From positions 139,869,725 through 139,933,724 of the forward strand of contig CM037588.1 in the NCBI GenBank assembly GCA_021018995.1: a stretch of DNA of 64,000 bases, read 5' to 3'. Under the pieces are notes generated by a model. The model worked only from the letters and a program-made list of their open reading frames with translations. It was not told the origin of the DNA and did not search any database. Source of the stretch: Chloranthus sessilifolius (Eukaryota; Streptophyta; Magnoliopsida; Chloranthales; Chloranthaceae). Every line of letters begins with the position of its first letter. Within the stretch, counting starts at the first letter, position 1. The position numbers and the translations under genes were made by a program. Shown piece by piece: positions 1-64,000 of the stretch.

Positions 1-627
1 TAATCCCTTGGAAGTTAGATTCAAATTGTTTTCTCAATTCGTCGGAAAGAAGTATAGCAATCACTTCTTCGATGATAATCATATTTTTACTATAAATTAA
101 TATGGTAACAAGGTATTCATAAGATGCAGACAATGAGGTGAGAAAGAGAAGTGTAAGATCTTCTTCAAGTTTCACCTCAATACTCAATAGTTCACTAACT
201 ATTTTATTCAACGAATTCAAATGGTCATGAATACGCGTACCAGCCTTCATACGAAGGGTGTAGAGTGGCTTATTCACGAAGAGTCTGTTTCACAACGACT
301 TTGTCATGTAGAGATATTCCATCTTCTTTCATAGATCAACGGTCATCTTCTCATGAAGAATATTGTACAGAACTTCATCGGACAAGCACAATCGGATAGT
401 ACTTATGACTCTCTTATCAATAGATATTCACTCTTCATCGGACGTCTCTGCCTTCTTCCCTATCTCTTTTTCAAGTAGGGCATCATCAATGCCGTGTTAG
501 ACAAGGAGATTTGTGACCTTGACTTGCCACAAAGTGAAGTTATTCTTTCTCACAAACTTCTCCACCTCGAATCGTGCGTTCGAGATCTTTATCGCCATTA
601 TAGCGTAAACCTCTCTCTGATACCACT
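1..627 (-). mobile_element. Ty1/copia element, 5' internal part (leader and gag), fossil
   Basis: Read on the minus strand, this piece resembles the UBN2/retrotran-gag class of copia elements, with phrases such as LYTLRMKAGTRIHDHLNEF and LSDELRKQFESNFQG near the left edge. The element runs off the left end of the window, so pol is not seen. A tRNA primer-binding site and an LTR follow to the right, which fixes the orientation. The gag reading frame looks broken in more than one place. Confidence 0.8.
611..625 (-). promoter_or_regulatory. Primer-binding site of the copia element
   Basis: The reverse complement reads TGGTATCAGAGAGAG, which matches the 3' end of plant initiator methionine tRNA (TGGTATCAGAGC) over its first ten or so bases. 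It lies two bases from the inner LTR border (CCTAACA on the minus strand). Confidence 0.8.
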
Positions 628-1800
628 TGTTAGGAATTTTACCCACTCTACCGAACTCCCGATCGCGATGAATGCGAAAAAATGAGAAAATACAAAAAAA
701 TAATCACACACAACACAAAGATTTACATGGTTCACCCAATCGAGGTCTACGTCCACGAGAGTATATGCACTATTTATGAGCATTTACAACGCACACACTC
801 TCTTCTCTCTAGTGCAAACTCAATCAAGATCAAACACGATCTTCAACAGTAAAACTACTGTTAAACCAAGGACGATGTCATTCAAATAATAGAGAAGAGA
901 TCTGTCAGAATATAGTAACGATCCCGACACAAGAACGACTTCAATCGGATTTTTAATCCCCAAGTAATTCTTCAATATCTTGCATCTCAAAGTATTCTCA
1001 CAATTTTCTCTCTTGAAAACTCTCTCAAAGTAATTTCTGGAACCCTAGAGAAAACCTTCTGCTAATAGGCACCAGTGCAAACTCAATCAAGATCAAACAC
1101 GATCTTCAACAATAAAACTACTGTTAAACCAAGGATGATGTCCTTCAAATAATAGAGAAGAGATCTGCCAGAATATAGTAACGATCCTGACACAAGAACG
1201 ACTTCAATCAGATTTTTAATCCCCAAGTAATTCTTCAATATCTTGCATCTCAAAGTATTCTCACAGTTTTCTCTCTTAAAAACTCTCTCAAAGTAATTTC
1301 TGAAACCCTTGAGAGAACCTTCTGCTAATAGGCACCAGTGCAAACTCAATCAAGATCAAACATGATCTTCAACAGTAAAACTACTGTTAAACCAATGATA
1401 ATGTCCTTCAAATAATAGAGAAGAGATCTGCCAGAATATGGTAACGATCCCGACACAAGAACGACTTCAAATCGAATTTTTAATCCCCAAGTAATTCTTC
1501 AATATCTTGCATCTCAAAGTATTCTCACAGTTTTCTCTCTTGAAAACTCTCTCAAAGTAATTTCTGGAACCTTAGAGAAAACCTTTTGCTAATAGGCATC
1601 AAAACCCTTTTGGAAACTTGATCTAGAAAATCTTCTAAAATAGCGAAGTATTCAAATTGCGAAACTGAACCTGCCAAGAAACAATCGATCGATTTTAACA
1701 CTTCAATCGATCTCGTTCAGTTCGTGAGCAGCCAAACATTAAATGCTCAACTCGATTGATCGACTTCCCAGGTTTGATTGATCAATTTCCACCAGTGCAT
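628..1800 (-). repeat. 5' LTR of the copia element (outer end not located)
   Basis: The inner border is at 628 (TGTTAGGAATTT on the plus strand), directly next to the primer-binding site. The LTR contains the 263 bp tandem array and, from about 1685 to 1790, several CGAT/TCGA-type short palindromes such as ATCGATCGAT and TCGATTGATCGA. I could not place the outer TG end or a target duplication, so the right limit is a guess. Confidence 0.6.
815..1603. repeat. Three tandem copies of a 263 bp unit inside the copia LTR
   Basis: The units begin at 815, 1078 and 1341, each at GCAAACTCAATCAAGATC, and each ends near GCTAATAGGCACCAGTG. The period is exactly 263 bases for both steps, and the copies differ at only a few percent of positions. 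This implies recent tandem expansion within the LTR. Confidence 0.95.
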
Positions 1801-2196
1801 TGGGATTAAACCTTATTCAACAAACTATTCATGTGGTGAATGCGCTAGTAAATCTCTTTTAAGGCTATATAGAATAATTCGTTTGTATTGCCATCATAGG
1901 ATTCACGATTTTCAAGTGAGCATGAGTCTATGTCAATTATTGAACATACTTGTGAATTAATATGATGCACCTTTTACTTTATGAATACATTAGACTCGAG
2001 CATGTAATAAATGCATGAATCTCAAGATGATAAATTGCTGATTTAGAAAATCGTGGAGATGAGATTCCTCTTTTTGAAAATGATGGTTCCCAAAAGAAGA
2101 GAAATCGTGGATGGTCAGACTACCACGAATGCTGAGAAATAATTTTGTATGGAGATGATTGGTCGTTCTTGATGAAATGATCTCATGAAATTTCAA
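1801..2196. other. AT-rich sequence without a recognised gene
   Basis: I see no convincing coding frame, splice pattern or known repeat. The left part may still belong to the copia LTR. Short open frames here are what chance predicts. Confidence 0.5.
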
Positions 2197-2390
2197 GGGG
2201 TTAGGTGAGCTGGCCAGGTACCTGCTTCTAAAAGCAGGAGACCTGAGTTCAAATCTCCTCCCCCCCTTGAAGCCACCTTAGAGATGTATATTTTGTGATG
2301 AATTTGGAGTGCGCATATGCCCTTGAAATTAGGCGGGTGCTCTAAGAGGCCTGAATACCCAAGTTATAAAAAAAAAAAAAAAAAAAAAAA
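2197..2390 (+). mobile_element. tRNA-derived SINE
   Basis: An RNA polymerase III A-box-like stretch lies at about 2201-2219 (TTAGGTGAGCTGGCCAGGT). A clear B box, GAGTTCAAATC, lies at 2245-2255. A unique body of about 110 bp follows and ends in an A tract at 2368-2390. This order (A box, B box, body, poly-A) is the plant SINE layout. No clean target duplication is visible around it. Confidence 0.75.
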
Positions 2391-3247
2391 TCCCATGTGG
2401 TCAGATGGATTCAAGACAATCGTCCGTGATATAGTACATCCTTAATTGGAAGTAAACAGGTCTCTCCCCAAGACCCAAGATAGGTAAAAGAGAAAACAAA
2501 AGCGTGATGTTCTGTAGTGACCCTACTTTTTTCTATATTAGTAGTTGAGTTTCCATTAGTAGAAAAAGGTATCACTTGGGATCACAGGTCTAAAGAGTGA
2601 GGTGCTTAACCAAGATGAAAAATGAAAAAAAAAAAAAAAAAAAACATGGTTTGGTAAAACAAAAATGAAGGGAGGAACCCCCTACCCTAGACATAGAGTC
2701 CTAAGGAGGGAAAAACAGGGCCACCCAATGTCGCTCAGAGCCCGAAAGTGAGCCTTTGAGAGTGGCTCAGTCATAAAACCACCTTCCAAGCTCATTAGTA
2801 ATTACCATGACCGAAGTGAGGAGCTTCCCATAAAAATAGACGCAAATTTCTTTCCCTCGAGATGGCCCAAAAGGTGATAACTAGGATAATGTTGAGGGTG
2901 AGACTTCAACTGGTTGGGCAGAATTCGGCGACCAAAGTACTGCATGACTTTGGAAGGCAACTCTGAATTTGTAGATAGTAACCTTGCTTTTTAAAACCTT
3001 TAACTATTTGACCTTTATCAAAACTTTTTACCTGTTTGACTTTAACTGTTGAAGGATCAAAATTTGATCTGCATAGGTGACCCTATCTACCACTACGATG
3101 AACATCACATAATCAGGTGTAGATGTATATGTAAGTCAGTAAGTGTACCCACACCTAAGCAACTACTAAACGCACGTGGGCCAGATGGGGTGCCCTTAGA
3201 AATTGAGAGGCGCGGTGTGTGGATGGACTAACCACACATACTAGAGC
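2391..3247. other. Intergenic sequence with two A tracts, no recognised gene
   Basis: This stretch holds a second A run near 2625-2644 and GC-richer text around 2690-2960, but no frame that looks coding. It may be a decayed transposon or transcript copy. I recognise no family. Confidence 0.4.
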
Positions 3248-3499
3248 TCTACCCTTTTTGTTATAATAATAATAAAGAGAAAATTAGAAGAACAACCCTG
3301 AGAAAGAAACGTTTTAGCCTATTATCCAGGCTGCAAACGTTTTAGAGGATCAGGCATTTGCTATTTGCCGTACTCTAAATTTCCGTGAGATTGTTAAAAG
3401 AGGCACACGTGCGACTAATTAAATCCCTACAAATTTATTGAAATGCCCTTCTATAAAGGGTAAAATAGAAGCTGAGTTTCCTGCGCAGCTCCCTTCTCT

Positions 3500-3920
3500 G
3501 CCGGTTGGTTCGAAGAACATGTGCTGTGCTCGTGGTTATTGAAGAAGAAGACGGTGTTCGTGGTTATTGGTTATTGAAGAAGACGACGCCGTTCATTTGG
3601 TCGCCGGAGATTGAAGAAGAAGACGGTGCTCGTGCTGTGCTCATGGTTATTGAAGAAGAAGACGGTGCTCGTGGTTATTGGTTATTGAACATGTGCTATG
3701 CTCGTGGTTATTGAAGAAGACGACGCCGTTCATTTGGTCGCCGGAGCTGCCGTTTAGGTAAAATCAATTTTGAGCTCCCTTCTCCAGTTCTCCTGCACAG
3801 ATCTAAAGGCTCTGGACCTCACCTCGACATCTCGCACAAACAACATTCTCTGCCGTTTGTCGACGCCGTTCATTTGGTCGCTTGAGTCATTGCTTAGGTA
3901 AAATCAATTTTGAGTTTTGC
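3500..3920 (+). repeat. Imperfect tandem duplications in a GC-richer island
   Basis: The phrase GTTATTGAAGAAGAAGACGG recurs at about 3536 and 3647, and CGACGCCGTTCATTTGGTCG recurs at about 3583, 3720 and 3860. TAGGTAAAATCAATTTTGAG occurs twice, near 3755 and 3896, about 140 bases apart. A short open frame (3505-3714) translates the repeat as a VIEEEDGARGYW-like motif. The TAGGTAAAAT phrases look like splice donors, so this may be a duplicated first exon and donor of a captured gene. Confidence 0.6.
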
Positions 3921-4066
3921 ATACCTTATGTTTGATAGAATGCCTCATAGAATTGAAGCTAAATTTTAGGATACCAAGTCATACCTTATGTTATTTAGTT
4001 GTTATTAATTTAGGCTATCTAAGTTGCCTACTTTTTGTTTGATGAAATCCCTCATAGAACACAATT

Positions 4067-4264
4067 TCAGGATAGATGAAGAGACTTGCTCAGTCCCTTT
4101 CTAGAAGCTCCTTCAGCTAAGGTCTCACTGCTCATTACATAATCAACGGCTGAGGTGATGCCATAGAAAAATATATTCATCCCATAATCAAAACCACGCA
4201 ATTTCCCATCCTTCACCTTGAGCTTCTTGGCAAGCTTCTTTTCCAATTCGAGATCCTCTTCCAC
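4067..4264 (-). pseudogene. Gene fragment resembling a nucleolar MIF4G/MA3 protein (NOM1/SGD1-like)
   Basis: The translated minus strand has a lysine-rich block, EEDLELEKKLAKKLKVKDGK followed by LRGFDYGMNIFFYG and SAVDYVM. From memory this resembles the conserved segment E-x-L-E-K-K-L-A-K-K-L-K-V-K-x-G-K-L-R-G-D-D-D-G-hn in plant nucleolar MIF4G-domain proteins. Only about 60 residues are present and no neighbouring exon is seen. It is therefore a fragment, possibly carried by the surrounding Helitron. The family name is a recognition from memory and could be wrong. Confidence 0.35.
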
Positions 4265-4618
4265 GTAAATTATACCTCTTCATCTCCCAAGGTTTTGTTA
4301 TGTATTTTGTCTCGCAATAAGGTTGGTGTCTTTGGTCAATCTCGCCAAGACGTTGGTCAAATCTTAGGGGATGCACATGCGTATTTGAAGACCCAAATCA
4401 ATTAAAGTGCTAGTTTGACGGTTTACCAAATTTGTGGGAATAATATTTTTTTGAGATGGATGGGGAGAGATGGGGAGAGTGGATGAGGTCATAGCTCTGG
4501 ATAATATGCGAGTATCTAATACAAATTAGAAGAGAGAGATAGAGACGGAGACCGTTTTTGTCACCTTAATAGATAGGAAAGAGGAGGCTTGGTCCCGGGT
4601 CTTTAGATTGAACCCTAA

Positions 4619-4988
4619 GGCCTCGTTTGTTTAGCCAAATTTGGTAGGAATATGAGAGTAGAAAGTTTCTAAGCGGTATGGGGTTTTCTTGCGTGCATGT
4701 AAAAGCTGGGACCTACACAAATTTCGCGAATTTCGTGAAAATAGTCGAATTAGTCAAACAAAATTTCAAAGAAATTTTGACGTTTTCGGTAATTTGATAT
4801 TTTTCAAACGAAATTTATGATATTATGGTAAATTCGAAATTTCAAAGATATTTTATCATGAATTTTTTTTTTCCCAAATAAATTGATAACTTAGCCAAAT
4901 ATTTTGATAAATTAAAAAAATTTCAGCATTTTTTTTCATGAAATTATTTATTTCCTGAATAAATTGATAATTTAGCCAAAAGAGGCAC
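4619..4988. repeat. Possible AT-rich MITE
   Basis: GCCTCGTTTGTTTAGCCAAA on the left is roughly mirrored by TTTAGCCAAAAGAGGC on the right, and the interior is very AT-rich with repeated AATTGATAA..TTAGCCAAA phrases. No exact target duplication is visible, so the assignment is weak. Confidence 0.3.
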
Positions 4989-6239
4989 TCACAAAACGGC
5001 GTGGGATGCTTAACTGTGAATGGAACCTATTATATCAGCGGGTAGAGTGTGGAGGTTTTTTCCCCTCAACAATGTGGGACTATATGGATCGTAAAAAACA
5101 GCAATGGGTACCATTATACTCACTCCCTTAGTTGCTTTCTCACCCCACCTTCTTCAGCTGGTAATCATTGGCTGCCCTTGAATCTGATGGTGAAGGTCAT
5201 TTTTCGTCCCCATCTTCTTCACAATGGATCTATGGATCGTGGGGATATCCTCAGACGGTCGATTTTTTACTATACAAGACACACATATCAAAAGTGTGTC
5301 TATGTGCTTATTAATAATTGGGCACTTCCAAAGTCTGACACTGTTGCTCACGTAAATTCAAGGGTTCTAAAATTGGTTGAACGCCATATAAGATTCTGGG
5401 TTTTAACCCAATAGAAATTGTCTTGAGATCTCGCTATATGGCCTCGTAAATGGGTGAACTCGACTAAACCTCAAATGATGCTACTTTGACCATAGTGTTT
5501 ATTAGTTCGGCCCTACATTACTAAGCCTAGGCCCAACCCAAAGTGTTAAGAACAATCAAGCTCAGCTTAAATGTAGAACCTTGAAACATTTGGGATCCGT
5601 AGGTGCCTAACTTTCTCAATTTTTCAGTTCAATGTGTTCTTCTTTTAAATAAAAATTAATAAATGTCGACAGCAAGATTTATATCATAAGAGAATACAAG
5701 CTATACATTAGTTAATGAATTAAAAGAGAACATTCACAACATTTTCCCAGTAAAGTTAATGGTATTAAAAACCTACTATTAAAATTTTCAAAATGGTATT
5801 AAAGACCAATTTGAAATAAAGATGAGCCTTCTTCGATTAAAAGAGGAATCAATAAATAGATTTTTTAGGAATAGGAAACTTTTAAGGAAGGATAAGTATT
5901 TTGAACGTAAGAAGTATAATCCAAGCTCCAAGAATGGAGATCTGGTTGTATTGATGCCCTAAACTATCCTTTTGGCCGGCCATCGCCATCAATGAGATGG
6001 GACAAAGTCCAAAATTCACACGAATCAGATAATCACAATGGTCCGGTTTATCAAGCAAGTGTATGGTGACTATTATCATGAACAACAATCTAAATTTGAT
6101 ACCTTTCAGACAAAAAAAATCTAAAATTTGATTGATGTGAAGTTCATTAAAGGGAGGGTTAGAATCTTTTGTTTGACATGATGGAAATTATGGGATCGTC
6201 AGTTTTAAAGTGAAATGAGTAATTGCATGAGCAACGCTA
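4989..6239. other. Intergenic, part of a recurrent non-coding repeat family
   Basis: Around 5160-5300 the text contains the phrases found at many other places in the window (CAATGGATCT..GGATCGTG, CAGACGGTCGAT, ACACACATAT). The 121-codon open frame at 5049-5414 has no protein-like composition or family resemblance. From 5415 to 6239 I see no gene. Confidence 0.5.
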
Positions 6240-7060
6240 GTTCATCATCATCATTCTCATCATCGATGCCTTGTTGCATATATTTGGGGTTCACTCGTAT
6301 TTATCTACTTAATTCTGTTTGATGTTGTTTCTCAATACTTTTAAGTCTTAATTTTCATCTTTTTCTCCTTCCTTGTGCTTCCATTATTTCAATCTTTTGT
6401 ATATTAGTAGTCGCAGGTGTCCGTTGGACGTGCCCAAACCATCTCAAGTGGCCTTCTTTAATTATCTCTTTTATTGGGGCAACTCCTAAGCTTCCTTTCA
6501 TGTATTCATTTCAAGTAAAGCATTTCTTGTTTTTCTGCAGATCCACCGTAGTATAGACATCTCAGCAACATAAATGTTCATTTAGTCCTTTTCCATAACA
6601 TTTTAGACTATATGATATGTCAAGTCATATCACCATTTTATGAAAAAACGTCCCTTCAAATATAGTGGCACTCGTTGATCACAAAACATTCAACTTGACT
6701 GTCTCCACTTCTTTCACTCTACATTGATCTTATTTGAGATATCCTCTAGCCTATCATCAAGTTGTATCATAAAACCCAAAATGCTGAAATTTATGATATT
6801 GCAACACCAAGTAGTTTTCTGTTTTTACCAAATCATCCTTTAGGTTCTTATATATCCTAAAGTTTACTATTTTTCTATTTTTTTTTAATGTTAATTTCAT
6901 TACTTCTCGACTTTAAGTTCTAATTTGTCAATTTTTTTTTTTCTCATCCCCCCAATCAGTACCATATTATCTGCAAATAACAAATTTCATGGGTCCTCAT
7001 TTATATTTTTGTTATTGTTGATTCATCTATTACCAATGCAAATAATTAAGAATCAAAGAA
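6240..7060 (-). mobile_element. RTE-type LINE, 3' fragment of the reverse transcriptase
   Basis: On the minus strand a decayed reverse transcriptase can be followed. LVIDEST..NEDP and LLFADNMVLIGGM (about 6940-7040) correspond to the family's LVMDELT..EVPW and LFADDIVLI. MKGSLGVAPIKEIIKEGHLR and WFGHVQRTP (about 6420-6500) correspond to the C-terminal RGSLGVAPI..KMxExRLRWFGHV..RP of plant RTE elements. The 3' end finishes in a GAT-rich repeat (plus-strand CATCATCATCATTCTCATCA near 6243), as RTE elements do. Several frameshifts and stops make it inactive, and the 5' two thirds are missing. Confidence 0.75.
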
Positions 7061-8122
7061 GACCATTAACTCAGACTAAGCCTGGCAGGGAATCTCTACA
7101 TTGTTGTGCTATGCTAGTTTGACTATCCAAAATTAAAGTAAATTAAATTGAATTTATATCTTATTTTAACTTCCTTACATATATTGATGCAATAACTACT
7201 ACTAAAAGTGAAGAATGAGATGTTTAAAATTTGGGTCAATTTTGGTTCAAAATACCCCTAATAAACCAGCTCCCCTGGCATACTCTCCTCTCTTGTCTCA
7301 ATCAATTCTTTATATTTATTCAACTTTGACTCTTTATCTACCCCTATAATTTCTACCCTTTTATCACTCAATGATGTTTTTGAAAACATAAATTATTAGT
7401 ATATCCTATCATAGGATTGGGCCTGTATGTCGCCAGGTCGATAATATTGGAACACAAAAAAACTGTATGTGCTATTATATGGTGGCACCTAGCATCTTTT
7501 GACTTTTTATATTGAATTTACATGGTAGCCATTACTTTTAGATTGTTTGACTGCTTGATGAGATAATTTTTTAACTCAAATTTTTGCACCAAAAAGTGTC
7601 GTAAATCAACTATTGAGAGTATCTGGCGACCATCACTTGTCGCCATGAAGAAAATTTTAGCTCCGCCCCTCGATCCATAGATTTCAATTCAAATCAGTAC
7701 TAGTTAGCTAGATCGGGTACCGAAATAATGCTCCATGTTTTGGGTACCACACAAAGATCATCAGTCCATTTTCCAATGATGAAATCAAATTTAATTTTTT
7801 TACATATCATATAAATATAAAATAATTTAATTTATTTATTTATGAAACATAATTCTCATTAAAATTACATACAAAAAATTGGTTTGGGACATATGATCAG
7901 ATGTTATTTCCTCATGGTACACATCCCAAAAAGTGAGCATGACCATGATGAACCATCAAATATGGTTCATATTCATTTTTTGGAATGTCTAGAACGTGTA
8001 ATCAATATCTTATCTAGGATGTATGATGTGAAAGATTGGGCCGAAAAACAATCTCAATCATCATATTAAAAAAAGGTAACTGATTTTTCCTCTGTTTTAA
8101 GACGAGTCACTATAACATAGAA
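7061..8122. other. AT-rich intergenic sequence with repeat-family pieces
   Basis: No gene is recognised. Near 7884-7990 the recurrent phrase ACACATCCCAAAAAGTGA appears, placing another piece of the window's dispersed non-coding family here. Confidence 0.45.
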
Positions 8123-8412
8123 GGTAACACCAGCCTTTTCTTGCACCCGTGAAAGATGGCCCTTGCACCAAGTTTAAAAAAAGCCTTGGTATTTTAGCAA
8201 CGTGTCCCACGCTAAAATACCTAGTCCTTTTTTAAGACTGATTTCAAGGTTTTTTGATCTATAGATCATAAGATTTTGCACTTAATATATTTAAATCATT
8301 GCCCTTCAAATTAAACGGCTTAAATAGTGTCTTCATCGTAGCATAGGTAGCCAAACTTGCAAGTCTTTTAAATTTGGTGCAAGAGGATACTTTCCCAAGT
8401 GCAGGTAGGGTA
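8123..8412. mobile_element. MITE with terminal inverted repeats of about 50 bp
   Basis: The left end, beginning GGTAACACC and containing TTGCACC..GAAAG..CTTGCACCAAGTTTAAAA, matches the reverse complement of the right end (GGTACCCTACCTGCACTTGG then TCTTGCACCAAATTTAAAAG). An inner stem at about 8175-8236 pairs GGTATTTTAGC with GCTAAAATACC around a 12-base loop. No clean target duplication was found. Confidence 0.6.
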
Positions 8413-8812
8413 CCTCAATTCGCGCCAACAGGTTTAATGAAAGCACCAAATCAGAAACTCCTTCAAACCCATTGATTGCTTCGAATCAGAAAATGGAAAT
8501 TGCTTTGCACCCCGATCTTCCACACAAAGGATCTTGATACCATAAGCGTACCATCAGACAAACAATTTTTTCTTCATGTTCTATAGTTTACAATATAAGT
8601 TATATTTTTGTATTTTTTATTATATTTTTTGATAATTTTAAATTATACATAATGAAGACATATGAAACACAATAATAAGTGTGTGCTTTTTTTTGTCTAT
8701 AATAAATTATAAAATATAGTAACGAACACTTGAAATACTATATTTGTTTTATATTCAAATCACCCGATAGATGCCTAAAAACCAAGTTTAATCATTTAAA
8801 GGTCCTAATATA

Positions 8813-8843
8813 CACGTGCATTTGCACGTGCCTTTTTACTAGT
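8813..8843 (+). other. Helitron 3' terminus
   Basis: CACGTGCA (8813-8820) and TGCACGTG (8823-8830) form a perfect stem with a 2-base loop. After 8 bases comes CTAG (8839-8842) and then T (8843). Hairpin, short spacer, CTRR and a 3' T are the defining Helitron end. Confidence 0.7.
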
Positions 8844-9141
8844 CTATGCTCAGTGTAGGTATATGTTGTTTTCAATATCAGTCATGTATCCGCATTCTCT
8901 CTTTAACAATTCTGTTTGTGCAACTCGTATGATCTCTTAGATTCTCTTATGTGCTTCGATTTTGCAAGTTACAGTTGTTGTAGGCTACAACATATTATCA
9001 CCAATTGTCATCCTGCACCTATTTAAATTTGGAGGTGGAGAAAATGGTATGGTCTCCGTCAATAATGTTTGAATTACTATCTTTGGTGTAATAATGTAAA
9101 AATATGACATTGTACGTTAAAAATTCTTCACCGCTTTTCAG
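8844..9141. other. Short intergenic stretch before the protease gene
   Basis: No exon is recognised, although the gene that follows opens with a splice acceptor, so at least one 5' exon should lie to the left. A polypyrimidine run and TTTTCAG at 9135-9141 form that acceptor. Confidence 0.5.
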
Positions 9142-12100
9142 GATCTCCTGAGATGCAATATGAAGAAGATGAGTTACTTCCTCGGTGACTTATCCACCCA
9201 AGAGAGGGAAGGAATCAAATGCACAGCATTCTCACCTCTCCTTGCATTGTTTAGAGTGCCTATTTGTCCCAATTTAATTTTTTGGATTATTGAAAACATT
9301 GAAATTGAGAGCGGGGTCTTAGTAGTCGGGGATAGGAGAATAAGATTTGAAGAGTTTGAGATTGAATTAGTTATAGGTCTAAAACTTGAGGGTTGGAGCG
9401 GTGGTGATCAACCAAATTCAAATACAAATGACTCCGAGATAAAGACGTTCATTATTAGACACTTTGCGAAAGCATCCGATATTGGTAGAGACGAAATCCT
9501 GGCGGCACTTTCTAAATCAGATTCGATAACAGAGTCAAAAGATTTTATACGATTGTCACTTTTGTACTTTATTGCGTGCTTTTTGCTTCCCAACCATGAC
9601 AAGAAAGTTGATATTATTTATTTCGAAATGGTTTGGGACATTCAGAAATTCAATAAATTTGCATGGGGGAAGTTAGTGTATGACTTCTTAATGGGGTCTT
9701 TGAATAAATGTGCTTCGAACTATAAGTTGACGAAGACTCACACTGCTGTCGAAGGGTGCGCATTTGCGCTCCAGGTAGCTTCCTCATGACTAGTTTTTCA
9801 TCCAATTCAAATAGTTTAAATTCAATATTGTAAAAAGAGCATAATATTGTTCGTGACATCATCGCAGATATGGGCTTATGAGCATTTCCCAAACTTAGCT
9901 TCGCCGCAAGCTACAATGATTGTCCCAAGATACTTGAGGTATCCAAAGATTCAAAGGCAAAATCGCTCATTTTACGAGGCCGCTTTTATAAATCCCAAGG
10001 TATGAGGCGTAGTTCTCGTCATGTTACATGTATTGTTTACATGATGCACTAAAAGCTTTTGATAATATTCGCAGATCATTTTCGATATCTCATCCACGTC
10101 ACACGGGAAAGAAGATTACAATATGCGATCGAGTGTGGGCCAAAAGTCTGGTATTAAATGTAATTCTTGTGAGGCTCTAAGAGAACGCGTTAAAGTGATA
10201 GAGCGTGAAGTTGCAAACCTTAAAGTAAGAGCATTGATTTTTCTAGTGTAACGAGTTTCAATATATTTTACCTAGAATAAATCTTCAACTTCTCTAATCT
10301 TATTTTATCGATCTGTACTCAATAAGGACAAGAAAGAGGGGCATCCCATGTGTAAGAATATGCCACCGAAGAGCACATCAATGAAAGTGGGAGAAGAAAG
10401 AGTGCATTCCCCTAAGGAGTCTTGTTACAAAAGTCATAAGCGTACAACGGAAAGCGAAGGAATGGAAGCTCATGAAGGGAAAACATCCGATTATTCATTT
10501 AGATGAGCTTTTAAGAGAAGGTTTTGGAAGAAATCAAAGAGAGCCAAAGGTGACAATATTGAAATCTAATTAATAAGTGAATCTCCATCCTGCTTTCTGA
10601 CAATTTTATTTTATTTTATATAGGTGACAAATATTACTGGTAAGCCACAGAGAAAGAAATATCCTTCGACGTCCTTGAGGTCGCCGTACACGAGTGATAT
10701 TAGGGTAAAGAGAAAAGCTAAAAAGGAGATCGAGCCATGCGAAGGGAAGAATATGACCGATAAGGTAATTTGTAACATTATTTTAATGTATTATATGAGA
10801 TTATGAGTATAATAAAATATCACCAATTTCTTATTTGTTTAACGGTTTAAGTAGGTGCATGTAGAGGAGAGTAATTTGGCGGATGATGACGAGGTATTAT
10901 TCATCATCCCAAAAATTACATGTTAAAATGCACCTGATTTGGTAATACTCACAATTATGAATTTTCTGTTTAGGATCCTAGGGAAAAGATTTTTGGTGAA
11001 AATCTTAATAAGCTAATGACTTACTTAAAGCATCCTTACCCTTTGTCAAAGAAACATCAAAAGTACAATATTAGAAAGCCCGTTGACCTGGTAATAGCAA
11101 ACCCTTCACCCTTTATTCACATTCATAGTTATTCTTGCTTAAGGACTGCATGTGAGGTAGGAATACGGAGTTGGTTTAGGCTTAATGCTTTTGTCTATTG
11201 ATTAGGCTTGCCATTAAGTTAATCACCCACTCTCAGAGGAAGACAATGAATTAGTGGACTCGCATTGGGAAGATCCAGACAATAGGTATGCGAATTCTTT
11301 TATCCACTTCACATTTAAATTTATCGCATATATTTTTGTAACTTAAATACCCTTATTTTGTCGGGATATATATCGAAGTAAAAAGATAAATGTAGATGGT
11401 GTACGCATTTTCTTCCTTGATCAGTTGCAGTCGCTTAAACCGCCAAACTGGGTAGATGGAGTGGTAATGTGCTCTAAAATTCAATTCGTCACCTTAAATA
11501 TTTATCACTCGGTTATCAATTTTAATACCATCTTAATCTATGTGGGCACAGACGATGACAGCATATTTTCATTTGTTAATGAAACGAGAGGATCGGAATG
11601 CAGATGTGTTTCCTAGATGTCATTTCTTCCCTGCGCATTATTTGGCAAGTCTAAAATCGAGTTCCATTATTTGTACCTGACAATACGAGTCATGATTCCC
11701 ATATGTTTCCTATATAATCTATTGTTGATACATGGTAGGAATTGTTGACGCAATTATCGAACGCTCTGATGAAGTGGAGAGAAAATAGAAAATACAAAAA
11801 GTACTACGTTCCTGATGGTCCCCTACCTAAGCAATTTAATATTCCTAATGGTGATCTGAAAATATGGCTCGACTGCATTTGCGACCTCAAAAAAGTTCGA
11901 TGGTTGTCAAGGTATATTTACTTCAAATTCTTATGTAGAGGTGTTAATGAATAGTCTGTTATCAATAATTGTGCAAGGTCCCCAACCCTGTAATTATTTA
12001 TTATGAGGTTGTCACAGGTTTTTTTACCAATATTCAAGGAGGGCCATTGGGCTTTGTTTATCTTATATACTTTAGAGAAGAGAGTAGAGATTTTGGACTC

Positions 12101-12621
12101 GTTCTACAAGCGATCTCATGGCGAGGTACCAGCGAGATTTTTATTCTTGGTATGTTCCCAAAGCCTTCAATTTTATGAGTCACAAATTTTATTCTTGATA
12201 TGTTCTCGAGCCATCAAATTTTGAGGTAGTAGATGTTTTCCAATTGATTTATTCCTCAAATCAACGATATTTGAACTATAACTTTCTTTACTTTTACAGA
12301 GGAATTTTCTCCCTCATTTTCATGCTGATTAGGGCTCGACATTTATGATATCGCTAATTGCCCAATACAAGAATGTAGAGATATTCCGAAACAAGTCAAT
12401 GGTTTCGATTGTGGTGTATTTGTGATGAAATATGTCGATCATTCCTCTCGTGGTTTTCCATATAACTTCACTAAGGTACTTCCTATGGTAAAATTGATCC
12501 GCACTTTTTTTGTACACACTTCCGCAATAGTGTTAATCGCTCCATGTGTGTTTAGGATGACATGGATTCGTTTAGGAGGACGATAGCGTTGGAAATCCTA
12601 CGTAAGAAGGCCTTACCATAG
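9142..12621 (+). CDS. Ulp1/SENP-type (C48) cysteine protease gene, multi-exon, with a DUF1985-like N-terminal region
   Basis: About 14 exons can be read: 9142-9774, 9868-9999, 10075-10224, 10327-about 10550, 10624-10764, 10855-10893, 10974-11090, about 11230-11286, about 11380-11463, 11552-11644, 11739-11911, 12018-12125, 12333-12475 and 12556-12621 (TAG). The N-terminal exon resembles the plant domain found with transposon-associated Ulp1 genes. The C-terminal exons carry the catalytic triad: His in GHWALF (12045-12047), Asp in EILDSF (12096-12098) and Cys in NGFDCGVFVMKY (12410-12412). Such enzymes cleave SUMO or similar isopeptide bonds; the substrate here is unknown. One intron (11645) uses a GC donor, GCAAGT. 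An in-frame TGA near 10504 and unclear joins at exons 8-9, 11-12 and 12-13 suggest decay or missed exons. The first exon is not identified. Plant genes of this class are often carried by MULEs. Confidence 0.7.
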
Positions 12622-13033
12622 GTACTTTAAGATCAACATATTTTATTACTCGAAATCTTACTTTTGGTGGAGGGGCATTGAAACCATTACTCGTTACCAT
12701 AGGTTCTTTTGTTACCATAGGTACTAGTTACCATAGGTATTTTTGTTGGAGGGGCATTTTTATTACTTACTAGTTACAGAATTGAAGAGAAAATAAGAAC
12801 TTATTGGGTATTTTTATTCTTGCAATTTCTTCATATTTTTTGCCCATTGAACGATTCTATCATGATGGGTTTTATTGGACAGGCTTGTTTCATCAAAGGG
12901 AATTCTAGAAGAGGAATTAAAACGTGGTGCGTAACAAGTTTGGTGCAAGTTTGACCTGGGAGACACCCTAGTTGGACATATCCATAAATGACTACTTCTT
13001 GCAAGGTCTAACCAGTTTGGAGAGGGTATGACC
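12622..13033. other. 3' flank of the protease gene and insertion target of element A
   Basis: Short repeats of GTTACCATAGGT occur at 12670-12750. Near 12950 GACCTGGGAGACACCCTAG is almost repeated across the element A insertion point (GACCTGGAG at 13029-13038 continuing as ACACCCTAGC after 23051). Element A therefore entered one copy of a short local duplication. Confidence 0.6.
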
Positions 13034-13038
13034 TGGAG

Positions 13039-15235
13039 TGTAAAGACCCGTATTTTGAACCCGAGTTAGACTGACCCTGTGTGTGTATTCGGCTCGGCAA
13101 CCGACGTCACCATTTGTTTTGGATTTTCATCTAGATGTGATTGTGCGGACAGATTTTAATTTAGAGCCCATTTGGACCCTCGTGCGAAAGTTGTGCACCG
13201 ACCTCGGTGTAGCCGCTCAACACCGGACTTGAGTTTTAAAATTAGAAGTGTATAATACATAAGATGTGTGTGTGTGTTTTACTTTGTGAGCAATCCTATT
13301 ATAAGAAGGAATTGCATTCCCGTATTATACTAGGTTTTGTTAAGAGAGGATAGTTACCCAACCGTGTGAAACTCCTTCTTCTCTCTTCTTCAATCATCGT
13401 AGGAGATCGGTTTAGAAAACCTCCTTCTCTAGAACCCTCTTTGTTGAAAGCACTTAAACCTTAGAAAGAACTTGAATCAACCTTGGATTCGTAGTTGGCT
13501 ATTGGGAGAGGTTGAGATCATTGGGGGCGTGTTGGAGTTGTCTCTGTGAACTCGTGGGATCGATCGCGGCGCGAATCGTTGAGGAAACCCGTCGGTTTCG
13601 TTTCGAAGCTCCATTCGCGTGACTCTAATCTAGGAATCCTTAGATTAAAGGTACGTTTTAATTAAACTTTTTGATTAAATCATTAGATTAGCCATGGGTT
13701 TTTCTTTGGGATGTATGGGTTTCGATTCGGGTGAAAACCAGCGAAATCGTGTCGTTGTAGCTCGCTCGAACGAGCTATTATCATCGCTCGAGCGAGGTAT
13801 CACCGAACTCCGACATTGCCTTATTATTTTAGTCATAACATTTTATCCCGAACTCCGATTGCGACGATTCTTTTTGCGTTGGAAAGCTAATAGAAAAATC
13901 TACAACTTTTATGTTTTGACCAACGCATGGATCAATCATCTTGATAGTCAAAAATATATAAGAATGTTACGTCAAATTCTAGGATTGGCACAACTTGCCT
14001 GTTTTGACTTGTTTTTGAGGAAACGCTTAAATAGGTCTATATTATTAGTAATTAGAGTTTATCTTAATGCATGAACGCATATTGTGATGTAGATTGAGGG
14101 CGAGAGGCCATCAATAGGACTTTGCTTGACTTCGCATTACTCCGAGTTTTGGTAGGAGAATCTCATCTTTACAGTATTTTATTTTAATTCGCATAGATAT
14201 TTTGAATTAAAATCTTTGAACTTACATATGCCATTGAAATCACATCATAAATTGATATGAATGAGAAAATCTAAATCTACGAATCACGAAACACGAATAC
14301 CTTAAGCTACGAAAATCTGAAATCAAGAACCTGAACTATGTATAAGAGACTTGCATCTGATTTATATTAGTATCTGCATTTGTTTTATGATTGACCTGAA
14401 CGACCCCTCAAAAATTCCTGAACAACTTCCTGGCACAGGTTTCCCTCATTACGCATGGGGCTTGTTGCATCCTGAAAAAGGGTTCATGAACGACGATGGT
14501 AGGTAGGGGTTCCCATCGGCTATATTCCTGCTCTCGAGATATAGTTTACTCGGGAGGTATTTTAAGTTAAGGATTAAGTCATGAATTGCTGAACTTTGCA
14601 TATAAAAGTTAGAGAAACTAAGACATCAAACATCAGATTCATTCTTGAAACTGTTTTCACACATTTAGAAATAAATCTTATATATGGTTTCCGCACCTAA
14701 ATTCAGTTTATTATCTGCTTATATGTTTGACAAGCTATATTTCGATATTTGTTTTGAAACCATGTTAGTTAAAGTAAAATGCCGTAGATGTCTTTCTTCT
14801 ACTGAGCTTTGTTGGTTAGCTCACTCCGACTATACGTCCGAGTTCGTAATCGACGTGGCTATTCGTATCGTGGAGATCGATCCATTACGTGCTTGAGGAA
14901 GAGCTTGAGGTTCCTCCTGAGGAGTTTTTCCCAGTATAGAACTTACTGATTTTCTTATTTGTGGTGAGAGTTAGACTTGAATTTGTGGGCCCATTTTAGT
15001 TGGATATCATAGTTTTATACTTGACGTTGATTTTTGTTATGAGCCATATTTCGATGATGGTCGGCCATCATCGGTGGTTCTTTACTTTTAATTGCCTCCG
15101 CATTTATTTTAGCTATGGATAATTATTGCGCTTTACTCTGATATGTGCCCTGTTTGTCCGACTTATCGTTTATTCGATAGGTTGGCGAACCGGCCTTTCC
15201 TATACCTGAAGGATTGGAAAAGTCGGGTCGTCACA
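13039..15235 (+). repeat. 5' LTR of element A
   Basis: It runs from TGTAAAGACCCGTATTTTGA to GGGTCGTCACA (2197 bp) and matches 20834-23046 along its length. It contains a TATA-like CTATTATAAGAAGG near 13289 and a pair of GC-rich palindromes (CTCGAACGAG and CTCGAGCGAG) near 13768-13796. Confidence 0.95.
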
Positions 15236-15237
15236 GT

Positions 15238-15250
15238 TGGTATCAGAGCC
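15238..15250 (+). promoter_or_regulatory. Primer-binding site of element A
   Basis: TGGTATCAGAGCC lies two bases after the 5' LTR and is complementary to the 3' end of plant initiator methionine tRNA. Confidence 0.92.
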
Positions 15251-15407
15251 ATGGTTTTTAGATTCTCTAAGGACCCATGAGAACCAACCGTGACCCGGTA
15301 CAGTTCGCATCAGAGTCATGTCGTTAGGTCCAGAATCACTAGTACTGTTTGTGATTATCTTTACAATCAATGTTGACTGATGTTGTGGTGTTCACAATGA
15401 TGATCGG

Positions 15408-16674
15408 ATGGCCCTAAGATTTAGAGGCAGAGGCAGGTAGGACGGTGCCTTTAGAGGACATTCACGGTTGTCGGTACATCAAGGGAGTTGCCTTCGCATC
15501 CGGTTCTAATGCACATCCCTATAGGAGCCGGAGTTGATAGAGGTCGGTGAAAGAATGGAACAAGTGTTGGAAAGTCGGCCACCAACATTGCTCGAGACCG
15601 CATCTATGGCTCAAGATCGCGAATCGCCAAAGAAGCGAGCTGATTTACGCTAGACAACAACAACAATCATCGATTTGTCAATTCGAGGATGAGACCTCCA
15701 AATTTTCTGCAAACGGACCGAAGGTTGGTTGGATGAGATGGAAAAGATCTTGAGGTGCTTCGATTGCAGATGTCGAGAAAGGTTAGATGGGCAACCTTCA
15801 AACTGGATGGACAAATTTGGACCATGGTGGAAGTCCGTGGCTAGACACCGGGAGCAGGAGTTTCCCAATACTCCTTGGACATGGGCTGAGTTTATCGAAG
15901 CGTTCAACGATCAGTACTTTCCCAAGATCGTTAGGCATCAGATGGAAGTTCAGTTCATCGAGCTGAAGTAGGGGACAATGTCAGTGCGTGAGTATGGAGA
16001 TGAGTTCACGCGACTTTCAAGGTTTGCACCTCAACATGTGGCCACCGATATGATGAAGGCCAGAAAATTTCAGCTGGGTCTTAGGCCGAGTATACAAGAG
16101 AGCGTGGCTATGTGGGAAATGGAAACATATGGAGGAGTACTGTCAAAGGCCCTCATAGCAGAGGAAGAAATTCAAAAGCAGTTTTTGAGAAGCAGTCAGC
16201 CAAACAAGGACTGGGTTGTACAAGGGCAGTCAGGTACTTATGAAAATAAGAGGGCCAAGTTTACAAAGCCGCCAGTGAACCTTACTCAACCTGCATTTTC
16301 TAGACCAACATTTTCTTCTGGACCGACCCCTTATCAGAGATTGGCAGCATCATCACCTGTGCAATCCGTACGACCAGCGGGTTCTAACGCTAGTGGAGCT
16401 TCAGTGGCACAGGGATCCTCTCGTGCACCATCTTTTGTTTCGGTCACTATGTGCCTAAGGTGCGGGAAACCATACAAGACCGAGGATTGTAGGAGGAACA
16501 CTGGAGCGTGTTTTCAGTGTGGCACAATAGGACACATGGTTAAGGATTGTCCTCAGGAGGACAAGGGAAGAACTAGTTCGGCTTCTACTCAAAGATCGAC
16601 CCGACCTACTGTTCAAGGTCGAGCTTATGCCGTGATGGCTCAAGAAGCTGAAACATCGAACGACGTGATCCAAG
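15408..16674 (+). mobile_element. gag region of element A, fossil
   Basis: The region begins with an R-G-R-G-rich leader (ALRFRGRGR). It continues with the Ty3 gag core (WKSVARHREQEFPNTPWTWA, FNDQYFPKIVR, MSVREYGDEFTRLSRFAP) and ends with two CCHC knuckles (CLRCGKPYKTEDC and CFQCGTIGHMVKDC). It would form the nucleocapsid shell. It is broken. Confidence 0.88.
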
Positions 16675-16811
16675 GTATTATTAAAAGTTGAGATGTCTTC
16701 TTATTTTATGTGTTATATATAATTGCTTGATATTTAATAAATTTTGTTAATAAGTTATGGATGAACACACATGCTTAGAAACTTTTAATTGAAACGTTTG
16801 CCTAAACTAAG
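16675..16811 (+). other. Spacer between gag and protease of element A with GT...AG ends
   Basis: A 137 bp AT-rich segment separates the zinc-knuckle region from the protease. It starts GTATTATTAAAAG and ends AACTAAG. Segments at the matching position occur in elements B (29935-30110) and C (38356-38482). It has the look of an intron; whether it is spliced cannot be told from sequence. Confidence 0.55.
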
Positions 16812-19800
16812 GTACCCTTTTTATGCATCGGGGGAGCGATGTAAGCAAAACCGAAGCGCGAGTGTTAATAGACCCTGGGTCTACACATTCTTTTGTTACT
16901 CCATTGTTCGCTGAGAAGTTGGGAATCATTCTCAAGGCCCTTGATTTCATCTTGGCAGTGTCAATTCCTACGGGCAACTCAGTGAGCACCGATACCATGT
17001 GTCAATCAGTTATTGTGATGATCGAAGACCACGAGACAGTGGCTGATTTGATCATTTTGAGCATGGAAGGGTTCGACGTGATACTAGGGATGGATTGGTT
17101 ATCTACTTACCATGCGAGGGTGGATTGTCTTCGAAAGATTGTAACATTCCGCCCGCCGAAGAGAAAATCTTTTCGATTTTGCAGAGTCAAATCTTGTGTG
17201 ATACCGTTTATCTCTGCCATTCGAGCAGACCATATGATGAGGAACGGGTGTTGTGGTTATCTGGCCTACTTGCAAGAACATAAGGAGGAGAAGAAAAATA
17301 TTGCAGATATTACGATTGCTTGCAAGTATTCAGATGTTTTTCCTGAAGATCTACCGGGATTACCACCTGACAGGGAGATTGAGTTTGCAATTGAGTTAGC
17401 GCCGGGTACTGAACCAGAATCAAAAGCTCCGTATCGAATGGCGCCTGCAGAATTGAAAGAGTTGAAGGAACAGCTTCAGGAACTGCTAGATAAGGGCTTT
17501 ATTAGACCGAGTGTGTCACCCTGGGGAGCACCGGTTCTATTCGTAAAGAAGAAAGACGGTTCAATGCGGCTTTGCATCGATTACCGCCAGCTAAATAAGT
17601 TGACAATTAAGAACCGTTATCCACTTCCAAGAATTGATGATCTGTTCGATCGCCATAAGGAGCAAGGTTCTTCTCAAGATCGACTTGAGGTCGCTACCAT
17701 CGGTTGAAAGTTAAGTCCAAGACATTCAGAAGATGCGTTGAACCCGATATGGGCACTACGAGTTCTTGGTCATGCCATTTGGGTTGACAAACGCACCCGC
17801 GTCATTTATGGACTTGATGAACCGGATATTCAAGTCACATTTGGACAAGTCTGTAGTAGTTTTTGTAGATGACATCCTCATCTATTCAAAGACGTGAGAA
17901 GAACATGAGCAACATCTGTGAGTGGCTCTACAAACCCTTAGAGACCATCAGTTATACGCAAAACTTAGTAAGTGTGAGTTTTGGCTTGAGCAGGTCAGTT
18001 TCCTAGGCCATGTTATCTCTGAGACCGGTATTACAGTTGACCCAGCAAAGATTGAGTCAATGATGAATTGGGAACATCCAAAGACCGTTACGGAGGTTCG
18101 TAGTTTCCTCGGTTTGGCAGGATACTGCAGAAGGTTTGTGGAGGGCTTCTCCAAGATATCAGGTCCTCTTACACAACTTACGAAGAAGAATACTAAATTT
18201 GATTGGACAGAGCAGTGTGAGCAAAGTTTTTAGGAACTCAAGAAACGATTGACTCATCAGCCAAGATTGCTATACCATCGAGCGGGGAGGCCTTGCAGAT
18301 ATCTGATGATGCATCATATGGGGTTTTAGGCTGTGTGTTTAACCAGAATGAGAGAGTCATTGCTTATGGGTCTAGACAGCTAAAAGACCATGACAAGAAT
18401 TACCCGACGCATGATCTTGAGTTGGCAGCAGTGATTTTTGCTCTGAAGATCTGGAGGCATTACCTTTATGGGGAGACCTTCGATATATTTACCGATCATA
18501 AGAGCCTAAAGTATCTCCTCTCACAAAAGGAGTTGAATATGAGACAGCGTCGATGGATGGAGTTTTTGAAAGATTATGATTGTACCATCCAGTACCACCC
18601 CGGGAAAGCAAACGTAGTGGCAGATGCGTTAAGTCAGAAGTTCTCTGCTCAGTTATCACATCTCACCGCAAGGGTGCAAAGATGGCATCTATTGGAAGAT
18701 ATGGCTCTAAGTAGCATGAGATTTGACGTAAAAGGTTCAATCGTTAATGGCTACTGCGGTGATTCGTTCCACCCTCTATGAGAACATTCGCAGACTTCAG
18801 ATGACGGATGATGAACTTATGGCTATCAGACGGGATGTGATTGGGGGAAGCAAAATAGATTTTTCTATCAAAGATGATGACACTTTGTTGTTTAGAAACC
18901 AGGTATGCGTACCAACTAGTACTTAGCTTCGGGACACTATTTTGGAAGAGGCTCATAAGTCTATGTACGCTATTCACCCTGGCAGTACCAAGATGTACCA
19001 GGACTTAAAGAAAAGCTTCTGGTGGAGAGGTTTAAATAAAGATGTCGCTGTGTATGTCTCGAGATGTCTTGTGTGTCAGCAAGTAAAGGTGGATCATCGA
19101 AATCCGGTAGGACTGTTGCAACCACTACCGATACCTGAGTGGAAATGGGAGGCCATTTCTATGGACTTTATTTTGGGATTGCCAAGAACATTAAGAAAAT
19201 ATAATGCCATCTGGGTCATTATAGATCGATTGACTAAGTCCGCACACTTCCTTCCTTATAATACGCCGTATACCGCCAACAAGCTCGCAGAATTATACAT
19301 CAAGGAGATAGTTAGGTAGCATGGTATACCGGTCAGTATCGTATCCGATAGAGACCCGATGTACACATCTCCTTTGGAGGAATGGGCTCTAGGCTCGATT
19401 ATAGTATAGCATTCCATCCTCAGACTGATGGGCAGACTGAGAGGGTGAATCAGATTATAGAAGATATGTTACGTGCTTGCATGTTGGATTTCCAGGGGTC
19501 ATGGGACCAACATTTACCGCTGATCGAGTTCGCCTACAATAACAGTTACCAGGCTAGCATCGGCATGGCGCCCTACGAAGCTTTGTATGGACGACGGTGC
19601 AGGTCTCCGCTTAATTGGGAAGAAGTGGGTGAGAAACTCATTTTAGGTCCCGAGATCATGGAGAATACAACCGAGACAGTTCGGTTAATCCGTGAGAGAC
19701 TACGCATTGCTCAAAGTCGTCAGAAGAGCTACGCTGATCTGAAAAGAAACCATATTGAGTTTAAGGTGGGAGATAACGTATTTGTCAAAATCTCTCCTAC

Positions 19801-20185
19801 AAAAGGCGTGATGCGTTTTGGGAAGCGTGGGAAGCTGAGTTCGTGCTATGTTGGACCTTTCGAGGTATTAGGCCGAGTCGGCGAGGTTGCCCATCGAGTA
19901 GCCTTGCCACCGCAGCTATCGGAAATACACAACGTGTTTCATGTGTCCATGTTACGAAGATATGTTAAGGACCCGACACATGTATTAGACTACCAGCCCA
20001 TTGAGCTCCAAGAAGACCTATCCTTGGTTGAGGAACCGATACGAATCTTGGATCGTAAAGAACAAATCTTACGGACAAAGAGCATTCCCTTAGTACTCGT
20101 GAAGTGGCGGAACCATTCTTCAGAGGAAGCCACATGGGAGCGTGAAGCGGAGATTCGCGAGCAATTTTCACAACTTTTCGAGTGA
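16812..20185 (+). mobile_element. pol region of element A (protease, RT, RNase H, integrase, chromodomain tail), fossil
   Basis: Recognisable parts are the aspartic protease near 16865 ([10 protein letters not shown]), reverse transcriptase from about 17400 to 18000 ([20 protein letters not shown]), RNase H near 18290-18640 ([11 protein letters not shown]), and the integrase zinc finger and core from about 18940 to 19600 (HPQTDGQTERVNQ). A chromodomain-like tail at about 20040-20185 has the form VKWRNHSSEEATWERE. Domain order protease-RT-RNase H-integrase is that of Ty3/gypsy. The region is broken in several places. Confidence 0.9.
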
Positions 20186-20833
20186 AGGTATATTGTAAAC
20201 TATAGTTATGTAAGAAAACCATACGTACCTTTAAATTCTTGAATTTGCTTCTTTAAAAAAAAAAAAAAAAAAAAGGGGAGAATTTCTTCAAAATCTTCAA
20301 TGTTAAATTGGTTCATAACATCGATGCTTTACATATATATCTATAACGATCACACAATAAAATCTTAAATGTCATATTTATTCATTCTCGGTTAGAACCG
20401 TATGTCTGTTGGAACCCGTGTCATCAGTTAGAACATGTTACCAGGCACATGATCATGCTTTTAAATAAGTGTTCGATTTTGACATCTGAAATTTCTGCTC
20501 AAATAATTACCAAAAGGGTGAGGTAGGTGTGTGTGCTAGGTTTGTGTCATGGTGAAGTATATTTCCAGGCACGTGACACTTGGGAAGGTATGCATCCATG
20601 TACGGATGCAATCCTCTATGGCAGTATGGGATGCCACACACAGTACATCCAGGTTACTACGGATCCCGACCCTTGAAAGCGTGCTTAGTGAAGCCTACCG
20701 CATCGCGACCAAAGTTCTTTGACTTTAGACTGTTTCGATTCTGCTTTATACTGGTGTTAGGATAAGGACTTACCGCAATTCGGTTTAGCTATCCGTACAT
20801 TTTCAAGGACGAAAATTCCTAAGGAGGGTAGAA
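20186..20833 (+). other. 3' non-coding region and polypurine tract of element A
   Basis: It holds an A tract at 20257-20274, a module conserved with element C (20568-20675) and the polypurine tract AAGGAGGGTAGA (about 20821-20832) directly before the 3' LTR. No extra reading frame is present, unlike elements B and C. Confidence 0.8.
20568..20675 (+). promoter_or_regulatory. Conserved hairpin module in the 3' region of element A
   Basis: GGCACGTGACACTTGGG is followed by the perfect hairpin GCATCCATGTACGGATGC (20592-20609) and by GTACATCCAGGTTACTACGG. The same string of motifs occurs in element C at 42539-42632 although the surroundings differ. Conservation of non-coding sequence suggests a shared cis-acting RNA or DNA signal; function is unknown. 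Confidence 0.7.
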
Positions 20834-23046
20834 TGTAAAGACCCGTATTTTGAACCCGAGTTAGACTGACCCTGTGTGTGTATTCGGCTCGGCAACCGAC
20901 GTCACCATTTGTTTTGGATTTTCATCTAGATGTGATTGTGCGGACAGATTTTAATTTAGAGCCCATTTGGACCCTCGTGCGAAAGTTGTGCACCGACCTC
21001 GGTGTAGCCGCTCAACACCGGACTTGAGTTTTAAAATTAGAAGTGTATAATACATAAGATGTGTGTGTGTGTTTTACTTTGTGAGCAATCCTATTATAAG
21101 AAGGAATTGCATTCCCGTATTATACTAAGTTTTGTTAAGAGAGGATAGTTACCCAACCGTGTGAAACTCCTTCTTCTCTCTTCTTCAATCATCGTAGGAG
21201 ATCGGTTTAGAAAACCTCCTTCTCTAGAACCCTCTTTGTTGAAAGCACTTAAGCCTTAGAAAGAACTTGAATCAACCTTGGATTCGTAGTTGGCTATTGG
21301 GAGAGGTTGAGATCATTGGGGGCGTGTTGGAGTTGTCTCTGTGAACTCGTGGGATCGATCGCGGCGCGAATCGTTGAGGAAACCCGTCGGTTTCGTTCCG
21401 AAGCTCCATTCGCGTGACTCTAATCTAGGAATCCTTAGATTAAAGGTATGTTTTAATTAAACTTTTTGATTAAATCATTAGATTAGCCATGGGTTTTGCT
21501 TTGGGATGTATGGGTTTCGATTCGGGTGAAAACCAGCGAAATCGCGTCGCTGTAGCTCGCTCGAACGAGCTATTATCATCGCTCGAGCGAGGTATCACCG
21601 AACTCCGATATTGCCTTAGTATTTTAGTCATAACGTTTTATCCCGAACTCCGATTGAGACGATTCCTTTTGCGTTGGAAAGCTAATAGAAAAATATACAA
21701 CTTTCATGTTTTGACCAATGCATGGATCAATCTTCTTGATAGTAAAAAATATATAAGAATGTTACGTCAAATTCTAGGATTGGCGCAACTTGCCTGTTTT
21801 GACTTGTTTTTGAGGAAACGCTTAAATAGGTCTATATTATTAGTAATTAGAGTTTATCTTAATGCATGAACGTATATTGTGATGTAGATTGAGGGCGAGA
21901 GGCCATCAATAGGACTTTGCTTGACTTCGCATTACTCCGAGTTTTGGTAGGAGAATCTCATCTTTACAGTATTTTATTTTAATTCGCATAGATATTTTGA
22001 ATTAAAATCTTTGAACTTACATATGCCATTGAAATCACATCTGTAAACTGAAATTGATATGAATGACTGAAAATCTAAATCTACCTGAATCCTGAAACCT
22101 GAATCTGCTTAAGCTCTGAAAATCTGAAATCAAGAACCTGAACTATGTATAAGAGACTTGCATCTGATTTATATTAGTATCTGCATTTGTTTTATGATTG
22201 ACCTGAACGACCCCTCAAAAATTCCTGAACAACTTCCTGGCACAAGTTTCCCTCATTACGCAGGGGCTTGTTGCATCCTGAAAAAGGGTTCATGAACGAC
22301 GATGGTAGGTAGGGGTTCCCATCGGCTATATTCCTGCTCTCGAGATATAGTTTACTCGGGAGGTATTTTAAGTTGAGGATTAAGTCATGAATTGCTGAAC
22401 TTTGCATATAAAAGTTAGAGAAACTAAGACACTGAAACACTGTATCTGTTCTTGAAACTGTTTTCACACATTTAGAAATAAATCTTATATATGGTTTCCG
22501 CACCTAAATTCAGTTTATTATCTGCTTATATGTTTGACAAGCTATATTCCGATATTTGTTTTGAAACCATGCTAGTTAAAGTAAAATGCCGTAGATGTCT
22601 TTCTTCTACTGAGCTTTGTTGGTTAGCTCACTCCGACTATACGTCACAGTGTTCTTAATCGACGTGGCTATTCGTATCGTGAGACCGATCCTCGACTACG
22701 CGTTCGAGGAAGAGCTTGAGGTTCCTCCTGAGGAGTTTTTCCCAGTATAGAACTTACTGATTTTCTTATTTGTGGTGAGAGTTAGACTTGAATTTGTGGG
22801 CCCATTTTAGTTGGATATCATAGTTTTATACTTGACGTTGATTTCTGTTATGAGCCATGTTTCGATGATGGTCAGCCATCATCGGTGGTTCTTTACTTTT
22901 AATTGCTTTCGCATTTATTTTAGCTATGGATAATTATTGCACTTTACTCTGATATGTGCCCTGTTTATCCGGCTTATCGTTTATTCGATAGGTTGGCGAA
23001 CCGGCCTTTCCTATACCTGAAGGATTGGAAAAGTCGGGTCGTCACA
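20834..23046 (+). repeat. 3' LTR of element A
   Basis: It runs from TGTAAAGACCCG to GGTCGTCACA (2213 bp) and pairs with the 5' LTR. Differences are sparse over most of the length and gather in patches near 22040-22110, 22425-22450 and 22640-22710. Confidence 0.95.
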
Positions 23047-23051
23047 TGGAG

Positions 23052-23974
23052 ACACCCTAGCTGGCTGCAAGGTTGGGACGCGTAGTAGTAACACCCATAT
23101 AACTATGGTTGGATAAAGAATTGCGGGGATGTCTTATTAGCATGGCTTGAAATATCGTCCAAGACAAGAAGTCTTGGGGGTCAGAGAAATGAGATTGGTG
23201 TGTGTTTCGCTCTCAGATGCAATATAGAAAATAATTATTTTATATTTTAATTTTTATAGGAAGTACTAATCATAAATTTTTTACACATTGCCCTATTTTG
23301 TTGTACTCTAATTCTGTATATGTGATGAACTCATGAATGGCTATCACAGTGTGTCGAAATCTGTACACCCTAATATACGTTATTATTCTTAATTTCTAAT
23401 GATTAATATTGAAGATAATTTATCCGACTGTATGCAATTGATTTATGGGTGTGATTCTTTTAACTGATGTTCCAATCATGCATGACCACTTGGGTATTTA
23501 GATTGATCAAAGACATTTTCCATGTGACATAATAGTAAAATATTATTCAATGGTGTTAGATTAAACACCTATTTTAATGGTATAAGATCATTAAAAGGGC
23601 TATTTTCGTGTCACACCATGATTCTAGACGTCTTGGTCTCGGGGCTATACAGGACAACTCAGAAATCCGATATTTCAAAACCATGTGTATAAGAAAGCAT
23701 GGGGTACAGTTGCATGTTAGTGAGCTGAAATCAAACCCCTCAATTATAAGTTGTTTCAGATTTGGGAAGTGGAGGCTTTCCCTTGGCTGTTGGCAATTCA
23801 TAACCAGAGCACCCAGCTATTGGCATGCCTGGGTGATGAAGCCGAAGTTGGTAGAAATTCCACTGTCCCTCTATTTCCTATCATATATCGATTAATATAA
23901 TGAACTTGAAAGGGTAATAGTTTAAAGTTCATTATTACTAATTCTGCTTTCCATTAATGTGTTGGTTATTTCAG
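23052..23974. other. Intergenic, right flank of element A
   Basis: A small hairpin, CCAAGACAAGAAGTCTTGG, lies near 23159-23177. An open frame of 95 codons (23608-23895) shows no family resemblance. A first exon for the ribosomal protein pseudogene that follows was looked for and not recognised. Confidence 0.45.
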
Positions 23975-24211
23975 CCGAGTTTGCGGTAACCCACAATGGT
24001 TGATCAGAAAGTACGGACTTATGTGTTGTAGGTAGTGCTTCCGCAGCAACGCCAAGGAGATTGGCTTTGTCAAGGTAAATCACTGTTTGTAGTATTTGCT
24101 ATTTGTTAGTATTTTTATTAATATTATTACTATTATTTCATTTATTCTGCTGTTAAATCCTCCAAATATTGTTTTTGAAAATGTTGTTTAATTTGTTTTC
24201 AGTACGGTTAA
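23975..24211 (+). pseudogene. RPS29: 40S ribosomal protein S29 (uS14) pseudogene, intron-containing
   Basis: The exon 23975-24074 translates as RVCGNPQWLIRKYGLMCCR, stop, CFRSNAKEIGFVK. This matches the zinc-binding core of S29 (C-x-x-C...C-x-x-C), a roughly 56-residue small-subunit protein. A GT donor (24075) and a TTTTCAG acceptor (24202) enclose an intron. The next exon gives Tyr-Gly-stop (24203-24211), close to the family's Tyr-Arg end. The exon opens with one base completing a cysteine codon, as in intact plant genes. The in-frame TAG replaces the family's glutamine, and the first exon (MGHSN...) is not recognised. Retained introns show it arose by DNA duplication and not by retroposition. 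Confidence 0.85.
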
Positions 24212-25403
24212 GAAGGTGATCTGATTTTCCTACAAGGAAGGCATAGGCAAGGCGGTGAGATGGAAGAAAAGATGGGGTTCATAATTTTAGTTTTGCTTCT
24301 TCCTACTAGTGGCATGAGTGGTTTTGCTGCCGCATCTTAGTACACTCTTTAAACCTCTCCTATGGATTTTGCTTGTTTGATTTTACTTGTTTTATTTGGT
24401 TAAAACTTGGGATGATACTTTATTTTAGACATCTATCTTAACAAACAGATTTAAATCCCCTTGTCTTTGCTAACAAGCTGATTTCACTTCTAATCAAGGG
24501 TTCTGATATTTGTGAAATGGGTTTCCTCTAAAATGTGTTGGTGCCATTTGAAGTGTTGGTACGTTTAGGCATAATCGTGCACTTTTTGGACATTGATTGT
24601 AAGGAATAGATATGAGAATTTCATGCAGGTTAAATTGGAAACCGGGAAAAATGGTTAGATCATGAGTGCCATCAAACGGTGCATATGGTGACTCCGCATG
24701 ATACTTCCCAAAAATGGCGCGCAATCAAGATTACCTTGGATAGACAGCTATAGTGTCCACCCTATGCCCCATTGGATAGACAGCTAGCCAGCATAATATA
24801 AATCGAACATGGTTACTGCCACACCACTTAAATAAAGAACATTTTGTTGACTACTCTGAATAAGATGAAGATTGTCTTTAGTCTCAATCTTGCACACAAT
24901 AGATCTTGAGAGCATGGGCCTACCATCAGACGGTCATTTGTTGATGCCATGTGGCACACATCCCAAAAAGGAGACGATTGCATCATAACGTAAATACGAG
25001 AGACCAAAATAGCATGAATCAATTTTTATGGAATGAAGCAACCGTCTCATTTTTTTAGGATGTGTGCCAAGTGGAATCAATGCCGGACCATTTGATTGTA
25101 AGCCCATGTCAACGCCGGACCATTCGATTGTAAGCCCATGATCACAACTACATTGTGTGAAAGATTGGAACAAAAATTGATCACCCTCATCTGATTGGAG
25201 GTGGTGTGGCAGTAAAAAAAATGGATGTGTAACACTGCTTTATAAATTTCAAAGGAAGAAAGCATTATTCACAATTGAAGATTCTTTTAGCACATATGAT
25301 GGTGCCGCAATAAAATTATTGATTGCCTTGTTTAAGTGATGGAGATCATTATTTTTTCAACTCTATCTTTTGCATGCTAGATCATGGACCACCTATCGGA
25401 TAG
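24212..25403. repeat. Intergenic, dense in the dispersed non-coding repeat family
   Basis: The first 200 bases look like the 3' flank of the RPS29 copy. From about 24770 the recurrent phrases appear (GATCTTGAGAGCATGGGCC, CATCAGACGGTC, GGCACACATCCCAAAAAGG). A 35 bp tandem pair, CCGGACCATTTGATTGTAAG and its near copy, lies at 25083-25142. The repeat continues to 25408 and resumes after element C at 45000. Confidence 0.6.
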
Positions 25404-25408
25404 TATGT

Positions 25409-25984
25409 TGTAATATCCCTGATATTTTTTGAGCTATTTTCGTTTACCTCGAAAAGCGTGTCCAAAAAATATTGTGGACTATTTTAGATTTTTGGTAATC
25501 TAAGTCTATGATAAGACTTTTGGCATATGGATTTCGTTTTAAGAGGTGTGCAAGTCATGTAATCTATGACTCACACAATAGCATTGGTGTTTGTGTTTAA
25601 CACCGGATAATGTTTAAACTTAAGTAGATAAGTAGTAATTATAAATATCTAGATTTTTAGTAGGTTTTGTTTTATATTATAAAGAGAGAGAGATTTGAGA
25701 GAATTTACACTTCTCTCTTTCGGTTGAAAGTAAATTGCAAACTAATTGGGCTGCTTTTGATCTTTAGATCTTGAGATAGTGAGAGCTCCTCTTCCCATCT
25801 CAACCATTGGTTTAATTGGTATTTGAAATTGGATCAGTTTGAGATATTGGAAGAGAAGGTTAGAGGAGAGGATATCACTGTGTTGTTAGGATCTGTGCAA
25901 TGGAAGAAGGGTTATATGGGCTGACTTGAAACTTAAAACCTTCAATCATAGAAGCTTGTTCCAGTGCGTGAATCGGTACAAGGG
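25409..25984 (+). repeat. 5' LTR of element C, first piece
   Basis: TGTAATATCCCTGATATTTT onward matches 42731-43306 with only a handful of differences in 576 bases. It stops where element B begins. Confidence 0.93.
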
Positions 25985-28505
25985 TGTAATAGCCCGAAAA
26001 ATTATGCTAAACTATGACCTCGGGATCCGTGCCCGATCGGTCATAGGTTTGACCAAATGGAAGTCCAATAGTTAGCATGAGGTGTGATGAACGGATGAGA
26101 TGTGATAAATTGAATGTCTATGTGGTGTGTGTTGTAAATGTGAAGTCGCATACACCTATCACGGTGTATGTGCTCAACACACACGTGAGGAAAGGGATAA
26201 AAGGGTTTAATAACCCTAAATGTGTGTTTTTGGTGGTTGAGAGAGAAGTAAAGAAGAGAGAGAGAGAGAGGAAGTAAAGAGAGGAGTTATTGCAACTGAT
26301 TTGGAAGGGGGATTCAAGCGATAAAAGCCGGATTCAACACGGTTTGGATCTGTTAGAGCCAAAGCTGGAAACCCTAGCCTTCCAACCATTTGATTTGAAA
26401 TCAATTTGAGATTGATTCAAGGTAAAATTTTTGTGAATAAAATGCATAGATCGTAGAGGCTAGGTTGTGGTTGAAAGTGGGTTAAATCATAGGATAATGG
26501 TTTAGAAAAATAGAGGAAAAAGTATGGAAGAAGATTGGGAAGAACAAATGAAGAAATTTGAATCTGACAATTTCGATTAATCGAAATTGGGTTTCAATTA
26601 ATCGAAATTGGCCAGGAAGTTGAAAAGTCAGAGGACCCCGATTTCGATTAATCGAATGGGAATTCGATTAATCGACTTTGGATTTCGATTAATCGATTTG
26701 GGTATCGATTAATCGACTGGGAACCTCCAGTGGACCCCAGGGGTTGGAGGAAATGGCTTGAGGAAAAATCGACTAATCGAAATGAGATTTCGATTAATCG
26801 ATTTCAGTTTTCGACTAATCGATTTGGGATCGATTAATCGATTTTAGGAACTCGACTACTCGAATTGAGAATCGACTTTGCGAAACAGAGAATTTCGATT
26901 AATCGAATTAGGATTCGATTAATCGAATGAAAATCTCGATTAATCGATTTGAGAATCGATTAATCGATATTGACTTTCGATTAATCGATTTTGGAAATCG
27001 ATTAATCGAATCAGATTCGATTAATCGATTTTGGAATTCGATTAATCGACTGAGATAAATTATGTTGACTTTTGGGTTTGACTTTAAGATTCTTGGAGAG
27101 TCTTGGACCTTCTTTATTGCATCCTTAGTGATGTGTTTCACCTGTTATGTGGTACCATAGGTGGTACGTGTGAACTAATGCACAAGGAGCCACGTGGGAC
27201 CTTGATGCGTTGAGCAAACAAAGACTTGAGGTAGGGAACACCTTGAACATGTACTTTATTTTACAAGAGCATGTATGTAATGATATAGAGTTCAATTCAA
27301 ATGTTTATTTGCTTAAAGATTGTGAAAAGTGTGTGTGCGTGTGACACCCATAAGAGTAATGAGAATGAGCCATCCCCAGGGGATGAAGAAGTAAAGAGAT
27401 GAGAGCATCAGGTGTGATGCAAGTAAATGGATACATCCCAGGGATGTATCCAATGATTGAATCATGTTTGATAGGCCCTAACTGATATAAGATAGCACAC
27501 TTACACGGTGAATAACTATATGTAAGGCACCGATATTTTTGTTATTTGAGGTTTGATAGGTTACCCCACCGACGTGGCGGGATATCCACGACTGACACGG
27601 CAGGATATCCGTGACCGATACAGCGGCGAAACCGTAGGCCAGTGCGGAGGCTTATCCGTACATAGTAAGCACACCCCAGGGGTGTTGATTTGAGATAAGT
27701 GAAACCCCGCCACCAATCCCCAGGGGAAAGGGGCTTGGGTACTATATTTGTATTCCCAGGGAATACGTTAAAACTGTCTATATAGATGATGATGAAGGGT
27801 ATCTCATCGGGGCTCAATGCTATATTGCTCGGGGATTACTTAAGTTGAAAGTTTAAGTTTTGCTTTAGGCCTTTTCAGCATCATTCAGGAATAAATGAAA
27901 ACATAAGTAATTAACAGTAAAATGAAATGCTTTTAACTGTTTTCATCAATAACTGCATAGACACATCATGCATGGCATATCATGGAATATATGTGAGTTA
28001 TAATTTATATGTTCAACCGTGTTTGTTCCCTATTGAGCTAGGATGTAGCTCACCCTATAGACTATACGTCGCAGGTCCACTACTAGCAGTTACTTGGGGA
28101 GCTTGAGAGGCGATCCGTGAGTCGGACCTTGCGGTGGAGCCACCTCGAGGACTTCTTCTAGAGGACTCCATTGTGCCGCTTTGAGGGCTTTTAGAGATTT
28201 TATGCGGCTTGGTATCAAGCCTTGATTTTATTTAAAACCATGTATATAAGGAGTTGGGATTATTCTTTTGGGATGAACCATCGTGATGATTTCTATCATC
28301 GATGGTTGGATCGATTCTCCATTCATGCGAGGCATGAGGTAGAAGCATCTTTTGGGAGTTAATTAATATAGATTTAAATTACGCAATTTAGTTTATTATA
28401 CTTTTGATGCTTGATATACCGGTGTTAGGTGCTTAGCTAAAGAGCACGGTCAAGATGATAAATCGTGTGATGGCACGGGTTTGAAGTGCGAAATTGAGCA
28501 TCACA
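25985..28505 (+). repeat. 5' LTR of element B
   Basis: It is 2521 bp, from TGTAATAGCCC to GAGCATCACA, and directly precedes the primer-binding site. It includes a GA microsatellite (about 26249-26272) and a dense palindrome array (26573-27056). Confidence 0.9.
26573..27056. repeat. Array of TCGATTAATCGA palindromes in the LTR of element B
   Basis: About twenty copies of the 12 bp palindrome TCGATTAATCGA, or one-base variants such as TCGACTAATCGA, occur in 480 bases. They are separated by irregular spacers of roughly 5 to 40 bases. The spacers are not conserved, so the palindrome itself is the repeated unit. Confidence 0.95.
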
Positions 28506-28507
28506 GT

Positions 28508-28520
28508 TGGTATCAGAGCC
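28508..28520 (+). promoter_or_regulatory. Primer-binding site of element B
   Basis: TGGTATCAGAGCC, two bases after the LTR, is complementary to initiator methionine tRNA. Confidence 0.92.
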
Positions 28521-28595
28521 TTTTCTTTTAGCAATTCTGACAAGGGTTCTTTCGTCAGAACATAGGGGCTTCTGCTAACGAAACTTTAGTTTCAA

Positions 28596-29934
28596 ATGCA
28601 GCCGCAAATGTCATCTAGAGGAAGAGGTCGACCAAGGGGAGGCCAACAGAGGAGTCTACGTAGTGGATATGGTTACATCTCTCCTACTAATAGAGTGCCT
28701 TTAGGAGGCACCGAGGCCCTGTAGTAGAGTAGTAGATGTGATGAAGAAGATCGAGATCATCAGGATCAAGATCTGAGAGAGCAAGAAAGAGTGAGAGAAA
28801 GACAAGAAGACAGAGAAGAGCGACAAAGGATGATGCACACCATGGAGACTATCGCAGCTGCCATGGCACAGCAAGCCGCATCCTTTGCAGCTCATGCATC
28901 AAGAGAACAGCAGCCACCTACACCACTGGGACTGCGTTCGTGCCCTCATCTTTTACGAGTTTAGGAGGATGAGACCTCTTTCATTTCTCAAGGTGCGACA
29001 CAATGGCCGCTGAGAACTGGCTGATGGAGATGGAGAAAGTCTTTAGCGTGCTGACTTGCACGGAAGATGAGAGTGTGAGATGGGCAGCTTATATGTTAGA
29101 TGGGGAGGCTGGGCCTTGGTGGAAGTCCGTGATACGGACTTGGGAGGAGTTTGTTGAGGAGTTCAACAAACAATATTTCCCGGAAGTGGTGAGGAACCAA
29201 TTAGAGATACAATTTTTACAATTGGTGCAAGGGAGAATGACAGTGAGAGAATATGGGGTGGAGTTTCTACGACTTGCCCGTTTTGCTGGACACGCTGCCA
29301 TCAAGTGATGAAATCCAAGAGGTTTCAGCAAGGTTTGAAGCCTGAGGTTAGGGGAGGCGTAGCTCCATTTCAACTGAGGACCTATGAAGAGGTCATGAGT
29401 AAAGCACTGGTGGTCGAAGAGGAAAATACAAATAGATATAGACAGAGGGAGCAGCAGAGAGGAAGAAATGAACAAGGAAGGACGGGGACCTACGAACCGG
29501 TGAACAAAAAGCCGAGGTTCGTAGCCCAAAATCAGAGACCACAGTTCCAAGGGAGTTTCGAAAGACCGACGCAATAACAACAGCAACAGAGGTTTCCATT
29601 ACTTGCGTCGGGGAGACCTATTCGCTATGAGAACCCTACTATGTCTACTGGCGCCACTAACACAGTGGTTCTCAGATTGCTTTTCTCGCACCTCGGGAGA
29701 CTTGCGCAAAGTGTGGCAAGCCTCATAGGACGGTGGATTGTAGAATGGGAACTAGGGGTTGTTTCCGATGTGGCAAGGTGGGCCACTTGATCAAGGATTG
29801 CCCCGAGACGGATAAGAGAAAGACGATTTCAGTTGCAGCACCACGACCAATTCAAGCAGGGAAACCGATCGTTCAAGGGAGAGCCTATGCAGTCACTGCT
29901 CAGGAAGCAGGGAACGTGCATGACGTCATCCAAG
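28596..29934 (+). mobile_element. gag region of element B, fossil
   Basis: It opens with an R-G-rich leader (SSRGRGRPRGG), shows the Ty3 gag core (WKSVIRTWEEFVEEFNKQYF, MTVREYGVEFLRLARFAG) and ends with CCHC knuckles (CRMGTRGCFRCGKVGHLIKD). The layout matches the gag of element A. It is broken. Confidence 0.85.
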
Positions 29935-30110
29935 GTGAGACTCGTTAAAATTAAAGAAAATTTTTCTTTTCATTAAAATTTTAAATAGAGAGGGAGCATG
30001 CATTAGGAATTGTATGGATTCTTTCTCAATACAAAAAGTTGTATGTGAATTAAGAGTGTAAATTGATGTGTAAATTATTGTATGTATGTATGTATGTATG
30101 TATGCTATAG
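29935..30110 (+). other. Spacer between gag and protease of element B with GT...AG ends
   Basis: A 176 bp AT-rich segment starts GTGAGACTCG and ends GCTATAG, with a TATG microsatellite at about 30083-30104. It occupies the same place as the spacers of elements A and C and is intron-like. Confidence 0.55.
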
Positions 30111-33100
30111 GTACTTTAAATATATATGAAAAAGGATGTTTCGGTGGTTATGACGCTCGAGTGTTGATAACCCAGGGTCTACCCACTCATTCGTCACTCC
30201 ACGTTTTGCCAAGAAGATGAAGATTGTTCCAGACATTGATTTCGCCTATCGTGGTCTATTCCGACTGGAGAGTTAGTAGACACGGAGTTAGCTTGAAAAT
30301 CCATCATTGTAGCAATTCGAGACTTAGAGGTGCATGAATTAGAAGCAAAGTTGATACTGTTAGACATGCAGGGGTTTGATGTGATCCTTGGCATGGACTG
30401 GTTGGCGCAGCATTGTGCAACCGTCGATTGCAAGAACAAGGTTTTTTTCCAACACAAGAAGATCATTTCGTTTCAAGGAGTGAGGTCGCCATCTCAGTGC
30501 TAATCGATCTCAAAGAAGAAGGGCCGAGAAAATGATCAGAAAGGGTTGTAGTGGATACTTAGCTTTCTTAAAGGAGGACAAGGAAGAAAAGAACGTCATT
30601 TCTGAGATAGCAGTTGTGCGAGACTTCGCTGACGTGTTTCTAAAGGAATTGCCTGGATTACCTCCAGAAAGAGAAGTAGAATTCGCCATTAACTTAGCAC
30701 CAGGAACGGAGCTTATTTCGAAAGCACCTTATAGAATGGCTCCTGCTGAATTAAAGGAGTTGAAAGAACAACTACAAGAACTTATGGACAAGGGGTTTGT
30801 TAGACCAAGTGTGTCTCCATGGGGAGCACCGGTTTTGTTTGTCAGAAAAAGGATGGGTCAATGCGGCTATGCATTGACTATCGACAATTGAACAAACTCA
30901 CTGTGAAGAACCGCTACCCTTTGCCTAGAATTGACGATCTATTCGACCAACTGCAAGGAGCAAGGTATTTTTCCAAGATCGACCTGAGATCTGGGTATCA
31001 TCAGTTGCGAGTCAAGGCTGAGGACATTCAGAAGACAGCTTTTCGGACACGGTATGGACACTATGAATTCCTTGTGATGCCGTTTGGATTGACGAATGCT
31101 CCGGCGTCGTTTATGGATCTGATGAACCGAGTGTTTAAACCACACTTGGACTCCTGTGTCGTAGTGTTTGTTAATGATATACTGATATACTCCAAATCCA
31201 AGACGGAACACGAAGAACATTTGAGGATTGCTCTACAGACGCTACGTGAACACCAATTGTACGCCAAACTCAGCAAGTGTGAGTTTTGGTTGGAAGAGGT
31301 TAGCTTTTTGGGACATGTTGTCTCAAAGCATGGTGTCACCGTGGATCCAAAGAAAGATAGAAGCGAGTTAAATGGGAGGACCAAAGGCATGTCCAAGTTT
31401 TACGGGCTTGAGGCTATTATCGACGTTTCGTCGAGGGGTTTTCAAAGATATCGGGACCTCTCACAAAGCTGACACGAAAAGATTCGAGGTTTGAGTGGAG
31501 TGAGGCATGCGAGAAGAGTTTTCAAGAACTCAAAACGAGACTCACTTCGGCTCCCGTGCTAGCGATTCCTTCAGGCAGTGGAGGATACGCCGTGTACAGC
31601 GACGCGTCATACAATGGCCTTGGTTGTGTGCTCAACCAACACAAGAAGGTGATAGCTTACGGATCAAGACAGCTGAAAGAACACGAGAAAAATTACCCGA
31701 CTCATGACTTGGAACTGGCAGCAGTCATTTTTGCGTTGAAGATTTGGAGACATTACTTGTATGGTGAGACTTTTGAAATTTTCACCGATCATAAGAGCCT
31801 CCGATATCTGTTTACACAGAAAGAGCTCAACATGAGACCGCGCAGGTGGATGGAATTCCTTAAGGATTATGATTGCTCCATACAATACCATCCAGGCAAG
31901 GCGAATGTAGTAGCCGATGCATTGAGTCGGAAAGGTTCAGCTCATTTAGCTTCTTTGATTTTGGGTATGCACCGATGGAAATTATTGGAAGACCTGGCAT
32001 TCTATGATGCGAACATTGAGTCAAAGGACACCGGATCCTTTTTGGCTAACATATCAGTAAAGCCAGTGATATTTGAGCATATCCACGATCTACAGATGAA
32101 AGATCCGACATTAACAAAGATTCATCAAGCCGTGAGTGAAGGCATCAGGTCGGACTTCTCAGTAAAAGAAGATGGTTCCTTGTTGTTTAAAGGCCGTCTC
32201 TGCATTTCGAACAATGCCGATCTAAGACGAACGATTCTTGATGAAGCCCATAAGTCAAATTATGCTATCCACCCTGGTAGCACCAAAATGTACCAAGATT
32301 TGAAAAAGAACTACTGGTGGAGAGGATCAGTGGCAAGCGTGTCACGGTGTTGCCTTGTCAGCAAGTGAAGGTTGATCATAGACATCCTGCTGGACTATTG
32401 CAACCATTACCGATCCCAGAATGGAAGTGAGAATCGATCTCAATGGACTTCATTGTTGCATTACCCCGTACTGCCAAGAGACACAATGAATTTGGTCGTC
32501 AGAGATTGACCCAAATCAACAAGACTTTTGCCGTAATACAATACTATACAACAGAAGACTAGCAGATTTATATATGAAGGAGATCAAAGATTACATGCAA
32601 GCGACATAGTTTGAGATCGTGATCCACTATATACGTCCAAGTTTTGGAAGAAATTTCAAGAAGGAATGGGAACACGACTAGACTTTAGTTCAGCTTTCCA
32701 TCCTCAAACTGATGGACAAACAGAGCGAGTGAACCAAGTAATAGAAGACATGCTCAGGGCGTGCATGCTTGATATGCAAGGATCTTTGGGATGAGTATCT
32801 ACCGATGCTCGAAGTTCGCATACAATAACAGTTTTCAAACGAGCATTGGCATGGCACCGTATGAAGCTCAGATGGACGACGATGCAAGTCACCCTCAATT
32901 GGGAGGAAACAGGTGAGAAATTTGTGTTAGGACCAAAACTACTTGAAGACAACGCCACCGTTGTCCGAATTATCAGAGAAAGGTTGAAGACAGCACAGAG
33001 TAGACAGAAAAGTTACGCCGATATGAAGCGGACTAGTGTTGACTATAAAGTGGGCGAGCATGTGTTTGTGAAGGTGTCACCTATGAAAGGTGTAATGATA

Positions 33101-33475
33101 TTTGGCAAGAGAGGGAAATTAAGTCCACGTTATGTTGGACCATTCGAAATTTTGGGACGTGTAGGTGAAGTTGCATATCGCATTGGTTTACCACCGCTGT
33201 TTGATCGAGTACATAATGTTTTCCACATATCGATGCTCAGGAAATACGTGAATGACCCGTCTCATGTGTTAGGAAAGCAACCTATAGAGATGTGTGAGGA
33301 CATGAGCATGATAGAGGAACCAGTGGAAATCTTGGATCGAAAGGAACAAGTACTGCGCACTAAAGTGATTCCCTTAGTGCTTATTCGGTGGAACAATCAT
33401 CCAAAAGAAGAGGCTACTTGGGAACGAGAGGCCGATGTGAAAGAACAATATCCAGCCTTATTTCCAACGACGTGA
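30111..33475 (+). mobile_element. pol region of element B (protease, RT, RNase H, integrase, chromodomain tail), fossil
   Basis: Reverse transcriptase motifs are clear from about 30650 to 31330 ([31 protein letters not shown]). RNase H lies at about 31560-31930 ([12 protein letters not shown]), integrase at about 32180-32880 and a chromodomain-like tail near 33360-33450 (NHPKEEATWERE). The protease region is weaker (30120-30470, MDWLAQ). The region is broken in several places. Confidence 0.88.
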
Positions 33476-34678
33476 GAGCTTAATGTAAACCACAAACATG
33501 TTTGTGAAATCTCCACTATACTTGTAATTCAATGGAAAAAAAATTTGATCCAATCTGATTTGAGGAACAGAATTATATGTACATGATCAAGTATATACAA
33601 CTCTATGGAAGAACCACTTGATGTCATAAACTACCAAAAATAATCAAAGAACCAAAGAAATTGAAAATCTGCAGAAATTGGGCAAAACCGATTAATCGAA
33701 TTTCAAATCGATTAATCAATTTGGAATTTTGATTAATCGATTTTGTTCGATTAGTCGACTGGCATGTACCAGTGACTGGAAATTGAAAGGAGAGTTAGAA
33801 TATACATAGAAGACAAATTTCGATTGATCGAGTTAGAATCTCGATTAATCGATTTGGGATCGACTAATCGATTTTGAGAATTTCGATTAATCGAATTAGA
33901 ATTCGATTAATCGAATGGCAAGTTCGATTAATTGAACAAACTGAGAATGTTAGAAGAATTGGGAGTCAATTATGAAAGTTTGATTAACCGAAGCAGTGTC
34001 GATTAATCGATTTTGGATTTCGATTAATCGAACTGGATCTTGATTAATCGATTTACTAAAGGGACCTCGAAGAAATTGAAGTCAGATAGACGATTTCGAT
34101 TAATCGAAGTGAATTTCGATTAATCGATTTTGAAATTTCGATTAATCAAAATGAATTCGATTAATCGAATAACTTAAAGATTTCTAAAAATTTAGAAGTT
34201 ACTACACGATTTCGATTAATCGAAGTGAAATTCGATTAATCGATTTTAAAATTTTGATTAATCGACATGGATTTCGATTAATCGACTGGCTCATGCCAGT
34301 GAGCTCAAAAACTTAAATTTTTAAACGAATACGATTTCGATTGATCGATTTGGGAAATCGATTAATCGATTTTACGCAGCTTAACCTAGATTGAAATCTC
34401 GATTAATCGATTCTGGATTTCGATTAATCGAGCCGGGGCCTATATATTGGAAATTAGGGATTTTCCTTGCCATTCGAAATCTCTTGAGCTCTCGAGTGTT
34501 GGCGCTTTGTCTTCTTTTTCTTCTCCAACCAACCGAGCGATCTAGGGTTTGGATTCTCCGCTGATTCGCATCCGAAATCGCCCGCATTCGCCTCCGAAGC
34601 CTAAGGTAAACCCTAGGCTCGAGTATATTCTTCAATTTCAAGTCGAAAACCCTAGTTTTTACCGGAAATTTTGTCAAA
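33476..34678 (+). other. Non-coding stretch between pol and the extra frame of element B, with a palindrome array
   Basis: From about 33688 to 34440 there are roughly twenty copies of the same TCGATTAATCGA palindrome that fills the LTR of element B. From 34440 the sequence becomes promoter-like (TATATATTGG at 34441-34450) and GC-richer, and leads into an additional reading frame at 34679. An intron-like donor, AAGGTAAACC, lies near 34603. Confidence 0.8.
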
Positions 34679-36118
34679 ATGCCGCCTAAAACCCGTTTAT
34701 CTTCAAAGAAGGCAACTTCTAAAGTCCCGGTTAGGCGTAAGAACGCCGCGCCACCACCACCTACCCCATCGCCGTTGAGGACTCCATCACCGTCGGCATC
34801 GGAGACCACCTCCGGTTCGACGAGCGCGTCTACGCGCGAGTCTTCCCGCGAGTCCACCCCCATGCCACCACCACCCACCAATGTCGAGCAACCAAATGAA
34901 TGGTGGGCGGCAAAGACCTTTGAGGTCGAATATATTATCGACCCTACCCTATTCACAAATCCCGATTTGCCGGGCGAGACCCAATGGGCTCGAAATTACC
35001 TCACCAACGCCGGTCTCGGCAACCTTCTCAAACCAATCCGGGGTTCTTACTACCCTAGATTGGTTAGACTGTTTTACCAAGGGCTAACGGATGGCCCTAC
35101 CGATGATTGCATTTTGACCAAGATCGAGGGTCGTGCATGCCACGATCACTGCCGTCACATACACGAGGTACTCGAGTGTTACCTCGATTTCACCCCAGAG
35201 ACCACCCTATTCCCACCCTTCGAGGAGGACCCTCGATTTGAGGAGGTCATGACCCGCATGACAAATGGCAAGAAGGGGTCGGGCTCCTCCATCAAGAGGG
35301 TTGACCTTCCACACTACATGTGGATGCTTGATTCAATAATCAAGTGCAACCTCTACCCAATGCGCCATGACACAGAGCGCGTGGACAAAGTGCAACATGC
35401 ACTTTATGCGGCCTTCTGTGGCCGATGGTTTGATGCTACTATGGTCATCCTAGAAGGGATGAAGTACATCAAGGGAAAATTGATGAAGGGCAACATGCGG
35501 CCCAAGGAGAAGATGCCATATGCTCGGCTCATCTCGAGCATGTTGGAGTGCTACTCCGACGAGCCCTCCTACAGCATCTCGCCTCACGAGGTGAGGGCTA
35601 CGGATCGCGTGAAGACGTTTATGAAGTCTTCATGGACCCGTAGCTATAATTTACTAAAGCGGACCCTACCAGCTCCGGGTCCCGCTCATGAAGAAGGCGG
35701 AGCAGCGTAGCACCGCCACCACCCCACCACCTCGGCGGGACCCACCCGTGGGTGGAGCACACCTATCCCCGCCGAGCCATCCGTGGAGAGGTTCCTCCCA
35801 CCACGACGCCACCGCCCACTCACGCGCCGCGCGACACCCACCTCATCTTACCGCCGGCGTGCCGCTCCATCCGGTCCTACCATCGAGGACGTGTTGGCTC
35901 ACATGGAGGCCAACAACGAGAGGATGAACCGGAGGATGGACTTCCTACTCTTTCACACCCTCCGCCACATCTATCCTACCGACTACCGCCGCTACCTCGC
36001 CCAGGAGGAGGAGTGGACAGCCGGACGCACCGCCTTCCACCGAGGACCCGTCTTCCATCCCACCACTACAGACGTGGTTCCTTCCACATCTTCCTTCGCC
36101 GACCACCCGGCAGTGTGA
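34679..36118 (+). mobile_element. Extra reading frame of element B after pol (putative plant transposon protein type), fossil
   Basis: The first long part (34679-35710) gives 343 residues: a basic, proline/serine-rich N-terminus (PPKTRLSSKKATSKVPVRRK) followed by a folded-looking region. The region from QPNEWWAAKTFEVEYIIDP through YPRLVRLFYQGL, GSGSSIKRVDLPHYMWMLDS and KMPYARLIS matches the extra frame of element C block by block. From memory it belongs with the domain called putative plant transposon protein. Its role is unknown; a basic N-terminus would suit nucleic-acid binding. It is broken. Confidence 0.75.
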
Positions 36119-36464
36119 TCGCCACCACCCAGCCAGTGACCACCGTCAGCTCCAGCAGACACACCCGCTCCTGTAGCACCCGACCAGCCTGTTTGAGTCT
36201 TGTATTTATTTTTGAGTTATGATTGTATACCTGTAAATTGTTTTGTACGCCAACTTAACTGGCCTTGTAAAAAATTCATCAAACTTTTTGTGTCAATTGT
36301 TCAATTTTGTTAAATTTTACTTCCGTGCTTGTATGTGTGGATACCTAAATACGTCTGAATCAATTAGACCACCTCACCTGAAAATGTGAGGGGGGAGAGA
36401 GAGAGACCCCGATAGCCATACCTTGGGTTATTTTCGAGGATGAAAATTCCCAAGGTGGGGAGGA
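36119..36464 (+). other. 3' non-coding region and polypurine tract of element B
   Basis: No gene is visible. GAAAATTCCCAAGGTGGGG and AGGA run into the LTR start at 36465, forming the polypurine tract (about 36452-36464). Confidence 0.8.
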
Positions 36465-36555
36465 TGTAATAGCCCGAAAAATCACGCTAAACTATGACCT
36501 CGGGATTCGTGCCCGATCGGTCATAGGTTTGACCAAATGGAAGTCCAATAGTTAC
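36465..36555 (+). repeat. 3' LTR remnant of element B
   Basis: TGTAATAGCCCGAAAAATCA to TCCAATAGTTA matches the first 90 or so bases of the 5' LTR at 25985. Sequence from 36556 onward matches the LTR of element C instead. Confidence 0.9.
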
Positions 36556-36996
36556 AGGTGCTGAGCCTGACCTTGGGTCAGAGGATCCGGAGGACTCCGA
36601 TTATATTCCCGAGGAGGATTTGGATATACCAGCTGAGGAGTTCTTCCCGTGATCTTAGATTTTCTATTTTTTGGTATTTTGTCTGGATATTATTTTTGGA
36701 TTGATGAGCCTTAGACTATTATTTTGATCTTCTGATATCACTCGAGGAACCATTATTGTGAACCTCTATTTTAGGTGATCGGATTGGCCATCACCGGTGG
36801 TTCCTTTTGGTTCCTCACAGTGATATATCTAATTTAGTTATATGAAGCTTTTGTTTTTGGATTAAGAATGTTGCCTCTGTCTTTAGACCTTTGTTTATGT
36901 TGCCGGCTTCTGTTTGTTACGGCTTATTGAGAAATCAATAAGTTGATGAACCGGCCTTTCCTATACCTTAGGGATTGGAAAAGTCGGGTCGTCACA
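36556..36996 (+). repeat. 5' LTR of element C, second piece
   Basis: GACCTTGGGTCAGAGGATCC to GGTCGTCACA matches 44570-44999 with about three differences. The primer-binding site of element C follows at 36999 (TGGTATCAGAG). Confidence 0.92.
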
Positions 36997-36998
36997 GT

Positions 36999-37009
36999 TG
37001 GTATCAGAG
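36999..37009 (+). promoter_or_regulatory. Primer-binding site of element C
   Basis: TGGTATCAGAG follows the LTR end by two bases and matches initiator methionine tRNA over its first eleven positions. Confidence 0.88.
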
Positions 37010-37109
37010 AACGGCTCTAGGTTCAGAGTCTTTGGACTAGGGGTTAGATTATTTCTAACAATTTATTACTGATCAATTGTTATTATTTGTTTAACAATGA
37101 CAGATCAGC

Positions 37110-38355
37110 ATGCCTCCACGGTTTAGAGGCAGAGGCCGAGGTATAGAGGGACCTCGTCTGTTTCGCATTGAGGAGATTGATGAGGCGAGGCACCTCATAT
37201 GGCGAGAGGCGAGTTGCTTGGCCCTAATCGAGCCTTTGGGAGCTGCTAGGCAAGACAGAGGAATGTGGACGAGGTGTTGGCAGCCTTGGCTACTAACATG
37301 GCCAATGAGACTGACCATTGACCGACAGAGAGATCTGACTAGACATCGCCGGGAGGATTCGAGAGTTTAGGAGGATGAGACCTCCTACATTCTCGAAGCT
37401 GACGGATCCTATGGAAGCCGAGGCATGGCTGGATGAGATAGAGAAAATATTTGAAGTGTTGCGGTGTCAGAATATATCGAGAAAGTACTGGGCATCTTTC
37501 AAACTTTTGGGTGAGGCCACCCGTGGTGGAAGTCTGTTCAGGGATGAGAGCGGGACTACCCCAATACTCCATGGACTTGGGTAGAGTTGGAGACATTTAA
37601 CGATCGATACTTTCCAAGATCATACGTGTCGATTGGGAGGTCCAATTTATCGAATTGAAGCAGAATGAGATGTCGGTCTTGAGTATGGCGCAGAATTTGA
37701 TAGACTTTCGATTTGCACTACATGTGGCCACCGGTGATGAGAGCTCGAAATTTTAGAGAGGTTTGAGGCGAACATTCGTGAGAGGGTGTCGATGTGGGAA
37801 ATGGAGACGATATCTTGGCGTGATGTCCAAGGCCCTCATTGCGAGAGGAAGATATTCAAAAGATTTGAGGCGAGAGCAGGGTAATAAAATAGGTTTGGTC
37901 AGGATGCAGAGTGCTTCAGAAAGGTGAACAAAAAGCCGAGGTTCTCTAAACCTCCTCCCTACCCTAGTCACCATCATATTCTAGACATTTGTTGCTTGGG
38001 ACGATGGCGTCTTCCTATCGAGAGACCTCGAGTCGTCACCGGGGCGACCTTTGAGCCGGGAGCACTCTGCGAGTGGAGCTTACGTGGCTCGAGGGCTCGA
38101 CGAGAGGATCACCGTTACTCTGTTTCTACCCCAGTGTGCAAGATGTGGAAATCACATAAGGCAGAGGATTGCGACGGAACCTGGAGGATGCTTGAGTGTG
38201 GACAAAGTTGGTCACATGATCAAGGATTGTCCTACTATTGAGAAAGGGCGACCACTGACGGTCTCTACGCAAAAAATCGACACGACCTACAGTTCAAGGT
38301 CGGGCTTATGCGGTGACTGCACAGGATGCCCAAACGTCGAATGACGTCATTCAAG
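37110..38355 (+). mobile_element. gag region of element C, fossil
   Basis: It opens like the gag of A (PPRFRGRGRGIEG). Core gag phrases are recognisable (DPMEAEAWLDEIEKIFEVL, MSVL, VNKKPRF), with zinc-knuckle remnants near 38120-38230. This is the most damaged gag of the three. Confidence 0.75.
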
Positions 38356-38482
38356 GTATCATTAAAGTTGAGACGTCAATTATGCATTGATTCAATTATT
38401 ATTGTTTAAATCTACATACAAGTCAATTATGTTAAAACACATAGGAATCATTGCATATAATTAACAAACTTTTTAACTAAAG
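38356..38482 (+). other. Spacer between gag and protease of element C with GT...AG ends
   Basis: A 127 bp AT-rich segment starts GTATCATTAAAGTTGAGAC and ends TAACTAAAG. Its start resembles that of element A (GTATTATTAAAAGTTGAGA), so the two spacers are related by descent. Confidence 0.55.
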
Positions 38483-39894
38483 GTACACTTATGATGAGTA
38501 GTCGAGACGACGTGGATAAAATTGAAGCACGAGTACTTATAGACCCTGGGTCTACACACTCGTTTATTACTCCTTCCTTCTCAGAGAAGTTGGGTATTAC
38601 TCCCGAACCCCTCGCTTTCATTCTAGATGTCAAGATTCCTACGGGGAGTTCGGTATGCACTGATACAGCATGTCAGTCAGTCATCGTGATGATTGATGAG
38701 CACGAGACATTGACCGACATGATTACGTTGAGCATGGAAGGGTTCGACGTCATTCTCGGAATGGATTGGTTGGCAGCTTATCACGCGAGCGTGGACTGTC
38801 TTCGGAAGATAGTGACCTTCCGACCGCCAAAGCGAAAATCCTTCCGATTCTGTGGAGTCAAATCCAAGGTTGCTCATTTCTTGCCATATAATACCACCTA
38901 TACAGCCAGTAGACTTGCAGAGTTATACCTGAAGGAGATTGTTAGACTGCATGGAATACCGACTAGTATTGTGTCTGATCGAGACCCGTTGTTTACTTCA
39001 CATTTTTGGCAGAGATTTCAGGAGGGCATGGGTTCTCGTCTTGACTTTAGTTTGGTATTTCACCCACAGACGGATGGCCAGACCGAGCGCGTGAACCAGA
39101 TCATTGAGGACATGTTGAGAGCATGTATGTTGGATTTTCACGGGTCATGGGACCAACACTTGCCTCTGATAGAGTTCGCCTACAATAATAGCTTTCAGTC
39201 TAGCATTGGTATGGCTCCGTTCGAGGCTTTATATGGACGGCGGTGTCGATCACCGTTGAACTGGGAAGAAGTGGGTGAGAAGCTCATTATTGGACCTGAG
39301 AGAGACGGTTCGGTTGATACGCGAGCGACTACGAGTAGCTCAGAGTCGTCAGAAGAGCTACGCCGATCTCAAATGGAGACACGTGGATTTTCAGGTAGTT
39401 TTGATATGTCAATGTGTATTTCTTCACTTGGTATTCATTCCATGTGAAATTGGCACTAATGCTCGATTTTTCAGGTCGGTGAGAATGTCTTTGTTCGGAT
39501 TTTGCCTACCAAGGGCGTTATGCGGTTCGGAAAACGAGGGAAACTGAGTCCTCGGTACGTTGGGCCTTTCGAGATATTAGGCCAAGTCGGAGAGGTTGCA
39601 TATCGTGTGGCGTTACCGCCGAAATTATCTGGTATGCACAACGTTTTTCATGTGTCGATGCTGCGTCGATACATCCGTGACCCGACTCACGTACTTGATT
39701 ACCAACCCATCGAGCTTCAGGATGGTTTGAAGGTGGTCGAAGACCCTATTCACATTTTGGATCGCAAGGAGCAGATCCTACGCACTAAAAGTATTCCTTT
39801 GGTCCTCGTGCAATGGCGGAATCATACACCCGAGGAAGCTACCTGGGAGCGTGAAGCTGAGCTCCGCGACCAATTTCCAAACCTTTTTGATTGA
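38483..39894 (+). mobile_element. pol region of element C (protease, integrase, chromodomain tail), fossil
   Basis: Protease is clear near 38540-38830 ([33 protein letters not shown]), integrase core near 38880-39280 (HPQTDGQTERVNQIIEDMLR) and the chromodomain-like tail at 39740-39894 (WRNHTPEEATWERE). Sequence is close to element A throughout. The region is broken. Confidence 0.85.
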
Positions 39895-40869
39895 ATTTTG
39901 AGACATTATGTGTGGAATGTATAATTTCTTGAATTTATATGTAATTATTAATTTTATACAGATGATTTGGCGAGAAAATTTTGTCGGTCCAATATACAGA
40001 TTACTTGGTGCATGTTTCGAAGACTCTACATTATAGAAAATTCAATACTATCGGGCCTACACTTGGTATCTTACACACTACTGGCCATGTGACATAAATT
40101 TGGCCTTGATACTGATGTCATGGCTCTATATATATATACCTATATTTTGTCCATATTTATAGCTTTTAATTGCGTTATGTTGTAGAAATCCTAAAACTTT
40201 TACGAGCCCGACCTAAACCGGACTTATTATTTTCTGAATGGTTATGTGAAATAAATTGGCCAAAAGATTACTTGGCCTATTCTTAAAATTGTCTATGCCA
40301 ATTCCGGCTGTGATAATACAATCATAGTCTGATGAGGTGAAGGGCATGAATTGGGATCAAACAAGGTATATTTAGACCCAAGGGCATGCTTGGAATTCCA
40401 AAAATTTTGAAAATTTTTAAAGATATGATAAAAAAATTATCGTCAAAATGCCAAATCGACCATCGAATTTCTATGAGTTTTCAAGCCAGTTTTCGGCCAA
40501 AAACAGAACCTGAGAAGTTCTGAGGAAATCGACCATCGATTTTCAAAATCGACCATCGATTTTGAAATCGACCATCGATTTTCTCGATTTAAGTTTGGGG
40601 GGTTTAAAACATTTTGGCATTTCGGTTGCCAGTTGTGGGGGTTTTGAGCTTAGGGTTTTGAGGGGTTTCGGACGATTTGGGGATTTTAGAGCTTCCTCTT
40701 CAATTTTTGGCCGCATTCCAAAGGGGATTTCACTACATTTCACAAGGGGAGCATATTTCAATCCTTGCAAAACCGATTTGGGGCTTTTTCACAAGGTAAC
40801 CCTTGCTATATTCTCTGTACATCCCTGTTTTCTTGCATTTTTGTGGGTTTTCTCTTAAATTTTGTTTGA
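39895..40869 (+). other. Non-coding stretch between pol and the extra frame of element C, with a palindrome array
   Basis: Between about 40452 and 40586 there are five copies of TCGACCATCGA, a TCGA-NNN-TCGA motif. The sequence then turns promoter-like and reaches the extra frame at 40870. No other gene is seen. Confidence 0.8.
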
Positions 40870-42198
40870 ATGGGCCCTAAGAAGCAGACACCCATTAGGA
40901 ATCCCACCTCAAAGCGACCGGCTTCTAAAGCTGCGTCTACAAGCCGCACAAAACAGCCCACAGAACCACAGTCGGCTCCACCACCCACTGTCTCTCCTTT
41001 ACCTGAGCAACCCAACGAATTTTGGAGCATTAAAGGCTTCACTTCGGAATATTTGTTTCACCCGGAGTTGTTTGACCAGCAAACGACCACACAATGGGCG
41101 GGTGAATACCTTGAAAAGGCCAAATTGACCTCCCTGTGCACATCCTTTAGCGACCATTTCTATCCCCGACTCGTGCGCCTATTTTATCAGCACATGAGCC
41201 GCGAAGATGGGAAAAGAATCTATACGGAGATTGATGGCCGCGATTATACGTTTGATCTAGAGGACATGGCTGTGGCATTGCGATGCCCTTTAAATCACTC
41301 ACAAACCATGGGTCTAGGTTCTCCCTTCCCCAAACCTGTCCGTTTCGAGGATGTAATCACGCAAATGACGCAAGGCCGTCATGGGTCCGGTAAATCCATC
41401 GTCACGGTCCATATGCCAGAGACCATGTGGATCTTGGATAAAATTTTAAAGGCCACCCTTTACCCTTTTGGTCATCAATCTAAGCGCACCGGTCCCCTTC
41501 AACAAATTCTTTTTGCGGCCTATAAGGAGCGATGGTTTAGTGCTGCTAAAGTCCTTTTTAAAGGGATTATCAAAGCCCGAGAGAAAATGGGCAAACATGT
41601 GAAGAAACCATTGAAGACTATGCCCTATGCTCGCCGAATTTCAGTAATGATTGAGAACTACCGAGCGGGCCCTGCTTATGATATCCCTCCTACTGAACCC
41701 AAATCCACAGCGGGTCGAAAAATTTATAACTTGGTCAATTGGGGTCAAACCTACAGTAGGTTGGTAAAGACTCCAAAGGATGCAGAGGCACCTGATACAG
41801 CTAGTGAGGACGATGATGACCCCACTCATTCTATCCCTGACACTACTACCGCTGCACCTCCTCAGCCCCCACAGAGTGACGTTCTTACACTCTCCGAGTT
41901 CACCCGACAGATGACCGCCATGAGTCATCAGATTCAAGAGCTCACCCACCACACCAGCTCTATGCGTCAGGAGTTGGATGTCCATGGCGGCGCCCTCTCT
42001 TATTTGATGCAGCACGCGTTTTCAGAGGATTACACGACGTATATGGCCGATATCCGTGCTTCAGTATATCGCCCTTCGACATCGGGCGCTGGTACTAGCA
42101 TGCCTTCTACGGCCAGAGAGGATACGGGTGATGATGATGCTACTGCGGGTGATGGTACTTCGAATCGGGCGGGTCCATCTTCTGCCGGGGATTGTTAG
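40870..42198 (+). mobile_element. Extra reading frame of element C after pol (putative plant transposon protein type)
   Basis: A single open frame of 442 codons looks whole. It has a basic N-terminus (PKKQTPIRNPTSKRPASKAA). A conserved domain at roughly residues 40-290 includes EQPNEFWSIKGFTSEYLFHP, FYPRLVRLFYQHM, EIDGRDYTF, GSGKSIVTVHMPETMWILDK and KTMPYARRISVM. A predicted helical segment (EFTRQMTAMSHQIQELTHHT) follows, and the tail is acidic and serine-rich. It aligns block by block with the extra frame of element B. Function is unknown. Confidence 0.8.
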
Positions 42199-42730
42199 TA
42201 TACTTGGGGGAGGGGGTACTGCTTTAATTTATGGTTGTTATGGGTCTGTATTTATTTACAGCTTGGATTATTTTGGACCTGGTGGTCCTTCTTTTGTTAT
42301 CTTTTATCTTTTCTGTCTTTTGCTTTGCTCTGGATACTTTGCTTATCTTGGTTTGTATATAGTTCAGTTAGATACTTGTTTTCATCTTTTGATATGCGTG
42401 TTGGATCTTATGTGCGTTGCTTTTGCTGTCATTTTGGTATATGATTCCGTTCGATGCTTGTGTGGATTTACTCTTATGTCACTTTTGTACTTCCTGTTTC
42501 TTTGATGGCTTTCATGCGTCACTGTGCATCGGTCTCCCGGCACGTGACACTTGGGGTGTGGGCATCCATGTACGGATGCAATCCACTATGGTCTTTTAAT
42601 GCCACATGCAGTACATCCATGTTACTACGGATCCCATCCGAAACATGGTGCCCCATGTTTTCTCTTCTTTTATTGTCTGGTGTGTGTTATGTTCAATTTT
42701 CGCGGACGAAAATTCCTAAGGAGGGGTGAA
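42199..42730 (+). other. 3' non-coding region and polypurine tract of element C
   Basis: It holds the hairpin module shared with element A (42539-42632; stem GCATCC/GGATGC at 42562-42579) and ends in GAAAATTCCTAAGGAGGGG, the polypurine tract, directly before the 3' LTR. Overlapping short frames here are T-rich and not protein-like. Confidence 0.8.
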
Positions 42731-44999
42731 TGTAATATCCCTGATATTTTTGACCTATTTTCGTTTACCTCGAAAAGCGTGTCCGAAAAATATTGTGGAC
42801 TATTTTAGATTTTTGGTAATCTAAGTCTATGATAAGACTTTTGGCATATGGATTTCGTTTTAAGAGGTGTGCAAGTCATGTAATCTATGACTCACACAAT
42901 AGCATTGGTGCTTGTGTTTAACACCGGATAATGTTTAAACTTAAGTAGATAAGTATTAATTATAAATATCTAGATTTTTAGTAGGTTTTGTTTTATATTA
43001 TAAAGAGAGAGAGATTTGAGAGAATTTACACTTCTCTCTTTCGGTTGAAAGTAAATTGCAAACTAATTGGGCTGCTTTTGATCTTTAGATCTTGAGATAG
43101 TGAGAGCTCCTCTTCCCATCTCAACCATTGGTTTAATTGGTATTTGAAATTGGATCAGTTTGAGATATTGGAAGAGAAGGTTAGAGGAGAGGATATCACT
43201 GTGTTGTTAGGATCTGTGCAATGGAAGAAGGGTTATATGGGCTGACTTGAAACTTAAAACCTTCAATCATAGAAGCTTGTTCCGGTGCGTGAATCGGTAC
43301 AAGGGGATCAACAGATTTAGCTACAAGAGGTATGCCTTGAAACCTCCTTATGTAAATTTGTTGGGTTTTGTTAAGAAATTAAGATTTGGATTCAATAGAA
43401 AGGATGGAATGGCTGTGTAGAAAATGATGAAAAAGAATCCGGGCATGTTAAATTAACAGCCACAGAGCCTGGGAAATTCGACTGTCGATTTCAAAATCGA
43501 CTGTCGAAATTGGAAATCGACTGTCGAATTGGAAATCGACAGTCGAAAATGAGATTTAAGCTTGAAACAGAGTTCTGAAATTCGATGGTCGAATTTAAAA
43601 TCGACCATCGAATTTCAAATTCGACCATCGAATTTGAAATCGATGGTCGAATTCTGTCCAGCTTTTGGCTTTTACATATTTGATTGGATTTTTATTTTTT
43701 GAGCTTTTGGGGTTAATTTTTGGGTTCTATATTAACACTGAGGGTGTTAATATATGTAGGTTTTGACAATTGGGAGTCCTTGGAGAGGACTACTTGTTCA
43801 TGCTTTTGAATTGTCTTGGTTAAGGTAGGGGAATCCTAATTATTATTTGCATGAATTATAAGCATAAATTGTCATAAATCATGTTATTTTTAGAATCATG
43901 AAATATAGAAATTTCATTACACACAGTGAAATTAAAAACTTTGAACATATGATACAATCCGAAAATTTGTAAACCTTATCATAAATAAGAATCATTAGAA
44001 ATCAGAACCTCAGCTAAATTTGAATCAGAACCTCAGTTAACTTTTGAATCAGAACTTCGAATCAGAACTTTGAAAAAAATCAGTATATGATATGAATAAT
44101 AAGCTTTGATATGTGTTAGCATTTGCATTTGATTTTGGGTTCATAAGTACGATGCCCTAGATTTCACCAACCGTGTTGACGGTAAAACTTTGGCGCAAGT
44201 TTCCCTCATAGCGTAGGGGCTTGTTGCATTTTCGAAATGGGTTCATGAACGACGATGGTCAGTAGGGTCTTCCCATTGGTCACGTAGTCTGCTCTCATGC
44301 TATAGGAAATTTGGGAGATAAAATTAAGTTATAAATTTAAGACAAGAAGCATGCTAAATCAGAACATTTGAACACTTTAGATTTTATTATCAGTTTTGAC
44401 TCAGGATTAGAACTGGAGATTTAATTTGAAAAGCATCATTGAAAAACCATATTTGATCTGATTCCGTCTTTTGAAAACCTTTACTTATAAGAAATGCAAA
44501 TAGATCTGTCTTCCTCTATTGAGCTTGGCTGTTAGCTCACCCTCGACTATACGTCACAAGTCTTTGAGGACCGACTTGGGTCAGAGGATCCGGAGGACTC
44601 CGATTATATTCCCGAGGAGGATTTGGATATACCAGCTGAGGAGTTCTTTCCGTGATCTTAGATTTTCTATTTTTTGGTATTTTGTCTGGATATTATTTTT
44701 GGATTGATGAGCCTTAGGCTATTATTTTGATCTTCTGATATCACTCGAGGAACCATTATTGTGAACCTCTATTTTAGGTGATCGGATTGGCCATCACCGG
44801 TGGTTCCTTTTGGTTCCTCACAGTGATATATTTAATTTAGTTATATGAAGCTTTTGTTTTTGGATTAAGAATGTTGCCTCTGTCTTTAGACCTTTGTTTA
44901 TGTTGCCGGCTTCTGTTTGTTACGGCTTATTGAGAAATCAATAAGTTGATGAACCGGCCTTTCCTATACCTTAGGGATTGGAAAAGTCGGGTCGTCACA
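42731..44999 (+). repeat. 3' LTR of element C
   Basis: TGTAATATCCCTGATATTTT to GGTCGTCACA, 2269 bp, followed by the TATGT duplication. Its ends match the two 5' LTR pieces of element C. It contains a palindrome array at about 43474-43655. Confidence 0.93.
43474..43655. repeat. TCGA-NNN-TCGA palindrome array in the LTR of element C
   Basis: First come four copies of the TCGACTGTCGA type (three TCGACTGTCGA, one TCGACAGTCGA), then four of the TCGACCATCGA/TCGATGGTCGA type. Both orientations of the inner triplet occur. Spacers are short and variable. Confidence 0.93.
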
Positions 45000-45004
45000 T
45001 ATGT

Positions 45005-45909
45005 TGTCGATTCCACACGGCACACGTCTCAAATTACACAAGATTTGGCGAAATCTAAATCCCTCTCAATCAGTGCTTATCCAAACGGTGGATTTGGAAA
45101 TGGGGGTCTCAAATCTAGGACAGGATTTTAAATCCAAATGATTCAGCCTTAATTTCTCTTTGGTTTGTATTAGGAGTGTCTCAATTGCATGGATATGGAG
45201 CTTGTACCAATATTTCTACACCAATCTCTGGGTAACCACAGTAAAAACCTGAAAGGACATGCACAATTCTAATTTGTGCATGTATATTTCAAAACTTCCG
45301 AGCTTTGATATATATCACAAATGAACCGCATTATTTGTGGTTCATCTGTAAATGGAAGTGGTTCATCTGTAAATGGAAGATGACCCGCCCTTCTATTGTT
45401 GAACAAGTTCAGAACTATGATATTGCACTACCTGCCTATTGTAAATGACCTACCTCTTGGTCATATGCTTAGTTTGGTCATATCAATGTCAATTGACCAA
45501 GCATATAGCCTGGTTGAGCTGCAGGCATTTGTCAATATTCAGGCCTCCAAGAACGAATTTGGAAAGGTTTTTTCAGATCGATTCCATGGACATGGTTTTT
45601 TGCATAAAATCGATAAAACCTAAAACGAATGCACTAGTGAGAGTGCTTTTGGGTTCTTGTAAAAAATTGTAGGGTGCCAATGGGTTGGGTTGTGTCCAAA
45701 ATTTGGCTGCCCAATAAGAAACTCGCAAATGCTCGACCATTTGGTGCACTTGACCCTACCCGATGGTGCACTCAAGCTGAAGCCAGGAGAGGAAAGGATC
45801 CCATTGAGTAGTCCATCATCAAGTGTCATTAAAATATATGATTAAAATGGACCATTCAGATTTTTGAAGCTGCCCCACTATAAAATATATATCAAGTACA
45901 TTTTGGTAA
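45005..45909. other. Right flank of element C, no recognised gene
   Basis: The first part continues the dispersed repeat interrupted by element C (CCACACGGCACACGTCTC). A 21 bp tandem pair, GTGGTTCATCTGTAAATGGA, lies near 45339-45379. Two overlapping 75-codon frames (45396-45672) show no family resemblance. Confidence 0.5.
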
Positions 45910-46221
45910 TTAAAGAAGACTATTGAAATTATTTAATACCAAAATTAGAAAAATAAAGATCGAGAGTAATCCGATCGCAACGGATATGGCAAGAAAATGT
46001 GACCGACGAATTTGGTTCATTTCTGCCTCCAAATGTCTATTTCCCGAGTCTCCTAAAGCCATTGTCGACATTTGGAAGTCCATTTCCGCCTCCGAGAGTG
46101 TGGTGTATCCTTTATAACTAGCTCCTCGAAAACTATTAACTTGATAGTGACAGTCACACCACCGGTCATATATCCCAGGCCGTCGCCCGGAAAAAACAAC
46201 ATAGTACTTCCATGTTGCCAT
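45910..46221 (-). CDS. Small protein with RNase H1-type hybrid-binding domain and a C-terminal membrane segment
   Basis: The 103-residue frame starts at a natural ATG and has no internal stop. Residues 4-49 match the hybrid-binding (viroplasmin-like) fold: YYVVFSGRRPGIYDRW, then C..QVNSFRGASYKGYTTL and SEAEMDF. This fold, found at the N-terminus of eukaryotic RNase H1, binds RNA-DNA hybrids or double-stranded RNA. Residues about 75-99 are strongly hydrophobic (FLAISVAIGLLSIFIFLILV), predicting a tail anchor. There is no RNase H catalytic domain. The fold also occurs in caulimovirus viroplasmin, but I see no other viral part nearby, and similar small proteins are annotated in plants. It looks like an intact single-exon host gene; function unknown. 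Confidence 0.65.
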   Translation of the reverse strand: MATWKYYVVFSGRRPGIYDRWCDCHYQVNSFRGASYKGYTTLSEAEMDFQMSTMALGDSGNRHLEAEMNQIRRSHFLAISVAIGLLSIFIFLILVLNNFNSLL

Positions 46222-47560
46222 GCTGAAATATCTACAAAAAAGAATATTATTTAGAAGTTAATTTATCATATCCGCATGAAAATTCTGAAAATTGGAAAAG
46301 GGAATTGCAGGGCGGCCTGATGCCGGTATTTTAAAAGCCCGATTTTAATTGGGGAGGGCTAACTCACGCAAAACACTTCAAACAAATCAGAGGTCAGCAA
46401 AGTGAAATATTCCTAGCAAAGAAAAATTATGCGTACAAAATAAACCTCACAAAAATCAGATCAAAAGGAAGGCAATTGTGTGTGGTGGGTTTAACATGGA
46501 AGTGATGGCTGGGTTGATTTGCACCATGAGAGGAGGGACTTGTTTTTTAAATTAGAAACTCAGATAAAAAATGGCCAATTGGCAGTAGGATATGAGGGGT
46601 TATTAGTAAAGAAACAATGGATCAAGGAGGTGTAATGAGAAGCTTGCCAAAAAATTGAAAACAGGAAACTGATTAGACCAAAAATCCATCAACAATGAGT
46701 TCCGAAAACTTCAATAATTATTCCAAAATTCAAATTTTCTACCCAAATTTACGAAGAATCCTATTCTGTTTCTATGAGAAATGTAAAGCATCATTTATAA
46801 TTATCGAAAATAAATCAATATTTAAATTCTATGCATATACAACCCTATATAAATTCATGATATTACAAATGGACAAATTTTTTTCTAATTTTCTCGGCAT
46901 TCACATCCAAAGAGTCCAATGAAATTCGTGCAATACCATTTAGCTGTAACAAATTAAGGTGAATCAACTAAAGCAATTGACATGAGTGCAAATATGAGAA
47001 ATCTTTAATGGGAGGTTCAAAAGAGTCTGCCATCACTTACAGCGGAAAATCCAATCCTTCAATAAACTCTTTTAAGCGACAATACTTTGTCATTGCTCTC
47101 TACTCAAAACCTTTAGCTTCTCTTATGGTTTTGGAAAAGGATTATGTACGCACCACCTAAAAGAAATAACACAACAAACCCATGAGTCCTAGCATTAGGC
47201 AGTACATGAAAGAAACTGATTCATATTTCACAGAAAGGATCTTGAAATCATGGTCACTTTTCTGAGATGGGTGTCACGTGAAATAAATCACTAGCCGTCT
47301 AATGGTACACTGATGATCTCAATATTGGAAGGGTAAATGATCTCCATCGCCTCATTCAATGTAGTCAATGTATTTCAGTGTGATGAGAGGTTAAAGATTT
47401 GGTGGGTGAGTTTAAAACTAATCTTCCTTCCATCTATCCTATCAATTAGTGCTTCTGATCTTCAATCCTGACCGTTTAATTAATTAATCAGTTGTAGGAT
47501 GGTTCATAGTTCAAAAGTATGACAAAATACAGCAAACGAAGACATTAAATCAGTTTTAAC
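46222..47560. other. AT-rich sequence, upstream flank of the hybrid-binding-domain gene
   Basis: No further gene is recognised. It should hold the promoter of the minus-strand gene ending at 45910, but no convincing TATA box was picked out. Around 47235-47400 pieces of the dispersed repeat family occur (GGATCTTGAAATCATGG). Confidence 0.45.
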
Positions 47561-47722
47561 CAAGGATCAAAATTCTGGATTTGGTTTCGATTTTTGTGGG
47601 AACCGAAAGTGAAATTTTGGCAGATTTTCATCTCTATGCTTAAATCCCAAAATTTTGGGATTTTGTTTCGGTTTCCATGGGGATCGAAATTTTGGTCATT
47701 TTGGCAGAAATTTTGATCCTTG
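47561..47722. mobile_element. Small MITE related to hAT-type elements
   Basis: CAAGGATCAAAATTCTG at the left and CAGAAATTTTGATCCTTG at the right are near-perfect inverted repeats 162 bp apart, and the centre holds the palindrome CCCAAAATTTTGGG. The ends resemble those of the MITE at 49360 (CATGGATCAAAATCTCGG). No clean 8 bp duplication is seen. Confidence 0.65.
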
Positions 47723-49351
47723 TGGACAACACAAAAAAATAAAATAAAATAGAGGGGCATGTATGATAGACATAAAGTGGGTTCCAATTGGACAGTCAAC
47801 CCTTAAAATCCAACTTTATCTCTTCATCAACTTCCTTCAGTTAACAAAGGGTAACCCTATTTGCACCCACCCAATTATTGAGAATGCCTATGCTAAAATC
47901 CGGTCATTGCATTGAATTATGCAATGGAGATCGATTTTTTAGAATTGATCTTAAAATCATGGGAATACCATTAAACTGTCAGTTTCTTTATCAGTTTCAA
48001 AAAAAGTGACTCAAAAATCATGTAGCGTACATCATGCTCAACTATGATATTAAGAGCTTTATTTTTGAGATCCTTTCCAGACAAAATCAAAAACTATCCA
48101 TTTGATGGTATGCTCAGGTCTCAAGATCAACCATGTGAAAATCGATCTCTATCGCCTCGCCAAATTCAATGAATCAGGCCATAGAGATTGACATGAAACA
48201 TGATCTCTATCATATGATTTAATACACCAAAAGTCCTTCATTGACTACATTGAATCATATAACAGAATTAATATATTGTGCCGTTTATCTTTGCACAAAA
48301 GATATTTTGTCCTGTACAATTTGGATGATTTCAGTAAAGGTTCAGAGAAAAATTAAGAAAAAATTGAAATTATAAAACTAGTAATAAATTACTGAAATAT
48401 ATAAAAGTATAAGTTAACTTATTTAAAGTTAAAAATTATGTCTTTAATCGTGCATTAACAATTTATAATCATAAAAAAATAAAAGGAAGTATGAGTAAAG
48501 ATATACTACAATGATAAAAATTTGCAGAGTCAGAAATTTCTGATTAAAAAGTAGAAAAATATTAACATGGCTCAAAGCCAAAAGAATATACAAAAATTTT
48601 ATGGAATAAAATTCACCCTAGATGGCGAAGCTCCGTGTAATCTGAGATTGAAGACCGAACCGCATGATGACAGAGTGACAAAGAGAGAGAGAGAGAGAGA
48701 GAGAGAGGAATCAATCAATCTAGATAAAGGCGTTGGTATCTGGTAGGGAGGAGAGAGAGAGAGAGAGAGGGGGAGGAGGTGCAGGTTTCTCGCTAGCAAC
48801 TGCATCATGAGATTGTGATGGGGAAGGCGGGGAGGTAAGATTCTTGGTTGGTGTAGGAGTAGGAGTAGGGACTAGGCCGTACTGGTTACAGCTGGTTTGG
48901 TGTAAGAGTAGGGGGAGTAGAGCGTCCTGATGGATTATAGGAGAGAGATTGGTGTAAGAGTAGGGGAAGTAGGGCGTCCTAGTTGATTATAGGAGAGAGA
49001 GAGAGAGAGAGAGAGAGCGGTTTATAACTTGTAGCCAACCGAAGAGACCCATGAGGTTTTTAATTCAAATTTCAAACCTTGTTTTTGTTATTGGTTGGGC
49101 GGGAATCGAAATAGAGGCCTCACTTTTGGGACGGTAAAAATCAGTGAAGCAAAGAATTAAAAAATAAATTAATAACGGGAGCCATTACTTGCACACGTTT
49201 TTGAAGTGATTGCATCGAATATAAAGAAAGACTTATAATTTTAGGGACGTGTGATACGTAAAAATGGAATGAATAGCAATATGGGCCGTCTAATGTGTGT
49301 CATGCAATAATCGCATAGCAGATATGGGTCGTCCCATGTGTGCCATCGCAC
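47723..49351. repeat. Intergenic with GA microsatellites and a 55 bp tandem pair
   Basis: Dispersed-family phrases occur at 47900-48260. GA runs lie at about 48684-48707, 48750-48768 and 48990-49017. A unit of about 55 bp (TTGGTGTAAGAGTAGGGG...CGTCCT...TTATAGGAGAGAGA) is duplicated at 48897-48950 and 48951-49005. From about 49237 an array unit shared with 52204-52470 begins (GCAATATGGGCCGTCTAATG). Confidence 0.6.
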
Positions 49352-49359
49352 ATCAGATA

Positions 49360-49757
49360 CATGGATCAAAATCTCGGCCGAAAATTCAAATTTTCAGTTG
49401 AGACGTCTTGATTTCGGTCAAGACCGAGCCTGAAAATAATAAAAATACCCCAGGAAAAGAAATTATCGGCCAAAAATTTGATTTTCTAAAATATCGGTCG
49501 ATAATTTCAAATTATCGGCCGAGAGTTCATCTCTGCATTTTGGAAATGCTTTTCTACTTTAAAAAACCCAGATCTGATTTATTTTGCTTCTCATAATATT
49601 AAAGAGTTAAAAAAAAAATCAATAATATAAAGTTCAGCAAAGTTCGGTAAAGTTCAGAGCATATTTTGAAAAAAATCCAAAATTTACCGCAAATTTGACT
49701 AATTTACGGTTCGGGTCATGAACGAAACTGAAATCAAAACCGAGCTTTTGACCCATG
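49360..49757. mobile_element. hAT-type MITE with 8 bp target duplication
   Basis: The 398 bp element is bounded by CATGGATCAAAATCTCGG and the inverted CCGAGCTTTTGACCCATG. It is flanked by identical 8-mers ATCAGATA (49352-49359 and 49758-49765). An 8 bp duplication with imperfect terminal inverted repeats is typical of hAT elements. It encodes no transposase. Confidence 0.85.
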
Positions 49758-49765
49758 ATCAGATA

Positions 49766-52700
49766 TGGGCCGTCCGATGTGTGTCATGCAATATGAGCCG
49801 TTTCTCAAGTGATGAAAATCGCTTTTCGCTCCCATCGATGTAGCCCTGTAGTCACGTTCTAGCATGATGTGTGCTATCCGATCTGAAGCAATCAATGGTT
49901 TTACGTTTAGGTACCCTAAACAAAATCTATTTCATCTGATCACTATCATCCAATCTGAAGCAATCAATGATTTTAGGTGTAGGTACCCTAAATACTATCT
50001 ATATCAGCTAATCTGAAGCAATGGAGACCGGTTACACATAAAAACGCCGTCCTTAATGGACCTCTCGTGACCGTAAAATCACATGGCACACATCATGCTC
50101 ATTTGGGTGAATACAGTGAATGACACACACCATGCTCATGTGGTTCAAGAGAGTTATCTTTAAAATGTCGTAAATTCTAACACACCAGACACATTTGAAG
50201 GTATTAATACAGATGACACTCTTATTAAAGAGAAAGGCGTCCAATTCCATCTGATATAGAAAGTGACGACCATTATAATAGTCTCATGCCCGATCTACGA
50301 AAATAAAGTATCCCCTTAAGCTACGAATGCATTGCGAAGTTTGTACTAAAGATGTCATGCACCGATGCGGCATCAATTCGCACCACGATGGAACTTTATT
50401 TTTCATCTCCGCACAAAGAGAAGACAATTTCACAAAATTTACTATTGCAATCCACGTGCAATAATGGACAAGAAGATGTTCATATAGCGATCCGATCATT
50501 ATGAGAGTCGATTACCGTCAAAGTCTGGTTTAATCGCATGAACTGTGTGAACCGGGGCATCTTTTATCGAGGCGTTGTGGCGTCCACATGATCATTGCAT
50601 ACTAGCCATATAAGACTACGAGAGGCGAAAGCAATTTTAGTTTTCTGTGAATATCTAAACTAAATGGGTTATAAAGATACATACAAAGCGATAAATTCTT
50701 TCCTTCGCCCGTGGATTACAATTTTCCTTTGGAAAATAAATAGTAAAAAAGCATGCATGTTCTCATTTGTTTGATCATAGGAGATACGGTTCAAAACCAA
50801 ACTCTAAGTAGTCGATCCTCCTCTGCTAAAATATCTAACATTATTTTCATGTTTGCCCTGGTAGCGTCCACCATCTGAATATTGAAAAAGGCTTCGGAGG
50901 CGTTCTATTGTCGACAGAGTTGTAGGGAGAAAGTGAACAAGGAATGAAGAAGTATGCCTCACTTGAATTTCTACCCACTTCTCTTTAAATAGACGCCTCA
51001 CTTGAATTAATACCTTCATTATATTGAATCGGACGATGGAGCTTGTTCATTGTCTCAATCTTTAATACAATGGATGTTAAGTACATGATCGTACAATAAT
51101 TCAGTTACTTTTTTATTTCATGCGGTACACATCCAAAAAAGTTACCTTAAAATTCAGTGCTTGTGGATTGATTTTAAGGCAGGTCACTAGCCGTCTGATG
51201 TGTAGCACTAGAAATGAAACATCGACCGTCTGATGGTAGGCCCATGATCTCAAGATCCATCGTGTGCATGGTTGTGATGATAAACGATCTCCATCATCAA
51301 ATTTAATGGAGTGAATGTGTCTTCTCACCCCACCTCGGTGTGAATTGACCGACTTTAAGAAGATGGTAGAGATCGTTTTTCGTCCCTATATTTCTGACAA
51401 TTGATCTCTAGTCATGTCGTAGGGTCATCTTTCTAGTATACGTAGGACACATCCCCCGAAAGCGATCGTAAACCGTGTGACTGCTAGTGACCTAAACGGC
51501 CTAACATTATGATGCGAAACTCAAAATTGATTTTAAGGCATGTCAACTTTCTTGGATGTGTAGCACTAGAAATGAAACATCGATCGTCTGATGGTAGGCC
51601 CATGATCTCAAGATCCATCGTGTGCATGGTTGTGATGATAAACGATCTCCATCATCAAATTTAAGTAGAAGTTCATGGTGAAACATGATCTCCATCATAT
51701 GATTTTAAGCAGTCCAAGAGTAAACAAGGTTTGAGATGTTAGTGCTTTGCAAACGAGTTGATGCCTATTACCAAATGGTGCCTTTCAACAAATAAGGTTT
51801 GAAATGTTGGTGCTTTGCAAACGAGCTGGTGCACTTCAATTCCAATAGATATTTGATAGGTTTCTAGGGGTAATAATAGGTGTCAGTAGACCTACTACTA
51901 GGTAGGAGGTGTTAGTAATAGGTTGTACTAGTAGGTACCACTAGACTAGCATTCATAAAACAATTTTTTTATTTGTCCTCCAGATGTCTATTTCAACCAT
52001 TGTAGGCCCGTGATCAAAGAGAGGGCAACAGTGGCATGTGAGAGTTTTGGGGACGTTTTGCAAACTGCAGCGTGAGGACCGATTACTCTGATGTGTCCCT
52101 TCGTGCGCACGCTAAGATAGGTAACATGTTAAAAATGTATTTTTAAAAGAGGCTCGCGACCATGGTATCAAATTGAAAACCCCTCGCTTAGATAAAAATG
52201 GAATATGGGCCGTCTCATGTGCGCCATCGCATTTAAGTATAAATTTGTCGATATGTGCCATGCAATATGGGCCGTCTAATGTGTGATTCGTCTAATGTAA
52301 AGAAAAGACTTGGTGTTTTAGGGACATGTGATATGTAAAAATGAAATATGGACTTTGTCTCATGTGTGCCATCGCATAGCAATATGGGCCAACTGATGTG
52401 TGCCATGCAATAATCACATAGCAGATATGGACCGTCTGATGTGTGCCATCGCATAGCAGATATGGCCCCGTTTATAGTATATTTAGAGGCCCGAGCTCGG
52501 CCAATTGTCACCCCTACTTAAATGGATACCTCTATTAGTGCGCACGAAATCTCTGGAAGCACCTTCATTGGAAACCCCTTGAAAACAATTGACTGCCTTG
52601 GATCAGATGGTGGAGATCTGTTTTTCTCCGATCTTTCACACAATGGATCATAAGATCATGCCGCACCTATCATATGGCTGGTTTTTCATTTCGACGATTA

Positions 52701-53163
52701 ATTATTATTATATGTGCTAAATATCCCTAAAAAATACCCCTCCACTCATATGGCACGTTTCACTCTCAAACGTGAGTTTGTGGCCTTCTTTTTGAAATTC
52801 GTGACATGTGTACTCATAAATTAACCATCCGATACATGTGCCATGATCTGAAGATCTATTTTTTCGAAAATATCTGGATGAAACATTACCTCGATCTATT
52901 GATCAGATGCAATCAATTGTTTTAATAGGTATGAAATGTGGGTGTTACAACATAGTCATGGGTGCAATTAGAGGTACCCTTACAATTTCATTGTAAGGAT
53001 GCAATTAGAGGTACCTTAAGAAAATCGGGTGTTCAAATTAAAGGTTTTAAATCTAATAATAGAGGTACCCTATCACATCGACCTGTGTCTTTTCAAAGGT
53101 TATTACATGTTAGATCAAACCATAAATTGGGCAATGTTGTGCTTCAATAGTACATCACTCTAC
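49766..53163. repeat. Mosaic of dispersed non-coding repeats, no gene
   Basis: A unit of about 77 bp (CTGAAGCAATCAATG..TTTAGGTACCCTAAA) repeats about two and a half times at 49880-50030. A near-identical stretch of about 138 bp occurs at 51167-51304 and 51526-51663 (CGTCTGATGGTAGGCCCATG, GATCTCCATCATCAAATTTA). The unit ATATGGGCCGTCTGATGTGT is repeated at 52204-52470. A short pair, GATGCAATTAGAGGTACC, lies near 52961-53020. Open frames in this part are short and not protein-like. Confidence 0.65.
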
Positions 53164-53171
53164 TATTTATA
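53164..53171 (+). promoter_or_regulatory. TATA box of the NSE4-like mini-gene
   Basis: TATTTATA lies about 124 bases before the start codon at 53295, a normal distance for a plant promoter with a leader of roughly 95 bases. Confidence 0.5.
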
Positions 53172-53294
53172 GAGAGCTTTACAACAAAAGAAAATCAGGC
53201 AAAGTTGTGTGTTTTGTTGTTAAGCCCAATTTTTGCAATCAATTTGTAAGCGTAATTTAGTTGCAAATCTTTCTATTTTTTCATCATCGATCGG

Positions 53295-53819
53295 ATGGCT
53301 AGTGTTGATCCACACAATGAGGCACGCATGGCTATCATGGTAAACATTTTGAGAGAGAGGAGAGCCGTAAGATTCGAAGTCTTAGTTCTTAATCGACTTT
53401 CTTTTGGGCAAACGGTCGAAAATATTCAATCGCTTTCGTGCCTAGTTCATCAGGGTCGAGCCGCGCTGACGGTGAATGCTAGGAACGTCATGACTGTTAG
53501 TCCGGCGAAACCTCCGACCGCTAAGGATTATCGTATCGGCGAAGCCGTGAACTCATCATTCGTGTTGCAATTCGATTATAGTGATTGGATTGTAAGCACA
53601 TAAATAATAATTTTTTGTTAGGTTTTACATATATTTATTTGTAAATGCAACTCCTAATCGTATTATTAATGGTTGCAGGCAATGAGCGGTATGGTTGCCC
53701 TTGGCAGAGAACTTATGCCACACAGGGCAAATGATGAGCACATTAACGACAATAACGGAGACACCGAGGAAAACGATGATGAAGAGAATGGCGTTGGTAG
53801 CGATGACGGCGACAACTAA
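53295..53819 (+). CDS. NSE4-like protein, C-terminal domain only (SMC5/6 complex kleisin)
   Basis: Two exons join in phase: 53295-53591 (GT donor) and 53679-53819 (TTGCAG acceptor, TAA stop), giving 145 residues. The protein contains the NSE4 C-terminal winged-helix region: NILRERRAVRFEVLVLNRLS, FGQTVENIQSLSCLVHQGR, FVLQFDYSDWI and, after the intron, GRELMPHR. NSE4 bridges the SMC5/SMC6 heads in DNA repair, and this C-terminal domain is the part that contacts SMC5. Full plant NSE4 is about 400 residues. The N-terminal helix that grips SMC6 and the NSE1/NSE3-binding middle are absent. The tail is very acidic (DTEENDDEENGVGSDDGDN). Splice sites, frame, start and a TATA box are intact, so it may be expressed; it could equally be a young truncated duplicate. 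Confidence 0.8.
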
Positions 53820-54755
53820 GGATACACCCAGATCTTAATCCGTTTTCCCTTATATTTTTCTTCTAATGCAACGTGTATTTTCGATTGATTAGACAAAACA
53901 ATGAAGATGCACCTTTGGAATATTGGTAGCAACAATATTAAATCCTCATAACATACCAAGTTTGCAAACATAACAGCTCTTTTCATTGAAAGCATAGGAA
54001 GAAGGATTAATGGGGTGGGTGCCCCACCGGCATATGAAGCTTCAGAGGCTTTAGGGCACTTTAGAAAATAATGCCTCAAAAACAAACTTTTTAGCGAAAA
54101 ATACCCAAATTCAATAGATTTCTAAGTAAGCATTGTAACATGGCAGATTGGGAGAATTTGGGAATGATGAAACCACTGTCAACGAGAAATCTGTGCCGAC
54201 TTATATCCACTCATACATGAACTTGACTATCAGATCTGACTTGTAATTGCTGTAGGGATGTATCTCAAGTACAGAAATTAGGAATTCAACACACCTCATT
54301 AGCAGTATGACAGCAACAACAGTATTTTGAAAAGTCAATCAGCAACTCCAAGATCAAATCCTAGAATAGCACTAAACAGCAGCCATAATAAGTCTTAAAA
54401 GACCTTGATCGCAACAGAGATTAGGGACTTAAAAGTCTCAAATTTTCAGGTCTGGTGAATGATAAGTCATGATAGCCACAAAAGGTAAAAACCCATAAGA
54501 ATTTTGGAAAGAAAATTATAAAATTAATCTTATTCCAATCGAATAATCTCTTTCTCCGCTCTATCAAGACCCACAAATGAGCCATTAAACTTAAGTCAGC
54601 CTTCATTGAATTAGTGACTAAGCATTTCATGTGATCATTTAAAGTGGTCGTGTGAGATAAAGTACCCATTTAAGGTGTAATGAGGAGTTCCCCGCGACAA
54701 CTAAGAATCACGTCAAAAGAACAAAAAACTAAGAGATATTTTTTATTTTCTGAAT
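53820..54755. other. Intergenic with one stray end of the hairpin MITE
   Basis: At 54054-54112 there is a copy of the left end of the MITE at 54756 (GGGCACTTTAGAAAATAATG CCTC and onward), in the same orientation. Otherwise no gene is seen. Confidence 0.6.
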
Positions 54756-55033
54756 AAGGGCACTTTAGAAAATAATGCCTCAAAAACAAACTTTTTAGCA
54801 AAAAATACCCAAATTCAAATGTTTAGGAAAAACAATGCTTTCACGGATTTTGAGACTTCAAAATACCGTGAAAACATGTTTTTTCTAAAAAGTTTCTAAA
54901 AAAAACAATGCTTTCACAGTATTTTGAAGTTTCAAAATCCGTGAAAGCATTGTATTTCTAAAACGTTTGAAGTTTTGGTATTTTTTGCCAAAAAGTTTGT
55001 TTTTGAGGCATGTTTCTCTAATTATCCCTTTAA
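54756..55033. mobile_element. Hairpin (fold-back) MITE
   Basis: The left arm (AAGGGCACTTTAGAAAATAA, CCTCAAAAACAAACTTTTTAG) and right arm (reverse complement CCTCAAAAACAAACTTTTTGG) pair, and pairing continues inward through CAATGCTTTCACGGATTTTG against its complement at about 54935. Almost the whole 278 bp can fold into one long hairpin with a small loop near 54895. Confidence 0.8.
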
Positions 55034-55725
55034 TTTTGCACCCATCAATACTGTCAGATACTGACTTTGACTGATATCAGGGGCCTTGAAATCTGTAAAA
55101 ATAGCTTTTGACATGATTCGATGGTTAGATGGCTATATGCTTAACGACCTTATATATGTCATCTTTTAACCATCTTGCCATGAATGAGATGTATTTATGA
55201 AACAGTTTCTCAATCCTTTGGCGAAAACATCCATTAACAATTGGCTGCATTTAATACCCATGCAATTGAGAATGAAGTAGAGCCAAAAGCTTCTGATGAA
55301 GTTCTGACAAATTTAAAAAAAGGCAAAAGATTAAGCAAAATCAGCTTGCAACTTTACAAGGAAGCAAAAATAACCTGTCTAGCAGCAACTCTTGGCAAAT
55401 GAATTTAAAAAAACAAGAAGGACAAAAAGAAGCTCGACTCCGTCCAGCAAACCTATTTTAATGTAGACCACCTAATTGAAAAATCATCTTTTTTTCTTTT
55501 CTACCTCGGCAATTTCTATGATTTAAACTGAGTTAGGAAGAACTTTTGAGGAGATTACTCTTTGCTTCTACAATTTCAGCCGCTTTACAATCTATCTCTT
55601 CAAATAGAGCTGACAGGATATGTGTATCTGTCAATCAACATTTGAATCCGAGATTCTTTGATACTGTAGCTAAGTAGGCCTTGCACTATGATGGAAAGTA
55701 AATCTAACAAATGAGTCAGCAACCT
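55034..55725. other. Intergenic, downstream of the CCT exon
   Basis: No gene, repeat family or terminator-like feature is recognised. It should include the 3' flank of the minus-strand CCT exon. Confidence 0.4.
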
Positions 55726-55840
55726 CTAACCCAGAGGATCATAGTCATAAGCCTCACCAGCCTTCACAAACCTCCCTTTCACACGTTTTCTAGTATCTGC
55801 TCTAGCTTTACGAGAAGCATATCGTATTTGTTTCCCAAAC
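55726..55840 (-). pseudogene. Terminal exon of a CONSTANS-like gene (second half of the CCT domain)
   Basis: Read from a CTATAG acceptor, the exon gives [36 protein letters not shown] and TAG. This is the basic C-terminal half of the CCT motif of CONSTANS-like transcription regulators, which mediates nuclear import and DNA or NF-Y contacts. Several CONSTANS-like genes have an intron exactly inside the CCT motif, so the exon boundary is authentic. The exon is perfectly conserved, but upstream on the minus strand (55842-58000) I find neither the first CCT half nor a B-box exon. It is either an orphan fragment or the last exon of a gene with a very long intron. Confidence 0.75.
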
Positions 55841-58015
55841 CTATAGATCACAAGGATGCAAAATTTGTTAGGAGGATGTTATACATAAGAAAAACTCACC
55901 AAAAAAATATATATAATATACAACATTTGTAAATTGCAACCAGAAAGTTTTTCAGAGAGAACTTATATATTGGAGGATGAAATTTTGATTGGATATTGTT
56001 GCCTTTATAGAATAGTTTAGAGTGCAAGAGGAAATTATCTAGTTTCAAATTGCCATTTGCAATGTTGAGAGTTTCTGAGTTCGAGTTTTAGGGGAAGTAG
56101 TAGTTCAACTTTTGGGACCATAAATCTTAGATGCATATGGAATGGACCTAAATATTATATGGTGACCAATTTTGAAACCTATACTATATGCTATAAACTT
56201 ACATAACTAGTGATAGAAGGATGACTAAACAACTGAGTTCTTAACCAAGAAGGCCAATGTAGCGGACAAAGGAGAAAATAAACTACCCAATGTGTCTTTT
56301 ATCATGAAAAGGGCATCATCTTACAACCACTCCTCGATGACTCAAGTAAACATCATCAAGAAGGATGGAGAAGTGGTCATAGAAGAAAAGGCACCCAAGG
56401 ATAAACAGACATAACAAATCAGGAGGAAGAGGTCGTGGCTGATGACAGCAAAAATTCAGTTATCAAATGAACCCTGGTCTCACCCAAAGTGTGATGCGGA
56501 TAGGGTGCAGTCCAAGATCTTAGGACATAGAGCATCTCTAGAAAAGTGCCTAACTGTGTAATGAATTTGGAGAGAGTTGCGAGAACAAACTTGGGATGAC
56601 TGCAAGAGGAATCCACATCCCTACAAGAACAAGTGGATCAAAAGGGGGAATGAAGTCCCCACAAATCAGAGGTGTCCCATCATAGTTTTCATTACAAATA
56701 CCCCCATAAACTTGATTTGGTATCGTAGATCAAAGTCTCAGAAGATGCCTAATCTATCGGAAGATGTCATTTGTATTGGATGATACAAACAACGAAAAAT
56801 CTTCTTCACGGGGTATTGTTTAACATAAATTCATATTGTATATTTTCTCGGTAATGGAGACAAACAAAAATGGCTTGGATAATGATATTTTAGACCTTGT
56901 TTGGATTACATGAAGTAGTGATGGACACTTTCCATCTACTGTTGAGGATATCCTTGTAGTTCAACCAGAAGACCGTCAACGACAAAGAGAAGAATAATGA
57001 TGCCTTTTGAAAAGATTGAAAAGGTAGTGTCTACCTTTCAACAATTGATACGTGTCTGATAAAAAATGATCAAAATTAGAGACCTTTGATCCATAAAAAG
57101 TCAAGTTGAAGAGCAGAACTTAGAAAAATCTGATGAGCAGAAGGGATTGAAAGGAGAAAAGAGAGTGAGGAAAACAAGGAGTATAAGCCAAACAAGGTGT
57201 AGAGGACTTCCCAAACTGACACACTTGCAAGAGCTATGTTTTTTCTCACTACGGGTAGGTGATTAAAGTCTGATAAATCCAATCAATTTTCTTCTTTCAG
57301 AAAGAGTTAATTTTGTTTACGTAAGCTGGTATTTGAGAAAGTTTTGGAAAACTTCTATTTTAGAAGATAATAGAAACTGAATTGGAGAATTTTGTTCAGA
57401 TAAAATAGTTTTAAATTACAGTAAGAAGTTAAATTTGTTACGAATTGGCATTTGAGTTTAGTAGAAGTTTTAAACTGAGTTTTAGTTTTAGGAAAAGTCC
57501 TAGCTCTAATTGTGGTGTCTAGTTCATGGAAAAGTCAAAATTTTTGTCATCCGTTGACCAAAACTTTATGCATTGATGCGTCACTAATGCTAACGAGGTG
57601 TCGCTCGACTGTTGCTTTTCATCTAGGAGTGCCTCCACGATGCTTGTTTTCAAAGCTCTCGCGCACATATCTTTATAATATAAAATGGGCCATGCATTGG
57701 AAATGAGGTCAGTGATGCCAATGATGAAGTTTGTAGAAATGTCAAATCAGACAAGCTAAAATTTGTATGAAATTATCAGATAAGGAAAAAAAATATCTAA
57801 ATTTTTATAGATATTGAATCCTCCCAAAGGCTTACTGCCTTTGCGTACCCAAATTTAGTTTTTCTTTATGAGAGAATTAAATAATCATGGAAGCAAAAAA
57901 AATAATTTAGAGAAATAAATAATCATGGAGCAAATCTCTTCATATATATTTATAAATAAACTGTGAGAATTAAATAATGATGCGACAAATACTACTTTAG
58001 GGGTACCTCCAGCCT
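55841..58015. other. Intergenic, no recognised gene
   Basis: Searched on the minus strand for missing CONSTANS-like exons without success. A GTGAGT donor-like site on the minus strand at about 55902 is not preceded by coding sequence. A small hairpin, CAAAGGCTTACTGCCTTTG, lies near 57824-57842. Confidence 0.45.
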
Positions 58016-61000
58016 CTAAAAGCATTCCTCTTGTGCAGCTCCACTCTTTTTTTGTGGACAACCCCTCCGATTGTGTCCTTTGACGCTACACACACTGCAA
58101 GTACCTTTCCTATCGGTCTCGTGTGCTGACCTATACCGATTTTTTTTGGGGCGACCAGAAGGGTTTCTAGGATGTGGCGGTAGAACTTTAGCGCCCTCAT
58201 ATTTACCACCCCACTCACTAACATCGGCAGTGGGGAGCATAACTTCCTCGTACGTAGCACGATATCTATCAGCCTTAAACCAATCTTCACAATAATCTAA
58301 CACTACAGCCCGCCGATATTTTATTACTGCCAATGCATGGGAGCACGGGAGACCCAACACGTCAAATCGGCGGCAAGAACATGTCTTCAACTCTAAGTTA
58401 ACATTGAATTTTCGAGTAGTAGTCCTGACTGTAAACTCATTCAAGCTGGACGGAGTAGGCCACATATGCGATGCATAATGGGATTGACGACACAAATATT
58501 TTTCTGCGTACTTTGTCAAACCCGTCCCCAAGGCTGCACCATCAAGCTTCCTTCGGTAGAAATATTCGGTTACCTTTTCACACGTCTTTTCAACAATGGA
58601 CGTGATAGGCAAAGCTCTATCGAACTTCAACACAGAGTTCAAAGATTCAGATATATTTGCTGTCAACAAATGATATCGCTTTCCCGGAAAATAGGCCCTA
58701 GGCCATAGATGTTTATCAACACCGTTTAACCATTCCCAGCAGTCAAGGTTGCTTTCCTTCAACCCATCCATTTATGCCTCAAAATCCTGTACCGTAAAGC
58801 TGCGGGCAATTTTCCATAACCAGCTTTGGATAAACTTGCGCTTGAATTTCTTACCAAAGTTATCACACAAGTGCATAAAACAATAACTTTGGTATGCATG
58901 CGGAAAAATCACATTCAAAACTTCCATCAACGCTTTGTTACGATCACTAATGAGAACAAGAGGAGTTTCATCATCAACAATGATCTGCTTACGTACTATA
59001 GTTAAAAACCAACTCCATGCTTCCTTTGTTTCTTCCTCAACTCCGCAAAATGCCAAGGGAACAATCCGTTGTTACCATCAATTGTTGCCAATTAAGAGTT
59101 TACATATATTTGCCTCTTAGATGAGCCCCATCAATTGAGATAATTCGTCGTAATTTTTTTTCCCGATAACTGCGGATCGATGGCCCAAATGCCCAGAAAA
59201 ATCGGAAGAAAGCATTGTCAGGATGCCGGAGTAAAATAGTCACGGCTCCCGGATCTACTCGCTTTAACTCGATGCAATAAGGTGGTAGTAAATTATACGA
59301 TTCATCCCATCCACCAAAAGCATGTTCGAAAGCGATTTCCTTTCCCTTCCACGCTTTAAAGTAGCTAACTTCTACACCAAATTTTTCCTTCAAATCGAAT
59401 ACAATCTCATTGGGTCTCATATTAGGATGTTTGCGGACCCGATTACTAATCTGACTAGCAATCCATTTACTTGATGCCTGTTGATGACCTGAACCAACCC
59501 CCGAAAATAAACATGTATGATGCGGCACATAACTTCTTACTTGGAATGCCAAGGCGTCCTGTTGCTTTGAAGCATGTATACGCCAAGGGCAAGAGGGACC
59601 TGCACACCCTGCTGTAATAAGTGTATTACATGTCTTTATGGGCTTCAACATAAAATTCTTTCTTATAGCATACTCCCTCAGAAAAGTATGAAATACTTCT
59701 TTCGAACGGAATATCGCCCCAACGCTCAAGTTATTAGAGTCATCCTCGCTTTCGTCATCGAAAAAGAATCGAGACTCCGAATCTTGGGAACCCATCGAAT
59801 CGGTCGGAGTCCGCCGGGAAAAGAAGCCTTGGTCGTGATTAAACTGCCCATTCTTTTGACCTTTTGGAGATGCTCTTTCATTCGGCTCCTTATTCGGCTT
59901 CGCCCCGGTAGGACATTTGCCCTTCGTGCATTTTGGGGATACCCTTTCGTTCAGACCCTCGTTCGGCTTTATCCCATCCTCCCTTTCATTCTTCTTACGT
60001 TTCGAGGATATCGCTTCATTACACTCCTCCATCGGCTCCGCCCAATTATATGATGGGTTCTCGTTTAACCCTTCATTCCGCTTCACCCCTTCCTTCACCT
60101 TACATCTTTCAAAGTTGCATTCTTCAAATACCTCATCGACCCCTATAGCATCATCAACACCATCTGTGCTTGTTTCGTCCTCGTCGAAAGAAATACTTTG
60201 ACCATCTCTGGAGACATTATCTGATTCATAATTTGGTAATTCTACCCTGCGATGAACAATCATTAAAGTGATATCAAGTTTAATCGGATATATACTTTAG
60301 GGAATAAAATTAGAGAATACATTTCTCAGTCATCATTTCAATTTGAACTTCAATAACTTTAATAAATTGTAAATCGACATCAAATTGGTGTTTATTGTAA
60401 AACTAAAGAACACATGTGTCCACTAGTACAGACACATCTCAAGATTATAAATTTTGTCCGTTTTTCACTAACCTGTTAACTGGATGATTCGTATCATAAC
60501 TACTGTAGTCAGAGTTTATTGGTGCGAATCTAGGGCGATTTACCCCCCTGCAAACATCATTCTCGTTGTTAGTACCATTGTCATATCAATTCCCTACGAT
60601 TTTGAGTATATGCCTAATAGCTATTATGATGTATGAATAAGTAGAATGATTATATGTTTATCGTAGTTTTTACATCACCTGTCAACTGGGTGGTTTGTAT
60701 CATAGCTACTGTAGCTAGAGTTTATTGGTGCAAATCTAGGGCGGTTTACCCTCCTGCAAACATCATTCACGTTGTTAGTACCCGCTATGTCAGTTCCCTA
60801 TGATTTTGAGTATACGCCCATTAGCTATTATGATATATGAATAAGTAGAACGATTGTGTGTTTATCATAGTTTTTACATCACCTGTCAACTGGATGATTC
60901 GTATCATAGCTACTGTAGTCGGAGTTTATTGGTGCAAATCTAGGGCGATTTACCACCCTGAAAACATCATTCTCATAGTTAGTACCATTGCCATATCAAT

Positions 61001-61482
61001 TCCCTACAATTTTTAGTATAGGCCCTATCAAAGATAGTACAGATACAATCAACAATAACAGATTCGTACCTATTACAGGTACTGACGCACTCCTTCGGTT
61101 TATAATCTACTTTTGATGAACTACCTTTGTGGTTTACACCATGGCCGAATGGGAGGTCGATTACAGGTTTATTTATATATATGATAATATATTCATATTC
61201 CTTTCCAAAACTAGTAAACATCTCCTGAAGATCTCCTTCATCGACTAAGTCGAAGACTAGTGACAACTTAGCTACATTGTAATATGAATATTTGAGGGTT
61301 ATAAGAGACTTATCGCCCATCCAATTTCTCATGACATACATCTCTTGTAAGAATTTCCGAAACGAGATGTCCCTTCTCATCGATTTTTTTCTTTGTTTCC
61401 CCTCGTGATAGTTCGCCACATCTCGATCAATAGTGAGTGTCCCGTCATAACGAAAAATTATCGATACTGTATCAGTTTCCAT
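58016..61482 (-). pseudogene. MuDR-type MULE transposase gene, five exons, interrupted
   Basis: Exons (transcript order) are 61482-61070, 60957-60883, 60753-60679, 60547-60473 and 60246-58016, all joined in the same phase. Exon 1 encodes the PB1-like N-terminal region common in plant MULEs (TVSIIFRYDGTLT, DISFRKFLQEMYVM, DLVDEGDLQEMF). The main exon has degenerate GIKPNEGLNERVSPK repeats, the MuDR DNA-binding region (VGAIFRSKEVFHTFLREYAI), and the catalytic core with Asp in SIDGAHLRGKYM (59130-59132) and Asp in LVLISDRNKAL (58943-58945). A NISESLNSVL segment, a SWIM zinc finger (CSCRRFDVLGLPCSHALAVI, 58330-58381), an AT-hook-like NPSGRPKKNR and a CCHC knuckle (CSVCSVKGHNRRGC) follow. A frameshift with small deletion lies between about 59057 and 59102, and an in-frame TAA is at 58772-58774, so the copy is inactive unless these are sequence errors. 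Terminal inverted repeats were not found. Confidence 0.88.
60473..60957 (-). repeat. Triplicated 75 bp exon with flanking intron in the MULE gene
   Basis: Three copies (60957-60883, 60753-60679, 60547-60473) each encode NRPRFAPINSDYSSYDTNHP or a near variant. Each copy has its own TTTCAG/TTTGCAG acceptor and GT donor, and the intron sequence between copies is also repeated, with a period of about 205 bases. Each exon is 75 bases and starts and ends in the same phase, so any number of copies keeps the frame. Confidence 0.9.
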
Positions 61483-63239
61483 CCTTTATATTGTACCTAC
61501 ATATTACATGTCACAAATAAAGAAGCTCATATATCAAATATATCGATAAGCGGGGTTACTCATTAGCTATGTCCTAACAGAAGTTAACTACTTTAGTATC
61601 GTGCAATTTACCAAATTTTTTTTCTTTTTGTCTAACGGATATCATTTTACGTCCAAATCATCGACATAATATTTCTTGAGATTATGCTCTTGCGATGGTT
61701 TTGGTCAGATATTATTTTCCACGTGGCACGCCACATGAAAAGAGATCCAAGAATCATACTTGACGTGCGCCACAATAAATATGATTCTTTTGGGATATGT
61801 GCCACGTGGAATCAATGTCTCATTGTCTCATTGTAATACATGATCTCCGGATCAATTGTGTAATTTAATGGCCCACTATTTCGATACAGGGATTCTAAAC
61901 TCTCTTGTAATTCAATAGCTGAGTTTCTCCTAAATTTATATAGAAACCCTTTTATTCGGAGCTCTCTTGTTATTTCTTCTCGCTTCAAAGATTTCTTTAT
62001 CTTTGAAAATGTGAGACACGGGACTAAAATTAGAAGATTAACCATATGGACTTTTTCAAATCTCAACTATTTCGAACCTCTATGTGCCTCTTGCATATCC
62101 TTTCAAATCAATAAAATTTAATACAATAGAAAGATACGATTTGACTCTCCTTGCGAACATAATAAGATTATCAAGCAGATGAATAGCATTTTACTTTGAA
62201 GCAGGGGCCCGACATTGCTGGAAGTTAGCTTTTGACAAGTTGATGGGGTGAAAGGATTTTCATAAGTTTGATGATCTATGATGGTAGTGATGCGCCATTA
62301 ATCTAAAAAAATAAATATCAAACACCATAAGAACATAACATAATCAAGACTTCGTACTTTTTCAGCTCTAGGAATGTAGTGGTAGAACAATGAAACTTCC
62401 ACTCTAAGTAAATTTCTTTAGTGATCAACATCCCCGAGTTTTGTCATCTTGCCTTATGGAAGGTATTCTGATGCACCTGAGTTCTATCTGTACACTAATT
62501 ATTCAATGTGTATCAGTCGCACTTAATTATTTGCTCCGTATTTGTATCTAAGGAAGAAAAGAAAGAAAAGTTTGACACAATCCTCAATTGCTTCAATAAC
62601 AGCGATATCAAAGTTGTTCACCACAGGAAGCAAAGAAAGAAAAGTTTGACATAACCCTCAATTGCTTCAATAACAGTGATATCAGAGTTGTTCCTGCTGA
62701 ACACTCACTTGTGAAGAAAGCAGTATGATGCATAAAATTATAACAGGGAAAAGGAGTCCCCAGCACGAAGAGTAATTCTCAAGACACTTTCTTTTACTAA
62801 ATGTCAGCACCTTGTTTGCCTCTCTGTTAGTATAGCCCTTAATGGCTTCAATAACAGCAATATCAAAGTTGGTCCTGCTGAACACTACTTGTTAGAAAAG
62901 CAGTATGATGCATAAAATTATGGCAGGGAAAAGGAGTCCCCAGCACGAAGAGTAATTCTTAAGACACTTTCTTTCACTAGATGTCAGCACCTTGTTTTCC
63001 TCTATTAATATGAGAACTATCAATATTAAAGTTGCTCAATCTAGTTAAACTACATATTCTGTTGAGTCTATTAGGACATCCTGTTCCACAGTTTATATGA
63101 TACCTTATATATGCTATTGGACACATGCAAGAGAAGAAATACTGATGAAAGAATTTTGTTTAATTAGACAAATAATTTACATGCTTCATTAATATTGGCT
63201 AGTTATTTCTTCTCTCATAGGTTTTATTTTTTATTGTAG
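61483..63239. repeat. Intergenic or intronic sequence with local tandem duplications
   Basis: Dispersed-family text lies at 61700-61870 (GTGCCACGTGGAATCAATG, GATCTCCGGATC). Two tandem systems follow: a unit of about 77 bp at 62555-62700 (AAGAAAAGTTTGACA..CCTCAATTGCTTCAATAACA) and a unit of about 180 bp at 62655-63000 (AAAAGGAGTCCCCAGCACGA at 62750 and 62930). Because RSH1 exons begin at 63240, this may be intron sequence of that gene, but no upstream RSH1 exon was recognised. Confidence 0.6.
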
Positions 63240-64000
63240 GCAAATAATTTACGAGTGATGCTCTTGGGCATGGTTGATGATCCTCGTGTCGTTCTTATCA
63301 AGCTTGCAGATCGTCTGCATAACATGCGAACCATGTACTGACTTCTCGACTTATTTGATACTTCTTTGGTCTTACGCTGACTAAATAATTGGTGAATCAC
63401 TCTATAACTTCCACTTATTTGACCTTTACTGTTATACCTTTCCTTTGGATATCTTCCTCTTTTCGTTTAAGCAGTTGACAGTTATAAACTTTTTAATGCT
63501 AAATTTCATAAATCTACGACTTATTGACTGAAGTTTTAGCTTATCGTATTATCATATGGATCACACTCCTAGATGGACTCTTCTTACAGTTATGCTCTTT
63601 CTCTGCCAAGGCTCAAGTTGTTGCACAAGAGACATTAGCTGTATGGTGTTCTCTGGCTTCTAGACTGGGTGTTTGGGCTTTAAAAGTTGAACTGGAAGAT
63701 CTATGTTTTGCTGTTCTTCAGGTCTAAACACTAATACTTTCTGAAATTGAGTTATTGAGCATATGTAGATTAACATATATAAAGGAATTCAAAGCATTAT
63801 AACTTGTATTATATTCAAGGTGATGAAAATGGTATCTGTCAGAATTGACGGATGAAACTTTTGCTATTCTATAGGCTTTCTCCTCTTAATGTTTTTTGTA
63901 TATGCTATTCAACTGTCAATGTAATTCAAATATTAATTTCCCTCATGCAGCCTTATACTTTTTGCCGATTACGAGCTGAGCTGGCTTCCATGTGGAGCCC
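63240..64000 (+). CDS. RSH1: RSH1-type (p)ppGpp hydrolase/synthetase, three internal exons, partial
   Basis: Exons are 63240-63334, 63590-63721 and 63951 to the right edge. They translate to [31 protein letters not shown], then [20 protein letters not shown] and [19 protein letters not shown], then [11 protein letters not shown]. This is the C-terminal part of the HD (hydrolase) domain and its linker in plant RelA/SpoT homologue 1, a chloroplast enzyme that controls the alarmone ppGpp. The wording [20 protein letters not shown] is closer to RSH1 than to RSH2/3. Splice sites are canonical. At the start of exon 2, TATGCTCTTTCTCTGCCAAG is one base short of the length needed to keep the frame (family sequence YALPPAKAQ). 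The copy is therefore either frameshifted or has a sequence error. Upstream exons are not seen in the window; the gene continues to the right. Confidence 0.82.

Follow-up and report, generated by a model that had tools for sequence, protein, structure and literature searches.

Closest described systems in plants

Extra ORFs that are conserved but of unknown function are frequent in LTR retrotransposons of plants (PMC7264820). The authors of a sunflower study asked whether such ORFs shape the methylation of their own elements (PMC12844716). The closest described system is that of Arabidopsis, where VANC proteins are the anti-silencing proteins of VANDAL transposons (PMC5735166, PMC10398659). 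According to the accessible parts of these papers, VANDAL elements carry an extra gene and short motif arrays in their noncoding parts, the motif differs between related families, and the extra protein is more variable than the replication protein. The locus described here, a window of 64,000 nucleotides from Chloranthus sessilifolius, resembles VANDAL/VANC in each of these points: Two families in it bear four family-specific noncoding motif arrays. However, the carriers are not Mu-like DNA transposons but LTR retrotransposons with LTRs, a primer binding site, RT, RNase H and a chromodomain, the sites are palindromic, and their binding and a loss of methylation are putative. In addition, a Pfam search of both extra proteins (E up to 0.1) did not detect DUF1985. 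The logic appears to be that of VANC; protein family and carrier differ.

TnpA, encoded by Spm/En of maize, has repeated 12-bp binding sites. This protein has been linked to activation of the promoter of its own element and to the demethylation of this promoter (PMC10398659). Similarly, the present locus combines an element-encoded protein with repeated short sites, although the pairing of protein and sites is putative here and Spm/En is a CACTA DNA transposon, an unrelated element type. In Retand, antisense TRP28 ORFs predicted to bind DNA lie near family-specific tandem arrays (PMC11963269). Our elements have in common with Retand that an extra ORF lies between pol and 3' LTR, with tandem repeats nearby, but the Retand ORF is antisense and has domain PF04195, Retand is not a chromovirus, and the available text of that report describes no matching site in the LTR (PMC11963269). 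Sunflower Athila 14 has a sense extra ORF after pol with partial similarity to Transposase_32, which is discussed as env-like (PMC11728184). Orientation, position and Transposase_32 similarity agree with the ORFs found here. By contrast, Athila 14 belongs to the Athila lineage, and no site array is described in the accessible part of the paper (PMC11728184). The literature searched, most subscription papers lying outside it, did not reveal any extra ORF of this kind for which a matching site array has been described. A search with six site-like sequences returned no transposon papers, as judged by title and the start of the abstract.

Three related elements nested in one window

The window appears to be full of nested elements. 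Self-comparison and junctions revealed three related Ty3/gypsy elements, designated A, B and C (Table 1). The A LTRs (13039-15235 and 20834-23046) are 96.5% alike. The primer binding site of B is located at 28508. The start of its 5' LTR recurs at 36465 as a 94 bp block (95.7%), and the 3' LTR is cut off after about 90 bp (36465-36554), so that the B array in the LTR is seen in one copy. The C 5' LTR survives as two pieces (25409-25984 and 36572-36996), and B is inserted at a point equivalent to about 43305 in the C 3' LTR. The part matching 43306-44574 is missing from the C 5' LTR, and with it the array, which is therefore seen in the 3' LTR alone. The truncated B 3' LTR is joined to the C LTR at 36555-36571. 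Since this part of the C 5' LTR and the remainder of the B 3' LTR are both missing at this junction, one deletion took both.

Table 1. Coordinates of the elements, arrays and extra ORFs within the window
Feature	Position	Strand	Description
Element A	13039..23046	+	comparison element, related pol
B 5' LTR	25985..28505	+	inserted in the 5' LTR of C; TG start at 25985, CA end before primer binding site
B LTR array	26573..27049		19 TCGATTAATCGA-type sites
Second B array	33688..34431		26 sites, between pol and extra ORF
B extra ORF	34679..35710	+	343 aa up to in-frame stop; weak Transposase_32 match
C array before extra ORF	40456..40578		4 TCGA-CCA-TCGA sites, between pol and ORF
C extra ORF	40870..42198	+	open frame of 442 aa; weak match to Transposase_32
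C 3' LTR	42731..44999	+	
C LTR array	43478..43650		8 sites; two groups of four with a spacing of 19,20,19 in both

RNase H is present in both A and B, and their pol ends with a chromodomain, as is characteristic of chromoviruses (Ty3/gypsy). The chromodomain scores 31.3 bits in A and 24.3 bits in B, just under the Pfam cut-off of 25.1, and a piece of C aligns with this region of both. The main integrase/chromodomain pieces of C match B at 66-82% and A at 80-91%. C is devoid of RT and RNase H because a deletion joined protease and integrase. Both lie in a single open frame at 38461-39444 (+), and the extra ORF is intact; C is possibly a non-autonomous form. A first-pass annotation had regarded the LTRs with palindrome arrays as unrelated. 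This does not apply to B and C, which share pol and extra ORFs.

Outside these elements, ORFs matching SWIM and MuDR DNA-binding domains are pieces of a Mu-like transposon (58019-60296, minus strand). Longer tandem repeats are present at 811-1598 (263 bp), 60471-61025 (204 bp) and 62651-63003 (180 bp).

Arrays of palindromic sites in B and C

About twenty motif copies had been noted in the B LTR, in good agreement with the number counted here. When up to three mismatches are allowed, 15 sites are perfect, three have one mismatch, one has two and none has three. The corresponding numbers for the second B array are 14, 11, one and none. There, a repeat-finding program detected a unit of 116 bp that is repeated about 3.5 times at 33878-34285. 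With at most one mismatch, the B motif has 44 matches in the whole window, whereas 100 shuffles gave 0.24 on average and never more than 2. In the B LTR, TCGA-N3/4-TCGA was found 18 times (mean 0.08, maximum 2 in 200 shuffles). The arrays described in the first-pass annotation are confirmed. They are extended by the 26 B sites and 4 C sites upstream of the extra ORFs, which it had not noted. At up to two mismatches, the two B arrays contain 45 of the 50 matches in the window, which rules out that the motif is equally common outside the elements. These 45 B sites have 18 mismatches, of which 8 represent C>T or G>A changes of a CpG, as would be expected if the arrays have been methylated.

For the C LTR, the first-pass annotation had proposed eight TCGA-NNN-TCGA motifs with two cores. 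Exactly these were recovered: CTG occurs three times, CAG once, and CCA and TGG twice each. Together with the array upstream of the extra ORF, the 12 C sites comprise CTG (3) and CAG (1) as well as CCA (6) and TGG (2). CAG and TGG are the exact reverse complements of CTG and CCA. This means that the asymmetric C cores are present in both orientations, for which head-to-tail duplication alone is insufficient.

TCGA-N3/4-TCGA was counted in 15 stretches that exclude the C 5' LTR pieces and 23047-25408. The four array stretches contain 18, 18, 8 and 4 sites. Nine of the other eleven have none, and two have a single site each (left flank; C from primer binding site to pol end); shuffle means over the stretches are 0.01-0.53. 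All five stretches of A are free of the motif. A scan for clustered gapped palindromes (half-sites of 4-6 bp, gap 0-8, at least four within 600 bp) yielded 26 rows, which represent the B and C arrays, the sequence around them, and runs rich in A/T near 54.8 kb, and no cluster in the A LTRs. The palindromes previously seen in A exist as three overlapping CTCG..CGAG matches within about 40 bp of each LTR (shuffle means 0.14 and 0.17, three reached in 0 of 500 shuffles, for a motif picked after being seen). They are not TCGA-N3/4-TCGA sites, and the case of A is weak. The same is true for the putative copia LTR in the left region: One TCGATTGATCGA (1752) and one TCGATCGA (1685) are present, but neither the palindrome scan nor the motif counts revealed an array.

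Sites are conserved, spacers are largely not

In B, mismatches to the consensus amount to 2% and 4% in the respective array cores versus 40-47% in the flanking 8 bp, and in the eight C LTR sites to 10% versus 25-27% with the two core types pooled; choosing sites by motif match favours conserved cores. The view that the palindrome is conserved and the spacers are not is therefore clearly correct for B and less sharp for the C LTR. When B array stretches were aligned as wholes, positions belonging to a site in either copy differed by 0-8% and all others by 36-53% in six of six comparisons, which share sequence and are not independent. The LTR comparisons employed hand-chosen 80-bp stretches, and the program-found repeat units were the 116-bp units of the second array only. 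Both the lack of sites with three mismatches, although three were allowed, and these whole-stretch alignments serve as checks against the bias of motif picking. A simple satellite or tail repeat with a similarly conserved spacer, named beforehand as a refuting outcome, is ruled out by the divergence values for B.

The spacers have a weak directional pattern near WTTGGAAT, and the flanks are partly conserved (AAWTCGA..TCGAWTT). Gaps were counted between neighbours at most 24 bp apart, which leaves out the longer gaps between groups. Gaps of 8 or 9 bp account for 8 of 8 in C, 12 of 15 in the B LTR and 12 of 19 in the second B array, with ranges of 8-9, 7-10 and 6-11 bp, respectively. This gap is common to both families despite a one-base difference in site length. 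Groups of four recur in the C LTR, and the repeat unit of the second B array measures about 116 bp. As to helical phase, 18 B LTR sites gave R 0.82 at 10.4 bp (maximum R over periods matched by 2 of 2000 random placements), and 25 sites of the second B array had a best period of 19.65 bp (maximum R matched by 16 of 2000). However, helical phase is given no weight, as C spacing averages 19.5 bp.

The extra ORFs of B and C

The last site is located 248 bp (B) and 292 bp (C) upstream of the ATG of the extra ORF. The two extra proteins are homologous (120 of 318 residues identical, 38%, E 2e-65). Among the 96 codon pairs with a single base difference, 62 are synonymous versus 26% expected. This excess indicates that the ORF has been kept as a protein. 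With 40% identity between B and C compared to 65% for an integrase/chromodomain piece, the extra protein diverges faster. Both have basic N-terminal tails: The first 35 residues contain nine K/R and no D/E in B, eight K/R and one D/E in C.

The only family found by the Pfam search mentioned above was Transposase_32 (PF20167), with 27 bits (E 4.8e-6) for B and 25.4 bits (E 1.5e-5) for C, under the curated cut-off of 45 bits. We know of no established DNA-binding role of Transposase_32. Structure models of the two proteins were unusable (mean pLDDT 37.9 and 37.7), and no match to a solved structure was obtained. Relatives were found neither in viral nor in prokaryote genome contigs, and a pattern scan of the viral contigs gave none; these sets are not plant collections. 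The forward frames of A contain no homologue save a short match adjoining the 3' LTR. Other-frame ORFs beside the extra ORFs (35692-36222 and 42008-42505) have no Pfam match (E up to 1).

DUF1985 is a domain marked on VANC proteins (PMC5735166). The window itself has an ORF (9121-9786, plus strand) with a DUF1985 match (E 9.9e-16) and a weak plant mobile domain match. About 3 kb past it, a repeat of 16-18 bp (GTTACCATAGGTACTTTT type) occurs three times at 12688-12747. The extra proteins gave no profile match to this ORF, using a two-sequence and hence weak profile.

Candidate binding proteins

The arrays are very probably protein-binding sites, since site positions have been conserved in otherwise diverged sequence, the C cores occur in both orientations and the gap is near-constant. 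The first-pass annotation had interpreted them as repeated protein-binding sites with one core per family or as CG-methylation targets. This is partly supported: Binding sites with one core per family fit the evidence, but the sites are not features of the LTRs alone, as they recur upstream of the extra ORF. Their position directly upstream of this ORF, which both array-bearing elements have and A lacks, points to an element-encoded binding protein. That the element's own protein binds them has an even or slightly better chance: The placement before the ORF repeats, a common half-site is combined with different cores and diverged extra proteins, and A lacks both sites and ORF. On the other hand, A is the only element without extra ORF among three in one window, the B extra ORF has an in-frame stop, and the contrast between core and spacer is smaller in C.

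The main rival is a host factor. The sites might bind a transcription factor or an insulator-type factor and be used as enhancer or insulator, with the extra ORF doing something else; Su(Hw), for instance, binds repeats of Drosophila gypsy. Conserved sites and gaps fit any binding protein, a location before two transcription units would suit promoter elements, and the arrays adjoining the ORFs could be ordinary promoter sites. However, the related elements B and C use different cores in one genome, where one factor should keep one site, and A has a related pol and no sites. The B core resembles homeodomain sites, whereas the C cores do not. Overall, a host factor is less likely than the element's own protein.

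Far less probable is a functionless expansion of tandem repeats. Family-specific tandem arrays are common in the region between pol and 3' LTR of plant retrotransposons (PMC11963269), and the 116-bp units of the second B array and the weak directional spacer consensus would agree with such an origin. It is opposed by the low divergence at site positions, by the two orientations of the C cores, and by the fact that each element holds its site in two separate places. A shade less probable still is a role in another step of the life cycle (integration targeting, recombination, hairpins of RNA or single-stranded DNA), which palindromic motifs and the insertion of B in a C LTR would suit, but A has a related integrase without the site, and B is inserted some 170 bp before the C array.

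Binding of the arrays by the extra-ORF protein, with self-activation or anti-silencing, is as a whole the best explanation, and we consider its chances about even. The protein encoded between pol and 3' LTR would bind the arrays. It is probably oligomeric, and as a dimer or larger assembly it would recognise a pair of TCGA half-sites that flank the core of 3 or 4 bp specific to each family. Adjacent units, once bound, would be about 8-9 bp apart so that a group of sites could be filled side by side. Since sites are present both in the LTR, from which the genomic RNA is expressed, and just before the extra ORF, binding would affect the two transcription units. The most likely benefit would be that only the own family is activated or escapes host silencing, as provided by VANC for VANDAL transposons. 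This effect is the least certain step and is taken from VANC and TnpA. Binding by the extra protein and relief of silencing are suggested by three elements in one window.

Implications

Tentatively, and at less than even confidence, we propose that plant chromovirus LTR retrotransposons have a sequence-specific anti-silencing or self-activation system of their own, separate from VANDAL/VANC. It would consist of a Transposase_32-like protein and cognate arrays in the LTR and at its own gene, which change together so that each family acts on itself. For one class of extra ORFs of plant LTR retrotransposons, a matching family-specific site array provides a directly testable function. If binding and loss of methylation prove true, sequence-specific anti-silencing would no longer be confined to DNA transposons but include retrotransposons, which make up much of plant genomes, and it would supply proteins with target sites known at the outset.
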